Notes under the pieces: model-generated
What the model was told of the DNA's origin: nothing
Seen by the model: only the letters and a program-made list of their open reading frames with translations
Databases searched by the model: none
Shown: piece after piece, positions 1 to 64,000 of the stretch
Numbering within the stretch: position 1 is the first letter of the stretch
How the letters are laid out: the number at the start of each line of letters is the position of its first letter
Program-made: the position numbers and the translations under genes
Source: Erodium maritimum
Lineage: Eukaryota > Streptophyta > Magnoliopsida > Geraniales > Geraniaceae
Length of the DNA stretch: 64,000 bases
NCBI GenBank assembly: GCA_963921825.1
Contig: OY997593.1
Location: forward strand, 39,695,111 to 39,759,110
Reading direction: 5' to 3'

Positions 1-2043
1 GGCGACCTCGAGGCGTCGGATCTGAGCCAAGGGCGAGTCTTGGTTCTCGCCTGAATCACCGCCGCCACGACCTCAGGTCCGTCGTGGACCTGCCGCCGTC
101 CTCTGTCTCTCTCTCGTCGCCGTCGCACCTCACCTGCCACCGTGGAAGACCGCCGGAGCAACCTTTGCTCGCCGGCGACCCGTCCAGCTCAGGCCGACCT
201 CACTAGACCAGTTTGGGCTGGAAAGATCGGGCCTTGGGCCAGAACACGAGCTGGGCCGAGAAGGCCTTGGGCCCGTGGGAAGGATCGGGCCAGCCAGACT
301 AGAAGATGGGCCTTGGCCCATTGTGGACTCGGGCCTTGAGCCCAGTGGACTTCAAGACCGGGTCTGGACCAGGTTCGGGCTCGGATCCGGGTCATTCGGA
401 CTGTTAAGGAAACCGTTTTAAAAATCAGATTTAATTAACCGGTTTAATAAATTCAAGGTGAGACTTTGAACGGGAAATTCTTGGTTAAAGCAAGGGACCT
501 TTGGACTTTTATCGTTGTTTGATTGGACTTTTCTTTATCAATTCTAGACGGGACTTCGCCCGAGACCAAGGGCTTGGACCCGAGCTAGAAGAGCAAAGAT
601 CACGCCGGGACCCGAGTGAAGAACGGAGTAGTGACCATCGGGCTTCATCGAAGTGTTGAGAGGAAGACCTCGAGGTAGGGAAAGCCTTAACCTCTCGTTT
701 ACGATGCTTAGTATGCATGCTAGGTTAATAAAATTGGAAAGGTCCTAGAAATGCCTATAGGATGCGAATAACTAGCGTAATCGTCTTTCAATTACTAATA
801 ATCGGAATTGTCTAGTGGTGACCGATTAGGATGCCAATCACTAGTGTAATTCGCTTTCAATACTTGGGAATTGATTGTCTGGTAGAGGAGCCTTGGCAAA
901 GCCCTCGGATTAGTTGCGTGTTAGGATCACATGCTTGTTTGTTGGTTGCTTAGTGGATAGGCTAAAGAGTCTAATGGAACTAGTTGAATTGCATGTGTGT
1001 ATGCTCGTTGAAGGTTTTATGATTGGTTGTTTAAACTCGTACTTGATCGTTGATGGTATTCGAATGATTACTTGTTTTACTTTAATAGTTGCTTGGAGCA
1101 TCGAGTATGACTGGTTGTACCGAGCGGTGCAATCAGGTGATCGATGCCCCGGTGGTTCGAAACTGGTAAGTGAACGGTAAGTTGGGATGATGTGATTGAT
1201 GTGCTATGTTTATGTGATTCGTGTACTGCCTGTTGTGTGAATTGGTGATGTACGAGCTATGGTTGGTATCGAGTGGGTGGTTGTCTGAATTGGATCGTTC
1301 TGTGTTTCTGATTGAGTGCGTTATTCAATTATTAACTATTTATCATCTAATTGCCCAAGTGTGCGCTTCCTATGGGAGTATTGCCCTGGGTTCCCGAGGA
1401 TCTAAAATCCTTTGGAGACGTTTCTGAGACTTCCGATGATATGTGCCCTGAAGGGTGTTTCCGATAGTCTCAATGATATGCGTCTCCTCTGGATTGGAGG
1501 GAAAATCCGAGAGGACACATAAGATGTGGATCGGAGGGTGGTGACTTCATGTGCCACGGCATTGATCGGTTTATCTATTGCCTGTGATTGTTAAGAGCTA
1601 TATGTTAACTGTACTGATGAATTTACTCGTAATATTATGAACTACCTTGTTGACTGTGTTGGTGAATTGTGGATCTCGTGGACATTGCCGTTGATTCTTT
1701 GGAGTTTAAGGTTTACCTTGTTTTGTGCTTTCCCTACTGAGCGTAAGCTCACCCCTGTGAGTTCATTGTTGTGTTTACAGGCTTGATTGAGGAGTAGAGG
1801 CTCGGGAGCTTCTCGGTGTGGGTGTCAGTAGAGACTTCACTTTTATTTCTTTTGTTTAAGAACTGATTTTGTGGAGGTTTATTATTACACCCCTGGAGGG
1901 TTACTTTTATTTTACACTGATTTTTATGGATTGAGTTACTTATTGGAGTTTTCAGGAACTTATTATTGAATGGTCATCTCTTTTATTCTTGTATTACTAG
2001 TCATGCCTCGAGTCCGGGCAAGAACCGGATTTGGGGCGTGACA
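1..2043 (+). repeat. 5' LTR (partial; first ~571 bp outside window)
   Basis: This stretch aligns base for base with 8605-10647 and ends in GGGGCGTGACA, immediately before the primer-binding site. It includes a GC-rich segment with GGGCC-type words (200-340), a CGAGGTAGGGAAAG box at 671-684 that recurs in the unrelated-looking LTRs at 35301 and 60681, and the TGAGC/GCTCA hairpin at 1738-1751. Confidence 0.92.
1738..1751 (+). other. LTR hairpin TGAGC-GTAA-GCTCA
   Basis: A perfect 5-bp stem with loop GTAA, which as RNA is a GNRA tetraloop. The 3' LTR repeats it at 10342-10355. The other LTR family in the window has the same stem one pair longer (GTGAGC/GCTCAC) with different loops at 36703, 61979 and, on the minus strand, 25465. 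Confidence 0.6.
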
Positions 2044-2046
2044 ATT

Positions 2047-2059
2047 TGGAATCAGAGCC
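2047..2059 (+). other. Primer-binding site, initiator tRNA-Met type
   Basis: TGGAATCAGAGCC lies three bases after the 5' LTR and is a close match to the complement of the 3' end of plant initiator tRNA-Met (TGGTATCAGAGCC). It fixes the orientation of the element as plus. Confidence 0.85.
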
Positions 2060-2413
2060 TGGTTTCATTTGAAACAGGTGTCTTGTGAACTGATTTTCAA
2101 ACCTCGGACCGAAGTCAATTAGGTGGGTAGAGTTAGGGAGTCTGAGTCTTGAGTTGCTTTAAGAGTTGTCCTAAATGGAACCTTACACTACAATGTTTGC
2201 ATTACTTGATTGGTATCCTCTCCCTTATGGTCGGTGAAGCCGAATGGTTGAGATCGGAATTGGATTAACGGTCAATGACCGACCCGTTATGCATACATGG
2301 TAGGGTGAACCAACAGTTGGTGGTGGTGTTGCCCTTTGGCGGATTACTTCGAAAATTTTCAAGTTGTAGTTTGGTCCTGTTCAAGTTTTGACTTGTGATT
2401 GACCGTTGGTCTA

Positions 2414-2991
2414 GAGCATGAGTACTCCATGTGTATTGGTGTTGAGTGTTTTGGGTGGGGCACGAGAACCCCGTAACCCGTTGTATGAGAACTATGAGTG
2501 GGGTCGTCGAACCCGTGTCTTGACCTTTGGTGTTTGGGAGGCCATGAGAGCCTTGTTTGACTATTGAGTCTTGAGTGGCCATGAGAGCCCGTGTTATTAT
2601 TTGTGTTTGGGTGGCCATGAGAGCCCGTGCTATTAATTGTGTTTGGATGGCCATGAGAGTCCGTGTACCAAGGTTGGTGGTTGTGGCTGGCTTACGAGTT
2701 AGAGTCTCGGTAAGTTGCGAGCGTATGCTATTGTTGAGATTGGGACACGAGTATCCCCTATGCCCGCTGAGGTGGCGAAATTGGGACACGAGTATCCCCT
2801 ATGCCCGCTGAGGTGACGATTTTGGGACACGAGAATCCCGTAAGCCCGTAGAGGTGGCGAGTTTGGGGCACGAGTACCCCGTAATATTTTGGGAGCACGA
2901 GAACTCCGTTTATTGTTTGCGTTGTGTACTTTAGGAGCATGAGAACTCCCTTCTTGACTGTGTGATGTCTTTGGAAGAGCATGAGAACTCT
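2414..2991 (+). repeat. Array of covarying mini-hairpins with CAYGAG loops
   Basis: Part one (2414-2661) has GAG-CATGAGTA-CTC (2414), GGGG-CACGAGAA-CCCC (2457), AGGC-CATGAGA-GCCT (2539) and three GGC/GCC-type units at 36-bp steps (2577, 2613, 2649; the last with a G-U pair). Part two (2742-2991) has GGGA-CACGAGTA-TCCC (2742, 2783), GGGA-CACGAGAA-TCCC (2824), GGGG-CACGAGTA-CCCC (2865), GGAG-CACGAGAA-CTCC (2892), GGAG-CATGAGAA-CTCC (2934) and AGAG-CATGAGAA-CTCT (2976), mostly at 41-42 bp steps. The loop is conserved while three of the four stem pairs change on both arms together. The role is unknown. A leader RNA with repeated protein-binding loops is my inference. Confidence 0.8.
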
Positions 2992-3386
2992 GTGTACTTT
3001 TACCTTGTGAATTTGTGTTGATGTTGTCCCGCTTAAGCGGAGGGTTAAAGGGAAATACGGCTGGGTCATGCCGAATTTTCAGTAGAACTAAAACGTTTAC
3101 ACCATCACTGGTTGACTCAGAGGCGTCACTGTAGTTGAGCATGATGGTTCGATGTCCAGTTGTTACAATGAGGTTCGGGGACGCCTGAATCAGGTTGTGA
3201 CAACATGAGATCGACATGAAAAGGTTTGGGTAAAAGTTAAGAAATGGGAATTCATGGAAGGGAAGGAAAGGTTAAGGGTGATTATTGAATTGAATTGTAT
3301 TAAGTGCTAAAACCCCCCTTTGTGAAAGGATACCCGAGCGAGGGGCATGCCTGTTGCGTTGTGCCTTGTGTGGTGTGCTTGAGAAT

Positions 3387-3720
3387 GAATCCTCCTGTGG
3401 GAGTGGATTTCTTTGACTTGATTGAATCCTCCTGTGGGAGTTGGGGGTTGATTGCTAAATCGCTGGTTGTTGCTGTGTGACGCATAGAGATGCGAACTTG
3501 CGTGCTATTATATATGAGTATATATATAACTACTAAGCTTAAGAGCTGTAAAACCTTGGGTGACTTGTGAGACGCGCGTGGACGTCCTTGTACTTGATCG
3601 AACCTTTGTTTTGGTGTGAGACGCACGAGGTGCGGGTCTCTTGTTTACGTAAGTGTTACTTACGACTTTACGACTTACTTTTGATCCAAGTGGGATCCGG
3701 TAAAGACGCACGAGAACGTC
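3387..3720 (+). repeat. Second cluster of short hairpins
   Basis: CTCC-TGTG-GGAG occurs twice within a repeated phrase (near 3391 and 3427). CGCAT-AGAG-ATGCG is at 3481-3494, GACG-CGCGTGGA-CGTC at 3571-3586, a longer GAGAC...GTCTC stem with an inner GCAC-GAG-GTGC near 3618, and GACG-CACGAGAA-CGTC at 3705-3720. The last one has exactly the loop of the upstream array with a different, still perfectly paired stem. Confidence 0.6.
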
Positions 3721-5389
3721 ATGCGTGGGTGAATCGAACCGTTGGGTTAAACTGTGTTGTGAACCTATAGTTGCTAAAGGCAGTGAGCTGGCGAGATGTC
3801 CCACATTTTTATCCTGGAGAGTACCAAGAGCCGGCCAGTTGTGGGGCAGAGCCAGATACCAGCTATCGTTCTGGCAGGGGCAGTGAGCGCCCAGGGAGAT
3901 ACTTCCGCAGAGCACCAGAGTTTTGGGGATAGACCGGTAGGGTCATCACCTAGAGTTCCTCCAGTCGCAGAGCCGACTCAAGCGGCCCGATTGAGGAGGT
4001 GGTTCACGCAGTGTTAGATGCGCTCAACATGATAGTACAACGCCGACACAAGAGTCAGTGCCTACCGCCGACGCGGTCACTACCGAGATGCCAGGCCAGG
4101 TGGACGGTTACACGGCCCAGGCACTCAGAAGTCTTCTTCAGTTGAGTACACCAGTTTGATCCGGGAAGTTGGACCCCGAGGCAGTTGTATTATGGTTGGA
4201 GTGGAGTACCCACAACCTTAATACGTTTAGAGTATTCGGTTATTCGTTGGATATTATGTTCCGCGACCCCCCGACTGAGAGAGAAGCACAGTATTAGTGG
4301 CAGTGTGTGCAGACCAGATTTGGAAATGGCTTCCACCCGTTCAGCGGACTGTCCCTGGGACAGTATTTCCTTTGATCTAATCGAGATGACCGACACCGGC
4401 AGTTTTGGATCTGCATTGGAAAGGGATGACCATCTATGGGTATTAGGCGAGGTTCATGTCCCCGTATCGCTTCGCACCCGGGATGGTGCCGACCGAGAAG
4501 AGCCGTCGTAGGCATTTGAGAAGGGACTCAGTCCTCTTGGCACAGAGTGAGTCATTGTCTCAGAACCGTGGACGATTCAACACTAGTGGAGCAAACACTA
4601 GCGTTAGAAAGGCAGGTTGGGAAACCGCCAAGGCGCGGAAGACCAGGCCGAGGCCGAGAGGCTTCTTGAGGCCGTTAGAGAGCCGGAACCCGTGGAGGCA
4701 GGGAACCTCAGGATTCTTCCATTCACAGACCCAGTCCGGTGAGGCACGATGAGTTGGAGAAGTAGCGTCCGTTGGACCTGCCTCGGTGGCATGGGTTGCT
4801 CCTACGCAAACAGTTGGAACGTTTAGGCCAAGAAGGCAGTTGAGTGACGGATCGACGAACCGTCCCACAGAGCGATGCGAGAGTCGACAAGGGAATATGC
4901 TGGCATAGCAGTGAATTCTTTCACCATCAGGAGGAGGACCTCCGAGGTGGTGGGGCCGAGCGTATCTACTCACCGAGCCCGAGTGAGGACTTGATACCGA
5001 TCTTGAGATCGCGTAGAGTACTCGTTACCAATTACATTTTGGATTTCGTGTCAGCTGACACTTGAGCATTACACTAGGTGTATTGGTTCGTGGTGACGTA
5101 TCGATCGAGCGAGTTTAACACCGTTAAGCCCACCGGTACTTTCAACACATCGACTAAAGGTATGGTAGTACCGACTAACGTCAGTGGGAATTGGAAAGTG
5201 GAATAACAACTTAGTCAGATTGAAGGTTCTTTTCTTCTCTGAAAGTGCGGATCGAATTTTAAGAACCGAGTGTTGAAACAGCAAGCGTTCATCGAGCGCC
5301 ATCAGCGACGAATGCCGAACAGTGAAAGGCCGCAGCCTTGACCAGTAAACGGTCCGACCGGTCACCGGAGGTGACCGAGCAACGATAAG

Positions 5390-5431
5390 ATCAGAGTAGC
5401 GCAGCGGAAGCGTGGTGGGCCCATACCCACA
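5390..5431 (+). other. 5' half of initiator tRNA-Met embedded in the LTR element
   Basis: These 42 bases match the first ~43 bases of plant initiator tRNA-Met as I remember it. They cover the acceptor 5' strand, the D arm (GTAGCGCAGCGGAAGC) and the anticodon arm with CAT in GGGCCCATA. I count two differences: one substitution before the D stem and one base missing from the anticodon loop. Similarity stops sharply after the anticodon stem and no T arm follows, so this is not a working tRNA gene. The host element uses the same tRNA species as its primer, so copying of a tRNA half into the genome during reverse transcription is a natural explanation. Confidence 0.75.
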
Positions 5432-8020
5432 GTAGTCGTAATCTACAGTTTCTTCTAACCCCGCTACAAGACTTAAGTTAAAAGATTCGAACCGGGGAGG
5501 CGCTGTTGTTCAAAATCTTCGATTAACGAGCGAAGGTGACACAAGTGTGTGCCGTACGTAAGGAACTAAATGAAGGTGTATTTCTTACGTTATCCCCCGG
5601 AGGACTAAGCTTAACCATGAGGTTATGACCTAGAAGCGAGAGCACCTCGCGGTAAACACCAGCTACAGATAACTGAGGACGACTCCCACAAGCTTCAGGC
5701 CAGTAACAAGATGGCACCGAACGAGGAATTGTATAATAGGTCGGATTTTGTACCACGGGAGAGCACGGGAAAGATTAAGAGCTAACCGTTGTGGGTTTTA
5801 AATTGTCGATTAGCGAATGACGGAACCGCGTGAGTCTCTAAACTATTCAAGATTTCGAAGATCTCAGTACGTGTTGTTAACCCTTAAAGGGGCGACTTGG
5901 GTGGATTTGACTATAAGTTGGTGGATTGATAGCTCGTGAACGGTATAAAGGACACCGCCGGTCGGGATGACCTTTGGCCTTCGATCTGGGATCGTGTTTT
6001 GCCGTCGAGTGTAACTATCTTACGTTCAATGGTGATGTCTTGAAGGACGCCTACTTTCGACCAAGCACCAGTAAGGGGTTCTATTGGTCCGTGTTGTTGT
6101 ACGCCGTTCGTCCAATTAATGGTTGGTAGAGTTCATGGTGGTACTGAACCATGCACCGGGTTTGAGAACCATTGTCTCGTGTTATGATGATTCAGGTGAG
6201 ATGACTAGTGAAGTGGCTGATTAGATGTTGAGAACTAGTTTTGATGTCAAGAGAATTATCGCGAGTTGGATAACCTTTCCGTTTGATCACAATGAGATGT
6301 GGATAGCTTACCGCGAATTGTGGTTGTGGTACGTGATGTGTAACTGACCCGTACCAGGTTGAGGACCGTGTTCAAGTTTAACCGTTGTGACAATTGTGCG
6401 TGTTGTTGGCTGTGTGCGAGACACGTTTTTGCTTTATCCTTTACCCTGGGTGTGTGATGACCGGTTAATTGATGTGATTGCAGTTGGTGTTGGTTCGTTC
6501 GCTTATGTTTTATGAGTGTGTTGGAATCTTGAGTTGAGGAATGTGGTTACAAGTTCCGTTGGAAATTGGTTGTATGACGCACCCGTATGCCAAGCTTAGC
6601 ATGACAGAAGGTGTTGAGTAAGATATGTTTGAGGCTGGCCACTTTTCGACTTTATGCCGGTACGCGGTACCCGTTGCTTGGCGGAGGTATATCTACTTTT
6701 TTTTTGGGATGTGATGAAGCGAACGATTGTTCCAAACCCCGCAGTGTTTTTGAGGACCTTTGTTTGGATGATCACGTTTGGGAGTTGCTTGCTCGTCTTG
6801 AGTATGTGAGGTCGTGACGAGACGGGTTTGGAGTTCTAGTGAGAACTATTCGGGAGACGGTTACTAAAGAGAATTGAGGAGTCACACCTTCGGATGGCTC
6901 CGTCCATGTCCGATTTTCGGAGTTTCTGACGAGACACCCATACCGAAGGAAGATCCCGGTATGGCATGTCAGAACCGAAGTCGTTCTATCCGGTGTGAAA
7001 CCGGTACAGTTGAGGATCATGATGGGAATTATCTACATCGAAGTTGTTGATGACGGTCCGCCGTCTACACTAAAATTGGAATCTGATAGGAGTTTCCAAG
7101 ATCGTTTCTGGCATTCCTCAGTATCTGAGGTGGGTACGATTACCCCTTTTTGAGTTGCACCTATTGGTCCGCCGGATGGATGTTCCGAACCGGGCAATGA
7201 CTATGAGATCCTTTGTCTTGAGGTAGTGGTTGTTACGTTCTGCTTGTTCGGGTAATCGTTTGTGGTTGGTCTTAGCATGGCAAATATTGGATTTCTGGGT
7301 AAGATGCCCCTGTAAAGGTTACTAAGAAGGAAACTGAGTGGTTATGGCTACGTGTAATTCCCTACTTCAGCTCGCCTTACGAGATGTTTCGACGCGATGT
7401 CTATAACCGACGGGAGGTTCCGGTATAGAATATCCAGACCGACGTAGAGGATTCCAGTGCGATGTCTATACCAAGGTAGGATTCCGGTATAGGATGTCAT
7501 ACCGCCATCTGATAATCCTTAGCGTCTAAGTGTTCCTGGCAAGTTGAGTACATTGGTGGTTCTTGAGTTATGGGTTCATGCTGAAACTGCGAACCGTTGA
7601 GAAAGACTATTTCTCACCGCCAACTATGACTTGCGAGTAACTAGCTTGGTCTAGTGAAGCACGAATAGGCAAAGGTTGCGTAAATGCGGAAACGGGTTAA
7701 GACCGAGTAAAGCCGGCAGAAGAGCTACAAAGATGAAAGGCGCAGGCCTATTGAGTTTCATTACGGGTTCAGATATTTCTAAGAATAAGCCTGACGGAGG
7801 CCTAAGCGGATCGACAGCGACGAAGGCAAGTGGGCCCCGCAGTTTATCGTACGTTGAAGTCTTCAGACAGAACTAGAACCGTTGCCGGGCAGTTTCCTCC
7901 GTGTTTCCGAACTACGGAAGTACACCACGGCTCCCTCACAGGTGACTCGAAATCGAACGTTCCCTGAGATTTGGACAAGAGGAGAACGTTCATGTTAAAT
8001 TTCGAGGACGAAATTTCTTT

Positions 8021-8032
8021 AAGGGGGGTAGA
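8021..8032 (+). other. Polypurine tract
   Basis: AAGGGGGGTAGA lies one base before the TG start of the 3' LTR and follows the conserved TTTCGAGGACGAAATTTC motif. It is the expected plus-strand priming site. Confidence 0.85.
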
Positions 8033-8242
8033 TTGTAAAACCCGCTTCGTTTAAAGGTGTAGTAAAGTGCAAATTGAAACATCGAGGGGTGAAAGTGTAA
8101 CAATTAAAAATTCGAGAAGGAAAAATCAAAAAAAGAAGGGACAAAGTGGTGCTGGACTTTAGAGATGGACCAGACTTGGCCCATTTAGAGGCTCAGCCGG
8201 CCCATTTAAACTGATGCACTCGGCCTGGCCCAAAGGGCACGC

Positions 8243-8250
8243 TATAAGAG
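8243..8250 (+). promoter_or_regulatory. TATA-like box of the LTR promoter
   Basis: TATAAGAG is followed about 30 bases later by a CT-rich stretch (from about 8268) that suits a transcript start. The equivalent site of the 5' LTR lies outside the window. Confidence 0.5.
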
Positions 8251-10341
8251 GGAGCAAACCCTAGCTGTGGTTACTGTTCATCGTCCCTTCCCTCTTTCTC
8301 TCCTACGCGAAACCGAGCCAAGCTGCCGCCGCTCCTCCCGTCCCCGTTTTCTCGCCGTCCTCCCACCGCCGCGCAGCAACCACGCCCTCAAGCTCCTCTC
8401 CACCTCCATCAGTGCCCTCATCTCTGTCTACAAGCCGAGCAGGAGCGACCTCGAACCGGCGCCGGAGATCCGTCCGCTCGGATTCGTCCTCTTCGGGCGG
8501 ATTCGAGCCCTCTCCCTCCTGTCTTCTTCTTCTCCGGCCTCTCTCATCTCGTTTCCGAGCTTTCCCGAGCTCGATGCGTACGAGTTCGGTCGGAAACCCT
8601 CGCCGGCGACCTCGAGGCGTCGGATCTGAGCCAAGGGCGAGTCTTGGTTCTCGCCTGAATCACCGCCGCCACGACCTCAGGTCCGTCGTGGACCTGCCGC
8701 CGTCCTCCGTCTCTCTCTCGTCGCCGTCGCACCTCACCTGCCACCGTGGAAGACCGCCGGAGCAACCTTTGTTCGCCGGCGACCCGTCCAGCTCAGGCCG
8801 ACCTCACCAGACTAGTTTGGGCTGGACAGATCGGGCCTTGGGCCAGAACACGAGCTGGGCCGAGAAGGCCTTGGGCCCGTGGGAAGGATCAGGCCAGCCA
8901 GACCAGAAGACGGGCCCTGGCCCATTGTGGACTCGGGCCTTGAGCCCAGTGGACTTCAAGACCGGGTCTGGACCAGGTTCGGGCTCGGATCCGGGTCATT
9001 CGGACTGTTAAGGAAACCATTTTAAAAATCAGATTTAATTAACCGGTTTAATGAATTCAAGGTGAGACTTTGAACGGGAAATTCTTGGTTAAAGCAAGGG
9101 ACCTTTGGACTTTTATCGTTGTTTGATTGGACTTTTCTTTGTCAATTCTAGACGGGACTTCGCCCGAGACCAAGGGCTTGGACCCGAGCTAGAAGAGCAA
9201 AGATCACGCCGGGACCCGAGTGAAGAACGGAGTAGTGACCATCGGGCTTCATCGAAGTGTTGAGAGGAAGACCTCGAGGTAGGGAAAGCCTTAACCTCTC
9301 GTTTACGATGCTTAGTATGCATGCTAGGTTAATAAAATTGGAAAGGTCCTAGAAATGCCTATAGGATGCGAATAACTAGCGTAATCGTCTTTCAATTACT
9401 AATAATCGGAATTGTCTAGTGGTGACCGATTAGGATGCCAATCACTAGTGTAATTCGCTTTCAATACTTGGGAATTGATTGTCTGGTAGAGGAGCCTTGG
9501 CAAAGCCCTCGGATTAGTTGTGTGTTAGGATCACATGCTTGTTTGTTGGTTGCTTAGTGGATAGGCTAAAGAGTCTAATGGAACTAGTTGAATTGCATGT
9601 GTGTATGCTCGTTGAAGGTTTTATGATTGGTTGTTTAAACTCGTACTTGATCGTTGATGGTATTCGAATGATTACTTGTTTTACTTTAATAGTTGCTTGG
9701 AGCATCGAGTATGACTGGTTGTACCGAGCGGTGCAATCAGGTGATCGATGCCCCGGTGGTTCGAAACTGGTAAGTGAACGGTAAGTTGGGATGGTGTGAT
9801 TGATGTGCTATGTTTATGTGATTCGTGTACTGCCTGTTGTGTGAATTGGTGATGTACGAGCTATGGTTGGTATCGAGTGGGTGGTTGTCTGAATTGGATC
9901 GTTCTGTGTTTCTGATTGAGTGCGTTATTCAATTATTAACTATTTATCATCTAATTGCCCAAGTGTGCGCTTCCTATGGGAGTATTGCCCTGGGTTCCCG
10001 AGGATCTAAAATCCCTTGGAGACGTTTCTGAGACTTCCGATGATATGTGCCCTGAAGGGTGTTTCCGATAGTCTCAATGATATGCGTCTCCTCTGGATTG
10101 GAGGGAAAATCCGAGAGGACACATAAGATGTGGATCGGAGGGTGGTGACTTCATGTGCCACGGCATTGATCGGTTTATCTATTGCCTGTGATTGTTAAGA
10201 GCTATATGTTAACTGTACTGATGAATTTACTCGTAATATTATGAACTACCTTGTTGACTGTGTTGGTGAATTGTGGATCTCGTGGACATTGTCGTTGATT
10301 CTTTGGAGTTTAAGGTTTACCTTGTTTTGTGCTTTCCCTAC

Positions 10342-10355
10342 TGAGCGTAAGCTCA
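10342..10355 (+). other. LTR hairpin TGAGC-GTAA-GCTCA, 3' copy
   Basis: Identical to 1738-1751 at the expected offset of 8604 bases. Confidence 0.6.
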
Positions 10356-10647
10356 CCCTTGTGAGTTCATTGTTGTGTTTACAGGCTTGATTGAGGAGTA
10401 GAGGCTCGGGAGCTTCTCGATGTGGGTGTCAGTAGAGACTTCACTTTTATTTCTTTTGTTTAAGAACTGATTTTGTGGAGGTTTATTATTACACCCCTGG
10501 AGGGTTACTTTTATTTTACACTGATTTTTATGGATTGAGTTACTTATTGGAGTTTTCAGGAACTTATTATTGAATGGTCATCTCTTTTATTCTTGTATTA
10601 CTAGTCATGCCTCGAGTCCGAGCAAGAACCGGATTTGGAGCGTGACA

Positions 10648-10985
10648 GGTTCAATTGAAGCTGAATTTTAAACTTTGCAGAATTTTGATGTGTCTGAGCA
10701 TAGAATTTTCCACACTTTAAATTATGGTGGACCATGTCTGAGCATAGAATTTTTTCAAGCATGGTGGTATTCACCATACGTTTGGGTATAGCGTGTAATG
10801 ACAATTTTTACATGCATGCCTGAACTAATGCTTTGTTAATGCCAAATGCATTGTAATGATAATTTACCCTCCATGATTACATGAGTTTATGTGAATCTTT
10901 TGGTCCATAATGTTTATATTCCTAAATCTTTAATTGTGTTATGTATTGCAGGTAATCCAAATGAATGTTGAGCAGTCCAGACATC
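10648..10985. other. Unique-looking spacer between LTR element and LINE A
   Basis: The stretch is AT-rich and I see no gene. A phrase around TCTGAGCATAGAATTTT occurs twice (near 10692 and 10735). It continues, interrupted by LINE A, at 17765. Confidence 0.4.
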
Positions 10986-11001
10986 AAGCCTGTCATCAAA
11001 T
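10986..11001 (+). repeat. Target-site duplication of LINE A, left copy
   Basis: AAGCCTGTCATCAAAT is repeated at 17749-17764. The first two A's may belong to the poly(A) tail, so the duplication is 14-16 bp and perfect. Confidence 0.93.
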
Positions 11002-11328
11002 GTAGCCACTGTTTATTTTCTCTCTAGAGAAACAGTATTCCTCCATGTTCATCATCCGAGTTCTTCAGTAGCTCTTCAAGTAATATTGGTGTAGTGTCCT
11101 GGTTGATTCACTGAGATCATCGGACCACCGTCTCTTGAATCGCTATGTAGCTTATTTCATCTGTGATTTAGGTTAGAGGGTGATGGTTTAGTGTTCAAGG
11201 TGAACAGAGCTCACCGGACCATCATCGGGGTCATATCTGTGATTCACTAGCACAAGGAGCTTTCTTTCTAAGGAGCTTTGAACATCTTATTCTATCTGAG
11301 ACGCATCGGTAACATTTGATCGGTACTC
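11002..11328 (+). promoter_or_regulatory. 5' UTR and presumed internal promoter of LINE A
   Basis: This is the stretch between the target duplication and the ORF1 ATG. Plant L1-type elements carry their promoter here by family knowledge. I see no TATA box, only a CTCTCTAGAGA near-palindrome at 11020 and several short ATG-free stretches. Confidence 0.5.
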
Positions 11329-13296
11329 ATGACTTCTTCTTCAGAAACAGGGCCGCCGCCTGGTTTTGAAACACAAGTTCTGGTTGGGAGGGAGACAGAG
11401 ATCGGAAGGCTTAAATCAGTGGTGGTAACCACTCAAAGGCCGGGAGGGGAGGAGGAGGGCTCACTGGGAGGTTACAGAATCTTCATTCATAATCTCCCTC
11501 CCAGGACCTCCTCTATTTGGTTACAGAATCGTTTCTTGGAATGTGGAGACATTAGCAAAGTTGAGACTCCAACCAGACCAAACCTGAGGGGAAAATGGTT
11601 TGGGTTCGTAACCTTCAAATCGATTGAAGCTTTGCAGAAAGGGATACATATCTTCAATGGGTATGTGTTAAAAGGGTATCATTTATTTGTGGTCAAAGCT
11701 TGGGATACAAGAAGTGCAGTTGGGGGTGGGAGAAACTTCCAGAGATGGAGGAGAAGAGAAGAACCAGTTGAAACTAATGAGGAGGAGAGTCACTTTCCCA
11801 TTGGTAAAGTGGTAGAAGAACAGAGAGTGTTAATTCAAAAAGGTCATTTGGCTTTACTTCACAAGAATTACTCTGTTGAGGCTATAATGGAGGATTTCAA
11901 AGCTGATAGGGAAAATGAAATCATCATCAAGTCTCTGGGAAATAGGGTGGTGCTGGTTTATTTTCCAAAGGAACAGGTTGAGAAAGAAGCTCTTAAAGAG
12001 GATGCAAACTGGCTTCATTTTTGGATGACTCTAATTGATGAAAAAAGTTATCTTTGTAAAGAAGGAGGGAAGTTCACATGGGTTGCTATACATGGGGTTC
12101 CTATATTGGGTTGGTGCACAGAGACCTTTGAGAAGATTATAAAGGATCTGGGGTCATTTGTTGCTGTACATCCAGTTACTCTTGCTGGACATGTATTAGA
12201 TGTGGCTTTTGTGTTGATACACTCCATGGAATATCTGAAAGTGTACAAAGAAACTGGGTTAAGACTGGAAGACAAGGATTACAATGTGATGGTTAGTTCA
12301 GTGGAAAGTGCTACCCTGCCCTTTTATCATCCACCAATTTCTCTACCTTCCTCATCAATATCAGACACACAAGACTCAGAAGTTGAAGTATCCACCCCTG
12401 GAGACACTGAAGTTATGAGACAGAGTTCTGAAAGAAATGGAGGACAGTGCAGTGAGAAGATTGCTGGGACAGTTAACATGGACTGTGAAAATGTGGACAT
12501 CAACAATATTGGGGAGGATAATTTATTGCTTCAGGTGGTTGGTAATCAATCATTGGATGAACAAGAATTCCCATCCTTAACTCCTGGGATCAACTCCTTG
12601 CTTTCTCAACCACCTACCTCTGTGGGATCTTTCAAGGAAGCACTTATTGCTCCAGATACTTATGAAGATGGTGGTTCTGGTGGTGAGATTACTGTTCCGG
12701 CCAGCCAAACATTGGGACCTATGCTGCAGTTGGAGATTGTAGATGGGACAACTAGTACACAAGAAGGACAAAAGGGAATTTTGGGAGTTGAACTTATTAA
12801 TGAGATTTTACATACTACTCCATCAATGGGACCCATTGAACAGCCTGGTTTACTCAACAATTTGGTTTTGGGGGGAATTAGGGTTTCAAATTCAGAACAA
12901 TCTATTAATCCAACCTGTTTTAATGAGAAGAAGGGACCCACTGGTAGGAAAAAAATTACAAACACAATAGCTGCATACAACACAAGGTCAAGGTCCAAAA
13001 TACCTGTTCCAAAACCATTTCAATCCTCAGCAAAGGCGAAGGAGAAAAGGGATCCCCAGATTTTTCAACTGGATGGAGAAGGAACTTGGAATTACTGTCA
13101 AGCATTGGGCCTCAAAGCTTATATTGAAGAGGATTTGGTACCTGCTCGTTTTGATAGCTTAGAGATTGAAAATAATCAAGTTGTGGATTTTGAAGGGAGT
13201 TCTGAAGATGGGTTTTGTGATCTTGAGGAGTTTGATGAAGACAGAGATAATTCTGTGATTCATACTCCTCCTACACAGAGACTCTTTACTCCATGA
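11329..13296 (+). CDS. LINE A ORF1 protein, RRM-type RNA-binding protein (655 aa)
   Basis: ORF1 proteins of L1-clade elements coat the element RNA and accompany it during target-primed reverse transcription. Residues 50-125 form a clear RNA recognition motif: RNP2 is IFIHNL (51-56), RNP1 is KWFGFVTF (89-96), and the fold ends at HLFVVKAWD. A second conserved block around residues 190-320 (GNRVVLVYF ... FTWVAIHGVPILGW ... LDVAFVLIHS) is also recognisable in LINE C. The C-terminal half is acidic, low in order and ends in FDSLEIENNQ... and DLEEFDEDRDNS. I see no CCHC zinc knuckle. The start at 11329 is the first ATG of the frame. The stop overlaps the ORF2 ATG as ATGA. The frame is fully open over 655 codons. 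Confidence 0.93.
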   Translation: MTSSSETGPPPGFETQVLVGRETEIGRLKSVVVTTQRPGGEEEGSLGGYRIFIHNLPPRTSSIWLQNRFLECGDISKVETPTRPNLRGKWFGFVTFKSIEALQKGIHIFNGYVLKGYHLFVVKAWDTRSAVGGGRNFQRWRRREEPVETNEEESHFPIGKVVEEQRVLIQKGHLALLHKNYSVEAIMEDFKADRENEIIIKSLGNRVVLVYFPKEQVEKEALKEDANWLHFWMTLIDEKSYLCKEGGKFTWVAIHGVPILGWCTETFEKIIKDLGSFVAVHPVTLAGHVLDVAFVLIHSMEYLKVYKETGLRLEDKDYNVMVSSVESATLPFYHPPISLPSSSISDTQDSEVEVSTPGDTEVMRQSSERNGGQCSEKIAGTVNMDCENVDINNIGEDNLLLQVVGNQSLDEQEFPSLTPGINSLLSQPPTSVGSFKEALIAPDTYEDGGSGGEITVPASQTLGPMLQLEIVDGTTSTQEGQKGILGVELINEILHTTPSMGPIEQPGLLNNLVLGGIRVSNSEQSINPTCFNEKKGPTGRKKITNTIAAYNTRSRSKIPVPKPFQSSAKAKEKRDPQIFQLDGEGTWNYCQALGLKAYIEEDLVPARFDSLEIENNQVVDFEGSSEDGFCDLEEFDEDRDNSVIHTPPTQRLFTP

Positions 13297-16200
13297 GAAT
13301 CATCTCATGGAATATGAGGGGATTCTCTTCTAGTCAAAAGAGAAGAGCCCTCAATTGCTTGTGTCACAAGCAACAGGTGGGAATGGTTTTGTTGCAGGAG
13401 TCAAAACTGACTGAATTACCATTTTACTTCTTGGATAGCTGTGGTTTTAAACATTGTTGGGAGGTAGTCTTTACTCCCTCTGTGGGGAACTCTGGTGGGA
13501 TTATCACAATTTGGAACACTCAAGTCTTTGAAAAACATGTAACAACTGAAGAACAAAATGTTGTGTACTGGTCTGGTAGATTTATTCCACTAGATCTCAA
13601 GCTATCAGTAGTTAATGTCTATGCCCCTTGCTCAATCACATTAAGGGCCATTCTTTGGGGGGAGTTAGAACTCAGAGCTGTTGGATTATATACTAATTTG
13701 TTGATAGCTGGGGATTTTAATGCTATTTTGGAAGCCTCAGAAAAATCTGGTTCTCAGTGTTCACAAGCAAGTCTTAGAGATTTCAGAGGGTTACTTACAA
13801 ATTTGGGGCTGGTGGATATACAAATGTCAAGGGGAAAGTATACCTGGTTCAATAATAGATCAAGTGCCTCTAGGTTGGACAGATTCCTTCTTAAACCCCA
13901 TTTACTTACACACTTTGGTAATCTTACACAGTCCTGTCTCCCTAGAGGGATATCAGATCACAAACCAGTACTTTTAAGCAATCCAGTGGTTGATTGGGGT
14001 GCTAGGCCATTTAAATTCATCAATGCCTGGGTGAAGCATCCACAATTCCTTTCTGATACAAAAGTATTCTGGGAATCACTGGTGGTGTATGGATCTCCTG
14101 CCTACAGATTGTGGTTCAAATTAAAAGCCTTGAGAAGCTTCTATAAAGGCTGGAACATTAATACTTTTGGGTGCCTGGAAAAGGAGATTGAAGATTTAAG
14201 ACTTGAGATCAATAAGTGGGATGGCTTGTCTGAAACTAGAGATCTATTTCCTTCTGAGTTTTCAATTAGAGCCCTGTGTCAGGCTATGTTGATTCAGTAA
14301 TTAAAATTGCAAGCCAAGTTATGGTGCCAAAAAGCAAGACTCAAGTGGTCTAAAGAGGGGGACAGGAGCTCCAAATTTTTTCATCTTATAGCCAATTACA
14401 ATTACACTAGAAGGAAGATCAATGTGATTCAAGAAGGTGGGAGAGCTTATCAGTTGCCATCAGAGATTAAGGAATTGGCTGTGACTCATTTTGCTAAAAG
14501 GTTTAAAAAAGGGGAGGAGGTAAGCATTAATTTATCTTCTCTGCCTTTCAATTCCTTAACACAGATACAAGCAAACAATCTAGAGACTCCTTTTCAAGAA
14601 GATGAGGTCTTTGATGCCATCAAAGCTTTCAATGGTGAAAAATCCCCTGGTCCAGATGGCTTCTCATTGAGGTTTTACCAGGTTTGTTGGAACATAATTA
14701 AAGGAGACATTATGCAGTTATTAAATCACTTTCATGCTGGGGGACAGTTAGGGAAAGGATTAAATTCCTCTTTCATTACCTTAATCCCAAAGAATAATAC
14801 TCCTCAAGGGTGGGAGGACTATAGGCCAATTAGCCTCATACACAGCTCCTACAAGATCATTTCTAAAATCCTGGCTGCAAGATTGAAACCTCATATGAAT
14901 TACTTAGTACATGATGTTCAGACTGGTTTTATTGCTGGTAGGCAAATTCTGGATGGGATTTTAATTGCCTCAGAACTCATTCATTCTATAAAACAAACTG
15001 GTCAGGAGGTTATTATATTGAAGATAGATTTTGAGAAAGCTTATGATCACATTGATTGGGAAGCATTGCTTTCTCTTCTTGGCATTATGGGTTTTGGCAC
15101 TGTTTGGAGAGCTTGGATTGCAGAATGTGTCCAAGCTTGGTCTTCTGTACTTATTAATGGATCTCCATCTGGAGATTTTCATCTGGAAAGAGGGCTAAGA
15201 CAAGGATGCTCACTCTCTCCCTTTTTATTTGCATTGATAGCTGAAAGTTTCCATCAATTAATGAATAAAGGGATTTCTGAAGGGATGTTTGCAGGGGTAA
15301 AGTGTAATGAAAATGGGCCTGAGATCTCACATCTTCAGTTTGCTGATGATACACTCATCTTTATAAAGGCTGGGAGACAAGAAGCAATCAATTTGAAGCA
15401 CACATTAAAATGTGTCCAACAGGCAACTGGTTTGAGAATAAACTTCCAAAAATCAAAGGTGCTAGTTTTAAATCCTAACATTGTGACAGTGGAGGAGATT
15501 ACTTTGCTTTTCGGGTGCAGTGAAATCCAACTACCTTTTGAGTATTTAGGATTCCAACTGGGAGCCAATCCAAGGAGGAAAAAAACATGGGAACCTGTGA
15601 TCAGGAAATTTAAGGCAAAGCTCAATTTGTGGCAAAACAAGGCCAAGTCTTTTGGAGGCAGAATCACACTAATCAAATCCTCATTGAGTTCTTTGCCTCT
15701 ATTTTATATGTCCCTTTACAAGGCTCCAAAAGGAGTGATTCAGGAGATGGAGAAATGGAAAAAAAGATTTATGTGGAATGGAAATGTAACAAGGAAAGGC
15801 TTACACAAAGTGAGATGGGGACTTGTTTGCAGGCCTAAGAGATGTGGAGGATTGGGGATTAAAAGCTTGAAGATTATGAACATGGCATTGTTGGCAAAGT
15901 GGTGGTGGAGGTTTGTTCTTGAAACAGATTCCTTGTGGAAAAAATTACTCTGTGCAAAATATGATTGGGATTTGAAGTCTTGGGATTTATCAAAAAAATT
16001 TCTAAATAATGGTCAAGGTTTTCTCAAACACATACAAGCTTTACTAAATACACCTAAATTTGCAAGTGCATTTGGGGCTGATGGATTGCAATGGACAGTG
16101 GTATCAGGGAGATCTATTTATTTTTTGGAGGATCTGTGGCTAGCTGAAGTCCCATTAAAATTTTTGTTTCAAAGACTATATCATTTGAGCATACAGAAGA

Positions 16201-16979
16201 AGGAGATGATATCCCAATGCTGGTCAGAACAAGACTGAATTCTCTTGTTTAGAAGAGACTTAAGAGGGTGGGAGCTAGATCAACTGGGATTACTATCACA
16301 GCTATTGAATGATTTTCCCAGATTATCGGAAGGTGAGGACAAAGTAAAGTGGAAGATAGACAAGAAGGGATTTTCAGTACAGAGGATGTACAGATGGTTG
16401 GATGAGGAGCATAACCAGAATTTGAGCTGGTCTACTTTGCTTTGGGCTCCTATTTTACCTCCTAAATTGGCAGCTTTCACCTGGCTAATGTGCATGCAAG
16501 TCATCCCCACAAAATGTTTTTTGTTGAGCAGAGGGATTTATCACAACAACATCTGGTGTGTGTTCTGTCAAGAGGAGCCAGAGGAGATTGATCACTTATT
16601 TATAGGATGTCCTGTGGCATGGAATATATGGTGTTTATGTTTGGATTGGTGGGGTGTGAAAACAGCTTGTTGTGGAACTATCAAAGACTGGCTTCTGGCC
16701 TGGAATTTATTAGGGAATGGGAAGAAGAATTCACATTGGAGTTTGATTTTTTCCATAGTGCTTTGGAGAATTTGGTTATGCAGGAACAAGTTACTATTTC
16801 ATCAAACTTTTGATCATCCAGCATTGGTGTTACAAAGAATACAAAGTGATGCTTATCATTTACTATGGGCAAGATTTAAAGGGGAACATTCTTTCTCCTT
16901 TCTCTCCTGGATTTCAGATCCTCATTGCTGTGGAAGGAAGGGTGGGGAACAGCAGCAAATATTGGGGATGGTTGTTTGA
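13293..16979 (+). pseudogene. LINE A ORF2: endonuclease-reverse transcriptase, two in-frame stops
   Basis: The reading frame starts with MRIISWNMRG at 13293, overlapping the ORF1 stop by ATGA, and keeps one frame for 1229 codons. The apurinic-type endonuclease shows ISWNMRG, LLQESKL, AGDFNAIL and SDHKPVLL. The reverse transcriptase (from about 14580) shows SPGPDGF, DYRPISL, IDFEKAYD, RGLRQGCSLSPFLF and the catalytic FADD (near 15340), then YLGFQLGANP. The C-terminus (16370-16650) is a zf-RVT type region with CVFCQEEPEEIDHLFIGCP. Two stops interrupt the frame: TAA at 14298-14300 just after the endonuclease, where relatives have a Q-rich AKLWSQKAR stretch, and TGA at 16236-16238. There are no frameshifts. 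There is no RNase H domain, unlike LINE F. Confidence 0.95.
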
Positions 16980-17750
16980 TGGTATTGGTGTGGCATTGGG
17001 GGGTGTTCTGGGAAGGGTTGGGAGGGATGGGGAGAGAATTGTGAGTTTTAGCAATAGGCCTTTGGGTTTAACTGTGTTTTAATACTTTGAGGGTGGTAGA
17101 TTTAACTCTTACTTGTAGGTTGGAGTGAGGGTAGAGTTTCTGTATTCTAGGATGAGTGGCATTGTGAGGTCATGGTGTTTTGTTTGATTTTTGGTTCTTT
17201 GACAGATTTTGCTTCACTGTTGACAAGGCTTGGCTACATCAAAACTGGTTTGAAGAATTTACTGAATTACACTAAAGGTGGCCTGATGTTTTGAAGAAGT
17301 TGGAACAACTGAGTTGTTGGGGGATCAAGACACTTACTGGTTGCAAACCTGGGGTACTGTGGGGATGCATCTTTTTTTCCTTTTTGCTGGTTTGCCTCAG
17401 TACTGCATAATTTCTGGGGTTTTACTGCATAATTTAGGAGGAGTGTGATTTAATGGGTGTGGGTGGAGTGTTAGTGGGGCAGTTTAATTCTCCTTAACAT
17501 TTTGAGTTGGGTGGGGGGTATGGTTTGTTTTAATTTTGTAAGGTTTGCAAAGTTTGGACTGGTTACTTTTAAAGGTTTGAAAAGTAGTTGGATTACTTAG
17601 GGTGCAAGGCACATGCTGTAAACACATTACATTGTGTTAGGTTCTTTGGTTTTGTTAAGTTTTGTAACTTGAGGGTTAATCCCTTTTCCTTGCCTTTCAT
17701 TTCGAAAGCTTGGAATTATTAATAACAAAAAATTTGCTGATAAAAAAAAA
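16980..17750 (+). other. 3' UTR and poly(A) tail of LINE A
   Basis: A G/T-rich 3' UTR ends in AACAAAAAATTTGCTGAT followed by nine A's (17742-17750). The TTGCTGAT or TTTCGCT word next to the tail recurs, in variant form, at the 3' ends of the LINE copies near 24247, 26274, 40010, 46209 and 50285. Confidence 0.85.
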
Positions 17751-17764
17751 GCCTGTCATCAAAT
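17749..17764 (+). repeat. Target-site duplication of LINE A, right copy
   Basis: Identical to 10986-11001, directly after the poly(A) tail. Confidence 0.93.
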
Positions 17765-20540
17765 AGTAGAACGTATTGAAAATTATAATTATGCATCACG
17801 ATGATAAAAGATTATAAAATAATTATTGTGAAATTCAAATCGTATCTTCTTTGCCTTATTATGTCTATGCAGGTGCCTAAAAAATGGAAGGTTTGTTTCA
17901 ATTAGTTTTGGTTTTATAGAATTCTAGTCAATTGAAACAGCAACAACAGTTTGTAGAGACTTGCTGGTAAGACAAAGTTTTGTCCTAATTCTTGCATATA
18001 ATATGATTTAGCAACTATTATAATGCCTTAAATTATGTCAACCGTATAGTTATATGAATTCGTTATTACCATATCAGTGCCTTACCAAGTAGATACATTG
18101 ACGCATGATGGAAAACTGTAGTGCTAACCCCGAAAATCCTTAATTTTTGGTAGAAATCAAGACGAGACTTATTTTAGAATGGATGGGGTACCATTTTAAG
18201 TGTTCCAAGGGCCTACTTGCTATCCATTATATCTTCGCTGGTTGTAACTGACTTCTTACTCCCACCATTCAATTTGATTAGGTGTCTCAGTTTTGTTGTT
18301 TGGTCAAGATGGCTATTTCCTGATGATGGTCTAGACTCATTGCTAGCCTAAAGAGTAGCTGTTATAATAACTCTATAATTCTCACTATATTACCATACAG
18401 ATTCATTCAAATTGGTTTTGTCAGGTATAGGCTTTCCCCATAGGAAAAAACAAAATAAAACTTTGGAGTTCATGTTTAGGCTTACTCAGTACGCTTTTTT
18501 GGGTACTACTCCGTAGAGAGGGTTGTAAATTAAACAGTTTTTTTTTTGTTTTTCTCCGTAGGTATATTAGGCAGTCTTGATATTTTGTCTGTTACCTTAA
18601 TGTGTTAATATAGACCGCTGAGTTTGATTTGTGTTGCTCACTATATTACCATACAGATTCATTTAAATTAGTTTTGTCAGTTATATGGTTCCCCCACAGG
18701 AAAAACAAAAAAAAACTTTAGAGTTCATGTTTAGGCCTACTCAGTATGCTTTTTTGGGTGCTACTCCGTAGAGAGGGTTGTAAATTAAACTACGTTTTCA
18801 ATGTGTAATACATACCCTATTGAGTTCCATTTGGGTTTCTTGGTGTGCCAGCATACAAATTGGATTAGATTACCTTTTTAGGGTTCCCCATCTTTGGTTC
18901 GGTTTATATGACTATGATTCTAGACTATTGCACGTTCGATTTAACAAGTTTGTCTTATTTTAGTCTGTTAAGAGTTAGACTTTCGCATGTTACCTTTAAG
19001 CTCGAGCTGTCTTCCTTTTTATTTTCCCATTCCAACCATTCAATGTTTGTATTATGTCTTTCGTTGAAAAGTATTTTACCTGATTTGAACTATTTTTGGG
19101 TACACCTTTGTATCTATCTCTAAATGAAAAGGACGTGACATGTAATAATTAATAAGATGTATTATGGCTTTTGTTGAAAAAATTATTTATGTACCACATT
19201 TAAACTATTTACGGGTTCGTCTTTGTATCCTTTTACTGATTTAACCTATTCATGTGCCAGATTCATGTTCTGGCTCCATTTGTATCTTTGCTTACGCTGT
19301 CCATCTTATTTTTTTTTTCTTGTCACCCCTTCTCCTGAAGGGACCCATGTTTCCCAGCCAACTATGGTATTCGTGCCTTTGCGCTCCCTAAAAAATTGTC
19401 ATCTGGCTCTGTTACCATACAGGTTCGCGTGTGCCGTTAGGATTCTAAGAATGCAAAAACAGGCAACATTATAACCCACGACCTGATCGTCGCAGATTCT
19501 GAGATTACTTTATAATCTTATTCGGTTGTTGGCTTACTTATTTTGCTGTCCTTTCTGGATTAAGTGTGGCTTTGTTGGGGTTCTTGAGGCTTCCTATATT
19601 AAAGGACCACTAGGACTTTCTTCCTTGGTCTTAATATGCAATGTTATTCGTCTTTATTTTGCCCCTCAAACTATTAAGTTTTCCTATGTGATGTTGGTTT
19701 AGTTCTTCGGTTCAACCTTCTATTAAGTATGGTTTGTTCGCCCCCTCACGGTTGGCATGTTATAAGAAAAACAGTAAATATGAGAAACATAAAAAAATAT
19801 TTGACTTTTAATCCTTAAAAAGGTTTGAGAGTTTTTCATGAATTCGCTTATGGGTGTTTGGATAGCGAGAAAACGAAAAAAAATGTGCAGCATTTTGACC
19901 TAACATCCATATAAGCTTCAAAGTCTGAAAAATAGAGCATAAAAGACGGTTAGAGAGATTGAAGAAGAGGGATTGAGGGCATAAAAGACAATTCGCAACT
20001 AAAACTAACATCATCCACCATTTTAACAGTTTTTTTTTTATACATTTTGTAAAAAACCAAACCTTTTAAGTATGAAATTGCAACGAAACGTTGGTTTGGG
20101 TTAGGACGTGATAACGAAACGTTCGGAAAGGTTTGGAACCAGCGTTTTCCCAAAATTGAATTATCTTTCAAATTATATTTATCAAAATAATTCAATTTAA
20201 AAAATATATAAATTAAAATGGGAATTTAATAATTAATAAAACTGAGAAAATAATGAAGTATAATATTTTTGTTTGAAAAATTATCATTGAATTATATTTT
20301 TTAAATTTTTTATCAAAATAATTTTATTTTTAAGAAAATAAAATAAAATTTTAATAATTTATAGAATTTTAAATTTTATTGTAAAACTGAATATTTATTT
20401 TGAAAATATATTTAAATGAATTAATAAACTATGAATTATCTTGTTTAAATTAGAATGAGGGTATTATTGTCTTAAAACAATTGAAAATCATATTTTTCAA
20501 ATTTCGAACTATACTAGCATAGAAAACAAATTTATACCAT
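17765..20540. other. Non-coding region without recognisable gene
   Basis: AT-rich, with only short frames in all directions. It contains a direct duplication (18381-18795), a weak inverted repeat near 19814 and 20058, and a very AT-rich stretch from 20160 on. I find no convincing exon structure. Confidence 0.4.
18381..18795 (+). repeat. Direct duplication, ~155 bp copies 256 bp apart
   Basis: The segment starting CTCACTATATTACCATACAG at 18381 recurs at 18637 and stays similar, with scattered substitutions and short gaps, through CTCCGTAGAGAGGGTTGTAA (ending near 18535 and 18790). The function is unknown. A local tandem duplication followed by drift is the simplest reading. Confidence 0.75.
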
Positions 20541-21592
20541 TATGAGGCATATTTTGTGAAACTTCCCTTTCATTACCCTAAATTTTTATTTATGTCATTT
20601 TAGTACCTATCTTTAACTTTCCATCTGATTTTCATCCGAAACAGGTAAAATAACAATATTACCCCTCACTAACCATCATATTTTGAAATTCATTCCATTG
20701 ATTTTATAAAATTATTTTTATTCTATACAAATCACTTTTTTATAAGAATCATATTCTAATTTTTTAAAAAAAACATTTTTAAATTCAGTTTTTATTTAAA
20801 AATTATTTTTAATTTTAGAAAAATATATAAATCAGATTTTATTTTTCAAAATATATAAAGATCATATTCAAATATATATATGTATAAGATTTTATTTTAA
20901 AAAGATATAAATCATATTAACATTTAACTTTAATTATAATTTTTTAACCTTTTAACGAAAAATGGAGAAAGAGGGTGAGAGAGAGGTTGTTGTCGTCAGA
21001 GTTTCGTCGGGGGCTTCAGCGCCGGTGGGGTTTTCGGCTTCTGGTATAGGTCCTCTTGGGCGTGGATTCAAGGACGTCATTGTTGAGGGTTCTTTCTCGC
21101 ATTAGAGAGCTCTGATCCTAGTGGGAGAGGAAGTCTCAAAAGCCTTTTTGTGCAATTTTCCATATGATGAGAGTAAATTTGTCCTAATTAATTTGACTAT
21201 TTTCCTCATGTTTTTACCTTAATTGTTCCTTAATTTTTTTAGGTTTTTTTTTAAATTGTCTTAAAGTTTCTTAATCGTCCATATTTTCTGGTACTTCGCA
21301 ATATATCTAATATTTCTCTCATTTTGCAGGCCTCCGAAAAATAAATATAATAGCGTAAGAACGATGAAAATCGGGCACAAATAGAGCGAGAATTACCATA
21401 ATGGTGAAAGGTACCACAGTTGAGAAGCCTTATTTGATTTGGACACGTGGCGCAATCTAGGGCTTAGAATCTGCTTAATATGGATGCTGACCTCGAGTAC
21501 ACATAGTCTTGCCCACACCCAATTATTTGGCCATTTACTTCTCCTCTTCATTACAACACACTCGACTTCGAAGGAATGGATTCATTTTTTTA
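20541..21592. other. Probable truncated Mutator-like remnant in AT-rich DNA
   Basis: The phrase at 20565-20640 (ATTACCCTAAA, ATTTTAGTACC, TTAACTTTCC) matches, inverted, the phrase at 39160-39225. Both look like one end of a long-TIR Mutator-like family. At 20960-21110 a GC-richer segment starting with GGAGAAAGAGGGTGAGAGAG resembles the first exon of a captured transcript. I could not find a matching opposite end or a target duplication. Confidence 0.35.
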
Positions 21593-23176
21593 GGGAAAAT
21601 TTCATTTTACCACTCTTACAAATATTTAATTTCAGTTTGATACTTTGACATAATTTTTTTTCATTTTAATACCCTAACCAAACTTTTAATTTCACTTTCA
21701 TACTCAGCCGGGTAAAATGTCCAAAATACCCCTAACTATTACTCAAATTTTCAAACTCATGCCATTGGTTCAGAATTTGAAAATAAGTGAAATGACAATA
21801 ATACCCTTCATTGTTTAGGGTGTTAAAATGAAAATTTCACTACTTTTAAAATAAAATCAGTTTTTTTTTTTAAATTCAATTTTTATTTAAGAAAATTATT
21901 TTTATTTTCAAAAAATCAGATTTTAATTTTAAAAATACATAAAAAATCAAATTTTATTTTTAAAAATTAAGTTTTTATTAAAAAAATTCCATTTTTTATA
22001 CATAAATCATTTTTTTATTTTTAATTCATATCTTTATTAAATTCCATTTCATTTTTATTTTTATTCATATCCTTTTTATCCAAACTCACATTCTCTCCTC
22101 ATTCGTCTCTCTCCTCTTCATCTTCCTCTTTACCCAAATTCACATTTCATGTTCCTTGCCTTCATCCTTGTCCTTGTTCAACATGATTCTTGGGTATAAT
22201 TGATTCATGGGTCTTAAATCGAACCCTTCATCCTTGTCCACAAAGACACAGACCCATTTTGCTGGGTATGATTTGGTCCACACAAATACAACAGAGGGAA
22301 AAGAGCTCTGAGAAAGAGAGACAAATCTCGCAGAAAAAAAATCCCCAGTACTGTAGATCCATCCTCACCTTCGATTTCCACCTCCTGGTTCTGAAACTCA
22401 ACCCCAATCATCGCCTTGGAGTTGCTATCGAACTCGTTCCTTACCCATTACATTTCTCCTATTCCTCGACTCAGATGCTGAAATAGGTCTGAACTCGAGC
22501 TGCGTGAATGGCGGGGCTGTGAGAAGATGAACCAGTGAAGAAGAACGGACAAAGAGTCCAAGGTTCCCCCGCCCCCGCCGCAGGTCCCGAACTCACGCCG
22601 TGGTCTTCTCGACGCCTGGTCTCCTGAATGTAGATGAACAAGAGATGAAATTTCTACAGATCTGTAGATTAGATTGGATCTATAAAAGTAATTAACTATA
22701 TAAGTAGATTAGATCTGAAAGAATAAAAAAAGAATAAAAAATTGATTTTGAAATAAAATATGATTTTTATGTATTTTAAAAAATAAATTCTATTTTTATG
22801 TATATTTAAAAATAAAAACTGATTTTTATGTATTTTTTAAATTAAAAACAGAATTTTTGAAAATTAAAATAATTTTCATAAATAAAAACTGAATTTATAA
22901 AAAAAAAACTGATTTTATTTTAAAAGTAGTGAAATTTTCATTTTAACACCCTAAACAATGAAGGGTATTATTGTCATTTCACTTATTTTCAAATTCTGAA
23001 CCAATGACATGAGTTTGAAAATTTAAGTAATAATTAGGGGTATTTTGGACATTTTACCCGGTTGGGTATGAAAGTGAAATTAAAAGTTTGGTTAGGGTAT
23101 GAAACTGATAAAAATTTCTGTCAGGGTATCAAACTGAAATTAAATGTTTGTCAGGGTGGTAAAATGAAAATTTCCC
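21593..23176. mobile_element. Mutator-like element with long terminal inverted repeats, non-autonomous
   Basis: The ends are GGGAAAATTTCATTTTACCA (21593) and its complement (ending 23176). The inverted repeats match closely for at least 280 bp (21593-21870 versus 22910-23176) and more loosely for a further 150 bp of AT-rich sequence. TTTTTTTA flanks both sides (21585-21592 and 23177-23184), fitting an 8-9 bp duplication in a T-run. There is no transposase. The core (22080-22680) is much less AT-rich than the arms and reads like an inserted transcript piece with CT-rich and coding-like stretches, as in Pack-MULEs. The long TIR points to the Mutator group. A hAT origin is less likely. Confidence 0.75.
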
Positions 23177-23189
23177 TTTTTTTACAAAG

Positions 23190-24246
23190 AACAAAAACAT
23201 ACGGATAGAACACGAGTGGAGGCCGAGAGTTATGTTGGTCGGATCTCCCTGTTCCGGAGAACGTCAAGTGACTTCAAGCTACAAGCGTGAAGCTCGTACA
23301 CCCACGTTTCTATTCCAGCCATTTGTTTCGGATTTTGGGGCTTCCAAGAGCAGAAATCGAAGCCTCAAAAGTGACCCAATACCCAGCTTGTTTTCAGGAG
23401 GCAAAACTTCGACTGGCTGGATCTACCAGCTTTGGCGTGCTCGAGCGATGTTTGACATACCGACGTGAAGATCCAACTCCCTTCTACACGTCTCATCTGT
23501 TTATTTTGATTTTTGGAGGCTAAAAATGGAGAAAATGAGCTCCAATGTCAGTTCATATCCAAGCTATTTTTGAAGTTTTGGTTCGATTTTGAACGGGTTT
23601 TCGAGGATTTAATATAGGAATCGCCATTCTTAGCAAGGTTTTATTTTAGACTATCCTTTCTCTTAGCTCAATGTTGATTTATAATGTCGATTTCATAGTT
23701 TTTAGCTCCATGGCTAGCGAGTAGTAACTCCTAGCCATGAATGTCATTGTAATTACATATTAGTTTAATTGATGCACGAGGTTATTCAGTTGTGGTGTTA
23801 GATGATGATTTTTTCGATATTGAGTTCTATACCTATTTGTGCTCGTTACCCGATTTAATTGATTTTGGTTGGTTTATGTATGTAGATCGATTCTTACAGT
23901 AACTAAATCAGGGAAAATGGTTTGTAACACCATTACATGTTAAATTAGATATTTTGGGTATGAACTCAATTAGAAGAATTTTTGATCTCTTGAACGAATA
24001 TCAAGTGCTAGATTCATATTTTGTAGCATTCGATACTTAATAGGTTTAGTGTTTAGTTTGGATGCTTGATTTTATCGTTTCATTCTATATGTGATTCATT
24101 ATTATCTGATGATTGATATTTATGTGATGTGTGTTTCAAGCTAAATTGATGATTGCGGGCGTGGATTGCCTTTGAGTGCTTTACCGCTTTGGGTGTGGAT
24201 TGCCCCCATGAATTGTTAGTTGTAGCTATTTAGGATTGATGTATGA
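23190..24246 (+). mobile_element. Probable leader/LTR remnant of an Athila-like LTR element
   Basis: There is no coding frame of note. The layout is a GC-balanced start and then TA-rich DNA with TTTAGCTCCATGGCTAGCGA, which folds into a strong hairpin at 23709-23739. It resembles the long untranslated regions of Athila-type Ty3/gypsy elements. An Athila-like protease piece lies in the same orientation at 25880 and 30546, so these may be parts of one old element split by later insertions. This link is inference. Confidence 0.35.
23709..23739 (+). other. Perfect 9+3 bp hairpin
   Basis: CATGGCTAG (23709-23717) pairs with CTAGCCATG (23731-23739). Inside, GAG-TAGTAA-CTC forms a further 3 bp after a one-base bulge. 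It lies in a presumed LTR-element leader. Confidence 0.5.
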
Positions 24247-25195
24247 TTTTTTTTTGGTCAGCAAAAAAAAACGGTTTTTATAGATAAGCCATAAGGCAGA
24301 GAAGGGTTACAGGACAGAGCACAAGGCCCAAACAAGATAAAGGAAGGCCCGAACAAAGATAGACCACACAAAGGGGAACCCCAAACGGCTGTCTCGATCC
24401 ACGCGCACCGACCTTGGGACCAGATGCTTCGAGAAACGCGAATCAGACGCACTGAACGATAGCACGCCCGAACTGATGCACTTTCCAACGCCGAGGGCCA
24501 CCGGAGATCGCCCAGAACCAAGCGACAAACCGGAGGGGAGGGACGCCGTGGGCCAAGACCCGGAGCACCGGCGACCTATCCGAGCGCGGCAGAAGGAAAG
24601 GCGACGACCAGGAGCAGAGGAGAAAATCGGGGCCAACACCCAAGAAAACAGAAGCACCAAAACTGCCAAGACATACCGGCGTGGAGCAACGATCGGAGGA
24701 GAGGGCAGCGCAAGGACAGGGACAAGCCAGGTCAGAGAGAGGAGCACCTGCACGGATGCCACACGAGCAAGAGACCACACAACCCCAAGACTTCAGGTAA
24801 GGAGAGGCCAAAACGGCCAAGGAAACTCGACGGGGCCAGCACCCAGAAGAAAAGACGGGCCCCCGACCACCACCGCAAGCAGCGAGAGGGGCGGGGAGAA
24901 GATACCATCGGAAAAGGGGACGGGCGGCTCGAGCTCGGGCTGCGAGAGAGGGCGGGTGCAACCAAGGAGGTAGGAGAGAGAAGTCAACCGAGCAACACCA
25001 ACACATGGGTGAGCCGAGCCGAGAAGGAGCTCCGAGAAGAAGAAGAGAGCGGCGACCCAAAAGCCATAGCAGAGACGACGAAGAAGTGGCCAAACCGACC
25101 CTAACCCTAGATCTGACAACGCGCCATAGATCGGAGAGGGAGAATGCGGAGGCGAGGCGACGCTGGAGCCCCGAGAAGAAGAAAGGCGAGTGTCA
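24247..25195 (-). mobile_element. LINE-like retroposon 'G' without reverse transcriptase (minus strand)
   Basis: Read on the minus strand the segment ends in CTATAAAAACCG, an A/T run, TTGCTGACC and a run of nine A's (complement of 24247-24271), the style of LINE 3' ends in this window. The body is GC-rich. It has overlapping long frames on both strands but no RT, endonuclease or RRM signature, so I treat the frames as chance. The 5' edge abuts the LTR fragment at 25196. It may be a deletion derivative of a LINE or a retroposed transcript. Confidence 0.45.
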
Positions 25196-25868
25196 CGCCC
25201 CAATTTCAGTAAACCGAACTCGGGACGCGAACGTTTTAAACAATAAAACACTTTGAAACCTTTTACATTAAATCACTTTAAAACCACCGATTAGTTCATC
25301 AAAAGAATAATTTACAACTCAAAAGTACGTCCCACAAGCGGACAAAATACAAGTGTACGTCGTTAGACTCAAAAGTAACCCAGAATCCCGCTCCTAGCTC
25401 TTCAAGCTTCGGAAGCTCACCTAGTCCAACCTGCGACCGGTACCTGTAGGAAAAGCAGCTAGGGGTGAGCGTTCGCTCACCACCACGGATAACAGACTGA
25501 CTACGGCATACTTAGCAGACAATGCCGGTAACACCAACAACAACTCAACACGGGGACTACTATCCCCAAACTCAAGTAACCCGACCGACACACACACACT
25601 ATTACTTTCCTCGACCGACTCAACACTCGGACCCATAATGTAGACCTGACACAACGATTGACGACCTCCTCCAAAGACACGACAGACAACCACGGAACAC
25701 CCAAGATAACAAAGGATCGCACACCAAACAAGATCACAAAGGATCGCACGCCAGCTACTCAGTAACCCCTCTCTCTCTCGCCCTTTACCGATCCCTGTCA
25801 GGTCAGGTGGTCGACCTCTCGCGCAACTTCTCCCGATCTCAGTCGGAAGGCTAGCCCACAACCTCTCC
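25196..25868 (-). repeat. Fragment of the solo-LTR family (3' portion, minus strand)
   Basis: On the minus strand this segment ends in AAATTGGGGCGTGACA and matches the last ~670 bp of the LTRs at 33912-36960 and 59322-62272. Shared parts include the GTGAGC-GAAC-GCTCAC hairpin (25465-25480), the CTAGCTGCTTTTCCTACAGG segment and a CCGA/TCGG hairpin (25831-25848). The rest of the LTR is absent. Confidence 0.8.
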
Positions 25869-25879
25869 CCTACCCCCGC

Positions 25880-26262
25880 CCTTTATCCTTTTGGTAGTTT
25901 TTATTTGTTAGTATTTAGTAGTGGTTCTTGTAGTTGTTTATATTTATTTTAAAGAAAGTACGAGACCCCGTATATGAATGGAAAGCAGATTATTATGGCT
26001 CTGGACAGTAGCTCCATTATTAGATGTACCGTTCCACAAAAGGAACGAGACCCTATGCATTTCACAATCCTATTGTTATTCGGAGAGTCTGACATTGTTA
26101 CTTATCTATGTGATTTGGGAGCGGGCGTTAGCTTGATGCTGTTATCTCTATACAAGAGGTTGGGGTTGGGTGATCTAGAGCCCAAAATTCTATCTCTAGA
26201 CCCGCAAGTGTAGTATAGGACATCTCTGTGAGGGTCGGAGGACTGATGTTTCCTACTGACTT
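25880..26262 (+). mobile_element. Athila-like Ty3/gypsy fragment: protease region, first part
   Basis: A short frame (25974-26216) contains LCDLGAGVSLMLLSLYKRLG, which fits the aspartic protease core of Athila-type plant gypsy elements, where DLGA takes the usual DS/TG position. The fragment is old, broken and interrupted at about 26263 by LINE B. A further piece of the same region lies beyond it. Confidence 0.65.
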
Positions 26263-26264
26263 TG

Positions 26265-29200
26265 TTTTTTTTTATCAGCAAGACAAGAATGTATTAATAA
26301 AACCTCTTTAGAGATTAAAGAGGAGTACAAAGCTGTCTTCTAAAGGCCAGCAACAAAAACCAAACCCAAAAGGGAACCAAATAAACAACGATGTGAGCCA
26401 AACATGAGGGTAGTGAAATGAAAGCCCCAAAAATAAACAGTGATAGGGGATGAGATGAGTAAAAATTAAAGAAACAAAGAGAGTGGAGGGATGATTTTTC
26501 TTGAGTTGTTGCAGAACCAATTGGAAAGGATGCAGAGATGGACAAGAGTGTGGACTTGATGACTTGAGATGTTGAGGCTGGGTTTGTTGACTTGTAGGAT
26601 GCAGAGATGAACAAGATGATGGGCTTGATTACTTGGGGAGCTGGGATTGAAGACTTGTATTGATGAATTTCTACTCAAAGCATTATGGAGGCTAAGAGCA
26701 GCCAAGAGCAATCCTTAGGAGTGTGAGAGCTGCAAGAAGAGATCCACCTTAACATTGTTGATATAAGATAAGACTTGAACTTCAGAGAAAAGGAATGGCT
26801 GGACAGATAGCAGGACAGTTGCTGAATAATGAGATGAGCAACTGGAAGAGAACTAGGGCTAGAGCTGCTGGAAGGGCCTGCAAACACAAAGCAAACCAAG
26901 GAAAAAACCAAACCAAAACACTCAAACCTAAAAGGAAATACCCCCACACAAAGCCTAGAAAGAGGACTAACCACACACAGAACTGAAGGAGCAACCCAAA
27001 GGAGACAAAGAGAGAGCATCACAACTCACCACACTCACCAGAACCACCCCCAAACCCCAACCCAAAACAGAAGAACCAACTCAAGGAGCACCAGGGACAG
27101 TACTAAGAAGCTTCCAATCTAAGCAACTCTTGGGGGAGAGCAGCCGATTGTTGAAAGGGAAATGCTTCTTAGCTTTGTGGAAAGTAGTCCATTCCCAAGA
27201 ATAAGATTGATGGACAATTTTTTGGAAAATATCATCTGCAGAAGAGGATTCACCTCTGAAGAACAATGCATTCCTAGCAAGCCAAATGTGCCAAAGTGTG
27301 AGCTGAAAAAGTTGGATCCAATTGGATTTGTATCTTCTCTTCTACAGAGAAGGCCAAGAGAGAAGGAAGGATTGCACTGAGCCTGAAATAACCACCACTG
27401 AACCCCACCAAACAGCCAATAGACTCCAAACTTGCCAAGCTCTTGGACAATGGAGTAAGATATGATTTTCATCTTCTAGATCCCAAAGACAAAAGGAGCA
27501 CAATAAATCTTGCAGAGATAGAGAAAGGCCTCTGGCTTCTAGGAAGCATTTAGAAGGGATTGCTTGATGACATGCCAGCCAAGAGAAGGCAGAGATCTTG
27601 GGGGGGGATGCCAGGTGTCCAGAGCAGCTTGCTCCAAGCATATAGTGAGGGGGTTTGAGATCCTTGATGTTCCAAAACTTGATAGAGTTTTTTGACAGTA
27701 AATCCCTTTGGATCCCAAAACCAGATTAATACATCTTCATGATCTGTAAGAGTAATACCATTGAGAATTGAAGAGAAGGATAACCAGTCTTGCTCAGCCC
27801 TTCCTTTAGGAGTTCTAGAAAAATCAAGATCCCAAGATGAACCATTCCATGCTTCTGAGACCATTAATTGTTTGGATTGAGATAGAACAAATATCCTTGG
27901 GAATAAATGCTTGAAGGAAGTATCCCCCCACCAAGAGTCAAGCCAGAAAAAGACCCTCTCCCCATTTCCAACTTTCCAATGCAGACCTTTAGAGCCAAAG
28001 TACTCCTCAAATCTGGGGTCTTTGATCAAATTAAGAATGTGAGATAAGAAGCTTGGGGATCCAACTTCATTGAAGTTAGATAGATCCCATTCATTTGGCC
28101 CCCAACCAAATTTTGCACAGATGACTTGCTTCCATAGGGAATTTTTTTCAAGTGCAAATCTCCACCACCATTTTGCCAACAATGCCAGATTCATAGAGGA
28201 GAGCCTTTTGATTCCTAAACCTCCCTCCATTTTAGATTTACAAACCTTCCCCCAATTAACCTTGCAACAGCCTTTTCCAAATATCTTACCATGCCATAAG
28301 AACTGCCTTTGCCATCTTTCCATAGACTTGATCACTGCTTTTGGAGCCTTTAATATTGAGAAGTAGTAGAGTGGATGTGCTCCCAGAGTTGATTTGATCA
28401 ATGTGATCCTGCCCCCAAAGGATAGCAGCTTTGCTTGCCAGAGTCCCAGAGCTTGCTTGAATTTTTGGAGAATGGGTTCCCAAGTTTGAATTCTTTTAGG
28501 ATTGGCTCCCAGAGGAAATCCCAAATAAATTATTGGAAGGGAGGAAGCTGGACAATTCAGAATGGATCCAATAATCATCTCCTCACCTTCTGAGAGATTC
28601 ATGGGAATGAACTGGGATTTGTCATAGTTTACAACAAGGCCTGAAGCTGAATGGAACATAGTTAGTCCTAATTTGAGACATCTGATCTGATCAGGAATGG
28701 TTTCTAAGAAAAATATTGAGTCATCTGCAAATTGCAAATGTGAGATCACAGGGCCATTTAAGGATGATTTGATGCCATGTAAGAGATGATTCTGGGAGCA
28801 AGCTTTCATAATCTGATTTAGTCCTTCAGCAGCTAGGACAAAAATCAAGGGGGAGATGGCACAACCTTGTCTAAGGCCCCTAGAGATCTGAAAATCTTTG
28901 TTGGGGGAGCCATTTATTAGGATTGAAACTAAGGCATTAAAACAGGATAGCATCCACATTTTCCACCTAGCACCAAAGCCCATTCTCTGCATAATTTGGA
29001 GCACATAACTCGAACTAACTTTATCAAATGCTTTTTGGAAATCAGCCTTGAAGATTAAGGCTTTTGTCTTTGATTTTTTGATATGATCAACCACTTCTGA
29101 GGCTATTAGTATCCCATCAATGATTTTCCTTCCATCAATAAAGCCTGATTGTTCATCCCCCACCAAGGAACTGATCACCATCTTTAATTTACTGGAGAGA

Positions 29201-30545
29201 ACTTTGGAGAGAATTTTATATGGGCCTCCCATAAGACTGATTGGTCTATAATCATTGAAAGTGAGGGGGGACTGTCCTTTAGGAATAAGCACCATAAAAG
29301 AGGAATTTATGCCTTTTCCCAAATGACCAGAATTATGGAAATCTTGCATGAAGAGCATGAAGTCAGTTTTTATAATATCCCAAGCAACTTGAAAGAATCT
29401 CAAAGTGAAGCCATCTGGCCCTGTGGCTTTATCCCCATTGCAAGCTCATATTGCTTGAAGGACTTCTTGTTCCTGAAAAGGCATCTCAAGCCAATTCATT
29501 TCCTGAGCTGTTATAGAATTGAAAGGGAGGTCTTCCAGATCAATAAAATCAGAGTTATCACTCTTAAAACTGGCTTGAAAGTGAGCTGTGGCTGCATTTT
29601 TTATGAGATTAGGATCAGTTAATGATTCTCCATTGAAAGTAATTGAGGAAATATGCTTCTTTGCCCCTAAGAAATTTGCTATTCTGTGGTAGTACTTTGA
29701 CCCTTTGTCCCCATCATCAAACCATTTTCTCCTGGCTTTCTGACTCCAAAGTTTAGCAAGCAACTTGTATTTTTGGATCAGTTCTGCTTTAAAGGCACCT
29801 CTTGATGAGGTTTCTTGAGCTGTAAGCAACCTATCTTCCACTATATTATCCAGATCATTGATGTCTGTGGTTAAATGTAGAATTTGAGTTTCAAGTAAAC
29901 CAAACACCTGAGTATTCCAAATCTTGAGGTCTGCTCTTAGAAGTTTTAATTTCATCCAGAGGATATATTGAGGACTTCCCATAACTGAGTAGCTAGCCTA
30001 AAGAGAGGTTATAGTTGGGAGGAATCTAGGATCTTCAAGCCAAATGTTGAGGAATTTGAAGGGCTTAGGACCCCAGTCCATTACTATATTTTGGAGTATC
30101 AATGGTCTGTGATCTGAGATGGATCTTGTGAGGCAGGATTGAACAAGGGAGGGACATAAAGCAAGCAGGTCAGAAGAGACAATGAATCTGTCCAATCTTG
30201 AGGCTATGGAACCATGTCCATACCAAGTATATTTACCATTTTGCAGGGGAAAATCAATGAGTCCAAGGTTGTTGATTAAGTTTTGGAAAGCCCTCATAGA
30301 TGAGCCTCCTCTTCTGAGGCTTGATCTGTCTTCAGGAGAAAGGATGACATTGAAGTCTCCACCCATTATTATAAGTAGGTCTAAGGGTTGTACTGAGAGC
30401 TCCAAGTAAATCTCACTCCATAATGCTTCTCTGATGTGTGAGTTTGTAGAGGCATATACATTAACTATACAGCAATTATGATTGAGATGGGGGATAATAC
30501 CAAACCAGAAGAGGGCTCCTTGCACAGGCTTGGTAGAGGTCATTT
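26265..30545 (-). mobile_element. LINE B: 5'-truncated L1-clade LINE (minus strand)
   Basis: The 3' tail is the T-run at 26265-26273, followed inwards by ATCAGC (complement GCTGAT). The body reads from 30545 to 26265 on the minus strand. It starts inside the endonuclease, so ORF1 and the first part of ORF2 are missing. Both flanks are Athila-like sequence, so this LINE landed inside the LTR element. A target duplication is only suggested: TTTGT and similar bases on both sides, not clean. Confidence 0.9.
27119..30543 (-). pseudogene. LINE B ORF2 remnant: endonuclease-RT-zf region
   Basis: On the minus strand, 30543-29998 encodes the rest of the endonuclease (GGDFNVIL, SDHRPLIL). 29982-29446 encodes the linker to RT (LAKLWSQKARRKWFDDGDKGSKYYHRIANF). 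29403-27550 is a 617-codon open stretch with RT motifs DYRPISLMGGPYK, KADFQKAFDKV, RGLRQGCAISPLIFV and FADD (in HLQFADDSIFFLE). 27641-27119 continues with the zf-RVT type region (CSFCLWDLEDENHILLHCPRAW). The stretches are in different frames, with breaks near 29990, 29440 and 27600, so at least three lesions are present. It is closely similar in layout to LINE A. Confidence 0.92.
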
Positions 30546-30720
30546 TAAAAATTGATTTCTTTTGTCATGGACTTCCATGAGAACCTGCATGTACCACTCA
30601 TATTGGGCGTTTCTTCGGGTTTCTATATGCAATTTCAAAGGCGGAGGAATTGAAGATTGTGGAACGACAGAATATGACTAAAGTTTGAGGGCATGTTCTT
30701 TTTTTTTTTTTAAATCTGGC
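30546..30720 (+). mobile_element. Athila-like Ty3/gypsy fragment: protease region, second part
   Basis: Directly beyond LINE B a short stretch encodes HVPLILG, the phrase that follows the protease core in Athila-type elements, in the same orientation as 25880-26262. Its right edge against LINE C is unclear within about 100 bp. Confidence 0.55.
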
Positions 30721-30829
30721 TTAAGGATTATTCTGACTAGAAATCGAAGAAGGTCTAAAAGAAGACTTCTGAACCTAAATTAAAGCCGCATGCACCTCAA
30801 TTAGATCAGGAGGGTGTTGATCGTTTGGG

Positions 30830-31860
30830 CTGGATCAAGTCATGCTTTCTTGTTACTAATCGATCATCAATGATGAGAAATCAGCTGTTGGAAGCATTTT
30901 TCAAGAACAAGGCCAAATGAATGGAGCTCCATCATATCAGGGAGGAGTTTTCTTGATCAATTGTGCAGCCGTGGTGTTTAGGTCAATGTTGAGGGAAATT
31001 ACGTGGATGTTGATTGAATTCATTCATCAATGAGGCAACATGTTACTGAAAGGAGGTGTATGGAAATGGGCTCGCATTGGTGGCATGTCATGGCACAAAT
31101 GTTCCGTCCTCAATAAACAAGTTATTGTAGAAAACAGGAATGATGATTTGGGTATCCTTCGATCCCAATGAGGATGGAGAATTTTTCTCATCAGCTCATG
31201 TTCTGGTGGAAATCAATTATCCAATCAATGTTTTCCTTTGGATCTCGTCCTCAAAGAAGGTCCCTTTCCGATTATCGTGTCCCCGTCGAAAAGACCTACC
31301 CTTTTGGATCTTGCATTTTTGGTGATACATCTCTGATGACAGACAAATCTTCCCCGGATTCTTAGACGCCTGTTCCAAATTTCCAATTTCAAAATTCCCG
31401 AAAAGAGGGGGAAATCGTTGGTCAAAATTCTCCGGAAAATGAACTAGTCGTTGTTATTTCTGATCTTGTGGCTGCCTCAATTTTGGTTCCTGTGGTTTTC
31501 AAACCGCGTGACACGAAATGTCTCACAATACGAGGTCGTAAAGCTTCTCTTGCGAAATTTACTCCAATCAAGTTCTACGAAACTCGGTCTCGTACTCGCT
31601 CTATAGAGAAAGAGCGATCTGTGGGAACGGGAAACGGCTCAGTGAATCAGGTGAGGGTGTTTTCTAACATTTCTCACAAGGTTAGTAGTAAGGCTATTGC
31701 ATCTGGGAAATTTTTCCTCCACCAACTCAATAGTCTTGATTTTGGAGCTTCAAAGAAACTATTCGCTGACTCTCAATCTCAGTTTGATGGTGAGGAATGG
31801 GAAGAGAGTGAGGAATCTATAGGCACTGAGGAGGATGCTATCCTTCCCTCCCCTTTCTGA
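30830..31860 (+). pseudogene. LINE C ORF1 remnant
   Basis: Short pieces between 30900 and 31330 match the central block of LINE A ORF1 (GGVFLI, LLKGGVWKWARIGG, LDLAFLVIHL) in more than one frame. From 31168 one frame runs to 31860 with a single internal stop and ends in an acidic tail (EEWEESEESIGTEEDAILPSPF), as ORF1 of LINE A does. The RRM part is missing. The stop TGA at 31858 lies three bases before the ORF2 start. Confidence 0.7.
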
Positions 31861-34800
31861 AACATGAAAGTCCTCTCATGAAATATGAGAAGATAGAATT
31901 CTCCCAGAAGTGGCATAGTTTGAGGGAGCTTGTTGTCAAATTAAAGCCTCATTATGTTATGTTACAGGAGGTGAAGTGGAGGGAGATTGACTACTCTCTT
32001 CTACATTGTTCTGGTCTTAATGGTTGGTGGAATTGTGAATTAATCCCGACAGTAAGGAGTGTCGGTGGAGTAATAATCTTGTGGAAAACGAACTCTCTTT
32101 TAGTGGACTCCTTTGACGTTATAGAAACTGCTCTGGTTTGGCAAGGAAGGTGTGTTTCTACCAATTTACCTATTTCTTTTATCAATGTGTATGCTCCTTG
32201 TTCAATAGCTGGTAGAAAGGCTCTTTGGGGTCTATTATTAGCTTTTATCCCTTCTCTCTCGTATCACCTGGTCATTGGGGGTGATTTCAATGTAGTTTTA
32301 TTGGACTCAAAGAGAAGGAATAATGTTTCTTATAGGTCAAATGTGATGTCTTTCCGAGAATTTATTTCTCGGGCTGGGATCATTGATTTACCTCTTGTAG
32401 GATCTTGCTTTACTTAGTATGTACATGCCTCTAAGGTTTTAAGGCTTCATCGTATTCTCGTCTCAGTAGATTATTTGGAAGTGTTTGGCCCTCTGAAACT
32501 TTCTAGTTACCCAATGGAACTTTCGGACCACAATCCCATTATGATCGATGAGGAGAATGTTAATTGGGGTCGGAAGCCTATCAAGTTCCTTAATGCATGG
32601 ATTAAACATACTGCTTTCTTTCATACTATGGCTAGGTTGTGGAAATTTTATCCATCTTATGAATATGCCAGTTTTACTCTTTGGTCCAAGATCAAGGCAT
32701 TGCGACATGAACTTCAAATACGGAACATGGAGGTGTTTGGTATTGCTGAAAAGGAATTCGAGAAGCTCAGATCGGATATTGATGAGGTAGACAAGCTTCA
32801 GGAGCTTGAAGATCTATCAGATGTTGAGAATGTTGATCGTTCCTGGTTTAAAGCCCTGCTTATATTTAAGAGGAAGTTGCTTGCAAAAATCTGGAGGCAG
32901 AAGCCTATAGTCTCTTGGTTTAAAGCATGCCACCGTTTTTCTCGCTATTTCCATAGGGTAGTGAACTTTCGAGCTCATAGGAATTGAGTTTCTCAGTTCT
33001 GTACTCCCCAAGGCATCGTTGATCTCCCGGATGAAATGAAAGAGCCAAGGGGTGCTCATTTTGAGAGTCAGTTTACTACTCCTCTTGGGATCATTTTACT
33101 TGCCTCTCATACTTTTCTCCACTATGTCTTTCTCCCAAGCTCAGGATTTGGAGTCAAGCTTCTCATTGGAAGAGATCAAATCTTCAATTGATGCTTGTGA
33201 CAATGACAAATCGCCGGGCGTAGATGGGTTTTCGCTGAAGTTTTATAAAATGACTTGAAGTATTCTATAAGGAGATTTGAAGCGCTGCTTGGACGAGTCC
33301 CATGCCTATGGTGATATGGGTAAGTGGTTGAATGCTACCTTTATTACTTTGATTCCTAAGCATGATCAAGCCGAATTTCTGAATGACTTTAGATCGATTA
33401 GCTTAATCTCTGGGCCTTATAAGATTCTGACCAAATTGTTAGCATCTCGTTTAAAAGTTGTGATCTCTGATCTAATAAGCTATACCTTGTGTGAATTTAT
33501 GGTTGGCAGGAAACTCTTGGATGGTGTTCTTATAGAATCTAAGATCATCTAGTTAATCAAAAGTCTAAAATTGAGTCTGTGTTGTTGAAACTAGACTTTG
33601 AGAAGGCCTATGATAAGCTGCATTGGGAGTATATTGATGAAGTATTATCTCATATGAACTTTAATTATCGTTGGATACCTTGATGCAGACCCTTTTCCGA
33701 GCTCATATGTCATTTTTGGTCAATGGTGTTCCAGGAAGAGATTTTCAGACGCTTAATTGGATTCGTCTGGGCTGCACCCTGTCTCCATTTTTGTTCTTAA
33801 TTTTTGTTGAAGGCCTCCACAGAGTCCTAGAATTTGGCAAAGAACATGGCCTCTTCCGTGATGTTGAAGTGGGTAATGGGGTATCAGTCTCGCATCTCCA
33901 ATTTGCAGACGTGAGTTCCGGGGGACTCAGGGCAACTTTCTGACCAATTTGGGAAAGGTTGACTTTTTGTTTGAAAAGTCAACCGAGCGACGTTTTGGAC
34001 CGTTCGAGGTCCGTTATGGACCTAAACAGCTTAGTCGTCGTCACAGCGGTCTTAGTTGAGCCGTTTCCTTGTAGCCCGTGAAGTTTCGTAATTTCTTGGA
34101 AAAAGTGCCCGTTCAGGGCTCGAGACGGCCGAATTTCGCGAATCTGATTGAAAAATATCTACAAAGATATTTTTCTAACTCTTGGGACCCACAAGACACT
34201 TGTCACAAAAGTGGTGGTAGTTGGTTTTTAAATTAAAGGAAAGGAAAGGATGAGTGTTAGTTTGGTAATTAAGTGTTAGTTGTGTTTTTTGAACAAAACA
34301 AAAGGGAGAAGACATGGAGTGTCGGCTATAGTTGGAAAAAAGGGTAGAATTAGAGAGAGAAAGTGGAGAGAGGAAAGTGAAGGAGAAAATGGAGAAAAAG
34401 AGAAGAAAAGGTTGGGGCTTTTTGATTTCCCGACGATCCAACCGACGGATCGTCTCAACGATCGAAGAATCGAGTTCCCGTCATCATTACCTACAGTGAG
34501 CATCTATCCAATTTTCGTTTTGGTACATTTAAAAGTTAGGGTTTGTGTTTAAATGGGTTAAATATGGATGAGTCGAGGTGTTGGGTTCGTTGGGAACGTT
34601 TTGGAGCGAAAAGGATCAATTTCAGGTGACCGGAGGCTCGGGGGAGCTCCGGCCACCGTGTATGGTGGCTGACGGAGTTGGGGGGAGGGTGGTTGGCCAG
34701 AGCTAGGGCTGGCCACCATGGTGGTGAACGGCCCAAAACTAGCCCTAGTCACCCACGGCCAAGGATGGCCGGGTGGTTCCCACATGCTCGGGTATCGGGT

Positions 34801-35365
34801 TTTCGTGTTCGGGTGGTTTAGGACGTTCCCCAAGTCGTTAATCCACACCCGGATCGAAATTTGGAATTAAATTGTAAAAGTTGTAATTGGCGGGTTTAGA
34901 AACTTTAAACACGAATTAAATTGCTCGGAAGTCGGAAATCGATTCCGTCGATTGCGTTGGAACCCTTGAATTATTCTAAGACCGTAGAAACAAAAACGGG
35001 AATTTTCGGAGCCCCGGAAGGACGTTTTCCAATCCCGGGCAGATTCGTTGGGTCGAGCGAAACGGGCCTTTCCGGGTCCATTATCGACAATGTCGAGTAA
35101 TTGGGAAGTTTGGGAGTGATCGACATTGTCGGGGTTACATTTGGGCGTCAAGTTTATTAAAATTCAGTTTATGCCTGCAAGCTTAAAAGTGTTTTAAATT
35201 GTGTTCTTATTAGATCGTGCCACCGACAGAGGAAAGGGAAAGCTAGGCGATTGATCGTGATCACACCGGGGCTTGGTTGTGAGCTTTTGGGGAAAGCATA
35301 CGAGGTAGGGAAAAGTAGCCGGATCTCGGCCCTGACTAGGGAAAGTTAACAGTAGAAATGCATGT

Positions 35366-35543
35366 GACACTTGGGTGTCGTGGGTTAAGTAAGTTTATCA
35401 AATGATAGAAAGGCAAGCGACACCGGGTGGTGTCGTATGATACGGGAACATATCGAACAATAGAAATGCATGTGACACTTAGTAGTGTCGTAGGAGCAGT
35501 GAACTTATCGATATTAGAATTACTAGAGGCATTTGGTTATGCC
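35366..35543 (+). repeat. Hairpins GACAC.../GTGTC and GGCAT/ATGCC in solo LTR a
   Basis: GACAC-TTGG-GTGTC is at 35366-35379, CGACACC-GGGT-GGTGTCG at 35418-35435, GACACT-TAGT-AGTGTC at 35474-35489 and GGCAT-TTGGTT-ATGCC at 35528-35543. The sixth stem pair switches from C-G to T-A on both arms together. Confidence 0.7.
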
Positions 35544-35569
35544 CGGAGGTTGATTGTTTAGTTTGTGTC

Positions 35570-36240
35570 TTGGGTGGCCATGAGTGCCCGTGGGGTTGTT
35601 GAGCCCGTGTTTTTACTGTTGGTGTGTCTTGGGTGGCCATGAGTGCCCGTGGGGTTGTTGAGCCCGTGTTTTTACTGTTGGTGTGTCTTGGGTGGCCATG
35701 AGTGGCCGTGAGGTTGTTGAGCCCGTGTTTTACTGTTGGTGTGTCTTGGGTGGCCATGAGTGCCCGTGGGGTCGTTGAGCCCGTGTTTTTACTGTTGGTG
35801 TGTCTTGGGTGGCCATGAGTGCCCGTGGGGCTGTTGAGCCCGTGTTTTTACCTTTGGTGTGTCTTGGGTAACCATGAGTGCCCGTGGGGTTGTTGAGCCC
35901 GTGTTTTACTATTGGTGTGTCTTGGGTGGCCATGAGTACCCGTGGGGTTGTTGAGCCCGTGTCTTTACTGTTGGTGCCTCTTTGGTGGCCATGAGTGCCC
36001 GTGGGGTTGTTGAACCCGTGTTTTTACTGTTGGTGTGTCTTGGGTGGCCATGAGTGCCCGTGGGGTTGTTGAGCCCGAGTCTTTACTGTTGGTGTGTCTT
36101 GGGTGGCCTTGAGTGCCTGTGGGGTTGTTGAACCCGTGTCTTTACTGTTGGTGTCTTGGGTGGCCATGAGTGCCCGTGGGGTTGTTGAACCCGTGTTTTA
36201 CCGTTGGTGTCTTGGGTGGCCATGAGTGCTTGTGGAGTGT
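35570..36240 (+). repeat. Tandem array, about 12 units of 56-60 bp, in solo LTR a
   Basis: Each unit reads TTGGGTGGCCATGAGTGCCC, GTGGGGTTGTTGAGCCCGTG and then T-rich spacer ACTGTTGGTGTGTC. It contains hairpin GGC-CATGAGT-GCC and hairpin GGGT-TGTTGA-GCCC. Variants GGGC-TGTTGA-GCCC (35828) and GGGT-TGTTGA-ACCC (36004) keep the second stem. The first stem is broken in a few units (for example near 35868 and 35930). Confidence 0.85.
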
Positions 36241-36329
36241 TAAACCGGTGTTGTTGCTGCTGTTGAACTTTGCTTGTGATTGTGATTGTGGTTACCTGGG
36301 GTTGGTGAGTGACAGGTCGACAGCCTGAT

Positions 36330-36432
36330 CCGACTTTGTGTCGGGAAAAGTGCGACAGGTCGACCTCCTGATCCAACCGTCGTGTTGGGAAAAGTGCGAC
36401 AGGTCGACAGCCTGATCCAACTGTCGTGTTGG
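36330..36432 (+). repeat. Hairpin triplet CCGAC/GTCGG in solo LTR a
   Basis: CCGAC-TTTGT-GTCGG (36330-36344), CCAAC-CGTCGT-GTTGG (36373-36388) and CCAAC-TGTCGT-GTTGG (36417-36432) lie in units of about 44 bp that also carry ACAGGTCGAC. The middle pair changes G-C to A-T on both arms. Confidence 0.72.
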
Positions 36433-36702
36433 GAAAAGGGCAGGGGTACTGAGCAGCTGGAGTGCGATCCTTTGTGATCTTGGGTGTTGCATGGTTATCT
36501 TTCGTGTCCTTGGAGGAAGTCGTAATCGTTTTGTCGGGTCTGCATTACGTGTCCGAGTGTTGAGTCGGTTGAGTAAAGTAACAGTTGTGTGTCAGTCGCG
36601 TTACTTGAGTTTGGGAATAGCAGTCCCCGGTGTTTGGGGTTGTTGTTGTTGTTTCCGGCATGTTCTGCTAAGTATGCCGTAGTCAGTCTGGTATCCGTGG
36701 TG

Positions 36703-36718
36703 GTGAGCGAACGCTCAC
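36703..36718 (+). other. LTR hairpin GTGAGC-GAAC-GCTCAC
   Basis: A perfect 6-bp stem about 240 bp before the LTR end. It is followed by CTAGCTGCTTTTCCTACAGG, which looks like a plant 3' splice site. Confidence 0.65.
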
Positions 36719-38589
36719 CCCTAGCTGCTTTTCCTACAGGTACTGGTCGCGGGACGAACTAGGTGAGCTCTCGAAGCTTGAAGAGCTAGGAGCGTTAGTC
36801 CGAGTTTCCTTTTTGAGTCTAGCGACGTACGCCTTGTATTTTGTCCGCTTGTTGGGACGTACTTTTGAGTTGTAAATTATTATTTTGATTAACTAAATGG
36901 TGGTTTTAAAGCGATTTATTCGCGTTCCGGGTTCGGTTCTACTGAATTTGGGGCGTGACACTCCCTCTCAAGTTGAAGGTTGCTTGGACTGCATGCCAGG
37001 CTCCTTGCCCATGCCCGACCTCGGTTTCAACTTAAGTCCTTCTCTATAACGCGTTACAACTTGGGATCCGATTATCTGGAAAATATTGTCAGTCCCTTGC
37101 TATTTCTCTCACTAAGTACCTATATCTGGCTAGACGGGTTGTTCTCAATCAGAGCACTCTTTCAGGTTTGCCTTTTCTCTTTATGTTTCTTCTCAAGGAA
37201 CCTAAAGCAGTTATCTGGACTTTGGAAATTTGTCAGCGTTGCTTCTTGTTGAAATTTGTCAGTTCGGGTAAGGTGTTCTCTAAAATTATTTGGGATCAGG
37301 TTTGCAGACCCAAAGCAAAAGGGGGTCTTGGACTTCGTCGCCTGGAAGCTATGAACGATGCTTTATTTGCCAAGTGGTATTGGCGTTACGCCACAGACAC
37401 TAGCACTTTATGGAAGCAACTCATTTATTCTAAAATGGGTTGGTTGTGGTTGATTGGGATAGGACTGAAGTAGATCGTGGTGGTAGCTCTTTCCTTTTCC
37501 ACCACATTCTTAACTTGGCCTCGGACCCTACTTTTAGAGATATGTTTGGGCGACATGGTATTTTTTGGCGAGTGGGTGACAGATCTCGGGTGCGTTTTGG
37601 GGACGATCCTTAGAGTGGTAATGTGGCTTTCAGATTGCGTTTCCTACTTATTTATGCTGCAGCTAGGGATCGATTAGCTCGGGTTTATGAGTTTTGGGTC
37701 AATGGTGCTTGGTTTATTGCTCTGCGTCGTACTCTATGGGATTGGGAGTATGCCAAATAATCTTCCCTTCTTGTTCTCTTGCAAGGAGTGTCCCTTGATC
37801 TGTCTGTAATTGACCAAATTCATTGGCATAAGCATAGAGACGGATTCTCGGTGTTTGAAGGTTATAGTATCCTCTTCGGAGACTCCTCTATTGCCCTGAT
37901 CCCTTGAGCGTCTATTCTATGGGTTAAATCTATGCACCTGAATTTCTCGATGTTAACTGGATGGTAGCTCACTCGACATTGCCTACTGTTATTTTCTTGA
38001 GTCGTGTGGTGTCCCTATTACCCATGTTGGTATGTTTTGCAGTATTTATAAGGCTGAGATGGAGGACATGAACCATGTTTTGCTGCATTGTCCTTGGTGG
38101 CATTCATTTGGGACTTAGTTTACTCTTATTAGGGAGTATCTTGGGTCTCTCCCAGATCAATTTTGGAGGTTCTTTTGGCACCGAAAAGGATCATCCCGGT
38201 ATGGTGGTGAATACATTGGGTTCGGGTTGGGTATGTTGTGTTCTGGCAGCTTTGGATTCTCAGGAACGGGGTAGTTTTTAATCAGGTGATGGAGAATTCT
38301 AAGGTGGTTTTTCGTAAGATCCAAAGTCATTCCTTTGGCATTCTTTTGCACTCTAAATCCATTCGTGGAGATTGATCTTTCTTGGACAGGCAAAAGAGTC
38401 TTTTTGGATTGCTTGCGGTGGAAGAAACGTCGCCTACTTACTGGAGTTTGATTCTTTTTAGGGAAATCCTCCCTTTTTCTCCTTGCTGGAGTTTTTTGTA
38501 ATCATTTTGGTTTGTCATTGCATTCTCCTACTTGGAGAATGTATCATCAATAAATTTCATAGTGTTTATCCAAAAAAATTGACTAATTA

Positions 38590-39310
38590 AAATCTTATAA
38601 TTTTTTTTTTCATCTTTGAGAAAGCTCGAATAGATGCAGATTTAGGCAACGCCAACACTCAAGATTCGCTACGGCCTGAGCAACGCCGTCATCGGATCTG
38701 GTTTCACCGGATTTGGTCTTTAGATCGAAGGCCTGACCCAGATCGGTTGGGTTCACGGAGGTGGAGCTCAGGTAGACGACCTCGTGGCTATGGCTCCGAG
38801 CTGGTCATTGAAAGGGAGAGGGGATGGGGTTGTGGCTGTGGATCGTTCGGGAAGATCTCTGCCGACCTCCCTCTACTCGTTGGAACTTTTGAGCACGACT
38901 GTGCTGTGGAAGATAGAAACAGGACTGGAACAAGGGAACGATGAGGCCGGTGAAGGAGCCGGGCTGGTGATGAGGCTGGAGATTATGAGGTCGGGGATGT
39001 TGGCCAAAGAAAAGAAGGAGAAGCGGATAAGATGAAAGAGGGAGAGATGCGTAATGGAGGAAGTGAGAGGTAGAAAGGATAGTGTTTAGGGTTTATATGT
39101 GACAAGGGTAGTTTTGTCATATACAAAAAATTGGGGTCTTGTGTCAGGCACATGACCATTTTCCATCCAAAAATAGAAGGAAAGTTAACGGCGGGTACTA
39201 AAATGGCACACATGAAAGTTTAGGGTAATGAGGTGACACGAAAAAGATTTAATCCACTTTAAATAAAACATGAAAAATTTATGGTACCAAGGTGGAATTA
39301 CCCCTTAAAT
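38590..39310. mobile_element. Probable truncated Mutator-like element with captured-transcript-like core
   Basis: The segment 39080-39310 carries the phrase GGTACTAAAATGGC / TTTAGGGTAATGAGGTG, the inverse of the phrase at 20565-20640. The adjoining 38640-39070 is GC-richer and coding-like but has no frame I recognise. The other end is missing, and LINE C abuts on the left. Confidence 0.35.
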
Positions 39311-39329
39311 CTAATTTACTAGACTTATT

Positions 39330-40018
39330 GTAAAAATGCTCTGTTAGGATTGAGATCTCTCAACCCAAACCATCCCAAATCGTCGCCCATAATGCTTTCT
39401 TCCTCCTTACAACCTTGTTGTTTCTCTCTATCGCGCCTCCACACCTCTTCGATGTTGTATCTGAATGATGGTGCGTACCCGACGATGATCCACGACTCCC
39501 TACTACAATGGTTCTACACCTCTCCGTGTTAGCTTCCCATGTTAGAAGCGAGTGCAGAGCCAGCAATATAGCTAGAGGGCTTTCATTGGCACAAATAATC
39601 AGGCGAAGTCTGTTATGTAGCCTCGCATGGTCTAATGAGGCACCTACGGGGAAGCGGGGCGTTAGGGAAGAGAAGCGTCCTGCCCCCATCACGATTGGCA
39701 GCTGTTGATCATCCTCCTCCACTAGCCCAAGAGTTAACTTCCCAAACTATGCGCATCACCCAGACAAGTAGTAGTCTCATATAAGTTCCCTAAGAACAAA
39801 GGCTCATACGGTTGGCTTTAGATTGAGTCGGGATTGGTTTTCCTGTTTTATAGTTTTGTTACTTTTCATTTAAAACTTAGATATTTCAACATAACCGTCT
39901 ATACCTCGGTTATAATTAGAGGATTATGTTTAGGATTATCTACGAATGGTCTTTTCTCCCACTACTCTTCTTCAGGTTACATTTGAATTATAATAAAGTT
40001 GTTTCTTTCGCTAAAAAA
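39330..40018 (+). mobile_element. LINE 3' tail 'I' (plus strand)
   Basis: The end TAATAAAGTTGTTTCTTTCGCT plus six A's (40013-40018) is a LINE-type 3' end. The upstream 39360-39780 has only short frames and may include a degraded RNase H-like end, which I cannot confirm. The left edge is uncertain and no duplication was found. Confidence 0.4.
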
Positions 40019-40036
40019 TTTTCAATTTCATAACAT

Positions 40037-40048
40037 ACTTATATAGTG
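40037..40048 (+). repeat. Target-site duplication of LINE F, left copy
   Basis: ACTTATATAGTG is repeated exactly at 44516-44527. Confidence 0.9.
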
Positions 40049-43000
40049 TTTTTTTAGTAAAGATGAAATTGTGTATTAATGATCAGAATTCACAATACAT
40101 CGAAGTGCATCAGGAAGAATTCTTGACCGCGTGAGAACAGGTGTTGAACGTGCCTCTCTGGCTAAGTAGTGAGTTTCCTTATTCGTAGTCTTCTTTACAA
40201 ATTCAAGAGATACCCTCTCATATTGAGCTAACATCCTATGGATATCCTGAATAATTGTACCTATCAGATACACTGGAAGCTGATCATGAAGTATCATATG
40301 AAGAATGACCTGCGCATCCAAATAGATACAAATCAGGCTCGGTCCTAGGGTGTCCACATTGTGTAGGGCCGAGGCAACAACATATGTTTCGATCATGAAG
40401 GGAGACCAAGTGCCTCGGAGCTTCCCATTACCCATTAGCACAATATCCCAGCTTGTCGATCTAGTGATAATGACCCAACCTGCCTGTTGTGTGTCTTGAA
40501 ATATTGCCCCATCAACATTGATGACCAGAGTCCCTGAAGGCGGTGGGGTCCATTTAGTCGGCCATCAAGGGATGGTGATCCGAGGGCGTGGAGATGCAGC
40601 ATTAGCTTCCTTCCAAGATTTGAGGTTCACATGTGCCTTAGAGAGAACTGATAGGGCTACCGAAGTGGTACCCTTCTAGAGCAGAGCATTATGTGTCTTC
40701 CAAATTTCCCACAGGGTTGATAACATTTCCGCTACCCGAACCGGGTTGAGTCCCGTAATGCATGTCATCCACCAGGCCTCGAAATCTTGGTTTACGCCGA
40801 GGGGGACTAGGTGCCCAAATTCCTTCCAACACGTTTTCGCGAATCCACAAGAGACAACCAAATGAGTAACTGATATTGGATGTGACCCACAAATGGTACA
40901 AGTCAGATTGGCTGGGACATATCTCCTATTGATATTCGTAGCCACTTGCAGTGTATCTGTAAGACAGCGCCATAGGAAAATCTTGTACCAGGGTGGGGCC
41001 GGAATATCCCAAATTGATGCCCAGAGAACTACCGATGCCTGGTGATTCTCATCCTGTCGTTTTTATAGAAGCTGGTGGTACCTCGATTTTGAAGAGTATC
41101 GGCCATGCATATCCGCGGCCTAGTATAGTTCATCACTGTTCTGATCCGCCGAGAGGAGGACCTGCAATATATCAACCATATCATTGTGACATAATAATTT
41201 CCTGATCAGAGGGGCATCACATTGTTAGGAACCCGGTATCATCAGAGCTGCCACTGTAGGCCCCTGTAGCCTTGGTGATGTTGTGTGAACCTGTGCAGCC
41301 GGTCCGATCAGCCAAGAAGTACCCAGTATTTGAGTTGACCGTCCTTCCCCGATGGAAATTCAGAGGCCTTGTCGAAAGAGATCCTGAGTAGAGAAAATGC
41401 TCGCCCAGGTAAAGCTCGGACTACGTCCCATAGTGGCCGAGAGGAAATCTATCTTCGGAAAATACCGAGCTTTGAGGATCTTAGTTACCAGTGCTTTCGG
41501 GTTGTGGAGGAGATTGCATGCTTGTTTACCTAGCAGGGCAGCGTTAGAATCTTGGAGATGAGGAAACCCCATATCACCACAATTCTTCGACCGACACAGT
41601 TTCTCCCAGTCTCGACAAATGATTGGTTTCTGCAACTTCCCTCCCTACCAGAATTACGCCGAAGCGATGTGAATATGATTGATTATCTAGCGAGGAACCC
41701 TTAAAACAGACATAATATACAAAGCTAATGAGGTCAGAACAGAGCAGATCATGACATCCCTACCCACTGGAGATAATGATTTCCCATTCTAGGACCGGAT
41801 TCTGGTGTTCACCCGATCGCCCAAATACGGCATGGCTGAGTTTCGGTTCCGCCCGATCATGTTGGGTACTCCCAAATACATGGAAGATGTCGGGATCTTG
41901 ACTATAGCCAGAGTTTGACAGCAAGTATGGCGATCAGCCAGTTGGTTATTAGTGCTGAATAAAATGGATGACTTGTCAAGGTTCAGGGTCTTACCCGATA
42001 TCATACCATAAGTGGTCAAGATAGATTTGATAGTCGTAGCATCCTCCATCGTGGCCCTATAGAAAATATAACAATCATCTGCAAAGAACATGTGAGTGAT
42101 TTTCGGGCCCCTCTCGTAATTTTGACCCCCTGTATGTGACCTGAGTCTCGGGCTTGGTTAAGGAGACATGCCAGTCCTTCCATACAAAATAAAAAGAGAT
42201 ACGGTGAAATCGGGTCTCCCTGTCTGATGCCACGTGTCGGCGTGACCAAAGGGGTATCTCTGCCTCTTGACGATATAGAATAATTAATTGTTTGCATGCA
42301 ACATGCCATGAGAGCTGCCCAATCAGCCGAGAAACTCATCTACTGCATAATAGTAAGGAGATAGGTCCATTCTACTCTATTGTAGGCCTTACTCATATCT
42401 AACTTAATGGACATATATCCCACCGCCCCTTGTCTCTTGTTCTTCGGGTGGTGGATAACTTCAAAAGATATTAGGATATTATCATGTATACATCTCCGGG
42501 GAATAAAAGTGTCATGTGTCTCAGATATCACATACTATAGAATAGGGCGGAGCCGGTTTGCAAGTACCTTGGATAGTATCCAAAAGATGACATTGCAGAG
42601 CACAATGGGATGTAGATTGGTGACCTTCTCTAGGTCCGACTTCTTTGGTATGACTACCATCGAGGTTGCATTTAGAGTTGTATCAAAATTTCCCAATTGT
42701 ATGACCCCTTGGATGAATCGAATGACATCATCCCCCACAATAGGCCAGTAGTGTTGGTAGAACCGCGAATTTAAACCACCGGAGCTCGGTGATTTAGCGG
42801 GACTCATCTGGAAAACCGCCTCTTTAATATCTTTAACCGTGCCCGGTGTTAGTAGGGAGATGTTTTGAGCTTGGGAAATAGTAGCCAACTCTTGAATCGG
42901 GAAACTAGATAAATCGGGCGAGCCAGTAATAAAGAGTTCTTTAAAATAGTCAATTATAAGGTTCTTCATACCCGTCTCCCATGTCACAGTCTGCCCTTCC

Positions 43001-44515
43001 CATATTTGAAGGAGACAACTGCATTAACTCTTCGTCTATAGGATGTGGTTGCTTGGAAAAAGCTAGTATTCCTGTCTCCTTCCGCCAACCAGTGTTTCTT
43101 CGCTCGCTGACGCCAAAAAGCTTCCTGGGCACACAAAGCCCTCTCGTATTGTACTTGCACAGCCTTCTTTTGGTTCATACCCGACCGGCCCATCCTACCA
43201 TTAAGGTTTGCTATCGTGCGCTAACACCATTTGATATGGTTAATATTCTTTCGGAAATGGTCCTTACCCCAGTTAACCTGGGCTATTCCAACATGGCTGA
43301 TAGTAGTACGGATCTGGTCCATCTTGTATTTGGTCTAATTTTCTTGAATAAGCTTCCCACACGTCGGGTCCTACGTCCAATGGGATTGGAATTTAAACTT
43401 CGGGGTAGCTTTATGTCTCACGTGCCGGGCTAATGACAAGAGAATAGGCCAATGATCCGACGTAGTGGTGTTTGTGTTGCTCATGTCCACATTGGGAAGA
43501 GAGTAGTAGAAATGACGCTTTATCAGTACTCTATCTAGCCTGGTTTGTATTCGGTCATCTAGTGTTCGTCCCCTAAACCAGGTGAATTGATAACCGGTAG
43601 GGAGACATCCACCAGGTCTAATTCATCCAAGACGTCCGGAAAGTCATCAACTAAGTATTGTGGGTACGAACCCCCTCATTTAGTTTCTCCTTGCCCCAAT
43701 ATAGCATTAAAATACCCAATAAGGACTTAGCTTGGCCGTGCCGGTTGGTGAAGCCGACGGAGTAAGTCCCAAGTGTGATACAGGTAATCCATGCGAGCTT
43801 CGCCATAGATGCCCGTAACTCGGAGGTTGGCATATCCCAGCGTTGAGATTTCTGAGCCAATAAAATGATCATCCCACTCTCTGATCCCCACATCAACTCC
43901 CTATACCCAGAAAAGTGCTAAACCACGTCCCGAATCAGAAGATGGAACAGAGAAGTGGTCATGGAAACCCATTGATTGAGTTAACAATCGAACATCCTGA
44001 TCAGAAGCAATGGTTTCCGATAAGAAAACAAGATTGAGGCTGTGCGTGCACAACAATTGACGAAGGTGCTGCTTATGGGGATCCGTTCCCAAACCTTAGT
44101 AATTCCATGAGACAATACGGAAATCGGGAGTAGGAGGCATGTTTCGAGGTCGGTGACCCGATCTTGGGTCATCTCGTCTCCAAAATTGGGCGTTCGTCGA
44201 GCTTGATACAGGTGAAAGGACAGGCAGAGAAACCTGTCTTGGAGTGGGGCCAGAGAGGTTAATCGGAGGCGGAGAGAGAGAGGGTGAGAGTGACAGCGGA
44301 GACGAAGTGGTAGAGGTCCGAACATGAGTCCATTTTCGGCGTTGCTGAGAAAAGGACCACGACTGGGGACCAGCCGAAAAGTGAGGAGGGGGAGAGGACC
44401 GCCTAGACGAGAGAGAGGAGTCGGACCTAGGCCGAAAACGACGGCGGCGGGGCGCCTGTGCTAAGGGCTTGGAAACCCTAACAAAGAGAGGCATTGATTC
44501 CAATCAGAAGTTTTT
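40049..44515 (-). mobile_element. LINE F: L1-clade LINE with C-terminal RNase H (minus strand)
   Basis: The element reads from 44515 to 40049 on the minus strand, with a short A tail (complement of the T-run at 40049-40055) and a perfect 12-bp duplication. The ORF1 body is missing, so the copy is 5'-truncated or begins with a short N-terminal part. Its protein sequence is clearly different from LINEs A-E. It has a single long ORF2 of EN-RT-zf-RNase H order, now interrupted many times. The perfect duplication beside a decayed ORF suggests that the copy was inserted in an already defective state or that the duplication has by chance stayed intact. Confidence 0.92.
40076..44503 (-). pseudogene. 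LINE F ORF2 remnant: EN-RT-zf-RNase H
   Basis: Minus-strand pieces in order: 44503-44092, a proline/serine-rich lead ending in FRIVSWNY, a stop, then GLGTDPHKQHLRQ, where the family has WNCRGLG; EN pieces around 44092-43651; the linker (AFWRQRAKKHWLAEGDRNTSFFQ, 43193-42984); RT at 42987-42340 (SPAKSPSSGGLNSRFYQ, SIKLDMSKAYNRVEW) and 42339-41789 (RGIRQGDPISPYLFLF, FFADDCYIF, YLGVPNMIGR); zf-RVT region (40945-40676, CTICGSHPISVTHLVVSCGFA); and an RNase H at 40441-40076 (ICIYLDAQVILHMI ... NKETHYLAREA). At least eight stops or frameshifts. RNase H at this position is known from one group of plant L1 elements. Confidence 0.88.
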
Positions 44516-44527
44516 ACTTATATAGTG
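44516..44527 (+). repeat. Target-site duplication of LINE F, right copy
   Basis: Identical to 40037-40048. Confidence 0.9.
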
Positions 44528-44631
44528 CTTTTGTTTTAATGCGATAACATGTTTAGCTCAATTTTGAACTTAAAAAGAATATTTGAATTGAATTTTCAGC
44601 ATTGATGCAGAACTCTATATATGAAACTATA

Positions 44632-45718
44632 GAGGAGAAATCTAATAGAAACCCCTCTTATCCTAAAAAATGTGTGAACCAATCCTAGTCATACACTATT
44701 AAGATCCAACATTCACCATAATGCCACACCATCACCCTAATCCCATCATAAACTCACGCCACTTTCTTCCTTTCTCACACAAGCAAGGGCATAATTGTAA
44801 TAGCATGATGTCATGTGCACAAGTGTCCATTTTTTCTTCAACAATTCACTAGTTTAATCATTCCCGCTTCGTTTCAACTCCGATGAGCTTCAAAGTTGCA
44901 CTAATATTTTTTGTTTTCCAAGGGCTTTAAATCAAGGTCAGTCATGAATATATTTTGAAGCACGGATATAAAAAGTTATATTGGGGTGATAAAAATAATT
45001 TTCAATGTTGATAAATTTTCACTAATAATTGTTTTATATCAAGGAATCTAACTAGTGCTAAATGTTGATAAAAAAAACATGTACTGAGGTGATAAAAAAC
45101 GAGTTCAAATTTGATAATAAGTGTGATAAACCATAGTTTAGTGTTGATAAAAAAACATGTGACGGGGCGATAAAACACATGTAATTTAGTGATAAACATA
45201 GTGTTTAGTGTTGATAAAACTAGTGTTTAGTGTTCATAAAAAAACATGTGAAGAGGTGATACAAATCATGTTCAGTTTTGAAAAATCAGGTGATAAAACT
45301 AGTGTTCGGTGTTGATAAAACCAGTGTAAAGTGTTGATAAAATTAGTGTAAAGTGTTGATAAAAATTACCGAGATATAATTTTTTTTTTAAATCAGTCCC
45401 AAAATAATTTTTTATTTCGTGCTTCAAAATATATTCATGACTGATCTTGATAGAAAGCCCTTGAAAAAACAAAAATATTGGAGCAAGTTTAAAGCCAATC
45501 GGATTTCAAACGAAGCGGGAAAAATTAAATTTGTCAATTGGTAAAAAAAATGATAGTTTTACCAAAAAGCCCCTACAACTTACCAAAAAAGTGCTATTTT
45601 TTTAGTCAACAAGTCAACAACTCAATTGCATCTCATCCATCCATTATTAAATTGGATGGCTTGGATTGGTTCATACGATTTTTACGTTAAGAGGTGATTT
45701 CTATTTGATTTCTTCTTT
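44632..45718. mobile_element. Mutator-like foldback element with minisatellite core
   Basis: GAAACTATA flanks both ends (44623-44631 and 45719-45727), a perfect 9-bp duplication as expected for Mutator-like elements. The outer arms (GAGGAGAAATCTAATAGAAA against the complement of TTTCTATTTGATTTCTTCTT) and inner arms (44880-45000 against 45385-45530) are imperfect inverted repeats over most of 350 bp. The middle is a tandem array. There is no coding frame and no transposase. Confidence 0.82.
45000..45370 (+). repeat. Minisatellite of GTGTTGATAAAA units
   Basis: About 13 imperfect units of 20-35 bp around TTTAGTGTTGATAAAAC and CATGTGA.GAGGTGATAAA. Two types alternate at first and the array ends in four uniform AGTGTTGATAAAACTAGTGT-like units. 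Confidence 0.75.
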
Positions 45719-45727
45719 GAAACTATA

Positions 45728-46198
45728 TATATATATATATAAAACAAAGCTAAAAAACAGAGGGGAACAAAAATTATAAATTGGAGCAATACGAATTGTG
45801 GTTGAATCTTGTGTCGATGTGTATAGATTTGTTTAAAGGGAGATGTGTGTTGATTGGTTGAATCTGGATTCGAGGAAGAACATTCACGAAGAAAGACGAA
45901 CAGTCAGGAAAAACTCGAATATGTGAAAACAGTAAAAATAATTTTCAATTTATTGTGTTAAATTTTTTGCTACAATTTTACGATAAATGAAATTTTTAAT
46001 TACTGAAAATAAAAACTAAATACATATTAAAAAAATATAAAAATGATATATATAAATTATAAAATTAATTATAAATAAAAATTACTGAAATAATATGAAA
46101 TATATGATAATTTGGTTAAATAAATAATTTATTTTTTAAAATATTTAATTTAATTTATTTTTTAAAATATTTAATTTAATTTATTTTTTAAATTAAAA
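45728..46198. repeat. AT-rich spacer with TA run and short tandem repeat
   Basis: A TA run lies at 45723-45742 and a 27-bp unit (TTTAATTTAATTTATTTTTT plus AAAATAT) is repeated about 2.5 times at 46118-46190. No gene. The same AT-rich tract resumes at 49860 after LINE D. Confidence 0.6.
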
Positions 46199-46461
46199 TT
46201 TTTTTTTTGATAAGCGAAATTTTTTATTAGGCATTCGTTCTATAAGCACATATAATTGAAGCAAAGAAAACGACCCTTAAGATAAGGGCCTTTCCTCCAA
46301 ACCATAACGGCTACAAGAGCAAACAACGATAAACTAAAAGAAAACAACAAAACACCCCACACCCACGACCACATACTAACGCAAAAGAAAAACACAAAAC
46401 CAACCACACTACACACACACACCACCGTCACGCCCTATCTGCACACACTCCCCGCCACCAC

Positions 46462-49400
46462 CTAACGGCCCGCTCTCCGACTTTTTGCCAAACACCACGC
46501 AGGATCCCTACACCACTCCTCAAAAGTCGATCCCTGTCGAAGTGCACCCGAATTCCAAACAAGACCAAAAGAATGATGCTTCACTTTGGTGATAACCTCA
46601 TCCACATAAACCATCACTGAATTAAAAGCCACCCCGTTCCGCACCAACCAAATATGCCAGAGAGTGAGATAACCCAACCAAATCGGCCTTATCAGGCCTC
46701 ACCTCCGCCCCTTCCAAAACATCCATCAGAGCTTCCGCCGACACCTGCTCCCACACCTCCAAATCACGATCAAACCCAACTCTCCAATGCCCTAAGCTCC
46801 AAAAATGAGCCACCTTAGCAAACTTCGCCGAGGAGACCACATATAAATCCGGGAACCAGAACCGCAAGGGGATCTCCCCTATCCACAAGTCCTCCCAAAA
46901 AGAGATTGTGTCCCCCTTCCCCAACGACCAATGAACACCCTGGTTACCAAAGAGTTCTCTAAACCTCGGATCAGAGGCTAAATAAACGATATGAGACACC
47001 AAAAATGAAGATCCCGGTTTATCAACCTTGGAAAAGTCCCAATCGGCCAGGTCCCAACAAAATAAGGCACAAATAATCTTCTTCCACAAAGAGTCTTCCT
47101 CCGAAGCAAACCTCCACCACCACTTAGCCAACAAACTCACATTCATTGCTTCTAACCTCCGGATACCAAGTCCTCCTTCTTCCCTACTCCTACCCACCTT
47201 ACTCCACCGAACCTTGCAGAACATTTTCCCTGTGTAGGGATTAGTCCACAAAAACCGTCTCTGCCAAGCTTCAAGAACCGCTACCACCTTCTTATGAGCT
47301 TTAATAAGGGACATAAAAAATAAAGGTAGAGCAGAAAGAGTCGACTTTACCAATACTATGCGACCGGCCATGTTCAGATTCTTAAGCTTCCACAATCCCA
47401 AGGACTTCTTGAATTTCTCAACAATAGGATCCCACGACGTCACTCTCCTCGGGTTTTCCCCCAACCAAAACCCGAGATACTTCATAGGAAAAGACCCCAC
47501 CTAGCAACCAAGCACACTAGTCACATCCACCTCAGAGCAAGCGGTCTCGTTTAGGATTACCGCTATAGATTTGTGAAAATTAATCTATAGGCCGGATCCC
47601 TTTTGAAACTGCTCCAATAGGTCCTTAACAAAAGCCAACCCACCCAAATCCCCCTTAATAAACAGGAAGGTGTCATCTGCAAACTGCAGATGTGACAAGG
47701 TCAAACCCGCTGAGCCGACCTCCACCCCGCTAACAAAGCCACACCGAGACCCATCCTCCAACAACTGATGCAACCCCTTTGTTGCAACCAAAAATAAGAA
47801 AGGAGATAAGGGACACCCCTGGAGAATTCCATTAGTAATAGGGAAGTCACCACTGGGGATCCGTTAATAAGCACCGACACATGTACCCGGAAGCAACCCT
47901 GCATCCAACCTCTCCACTTCCTCCCAAACCCCATCTCCTCCAAAACCCGATCAATATAGCCCAAATGTATCTTGTCATAAGCCTTATCAAAGTCCAACTT
48001 AAGTAATATGACCTCTTCCTTCGACCACTTCAGCTTATGGATCACTCTGAGGCTATTAGCACTCCATCAACCAGCTGCCTACCTGCCATAAAACCGCTCT
48101 GTGTATCACTAATTAGCCCTGGAAGGACCCTCTTCAGCCGGTTAGCTAGCAACTTCGCCAAAATCTTATACGGCCCTGATATGAGGCTTATAGGCCTATA
48201 ATCATCAAAGCTCACTGCAGCTCCTGATTTACGGATTAGAGTCAGAAATGACGAATTAATCCCTTTACCAATCTTCCCCGAGTCTTGAAAGGCCAACAAG
48301 AAACTAGTGGCATCAACCCCAATCACGCTCCAACACACCTGAAAAAACCTTAACTAGAAACCATCCGGACCGGGTGCCTTATCCCACCATACGCCTTCAC
48401 TGCCCTTAAGATCTCATCGACCTCAAAATCAGCTTGAAGCCACTCTACCTGAACAGCCGAAAGGGTCGTAAAAGGAAGAGCCGACAAGTTAACAGAAATA
48501 TTCGGATCCATCGAGAACCTGGCCGAAAAATGCTCAACAACGGCTCGCTTAATTTCCACAAGAGTAGACAAAGAGGCATTCCCTACACGGATCCGCGCAA
48601 CCCTGTTCCTAGTTGCCCTGAAATTTTCCACACGATGGAAAAAGCGAGTGCACCGATCTCCCCACTTAAACCACTAAAACCTGGCTTTCTGACTCCACAC
48701 CTTTGCTAACCACCTCTGTTTCTGTAACAACATAGCCCTACACAAGGCCCTCTTCTCCATTTCCTCCCTCGTCAAAGACCTACTGTCCAGAATACCATCC
48801 CAACCTTCCAACTCGGATGCCAACCTGTCCACCTCCGTCTCCAGTTTACCAAAGACCTCCCTGTTCCACACCTGCAGGTCTCGTCTCAACCACTTCAGCT
48901 TAGACCACAGAACAAAATCAGGATCTCCTTCAACAACGTATGACTCCCACAACATCCTGACCGTTGGTAAAAAAGTCTTATGTTCAACCCAAGCATTAAG
49001 AAAGCGAGCTGGTTTCGGTCCCCAGTTCACCATCTCAATACCCAACACCACCGGCCTGTGATCCGAAACCCCTAGGGGGAAGCCCCTTTGCTCCAAGACA
49101 CCAAAAGCTGAAAGTGCTTCCGGGGACACCAAGAAACGGTCCAACCTAGATGCCTTTGACCCTATATCATACCAAGTAAATTTGGCACCAACAACGTTCA
49201 AGTCAACCAAATTCATATTGTTCACAAAGTCACCAAAAGCCAAACAATCAACCCGGTTAAATCTACTACCATGCCTTTCATCTGCTGAAAAAACCGAGTT
49301 GAAATCCCCTCCAACAAACAATAAATCATGCATGCAGGCCCTTAGGTTACAGAGCGAGGCCCAATATCCAACTCTCTCTTACGGACTACATGGGGCATAA

Positions 49401-49726
49401 ACATTCACAAAGCTCACAGGGGCATTTGTGCTCACATGAACACCATTCCAACATATCAAATTATGAATAAGAAAAGAGTCTGTCTTGGCAAAGGACAAGA
49501 GATTCCATGCCAATAAGACCCCACTTGCCGTACCCACTGATGGCACCCATTCACACTCCCACCCAACTCCCATACCACAACTTCACAAGACCGAGGAATC
49601 AATCGTACCCAACTTAGTTTCATGAATCATAACAATATCAACACAATTTGCAACAATAAACTTCTTAACGCAGTTCCGTTTAGCATCGGAATGCAAACCT
49701 CTCACGTTCCACGTGAGGAAACGCAT
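46462..49726 (-). pseudogene. LINE D ORF2 remnant: complete domain order, several breaks
   Basis: ORF2 begins MRFLTWNVRGLHSDAKRN at 49726 on the minus strand. The endonuclease shows SFVNVYAPCSP, GGDFNSVF and SDHRPVVL. The linker has LAKVWSQKARF. The RT shows DDYRPISLISGPYK, KLDFDKAYDKI, HLQFADDTFLFIK and LGFWLGENPRRVTSW, then the long open stretch 47500-46622 (GGLGIRRLEAMNVSLLAKWWWRF). The zf region is mostly lost. It falls into at least seven open pieces (49573-49379, 49333-48674, 48631-48350, 48338-48042, 48045-47701, 47791-47585, 47500-46622), so about seven stops or frameshifts. It is GC-richer than the other LINEs. Confidence 0.9.
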
Positions 49727-49734
49727 TATGCAAA

Positions 49735-49855
49735 ATCACAAGTACGATCCCAAGACGGGATCAACGGGGGTACCTGAATCTAGCAGCTCCTCGTCAGTAT
49801 CACTAAACTCCTCTTCCTGCAAGACCCGTTGTGGAATCTCCAGGTCAAGCGAGTC
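49735..49855 (-). pseudogene. LINE D ORF1 C-terminal tail
   Basis: On the minus strand FDSLDLEIPQRVLQEEEF-SDTDEELLDSG leads to a stop (TGA at 49738-49736), nine bases before the ORF2 ATG. It aligns with the FDSLEIENNQ... tail of LINE A ORF1. So in this family ORF1 and ORF2 are adjacent with small gaps or overlaps. Confidence 0.75.
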
Positions 49856-49859
49856 AAAT

Positions 49860-50284
49860 TAGAAAATATAAATTAAATAAAAAGAATAAAAGTTAAAAAA
49901 TATAAAAGTAATTAAAATTTATGAAATTAAGGAATATAAAAAATTAATAATATAAAATAATTAAAATTTAAGAAATTAAGGAAAATAAAAATAAATAACA
50001 ATTATTAAATTTTTTTAATGATATTATTAATAATTAATTAAAATGATAATGAAATTAAATATAGTTAAAAGGGTGAAACAGTCTTTTTACATTTAAGTCA
50101 ATAGTCAACTAAAATGATAAAGGGTAAAATGGACATTTCACTTTGGTCTGTTAGTTTTTTAACCCCATCAGCTCAAAACGTTCGTGGACAGAACATTTGG
50201 GGTACCAAATTGGAATAAAAATTCATAACGGTACCATATCATTCGTGGACAAAACATTTGGGTACCAAATCGTAAATAACCCTT
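49860..50284. repeat. AT-rich spacer with a 54-bp-spaced direct repeat
   Basis: 49860-50080 is AT-rich without structure. At 50190 and 50244 the phrase CGTGGACARAACATTTGGGTACCAAAT occurs twice, 54 bp apart. It could be the end of an unrecognised transposon. No gene. Confidence 0.5.
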
Positions 50285-51166
50285 TTTTTGAGCGAAAGGT
50301 ACGAAATTTCATTAATCAAATTGTGTAATGACAATAAAGTGCACCAGAGACTCTCTGACCACGGAGAACAAGGTAAGAACACTTAAGAATGTTCGCTACT
50401 TTACACAATAGTACTGTCCTTTATGATTTTGAATTGGTGCCCCATGGGCAAGGACAGAATATGGGTGGGGGGGAACGGGGTACCGAAGATCAGAGACCTC
50501 GACGGTAATGGTGATGGTGGGAGGCAAAGCATCGTCTAGGGACCCCTCCCAGGGCCAGTCCCTGATGCACCCCTCCCTAAGGAAATTCTCGATTTCATGT
50601 TTAGTAGGCATGGCGGCGACGGTTGCAGGGACGTCGACTACTTCACGTGGCTTGACGGTTGGTTGACGTCCTCGGTTGTTTCTTCTCCAAGCAACTCCCT
50701 CCCCGCCTTCCTTCTTCCAAACCCTAGTTCGCCGGCCCAAATTTTCCACAACCTTGCTCTGGATATTCCTCTCTCGGGTGGCACGACTTCTAGGGTTACG
50801 CCTCCACTATGCCTTGCTCTAACCCTGGCCTTGGCTCCTCCTCTCCCTCGTATGCCTCAGTGGAGGCCAAGGAGGTGGGAACAACGATGGCTGCTTCAGT
50901 GGCGACTGCGGACGTAGTGCCTAAAGAGAAGGACAAAGGTAGGTTACCTCGCAGAGAATGGAGATCCTCTAATCCCGACCTAGCAGCAACAGAAGAGGAA
51001 GAGGAACAGGTAGAACGCCATGGCAGCGAAGACGAGGGACTGTAACTACACCGGGAGGGGTGGAGATTGGGTTGGGGTGAGGCGCAGTAAGGCGACGCCG
51101 AAACCCTAGTAGAGCTCTTCTCCATTCACAGTACTTACAATTATGATTTTCGATTTGTGGTTTAGT
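50285..51166 (-). mobile_element. Short retroposon 'H' with LINE-type 3' end (minus strand)
   Basis: On the minus strand the 882-bp unit ends in TTTCGTACCTTTCGCTC plus a short A-run and is flanked by TAAATAACCCTT (50273-50284) and TAAATGACCCTT (51167-51178), a 12-bp duplication with one mismatch. Two frames are seen: 51125-50796, rich in S/P, starting near the 5' end, and 50749-50396, ending NHKGQYYCVK. I recognise no RT, endonuclease or RRM. It may be a deletion derivative of a LINE or a retroposed host message. A LINE supplied the machinery either way. Confidence 0.7.
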
Positions 51167-51178
51167 TAAATGACCCTT

Positions 51179-52139
51179 AAAATTTTATTCTTAACTTTAC
51201 CCTTCAAAATTATATTTACTTAAATCATTTTTTTATTAAATTGCATTCAATATTCAGTTGGTGGTATGTATTTAATTATATTTTTGTATTAATTTGCTAT
51301 ATTGCTTCGTCTTCGTTGCTGCCCCGATATCGTACTATGCTCACTTACCATCGTTTCGAGCTTTTGTGTTCGCTCTTCTTCTACGTATTGGAGCAACCCT
51401 ACAGTTTGCAGGTTCGATTCATGATAAAGGATGTCATCCTGCTCTACCGAAGATCGTCAAACTCAGTGAGTACATATCCCTAATTCTTAATTTTTGATTT
51501 CAATTCTTAATCCTCACCTCTTAATTTTCAGAAATATGTATATATTTAGATATTGATATAGCTAAGATTATGTTTTTATGGCTTGAAACCTAAATTTTAA
51601 TGGTTGAATGTAATTTTTGATTGCAAATTTTCTAGACGGACAGAAAAGACTAAATCGATAGTGTGGGAGTCTCTGTATTCCTAGTATGGGTTGAATTTTA
51701 TCCAACTTGGGATATTTATTGCTAGTAGTGGGATGAAAAATACCCAGACTGAGAGTCTGTATTCCTAGTAATGGACTTAAATTCACCAAACTAGGAATCA
51801 CATCATAATTGTAATAAATATGGATGTGTACGTAATTTATGTATTGATGTAGTTAAGATTATAAACCAAGTTTTAATGTCATGAAACATGAATGAAATAG
51901 TTTGAGTGAACTCTGCATTTGGAAAACTCCAATAGTGAGCTGAAATTTTCCCAACCCGTGAGCCGTATTGCTAGTAATGTGATAAAATCTCCCTAACCTG
52001 TGAGTCTGTATTCCCAGTAATGTGATAAAATCTATCCAACCTGAGAGTTGGTATTGTTGAAACAGGCCAGGTATTCCCAATACTAGGATTAATTATGCTT
52101 TTATTTATCACGCACCGGGTATTGTTGAACTAAGAGTAT
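51179..52139. repeat. Degenerate repeated phrase in non-coding DNA
   Basis: From 51660 to 52080 a phrase like GAGTCTGTATTCCTAGTAATG, followed by AAA or ATC and CCAACCTG, recurs about six times at uneven steps of 55-85 bp, strongly diverged. The rest (51179-51650) shows nothing I recognise. It may be the upstream region of the Mutator-like element that follows. Confidence 0.5.
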
Positions 52140-52163
52140 ATGTATAATGTAACTGGAGTAGAA

Positions 52164-52980
52164 ATGGGTAAAGTGAAAGTATTAATCTATGTTGTATGGG
52201 GTGGGGAATACATCGAAAAAGATCGAATTTGTACTTGGATACCAAGTATTGATGCCAAAGTTTTTGGGTTCGTGGTTGATGAGACGTCGATGAAGTTGGT
52301 TCTAGAGAAGTTGTATACACTTATTGGAGTGGACGAAAAGGACATAGAACTGAAAGTCAATTACCTGATAATGAACTCGGCTAACGGTGTTGTGCAAAAA
52401 ATTCCGATAGTAGCTGATTTAGGTCTTGAGGTTTATAGGATGCTATGTGGAAGTGTTGATCAGAGCAGTAGTAGAGGCGTAGTACATGTGGAGCTTATAA
52501 AGAAAGAAGAGGCTCGTGGTGCGGAACCTGCACCCTCTCCTGTTATAGACGATAATTACTTAGACCAGGATGTGGTGAGTCGGTTGCCTGTGAACGACGA
52601 CGCAAGAAATGTTCCTGTGAATAAGTTAAATGGTGTACACAATGAACGGCTTTGTGTTGACAGCTTCCTATTGCAGTGAATGGAGAGTTACATGTTTCTA
52701 TTGGAAAACCACCCGACTTACATGTTGACAAGGGGCGTTGGTGAAGGAACGAGCAAACTGGAGTGGTGTTTGTTTCACAGATGGGTCGGACTTGGCAGTC
52801 GGTCAAGAGTTTCAGTCAAAAATAGAGCTTGTCAGAAAGTTGAGGTGTGTGGCAAAGAATTATAAGTATATGTTTGAGTTGTGAAATTTGTTAGATCAAA
52901 TCCAAAAATTTATGTTAGACAATGTAGGGAGAGGATTTGTCTATGAATGGTGCGTACAACAGTAGTAAACAAATCAGTAG
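52164..52980 (+). pseudogene. MuDR-like transposase N-terminal region (Mutator-like element)
   Basis: The frame 52164-52679 starts MGKVKVLIYVVWGGEYIE and continues GVDEKDIELKVNYLIM, the PB1-like N-terminus of plant MuDR/MULE transposases, followed by an acidic-polar linker. After a stop and a frame change, 52755-52880 encodes NWSGVCFTDGSDLAVGQEFQSK and VAKNYKYMFEL, the start of the Mutator DNA-binding region (family pattern FxDGxELxVGQ.F). The catalytic DDE part is not in the window. I prefer the ATG at 52164 over 52140 because the family starts MGKVK. The copy is truncated and frameshifted. Confidence 0.75.
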
Positions 52981-53548
52981 GCTTCTCTATAATAATGTAC
53001 CGCAATAAGTACCCTTGCTTCGTCAAGGGTGTATGAGAGAACGGGGAATCAGTTGTACGAAATTATAGACATCAACTTGCGGGTGAGATAAGCACACCAA
53101 GATCTTGAGACTATAATACATTCATGAACATGGAAAGATTTGTTATAATTTTCCCTAGTTTTATACATGTTTCTCATGTGTTATCACAACTTTTAAAGTG
53201 TTGTAACCGATCTAAATATTTAAATACCGGAACTGTATAAAAAAGCACGTTGGATTAAGCAAATACCCATGCAGGTTTGCCTGATAGTCTATAACAAAAT
53301 ACTATTGCAGGTTAAAAACACTTTCAGTCTACCAAAATACAAAAGTTTGGACTCTCGTCCAAAAATTACAAAAGTAACAAAATGCATGTTCTTCTTCATC
53401 TAATCTTCATGTGGATCATCTTAATCAGCATCATCTTTATCAACTTCATGGCTGCCTTCCACAACATCTTCTTTGGCCTTTACATCTGCTGCGTCTTCCT
53501 CTTCTTCCATCTTTCTCTCCTTTGTGGCCTTGTTCTCCTTTGCGGTCA

Positions 53549-54817
53549 AGTGGTTCTGGCGTTTTGCAAACGAACATGACTCTTTCTGGAAACGATTTGT
53601 CTGCGAAAAATACGGGTGGGATTCGGACTCCTGGGACTTGACCGCAGTTGATAAGCCGAATTCTTCGTCCATTTTTACCCATATCATATCTTTGGCCTCC
53701 GATATTGGGTTTTCGCTATTATTTGGACCTCAAAGTTTGTATTGGAAAGTGGGAAGGGGAAGTCGGGTTCGGTTTTGGGAGGACACTTGGCTTGGGAGCT
53801 CCCCTTTATCCTTCCAGTACCCCCTTTTATACTCCCCTTTATCCTTCCAGTACCCCCGTTTATACTCCCTTTCGGTTTTGAAGTACCGCAGGATTAGTGA
53901 GTTCGTTTCAGGCGGTATGTGGTCCCTAATCTTTCGCAGAACCTGTTTTGTTTGGGAAGAGCGGGAAGTGCAGAGGTTGCTTTCTTCGTTGGGATCTTTT
54001 CAGTTTCGGCCAGATTGTGAAGACACTCTAGTATGGTCAAAAGCTTCGCTTTTTAGCACGAAGACGGTTTATGGCCTGCTGGAAGACTCTCATCCTCCTT
54101 CTCCGCCTTGGTCTGGATTCTTATGGATTAAGAGATGGCCCCCAAAATATGCTATGCTGTTGTGGTTGATCCTCAATAACGCCATTCCCTCTATGGTTTT
54201 CTTAGAGAGTAGAGGCTGCAGAATCTCTCTTGCTGGTATGTTATGTAAATCCTGTAAGCTAGTTTTTGAGGATGTAGATCATATTTTTCTGCACTGTCCT
54301 TTTGCATGGGAGTTATGGTCTTCAGTTTATCGTTGGTGGGGTATTATGTGTATCCACGACTTCTCTTTTTCTTCTACTTTCATGGGCTGGACTGGACTGT
54401 GGAAGAGGGGTCGGAGACTTGTTTGGCTCAGAATGACCTATGTCACTGTCTGGATTCTGTGGTTGAGGAGAAATGGCCTGGTTTATAATTCGGTGGAGGA
54501 GACGTTGGAAGCAGTTTTCTTAAGGTTGCAGACGCTCAGTTTCTCTTTGTTTCGGATGGGGGGTCTGCTTAAACCTTACATATCCTTCGGTATTTGGCAG
54601 AAAGGTCCGCTGGACTGCTTTATTTGAGTTTTGCAGAAGTACTTTCTCCTTTTAGTTTTTATCTGCGAGTTTCGTACCTGTTCTTTGCAGATAATATTTG
54701 TGAACTTTTATTGTTTTGGTTCTTAGCAGGAACAACTATACTGGTTTGTTTCCTTGCTTTTCATTGTACTTCATCTTTAAAGTATAATGATATTTCCCCT
54801 CGATAATAAAAAAAAAC
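53549..54817 (+). mobile_element. LINE E: 3' portion of an L1-clade LINE
   Basis: The open stretch from 53549 to 54627 encodes the end of ORF2: KWFWRFANEHDSFWKRFVCEKYGWD, then the zf-RVT type region CKSCKLVFEDVDHIFLHCPFAWELW and YVTVWILWLRRNGLVYNS. The 3' UTR ends in CCTCGATAAT plus nine A's at about 54817. A 33-bp tandem duplication (TATCCTTCCAGTACCCCCTT, 53803-53870) repeats YSPLSFQYP in frame. The flanks GGAGAACAAGG and GGAGCAACATG (minus-strand reading) could be a diverged target duplication. Only the last third of ORF2 is present, and it is open, which is unusual among the copies here. Confidence 0.88.
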
Positions 54818-54994
54818 ATGTTGCTCCAAACACTCAACAGGATGTCCGTTCTCCACGTCATAGTCAGCATCATCATCGGCATCATCATCACCATCATATT
54901 CTTTTTCTTCACAGTTTGCAACTTCTACCAGCTTCTTCTTCTTCCTCATCCTCTTCTTTCTAATCTCATGTCCCTCCATCTTATCAGCAACCAT

Positions 54995-55014
54995 TGTCGT
55001 CGTCGTCGTCGTCG

Positions 55015-55091
<77 letters not shown>
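54995..55091 (+). repeat. Trinucleotide microsatellite (TCG)7(TCA)25, approximate counts
   Basis: A pure TCG run changes into a pure TCA run of about 77 bp. On the minus strand it encodes aspartate in the frame of the acidic gene remnant. It is a probable length-variable site. Confidence 0.95.
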
Positions 55092-55449
55092 TTTGTCTTT
55101 ATCTTCGTCTTTATTGGGATCATCATCTTCTTTGTCTTTATTAGAATCTTCGTCTTCCTCCATCTTCCTGTTCTTCCTACTCTCCATTTACGCCTTATTA
55201 TCAACATTAGTTAGTGCCTACAACCATTCATCAAGATCTCCAATCTCTTCATCCTCTAACAAAAAATCAACTGTAACATCATCCTTAGTACAAATTGACC
55301 TCGTTATCATCATCATCAAATATATCACTCAGTACAGTAGTCCGAGAATTAGAATCAGAAGAGAGAGTTCTGTCGGTATTGAATAAGCATAGATGTGAGG
55401 ATGGAGGAAGAGAGGGAGGTGGTCAAGAAGAACTTGACATTGGATTAGT

Positions 55450-57160
55450 GGGTGTGGAGTGGTTAGAGAAGTTAGAGCACAAGAAAAATAAAGAACAAAG
55501 GGAGTAAAGTGTTAGTCTTAGTGCCCGTAGTTCAATCTTAAATGTCCAAATGTATATATCATCGTTAGCAATAGAATTAAAGCGGTTTTATATTACTTGT
55601 GTGATGGAGTAATATATCGATGTCTGCTCTGATCTATGCCCACCATGCGAATAGAACCATAGATCGAAATAGATCACACTCGATGGGTCCCTAGTCAACA
55701 AAGCTTCACTAGAAGCGACTAGTATGAAAGATGGCTCTTTATGGCTTACGTTCTGTTAGTCATTGGAATGTGATTCCGGAGTCTGATCATAGATATCATG
55801 TGGGACATGATATTGGACGACCCGACATGAATATGTGTCATAGATCAAGTCATGAACATATTCATTGTCGTAGCTTGTCATGTGTCCTTAGACCAAGGAG
55901 TCTTTGTGATACCTATGCAGTAAACAATTGAGTTTGACTTGATCTATTGACCTGCATAAACCTAAGGGTCACACCAGAGGATGAAACTCATTAACACATG
56001 GGATAATATCATAAAATTACCCTTAACTTTTAGCTATTTTCACAAACTTACCTTTAACTTTTAAAAGTAACAAACCGGTACCTTAACTTACAATTTTGCT
56101 CAAACCAGTCAACGCCATTAAAATTTTAACAGAAAATAACCATGTGCAGTGCCCGTGACTCAACAATTTTTTTAAAAATGACAAAAATACCCTCTCTTTT
56201 TTTTGTTCTCTTAACCCTAATTTCAGTACTCATTTCCCTATTTCTCCTCTTTTCATTTCTTAATCTTCATATACGGTCTCATACAATCTGTATTTCTTGG
56301 GTGTGAGCTGTGATGGCAGAGGAGCTCCTCTCGACAGTGACGAAGGAACACATATCGGAGGCGGATGAGGAGCACAGATCGACAGAGGCGGATGAGGAGC
56401 GCAGATCGACGGCGGCGGCGTTACTCTCGTCGTGTGACTCCCTCCCTGCTTCCTCCAACGCCAACAGCACAAGTCCTTGCTAGACCTAGTCTTCCCTCCG
56501 GCGAGTTCCATACCTGATTGCAACCTCAATCCTTTCGGGCTCTTAGAAGCACAATTTTTTTTATTACTAGCATTTGGGTTCTAAGTTTTGTGAAAGATGA
56601 TTTATTTTTATTTTTTTTAGTTCACCTATACGGGCAGTTGAGAATTTTTAGGGGAAAACAAGTTGGAATAGCAGGAAAAAAAATTAAGGTACTGAGATTG
56701 GTTTTGTTTTGGGAAGAAGCTTCAATTGTTTGAATTTTTTTTAGCATGTTATGTACTGAGATGCTGCTCATTGGGTGTCATGTATGTTGAAATTCATAGA
56801 AAAAAGAATTGGGGTATTAAGATGGATTTGATTTTGAAGTTTTATGAGATTTGTACTGAAGTTTCATAGTGTACTGGGATTGGTTTTTGTTAAGGGAAAA
56901 AGTTAGAAAAAAAGTTGGGAAATTGGTTCAGCCTCCAGTGTTGCTGCTCATGTTTTATTTTTGGGTTTGGGTAGTTGTTTCTGCAACTCTTTGTAGGTGG
57001 CTAGGTGCTTGAGATTTTTACTGAAAGAGCCTTATTTTTTATAAGTGTTAGGAGGGTAGACCTCGTAATATACCAAACTTATTTTCTTTTCATTTTGATT
57101 TTCTTTTTGTATCTAAAAAATATGAGATTACCCTTATACCCTTTCAACACTTAGCCAAAA
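55450..57160. other. Non-coding region, possible transposon ends
   Basis: 55615-55950 is sequence with balanced base content but no good frame. 56000-56230 has the phrase AAATTACCCTTAACTTTTAG and ACAAAAATACC, typical of the ends of long-TIR Mutator-like elements. 56260-56530 has a short GC-rich low-complexity frame on the minus strand that I do not believe. The rest shows nothing recognisable. Confidence 0.35.
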
Positions 57161-60100
57161 AACCATGAATCCATCCCGGTCAACAGCCTTGTCTTCTTTT
57201 TTTCCCTCCTTCACGTTTCTTCACACCTCAACTCAAACAAACCCCACGAAGGCCAACCCAACTGATTTCCGGTGCCCAGTTCATCTCATCTTCGTTCTTT
57301 TCCGTCGTCGTCGTCATCTACAAACTTGGAGGATCAAGTTCCAGTTGAAGTTCTTCTCCTTTTCCGACCAGTTTCAGCACTGTCCGAGCTACCCACTGAT
57401 CTGATATGGTAAGTAATCCCTAACCCATCTGTTTCCGTTCCTTTGTAGGCTTAGATAGCTTAGATAGGTTTAATTATTGAGTAGATACATTTAATTTCGG
57501 TCTGAAAGTATGCATTTAGGGGATTGGTATGCTTGGATACGTGAATTATCTCCCAGAATGGATGGTTAGGTCGAAAAATTGAGACCGGTTCTGGTTAGCT
57601 GTCGGGAAATTATATCCACCTTCCATGTGGTTCTATGTGTGTTATTACATTTTTGCAGCTGAATTGTTTTGTGTAATTCCTTGTGTGTACCCTTCCAGAC
57701 AAGTTTGTCATCCCTAGATCCTAGGTCATACTCATTTGATGAAGAAGTTGAAAGTGCTAGGACAATTTCTTCCGAACAAGAAATTCCTAGTTTTGAGGGA
57801 GAAAGTTCCAGCTCAAGCCAAGAAAATAGTACAGATTGAGGTGCCTCCTTTTGAACCTGTTTTGGCCGAGAATGAACATTTTGACTGCAAGATTTCAGTC
57901 AAAAGTCATTTAGGGGCAACTTCCAAGTTCATCAAGGGAGAGCTTGAGAAGTTAAATGATGAAGAGGTCCACCTGAGAGAGCTTCCGCGATATCCATTCG
58001 GGCATTTTTTGGACGTCCAACCGAATAGTGATAATTCTTGTCAAATTCCTTGGGCGTTGTTAGTTCGAGAAATTAAATTGGAGCGTTCGTCCGAGATTTG
58101 GTTTTTGGTCCAAGGTAGGCCAGTGAGATTATCTTTGAAGGAGTATTGTTTAATATCGGGGCTAAGGTGTGGAAATTTTCCAGAGAAAAAAGTTTATAAA
58201 AAACAATTGAAGTCCAAAGTATTTTCCACCAAACACTTCCCGACCCTAGAAGCTAGTATGGTGACCTTAGAGAAGAAATTGACTGACTTGGTTGAGGAAC
58301 AAATTCTTGTTAGGCCTCAGAAGAAGCGTAATTGGGATATCATTAAGGTGTGTTTGCTGTTGATGATCGGGGGAGTATTGATGCCATTGGACAGACGATA
58401 CCATAAGTTGGATCGAGACTATTTGGCACTAGTAGATAACCTAAAGATGTTTTACACATACCCTTGGGGTAATCTGTCCTTCAAGTATCTGCTGAAACAA
58501 ATAAAATCAAAGAAAATGAGAAGTAAAGCAAGTGTGGCTCAGAAGAACCCAAGAAATGAAAGTAGTATGACGTATACCGGATTTATTCTTCCTCTAACGG
58601 TAAGTAGATATTCATTAATACCAAATAAATATCGTAGTATACATGCTCTCTTATGATTTGTATCTTATGTCGTAGGTACTTGCATTTGAATGCATACCAT
58701 CATTAGCAAGGAAGTTTGCAACAATTCGTCAAGAATTATGCGCAAACTTACCTAGGATTTTGAAATGGAGGACAACGTGGAGTAGAAATCCCTCTTACAA
58801 TGTTGTTAAGGAAGCACTCTTACAAAGCACACCGGAGGTTAGGAATTTTGTTGCAACTCCACTTTTGATATAAATTTTAACATACTAATTTTATTTGTTT
58901 TTTGTGCTCAGGAAATAGTAAGTCTGTTGGTCCCCAATGAGGAAGAAAAGAAGCAGCCTTGGATGATAGAATTCCAAAACCTTAAAGAAGAACATCCGAA
59001 TCCGTTGCTGGACAACATGGTTGACAAGTTGGAGCAAGGCTATGTAGTCTCATTTCCTCAGGATGAGACCGTCCATGTGGCAGCGCCAACCCCACCAGAG
59101 GTTGATACGTCACACCCACCGTCAGAGCCTCAGTCACATCCACAGTCCGATGATGGACTTTCGAAGGCTGTCATGGAGCATGTAATAACCACTTCTGGTC
59201 AACGACAGTCAAACCTGCGAAAAACAGGAAAATTTAAAAAATTTAAGACAGACACTTAACTTAACCTAAATTGACCCCGAGGGTCATACCAGACTTAAGT
59301 TGACCCCGTTATCGACTAAAATGAGTTCCAGGGGACTCAGGGCAACTTTCTGATCAATTTGGGAAATGTTGACTTTCGCTGGAAAAGTCAACCGAACGAC
59401 GTTTTGGTCCATTCGAGGACCGTTTTGGATTCAAAAAGCTTATCCGTCGTCGCAGCGGTCTTAGTTGAGCCGTTTCCTTGTAGCCCGCCAAGTTTCGTAA
59501 TTTCTTGGGAAAAGTACCCGTTCGGGGCCCGAAACGTCCGATTTTCGCGAATCTGATTGGAAAATATCAAGTAGATATTTTACAAAAGGTGTGGGACCCA
59601 CCTTGATACTTGTCCTAATTGTGGTGGTGTTAGTTTTGGGGGGAAAATGAGTGGAGAGGAAGCATGGCCAGCCACATGTGGTTAAAGGAGAAAAAAAAAA
59701 TAGAAAATTAGTTAGTTGTTTGAAATTAGAAAAAAGAAGAAGAGAGTTAGAGAGAGAAGGAGAAGGAGAAGAAGAGAGATGAATAAGAAGCTAGGGTTTT
59801 GGGGATTATCGAGCCTTTGGATCGTCTCAAGGCAAGGAGCAACATCGTTCCCCTCGTCTTCCTCGTTGGTAAGACCTAAACCGATCGTCGTTTTGTTTAG
59901 TTTCAAAAGCTAGGGTTTTGTAAAAATGAATGGGTAAGGGTTGTATTGAGGTTGGGGAAGTGTTGGAGACGTTTTGGAGGTGTTTGGAGGGGAAGGATGA
60001 CGTTTTCCGGTGACCGGAGGCTCGGGAGGAGCTGCAGCCAACGTGGGTGGTGGCTGGCCGGCCATGGGGTGGCTGGCCGGAGCTGGGACCAGCCACCACC

Positions 60101-60745
60101 ATGGTGGCTGAGCCCCCCTTGAACCCTAGGGCTCACGACCAAGTAGGCCGGGTGGGGCCCACGTGCTCGGGTGATCGGGTTTAGTGGTCGGGAGGTTTAA
60201 AACGTTCCCCGGACCATTTATCCTTAACCGAATCGAAAATTGGAATTAAATTGGAGAAGTTGTAATTAACGGGTTTTAGAAACTTTAAACGTTAATTAAT
60301 TGACTCGGAAGTCGGAATTCATTTCCGTCAAGTGCATTGGGCTCCTTGAACTATTCTAAAACCGTAGAAACGAAAACGGGGGCTTTTGGAGCCCCGGAAG
60401 GCAATTTACAAAACTCGGGCAGAATCGCCATGTCGGGCGAATCGGGCCTTTACGGGTCCTTTATCGACAATATCGAGCAATTGGGAAGTTTGGGAGTGAT
60501 CGAAATTGTCGGGGTTACGTTTGGGCGTTAAGTTTATTAAATTTCGGTTTATTCCTACTACTTTAAAAGTGGTTTAAAAATTATGTTCTTTTAGATCGTG
60601 CTACGGGCCGAGGCAAAGGGAAGCTCGGAGAGTGACTGGGATCACATCGAGACTTAGTGGAGCACTTTTGGAGTTATATACGAGGTAGGGAAAAGTAGCC
60701 AGATCTCGGCCCTAACTAGGGAAAGTTAACTGTAGAATTGCATGT

Positions 60746-60950
60746 GACACCGGGGTGTCGTGGGTTATTTAGGTTATCGAATATTAGAAAAGCATGTTAC
60801 TGGAACTTAGCAATTATTGGAAAGGCATGTGACACTTAGTAGTGTCGTAGGAGCAGAGAACTTAGCGATATTAGAAGTACTGGAGGCATATGACCATGCC
60901 CGGAGGTTGTTTGTGAAACTAGTGATCTTAGGACTGTTGGAGGCATCGAG
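60746..60950 (+). repeat. Hairpins GACAC/GTGTC and GGCAT/ATGCC in solo LTR b
   Basis: GACAC-CGGG-GTGTC is at 60746-60759 and GACACT-TAGT-AGTGTC at 60831-60846. GGCAT-ATGACC-ATGCC (near 60886) and GGCAT-CGAGT-ATGCC (near 60941) follow. The order matches copy a. Confidence 0.65.
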
Positions 60951-60974
60951 TATGCCGGAGGTTGTTGTGTTTTA

Positions 60975-61330
60975 TTATTGTTGAGTTTTGGGTGGCCTTG
61001 AGAGCCCGTGTTATTATTGTTGAGTTTTGGGTTGCCTTGAGAGCCCGTGTTATTATTGTTGAGTTTTGTGTGGCTTTGAGAGCCCGTGTTATTATTATTG
61101 AGTTTTGGGTGGACTTGAGAGCCCGTGTTATTATTGTTGAGTTTTGGGTGGCCTTGAGAGCCCATGTTCTTATTGTTGGGTTTTGGGTGGCGTTGAGAGC
61201 CCATGTTATTATTGTTGAGTTTTGGGTGGCCTTGAGAGCCCGTGTTCTTATTGTTGGGTTTTGGGTGGCCTTGAGAGCCCGTGTTATTATTATTGAGTTT
61301 TAGGTGGCCATGAGAGCCCGTGTTGTCTTT
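60975..61330 (+). repeat. Tandem array, about nine units of 39-40 bp, in solo LTR b
   Basis: The unit is TTGAGTTTTGGGTGGCCTTG followed by AGAGCCCGTGTTATTATTG. Each holds GGC-NTTGAGA-GCC. It is the counterpart of the 59-bp array in copy a but with a different unit length. Two longer units of the copy-a type follow (61340-61470). Confidence 0.85.
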
Positions 61331-61564
61331 TTGGTGTTTTGGGCGGCCGTGAGTGCACGTGGGGTTGTGAACCCGTACTTTACCGTTGGAGTCTTGGGTG
61401 GCCATGAGGGCCCGTAGGGTTGTTGAACCCGTGTTTTGTTGTTGGTGTCTTGGTGGCCTTGAGTGTCTGTGGAGTTCAGACTGGTGTCGTTACCGTCTGT
61501 TGAACTTTGTTTGTGATTGTGTTTGGTTACTTGATCATGGTGGAGGTTGTGTGGTGTAGCTAGC

Positions 61565-61730
61565 CTCCCGACTGGGATCGGGAGAAGCGGAGAGGTTGTG
61601 GGCTAACTCCCCGACTGGGATCGGGGGAAGTTGTGAGACAGGTCGACCGCCTGGCCCGACTAGGATCGGAAAGGTCGAGGGAGAGAGAGGTTACTGAGAC
61701 AGGTCGACCGCCTGGCCCGACTGGGATCGG
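61565..61730 (+). repeat. Four hairpins of the CCGA/TCGG class in solo LTR b
   Basis: CTCCCGA-CTGGGA-TCGGGAG (61565-61584), CCCCGA-CTGGGA-TCGGGG (61609-61626), CCGA-CTAGGA-TCGG (61656-61669) and CCGA-CTGGGA-TCGG (61717-61730). The first two differ on both arms together. Confidence 0.72.
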
Positions 61731-61978
61731 AAAGGGAGAGAGATACAGAGATGGTTACTGAGCAGCTGGTATGCGATCCTTTGTGATCTTGGGTGTTGCG
61801 TGGTTGTCTGTTGTGTCTTGGGAAGAGGTCGTCAATCGTTGTGTGGGGTCTACATCACGTGTCCGAGTGTATGAGTCGGTTGAGAAACGTGTTGGTCGTG
61901 TGTGTGTCTTTTGAGTCGTTGTTGGTGTCACCGGCTTTGTCTGCTAAGTATGCCGTAGTCAGTCTGTTATCTGTGGTA

Positions 61979-61994
61979 GTGAGCAAATGCTCAC
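61979..61994 (+). other. LTR hairpin GTGAGC-AAAT-GCTCAC
   Basis: The same stem as in copy a with another loop, again followed by CTAGCTGCTTTTCCTACAGG. Confidence 0.65.
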
Positions 61995-62639
61995 CCCTAG
62001 CTGCTTTTCCTACAGGTACCGTTCGCAGTTTGGACTAGGTGAGCTTCAGAAGCTTGAAGAGCTTGAAGCGGGTTTCTGGGTGTTTTGAGTCTAGTGACGT
62101 GTACCTCGTTTTTGTCCAAGTGTTGGGACTTATATTTTTTTGAGATGTAAATATCATTATTTTGTTGAACTAAACTGGCTTTTAAAGTGATTTAATGAAA
62201 ACAGGTTTCAAGTATTGTAACTTTTTAAACGTTCGCGTCCCTAGTTCGGTTCGCTGAAATTGGGGCGTGACAGAGCAAATTGAGGTGTTAAAGACACAAT
62301 TCCTAGAACTGAAGGCTGATCTGGAAATGTCGATGGAAGTGCAGAAGAAACAATTTGATATGATCATGGATGCTCTGTCCATCCGGCATGATGCATTCAA
62401 TCATGCATCAAACGACATTCGTCCACCTTTTGAAGCATCAATTCCTGATCAGGACAACCAGAACAACCACGATGACATGCACATGTTCGAGGATTTGACA
62501 GATGGGAATGTGAACCAAGACAACCAGGATGTGAACCAAGAAGGAGGGTTAGAAGGACTGCCCGCTGGAGTTGAAGTTGAAGGGAACCGAGAAGAAGAAG
62601 AAATAGTACCCGTTGTACCTGTCGTACCTGATGTACCTG

Positions 62640-62760
62640 ATGAAGAAGAAAAAGAAGCAGAAGAAAAAGATGAAGAACAAAAAGATGAAGAAGAAGAAAA
62701 AGAAGAAGAAGAAGTACATGATGTACCTGTTTTGAACCAAGAAGAAGAAGATGAAGTGCC
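62640..62760 (+). repeat. GAAGAA-rich low-complexity segment
   Basis: Mixed GAA, AAA and GAT codons encode a run of Glu, Lys and Asp in the tail of the DUF1985 gene remnant, with repeats of GTACCTGATGTACCTG-like phrases just before (VVPVVPDVPDE). Confidence 0.7.
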
Positions 62761-62834
62761 CAATGTAGAGGAGGTCGTAAAAATTGGAATGGCCGCTGTA
62801 GAGGAAGTGGCCCAACGAGACGAAGAACAAGAGC

Positions 62835-64000
62835 TCGGTAGTCTCCGACCACCATCTCCCTCGCCGGACCACCGATCCCCTCCACCGGCCGTCCCGAGCC
62901 CGAGCTCGGCCGTCTCCGACCACCATCTCCCTCTCTTCTCCTCACCGTTCCGGCCACGACCCCGCCTCCAACCTCCGTCACCCACCTCCCTCTCCTCCTC
63001 TCCGTCCGAGACCCAAACACCGCACGTGGTTGAGCGAGCCACCGCCGCCGGCTGTCGTCCCCCGTCTCCGTTCCCCTCTCAGATCCGAGTCCCAGTCGTA
63101 CCTCACGCTCGTCTCCGACCACCACCGCCGTGCTCCGCCGCCCCCAACCCTACAACCACCTCTCCACCGCCGTCTCCTTCGTCTCCGACCACACGCAGAG
63201 CCGCCGCCCGATCTCCCTCCCTCACGGCCAACGCCTCCGCCCTCACAGCTCGCCTCCCACTGTCACTTTCCCTACGGTGAGGCCCCGGCCGACGCCGCCC
63301 TCGCCGGCGGCCGGTCGGTTCGAAACCCGAACTGTCCCCGTTGTCTTTCCTTTTTACGAACCACCTTGGATCTGGTCATGTTTGTCTTGTTGTTCTGGAC
63401 TCAAAATTTCGAGATGTAAAAGGGAAAATGAAGTTGTTTTGAAACAGTTAGGGTTTGAGATCGGTTTTGGACGGAAAATCGAACTTCTGAAGTTGAAGGG
63501 AAAGGAACCCTGAATCGAAAAATCGGTTTTGTTTAAAAAGGGGATTTAAATTGGAAAATGACCTAATTTGAAAAGAGTTTTAAAATAAAACCAGATTTGG
63601 AAATAAAAGGGAAGTAAAATCAGCGGATTTAAAACGGATTTCGAGCAGTTGAACGAATCTGGAACTCTAGTTAAAATGGACTGCTAATTGGGTTTAAAAA
63701 GGAACAAAAGCGGACCGCTGAATCGGACCTTGGGATTCGTGCATTGGGACCGTGCCTCGCATGCACCGGTTTCGGTGCTCGGGTACTCAAACCCGATTCG
63801 TCGTGACCCCGCTTTTAGCCCGCTCGAGTTTAAAGGACAATTGTCGGGTCTAGACTGGTTTAATCGTAACCTTTAACTTAGCGGTGGAACCGTTATTAAT
63901 CTATGGCTTTCGTGTTCTCTTTAGCGTCCGGCTTCGATCGAAGTGAAGCCCGGAGGTAGCGAGCCAGAACGTCAGCAGCTAGGAAACATAGAGGTTGCTC
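62835..64000 (+). repeat. Start of a third LTR-like unit, cut by the window end
   Basis: Sequence character changes abruptly from the acidic gene tail to CT-rich, GC-rich DNA like the transcript start of the LTR at 8268. The phrase GAGCTCGG..GTCTCCGACC recurs 72 bp apart (62831 and 62903). The last 300 bp have GCGTCCGGCTTCGATCGAAG and GGAGGTAG, reminiscent of 631-680 in the first LTR. The long frames here (62842-63513) are GC-rich readings without known domains. The identity is uncertain. Confidence 0.35.

What the first reader, a model, noticed from the sequence alone, without database searches (positions are those of the whole stretch)
2414..2991. Array of mini-hairpins whose arms change together around a fixed CAYGAG loop
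At least ten hairpins share the loop CA(C/T)GAG(A/T)A or its 7-base form, while the four-base stem varies as GGGA/TCCC, GGGG/CCCC, GGAG/CTCC, AGAG/CTCT and AGGC/GCCT. Three of four stem positions show paired substitutions, and one unit uses a G-U pair. Spacing is near-regular (36 bp, then 41-42 bp). Ordinary tandem repeats drift independently at each base. Paired change argues for selection on a folded RNA, perhaps a repeated protein-binding loop for packaging or translation. I know of no described plant LTR element with such an array. The structure is read directly. The function is inference.
Basis: partly seen in the sequence, partly recalled or inferred. Interest (0 to 1): 0.88.

Follow-up and report, generated by a model that had tools for sequence, protein, structure and literature searches.

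The report
Repeated mini-hairpins in plant retrotransposon leader
A plant jumping element carries, just behind its start, a row of tiny hairpins whose loop stays the same while both sides of the stem change together, which looks like a repeated docking site on its RNA, although the function and even the strand are unproven.

Summary
Element A is an LTR retrotransposon: partial 5' LTR 1-2043, PBS-like site 2047, PPT-like tract 8021, 3' LTR 8034-10647. Its leader holds 13 CAYGAG hairpin units. Nine have an 8-nt CAYGAGWA loop, eight of them with a perfect 4-bp stem. Three of four pairs change on both sides; 97.2% of cells pair against 83.3% with shuffled 3' arms (0/500). The only other CAYGAGNA in the internal region (3709) also has a perfect, quite different stem. 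Spacers of the last three units are no more alike than shuffled ones, yet their stems change only in pairs. The LTRs are 99.0% identical and no Pfam domain was found in 25 sense ORFs, so A looks young and non-autonomous.

Against a simple RNA reading: the sense strand folds no better than shuffles (z +1.3), the antisense does (z -4.2), and the 36 stem cells hold no G-U pair. Related arrays in two other LTRs match only the 2427-2691 part and show no covariation.

I favour a repeated protein-binding loop on the element's RNA, perhaps for Gag packaging. Template-switch maintenance, antisense structure and DNA sites remain open. No plant genome was available for a family-wide test.

The parts
1..2043 (+). 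5' LTR of element A, cut by the window start, ending ...GGGGCGTGACA
   Evidence: sequence; 99.0% identical to the 3' LTR over 2042 sites, 19 transitions and 1 transversion
2047..2059 (+). primer-binding-site-like TGGAATCAGAGCC; one mismatch to the initiator-Met tRNA complement (tRNA sequence recalled)
   Evidence: sequence
2414..2427 (+). unit 1: GAG-CATGAGTA-CTC (3 bp; next pair A-C)
2457..2472 (+). unit 2: GGGG-CACGAGAA-CCCC
2539..2553 (+). unit 3: AGGC-CATGAGA-GCCT (7-nt loop)
2577..2589 (+). unit 4: GGC-CATGAGA-GCC (3 bp)
2613..2625 (+). unit 5: GGC-CATGAGA-GCC (3 bp)
2649..2661 (+). unit 6: GGC-CATGAGA-GTC (3 bp, one G-U)
2742..2757 (+). unit 7: GGGA-CACGAGTA-TCCC
2783..2798 (+). unit 8: GGGA-CACGAGTA-TCCC
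2824..2839 (+). unit 9: GGGA-CACGAGAA-TCCC
2865..2880 (+). unit 10: GGGG-CACGAGTA-CCCC
2892..2907 (+). unit 11: GGAG-CACGAGAA-CTCC
2934..2949 (+). unit 12: GGAG-CATGAGAA-CTCC
2976..2991 (+). unit 13: AGAG-CATGAGAA-CTCT
3705..3720 (+). outlying unit: GACG-CACGAGAA-CGTC, the only other CAYGAGNA in the internal region
   Evidence: pair-aware model 16.8 bits, next non-training match 10.8; sequence-only model 5.2 bits, loop part only, among chance matches
2044..8033 (+). internal region of element A, no protein family found
   Evidence: 25 of 25 sense stop-to-stop ORFs of 50 aa or more without a Pfam match at E 5
8021..8030 (+). polypurine-tract-like AAGGGGGGTA before the 3' LTR
   Evidence: sequence
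8034..10647 (+). 3' LTR of element A (TGTAAAACCC...GTGACA), TATA-like TATAAG at 8243
35572..36240 (+). related array (58-59-bp units) inside LTR B; its DNA matches to element A lie within 2427-2691
60990..61470 (+). related array (39-bp units) inside solo LTR C; its DNA matches to element A lie within 2427-2691

Best explanation
The array is a set of repeated cis-acting hairpins on the genomic RNA of a young, probably non-autonomous LTR retrotransposon (LARD-like). Each unit is a 4-bp clamp that presents the octaloop CAYGAGWA. Only pairing matters in the clamp, so its letters drift in pairs, while the loop is held. The most likely use is multivalent binding of a protein to the RNA, first of all the nucleocapsid part of a Gag supplied by another element, which would get this non-coding RNA packaged. 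Shown: loop constancy, paired stem change, conservation of hairpin over spacer, an outlying unit with an independent stem, young LTRs, no protein family found. Inferred: that RNA is the acting form, that the sense strand acts, that a protein binds, and that it is Gag.
For: Covariation and controls. Hairpin density. Pattern count. Spacers of 2896/2938/2980 differ at 20 and 17 of 26 positions ungapped and, aligned with gaps, are no more alike than shuffled ones (60/500 and 227/500), while their stems differ by 0 and by one paired change and the loop by 1 and 0. Internal region: 9 of 10 CAYGAGNA sites have a perfect 4-bp stem and the tenth 3 bp, against 0 of 9 elsewhere in the window, one of the nine being in array B. 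The 3709 unit lies outside the array; base rate of such a stem 0.5-0.6%; 16.8 bits with pairs against 5.2 without. LTR identity 99.0%. No Pfam match. Analogy: HBV packaging stem-loops share an RGAG loop motif (PMC7612645, abstract and passages).
Against: Sense RNA folds no better than shuffles (z +1.31; 17 of 20 shuffles as stable); unit pair probabilities in 100-nt context are 0.00-0.54. The antisense strand folds better. No G-U among the 36 stem cells of the 8-nt class. B and C arrays: no excess of paired change, and their DNA match to A ends at 2691, before the block 2742-2991 that carries most of the covariation. Stems elsewhere in the B and C LTRs: no excess of compensatory change. YGAG enrichment in other loops of element A is marginal after removing duplicates (15 versus 9.3, 48/1000; gone with loops of 4-12). 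With only the five 8-nt types the permutation test is weak (4/120; 8/120 when whole stems are counted with G-U allowed). Only one copy of element A was available, and no Gag.
Confidence: 0.4

Rival explanations
1. No function: a short inverted-repeat unit spread by tandem duplication, and its arms were kept complementary by template-switch mutation (one arm copied from the other), not by selection.
For: Template switching can create and repair perfect stems and multi-base compensatory changes (PMC8794818, abstract and outline). The pairs here are strictly Watson-Crick (35 of 36, no G-U, one A-C). The array is embedded in ordinary 36-bp and 41-bp tandem repeats.
Against: No Watson-Crick fifth pair in 9 of the 10 eight-nt-loop units, three of these being T-G; the tenth, 2417, mismatches at pair 4. 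Spacers of the last three units are no more alike than shuffled ones while loop and geometry are kept, which the mutation mechanism alone does not explain.
Confidence: 0.28
2. The acting hairpin is on the antisense strand: an antisense transcript or minus-strand cDNA, with a longer stem that includes a constant U-G and a shorter CTCR-type loop.
For: Antisense fold z -4.23 against +1.31 for sense, 20 shuffles each. All 14 isolated units are more stable on the antisense strand, and unit 2417 becomes fully paired.
Against: No transcript data were available. PBS-, PPT- and TATA-like signals point to sense transcription. In the B and C units the fourth pair of the first stem is T-G in 10 of 11 distinct rows of each alignment and that of the second stem in 6 of 11, which is a pair only on the sense strand. 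The z difference may be partly due to G-U pairing in G+T-rich shuffles (my reading).
Confidence: 0.13
3. A DNA-level array of binding sites for a dimeric protein, an enhancer like the tandem repeats of U3 in Tnt1.
For: Tandem repeats with a role in transcription are known in U3 of retroviruses and were found in Tnt1 (PMC3601003, passages). A 41-42-bp period is close to four helical turns.
Against: Half-sites vary as GGGG, GGGA, GGAG, AGAG and GACG but nearly always in pairs, which half-site recognition does not require. In A the array lies downstream of the LTR. Other spacings (27, 36, 44) do not fit a helical phase.
Confidence: 0.1
4. The leader hairpins act on translation or nuclear export of the element RNA rather than on packaging.
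For: A structured leader recruits export factors in cauliflower mosaic virus (PMC12786077, passages). The array sits behind the PBS, where a leader would be.
Against: No protein family was found in the element, so translation would be of little use to it now.
Confidence: 0.08

Closest known systems
LARD elements (large retrotransposon derivatives, such as Sukkula)
   Same: LTRs around a core domain that encodes no protein, mobility assumed by trans-complementation; [quoted passage not shown]
   Different: No loop-constant hairpin array appears in the passages read; the rest of that literature was not read.
Dispersed packaging signals of HBV and ssRNA viruses
   Same: Several short stem-loops with a common loop motif, RGAG in HBV (PMC7612645, abstract and passages).
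   Different: Here the units are tandem, the motif is YGAG within an octaloop, and no capsid binding is shown; the likeness may be accidental.
Tandem repeats in LTRs and untranslated regions of plant retrotransposons (Tnt1 U3 repeats, PMC3601003 passages; Ogre/Tat 3' UTR repeats, recalled)
   Same: Tandem repetition in non-coding parts of plant LTR elements.
   Different: Those are repeats of sequence; here pairing rather than sequence is kept in the stem.
Tekay/Del-like chromovirus LTR elements
   Same: Long LTRs ending in GGGGCGTGACA and an iMet-type PBS (recalled features).
   Different: No gag or pol domain was found, so the lineage is not established.

Membership tests
LARD | two LTRs with PBS and PPT around a long internal domain | tested here: met
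   5' LTR cut by the window edge; PBS and PPT by eye
LARD | no protein-coding domain inside | tested here: met
   25 of 25 sense ORFs of 50 aa or more without Pfam match at E 5; the 32 antisense ORFs and shorter ORFs were not scanned
LARD | recent mobility despite no coding | tested here: inconclusive
   LTR identity 99.0%, K2P 0.0099 shows a young insertion; whether it was already non-coding then is inference
LARD | conserved internal domain across many copies | not testable with these tools
   no whole genome held
LARD | conserved RNA secondary structure | tested here: inconclusive
   array covariation yes; sense-strand stability no
Repeated packaging-signal hairpins | common loop motif with variable stems at several sites | tested here: met
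Repeated packaging-signal hairpins | binding by the cognate capsid or Gag protein | not testable with these tools
   no Gag found in element A, no binding data
Known Rfam RNA family | match to a covariance model | tested here: not met
   0 matches at E 1 in 1-10700, 0 at gathering in 64 kb
Neutral tandem repeat | core and spacer diverge alike, arms change independently | tested here: not met
Tekay/Del chromovirus | gag-pol of the clade with a chromodomain integrase | tested here: not met
   no domain found in 25 sense ORFs; a lineage is suggested by LTR ends only, recalled

The most novel reading that the evidence does not exclude
A loop-coded docking array (fixed YGAG loop on free-drifting 4-bp clamps) is a cis-signal by which a non-coding plant LTR element captures the Gag of its relatives; its older 36-bp part is shared with the LTRs of a distantly related family, and its covarying octaloop block grew in element A.
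Probability: 0.17. Interest if true: 0.82.

Novelty: new variant of a known kind. Interest (0 to 1): 0.54.

Why it matters
How plant LTR retrotransposons, and above all their non-coding hitch-hikers, mark their RNA for packaging is, to my knowledge, poorly known; the review passages seen here say that direct evidence for decapping as a source of packaging substrates in plants is lacking, and describe a dual-promoter solution in barley BARE (PMC12786077, passages). A short defined hairpin in 13 or more copies would be a directly testable binding site.

Tried and rejected
Hairpin richness as a general selected trait of these LTRs: perfect stems of 5 bp or more are enriched in the first halves of LTR B (30 versus 10.3) and C (23 versus 9.2) and in 3006-5000 of element A (21 versus 9.7), not in the 3' LTR of A (18 versus 14.7) nor in five control stretches. 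But stems of B mapped on C show no compensatory excess (5 of 73 changed cells against 6.4% in the control; the other five settings are not significant either), so I do not claim it.

YGAG as a dispersed loop code across element A: first count 23 versus 11.9. After removing the 5' LTR duplicate and nested hairpins 15 versus 9.3 (48/1000), and nothing with loops of 4-12 (16 versus 15.4). Left as marginal.

B and C arrays as further covariation evidence: two stem readings on each of two alignments; one paired change (unit 2652 of A), reached by 95/500 shuffles, otherwise none. Three units were left out of those alignments (2543, 36221, 61458), and the units were picked by motif or register.

Relatives elsewhere: the GTDB pattern scan gave 80 stretches, which may be the listing's limit, each with one match and all in records titled as bacterial or archaeal; I take them for chance in GC-rich genomes, untested. 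IMG/VR gave 5, and the LTR-PBS pattern gave 0. None of these loci was read. Rfam gave nothing. Six array strings searched as text hit 4 veterinary papers, by GGGTGGCCATGAG only (listing only, primers presumed). Nine further answered paper searches listed no such array in titles and abstract beginnings.

A self-complementary kissing loop was considered and dropped, because CACGAG is not self-complementary. Coding repeats were dropped, because periods of 41 and 59 are not multiples of three.

Mended on checking: the sequence-only model had been run with filters on; run with filters off it lists the 3709 loop weakly. The BLAST printout had been cut; the full count shows that the match to B and C covers 2427-2691 only. 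For that I lowered the best explanation from 0.42 to 0.40, the novel case from 0.20 to 0.17 and the interest from 0.55 to 0.54, and raised the template-switch rival from 0.27 to 0.28.

Full report
What is there. The window reads by eye as plant DNA with LINE, MULE-like and LTR-element sequence (not tested further). No whole genome is held for it. Element A spans the window start to 10647: 5' LTR cut by the window edge, ending at 2043; PBS-like TGGAATCAGAGCC at 2047-2059; PPT-like AAGGGGGGTA at 8021-8030; 3' LTR 8034-10647 with TATAAG at 8243. The two LTR copies are 99.0% identical over 2042 sites (19 transitions, 1 transversion; K2P 0.0099, about 0.4-0.7 million years at two assumed rates). 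All 25 sense stop-to-stop ORFs of 50 aa or more overlapping the internal region lack a Pfam match at E 5; the 32 antisense ORFs were not scanned. So A looks like a young, non-autonomous, LARD-like element, and its array should be close to the state in which it last moved.

The hairpins. There are 13 CAYGAG units between 2414 and 2991. Nine have an 8-nt loop CAYGAGWA, with arms GGGG/CCCC (two), GGGA/TCCC (three), GGAG/CTCC (two), AGAG/CTCT (one) and AGAG/CTCC (one, a mismatch at the outer pair). Unit 2543 has AGGC/GCCT around CATGAGA. Units 2580, 2616 and 2652 have only 3 bp in that register. Distances between neighbours are 44, 82, 37, 36, 36, 94, 41, 41, 41, 27, 42, 42.

More than chance. Perfect stems of 4 bp or more with loops of 4-8 number 17 against 5.8+-2.2 in 60 dinucleotide shuffles. 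Longer stems of 5 bp or more are not enriched in the array (0 versus 1.8), so its signature is the 4-bp clamp. GGNNCAYGAGWANNCC is found 7 times, all in the array, against 0.05 expected. On the nine-unit alignment 97.2% of 36 cells pair versus 83.3% when 3' arms are dealt anew (0/500), 8 cells change on both sides versus 2.7 (0/500), and slid partners reach at most 66.7%. The number of pairs with a change on both sides (3) is not itself unusual (63/500). Among 285 placements of a 4-bp stem the claimed one is best. Tandem units are not independent, so I also counted each distinct stem type once and permuted the 3' arms exhaustively: cells paired as often as observed in 4/120 (five 8-nt types), 4/720 (with 2543), 8/40320 (with the 7-nt types of A) and 8/362880 (with 3709) permutations; counting whole stems with G-U allowed gives 8/120, 8/720, 48/40320 and 48/362880.

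An independent unit. Of 19 CAYGAGNA sites on both strands of the window, 10 lie in the internal region of A. Nine of these have a perfect 4-bp stem and one a 3-bp stem; of the 9 elsewhere, one of them in array B, none has a stem of 3 bp or more. The tenth internal site, at 3709, is 0.7 kb outside the array and has GACG/CGTC, a stem unlike any in the array; the base rate of such a stem is 26/5012 in 3006-8033 (this site included) and 324/53285 in 10700-64000. A covariance model built from the nine array units finds it at 16.8 bits (E 0.053), with the next non-training match at 10.8 bits. The model without pairs misses it with filters on and with filters off lists only its loop part at 5.2 bits (E 3.5) among chance matches.

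Hairpin kept, spacer lost. Between 2896, 2938 and 2980 the spacers differ at 20 and 17 of 26 positions ungapped, while the stems differ by none and by one paired change, and the loop by one and none. Aligned with gaps these spacers are no more alike than shuffled ones (60/500 and 227/500 as good). The 41-bp units are younger copies: 2746, 2787 and 2828 differ at 3 and 6 of 25 spacer positions with no stem change, and 2828 to 2869 shows one paired stem change with 6 of the 25 preceding spacer bases changed.

Related arrays. BLAST of the whole internal region of A against LTRs B and C gives 20 matches, all within 2427-2691: 71% over 270 columns with C (E 1e-32), 86% over 56 columns with B (E 3e-10). 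The 3' LTR of A gives no match with them at E 0.01, only six shared 12-mers at five places with C, three of these places colinear (9275, 9590, 9702 with 60681, 60735, 60943), and two overlapping 12-mers at one place with B, against none with the reverse complements. So the shared part is the 36-bp block with mostly 7-nt loops and 3-bp stems; the block 2742-2991, which carries most of the covariation, has no match in B or C. It lies behind the PBS in A and inside the LTR in B and C. C is a solo LTR, 59181-62272, with the target duplication GAGCA. In the 25 B, C and A units aligned, picked by motif or register with three units left out, TGAG is invariant; stems vary little and show no excess of paired change in either reading.

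What speaks against a simple sense-RNA story. The 601-nt sense strand folds at z +1.31, the antisense at z -4.23, 20 shuffles each. Some of this is probably composition, since G+T-rich sense shuffles pair freely through G-U, but it means that sense stability is not evidence. All 14 isolated units are more stable on the antisense strand, and in 100-nt context the sense stems form with probability 0.00-0.54 and the antisense stems with 0.00-0.98. No G-U pair is seen in the 36 cells. These points leave antisense structure and DNA-level template switching (PMC8794818, abstract and outline) as real rivals. The constancy of the 4-bp length (no Watson-Crick fifth pair in 9 of 10 units, three of them T-G; 2417 has T-A beyond its mismatch) and the lost spacers are what make me prefer selection.

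Mechanism. The anatomy, a fixed non-palindromic loop on clamps whose letters do not matter, repeated in the leader of a non-coding but young element, fits a repeated protein-binding loop. The nearest working analogue seen in print is the set of HBV packaging stem-loops with a common RGAG loop (PMC7612645, abstract and passages). Gag binding in trans is the most economical use for an element without proteins, but it is inference, and no Gag was available to test.

Novelty. Tandem repeats in LTRs and conserved structure in LARDs are known (PMC3601003 passages; PMC7215508 passages). A loop-constant, stem-covarying array was not seen in ten answered paper searches, which show titles and abstract beginnings and do not cover most subscription journals. 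I rate it a new variant of a known kind.

Noticed in passing
33912-36960 and 59181-62272: Two related LTR copies (78% identical in the aligned columns), about 3 kb, with many short perfect hairpins (30 versus 10.3 and 23 versus 9.2 expected in their first halves) but no compensatory excess between them.
   Followed up: partly
35305-36739 and 60685-62015; 675-1780 in the LTR of A: LTRs of both families carry CGAG|GTAGGGAA and, downstream, an ACAG|G preceded by a GAGC..GCTCACCCCT motif; by eye these look like conserved intron ends, and in B and C the array would lie inside that intron.
   Followed up: no
36703-36718 and 61979-61994: Hairpin GTGAGCG-AA-CGCTCAC in B against GTGAGCA-AA-TGCTCAC in C just before the ACAG: one paired change.
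   Followed up: no
3479-3720: A series of GACGC-led small hairpins (3479, 3571, 3620, 3705), of which 3705 has the array's loop.
   Followed up: partly
21592-23177: Inverted repeat with 376-nt arms, 87% complementary, 834 nt apart: a possible foldback element.
   Followed up: no
44832-45550: Inverted repeat with 167-nt arms, 78% complementary, around an interior with repeated GTGTTGATAAAA.
   Followed up: no
2000-3000, 35000-37000, 61000-62000: Strong G over C and T over A bias on the sense strand of the leader and LTR regions.
   Followed up: no
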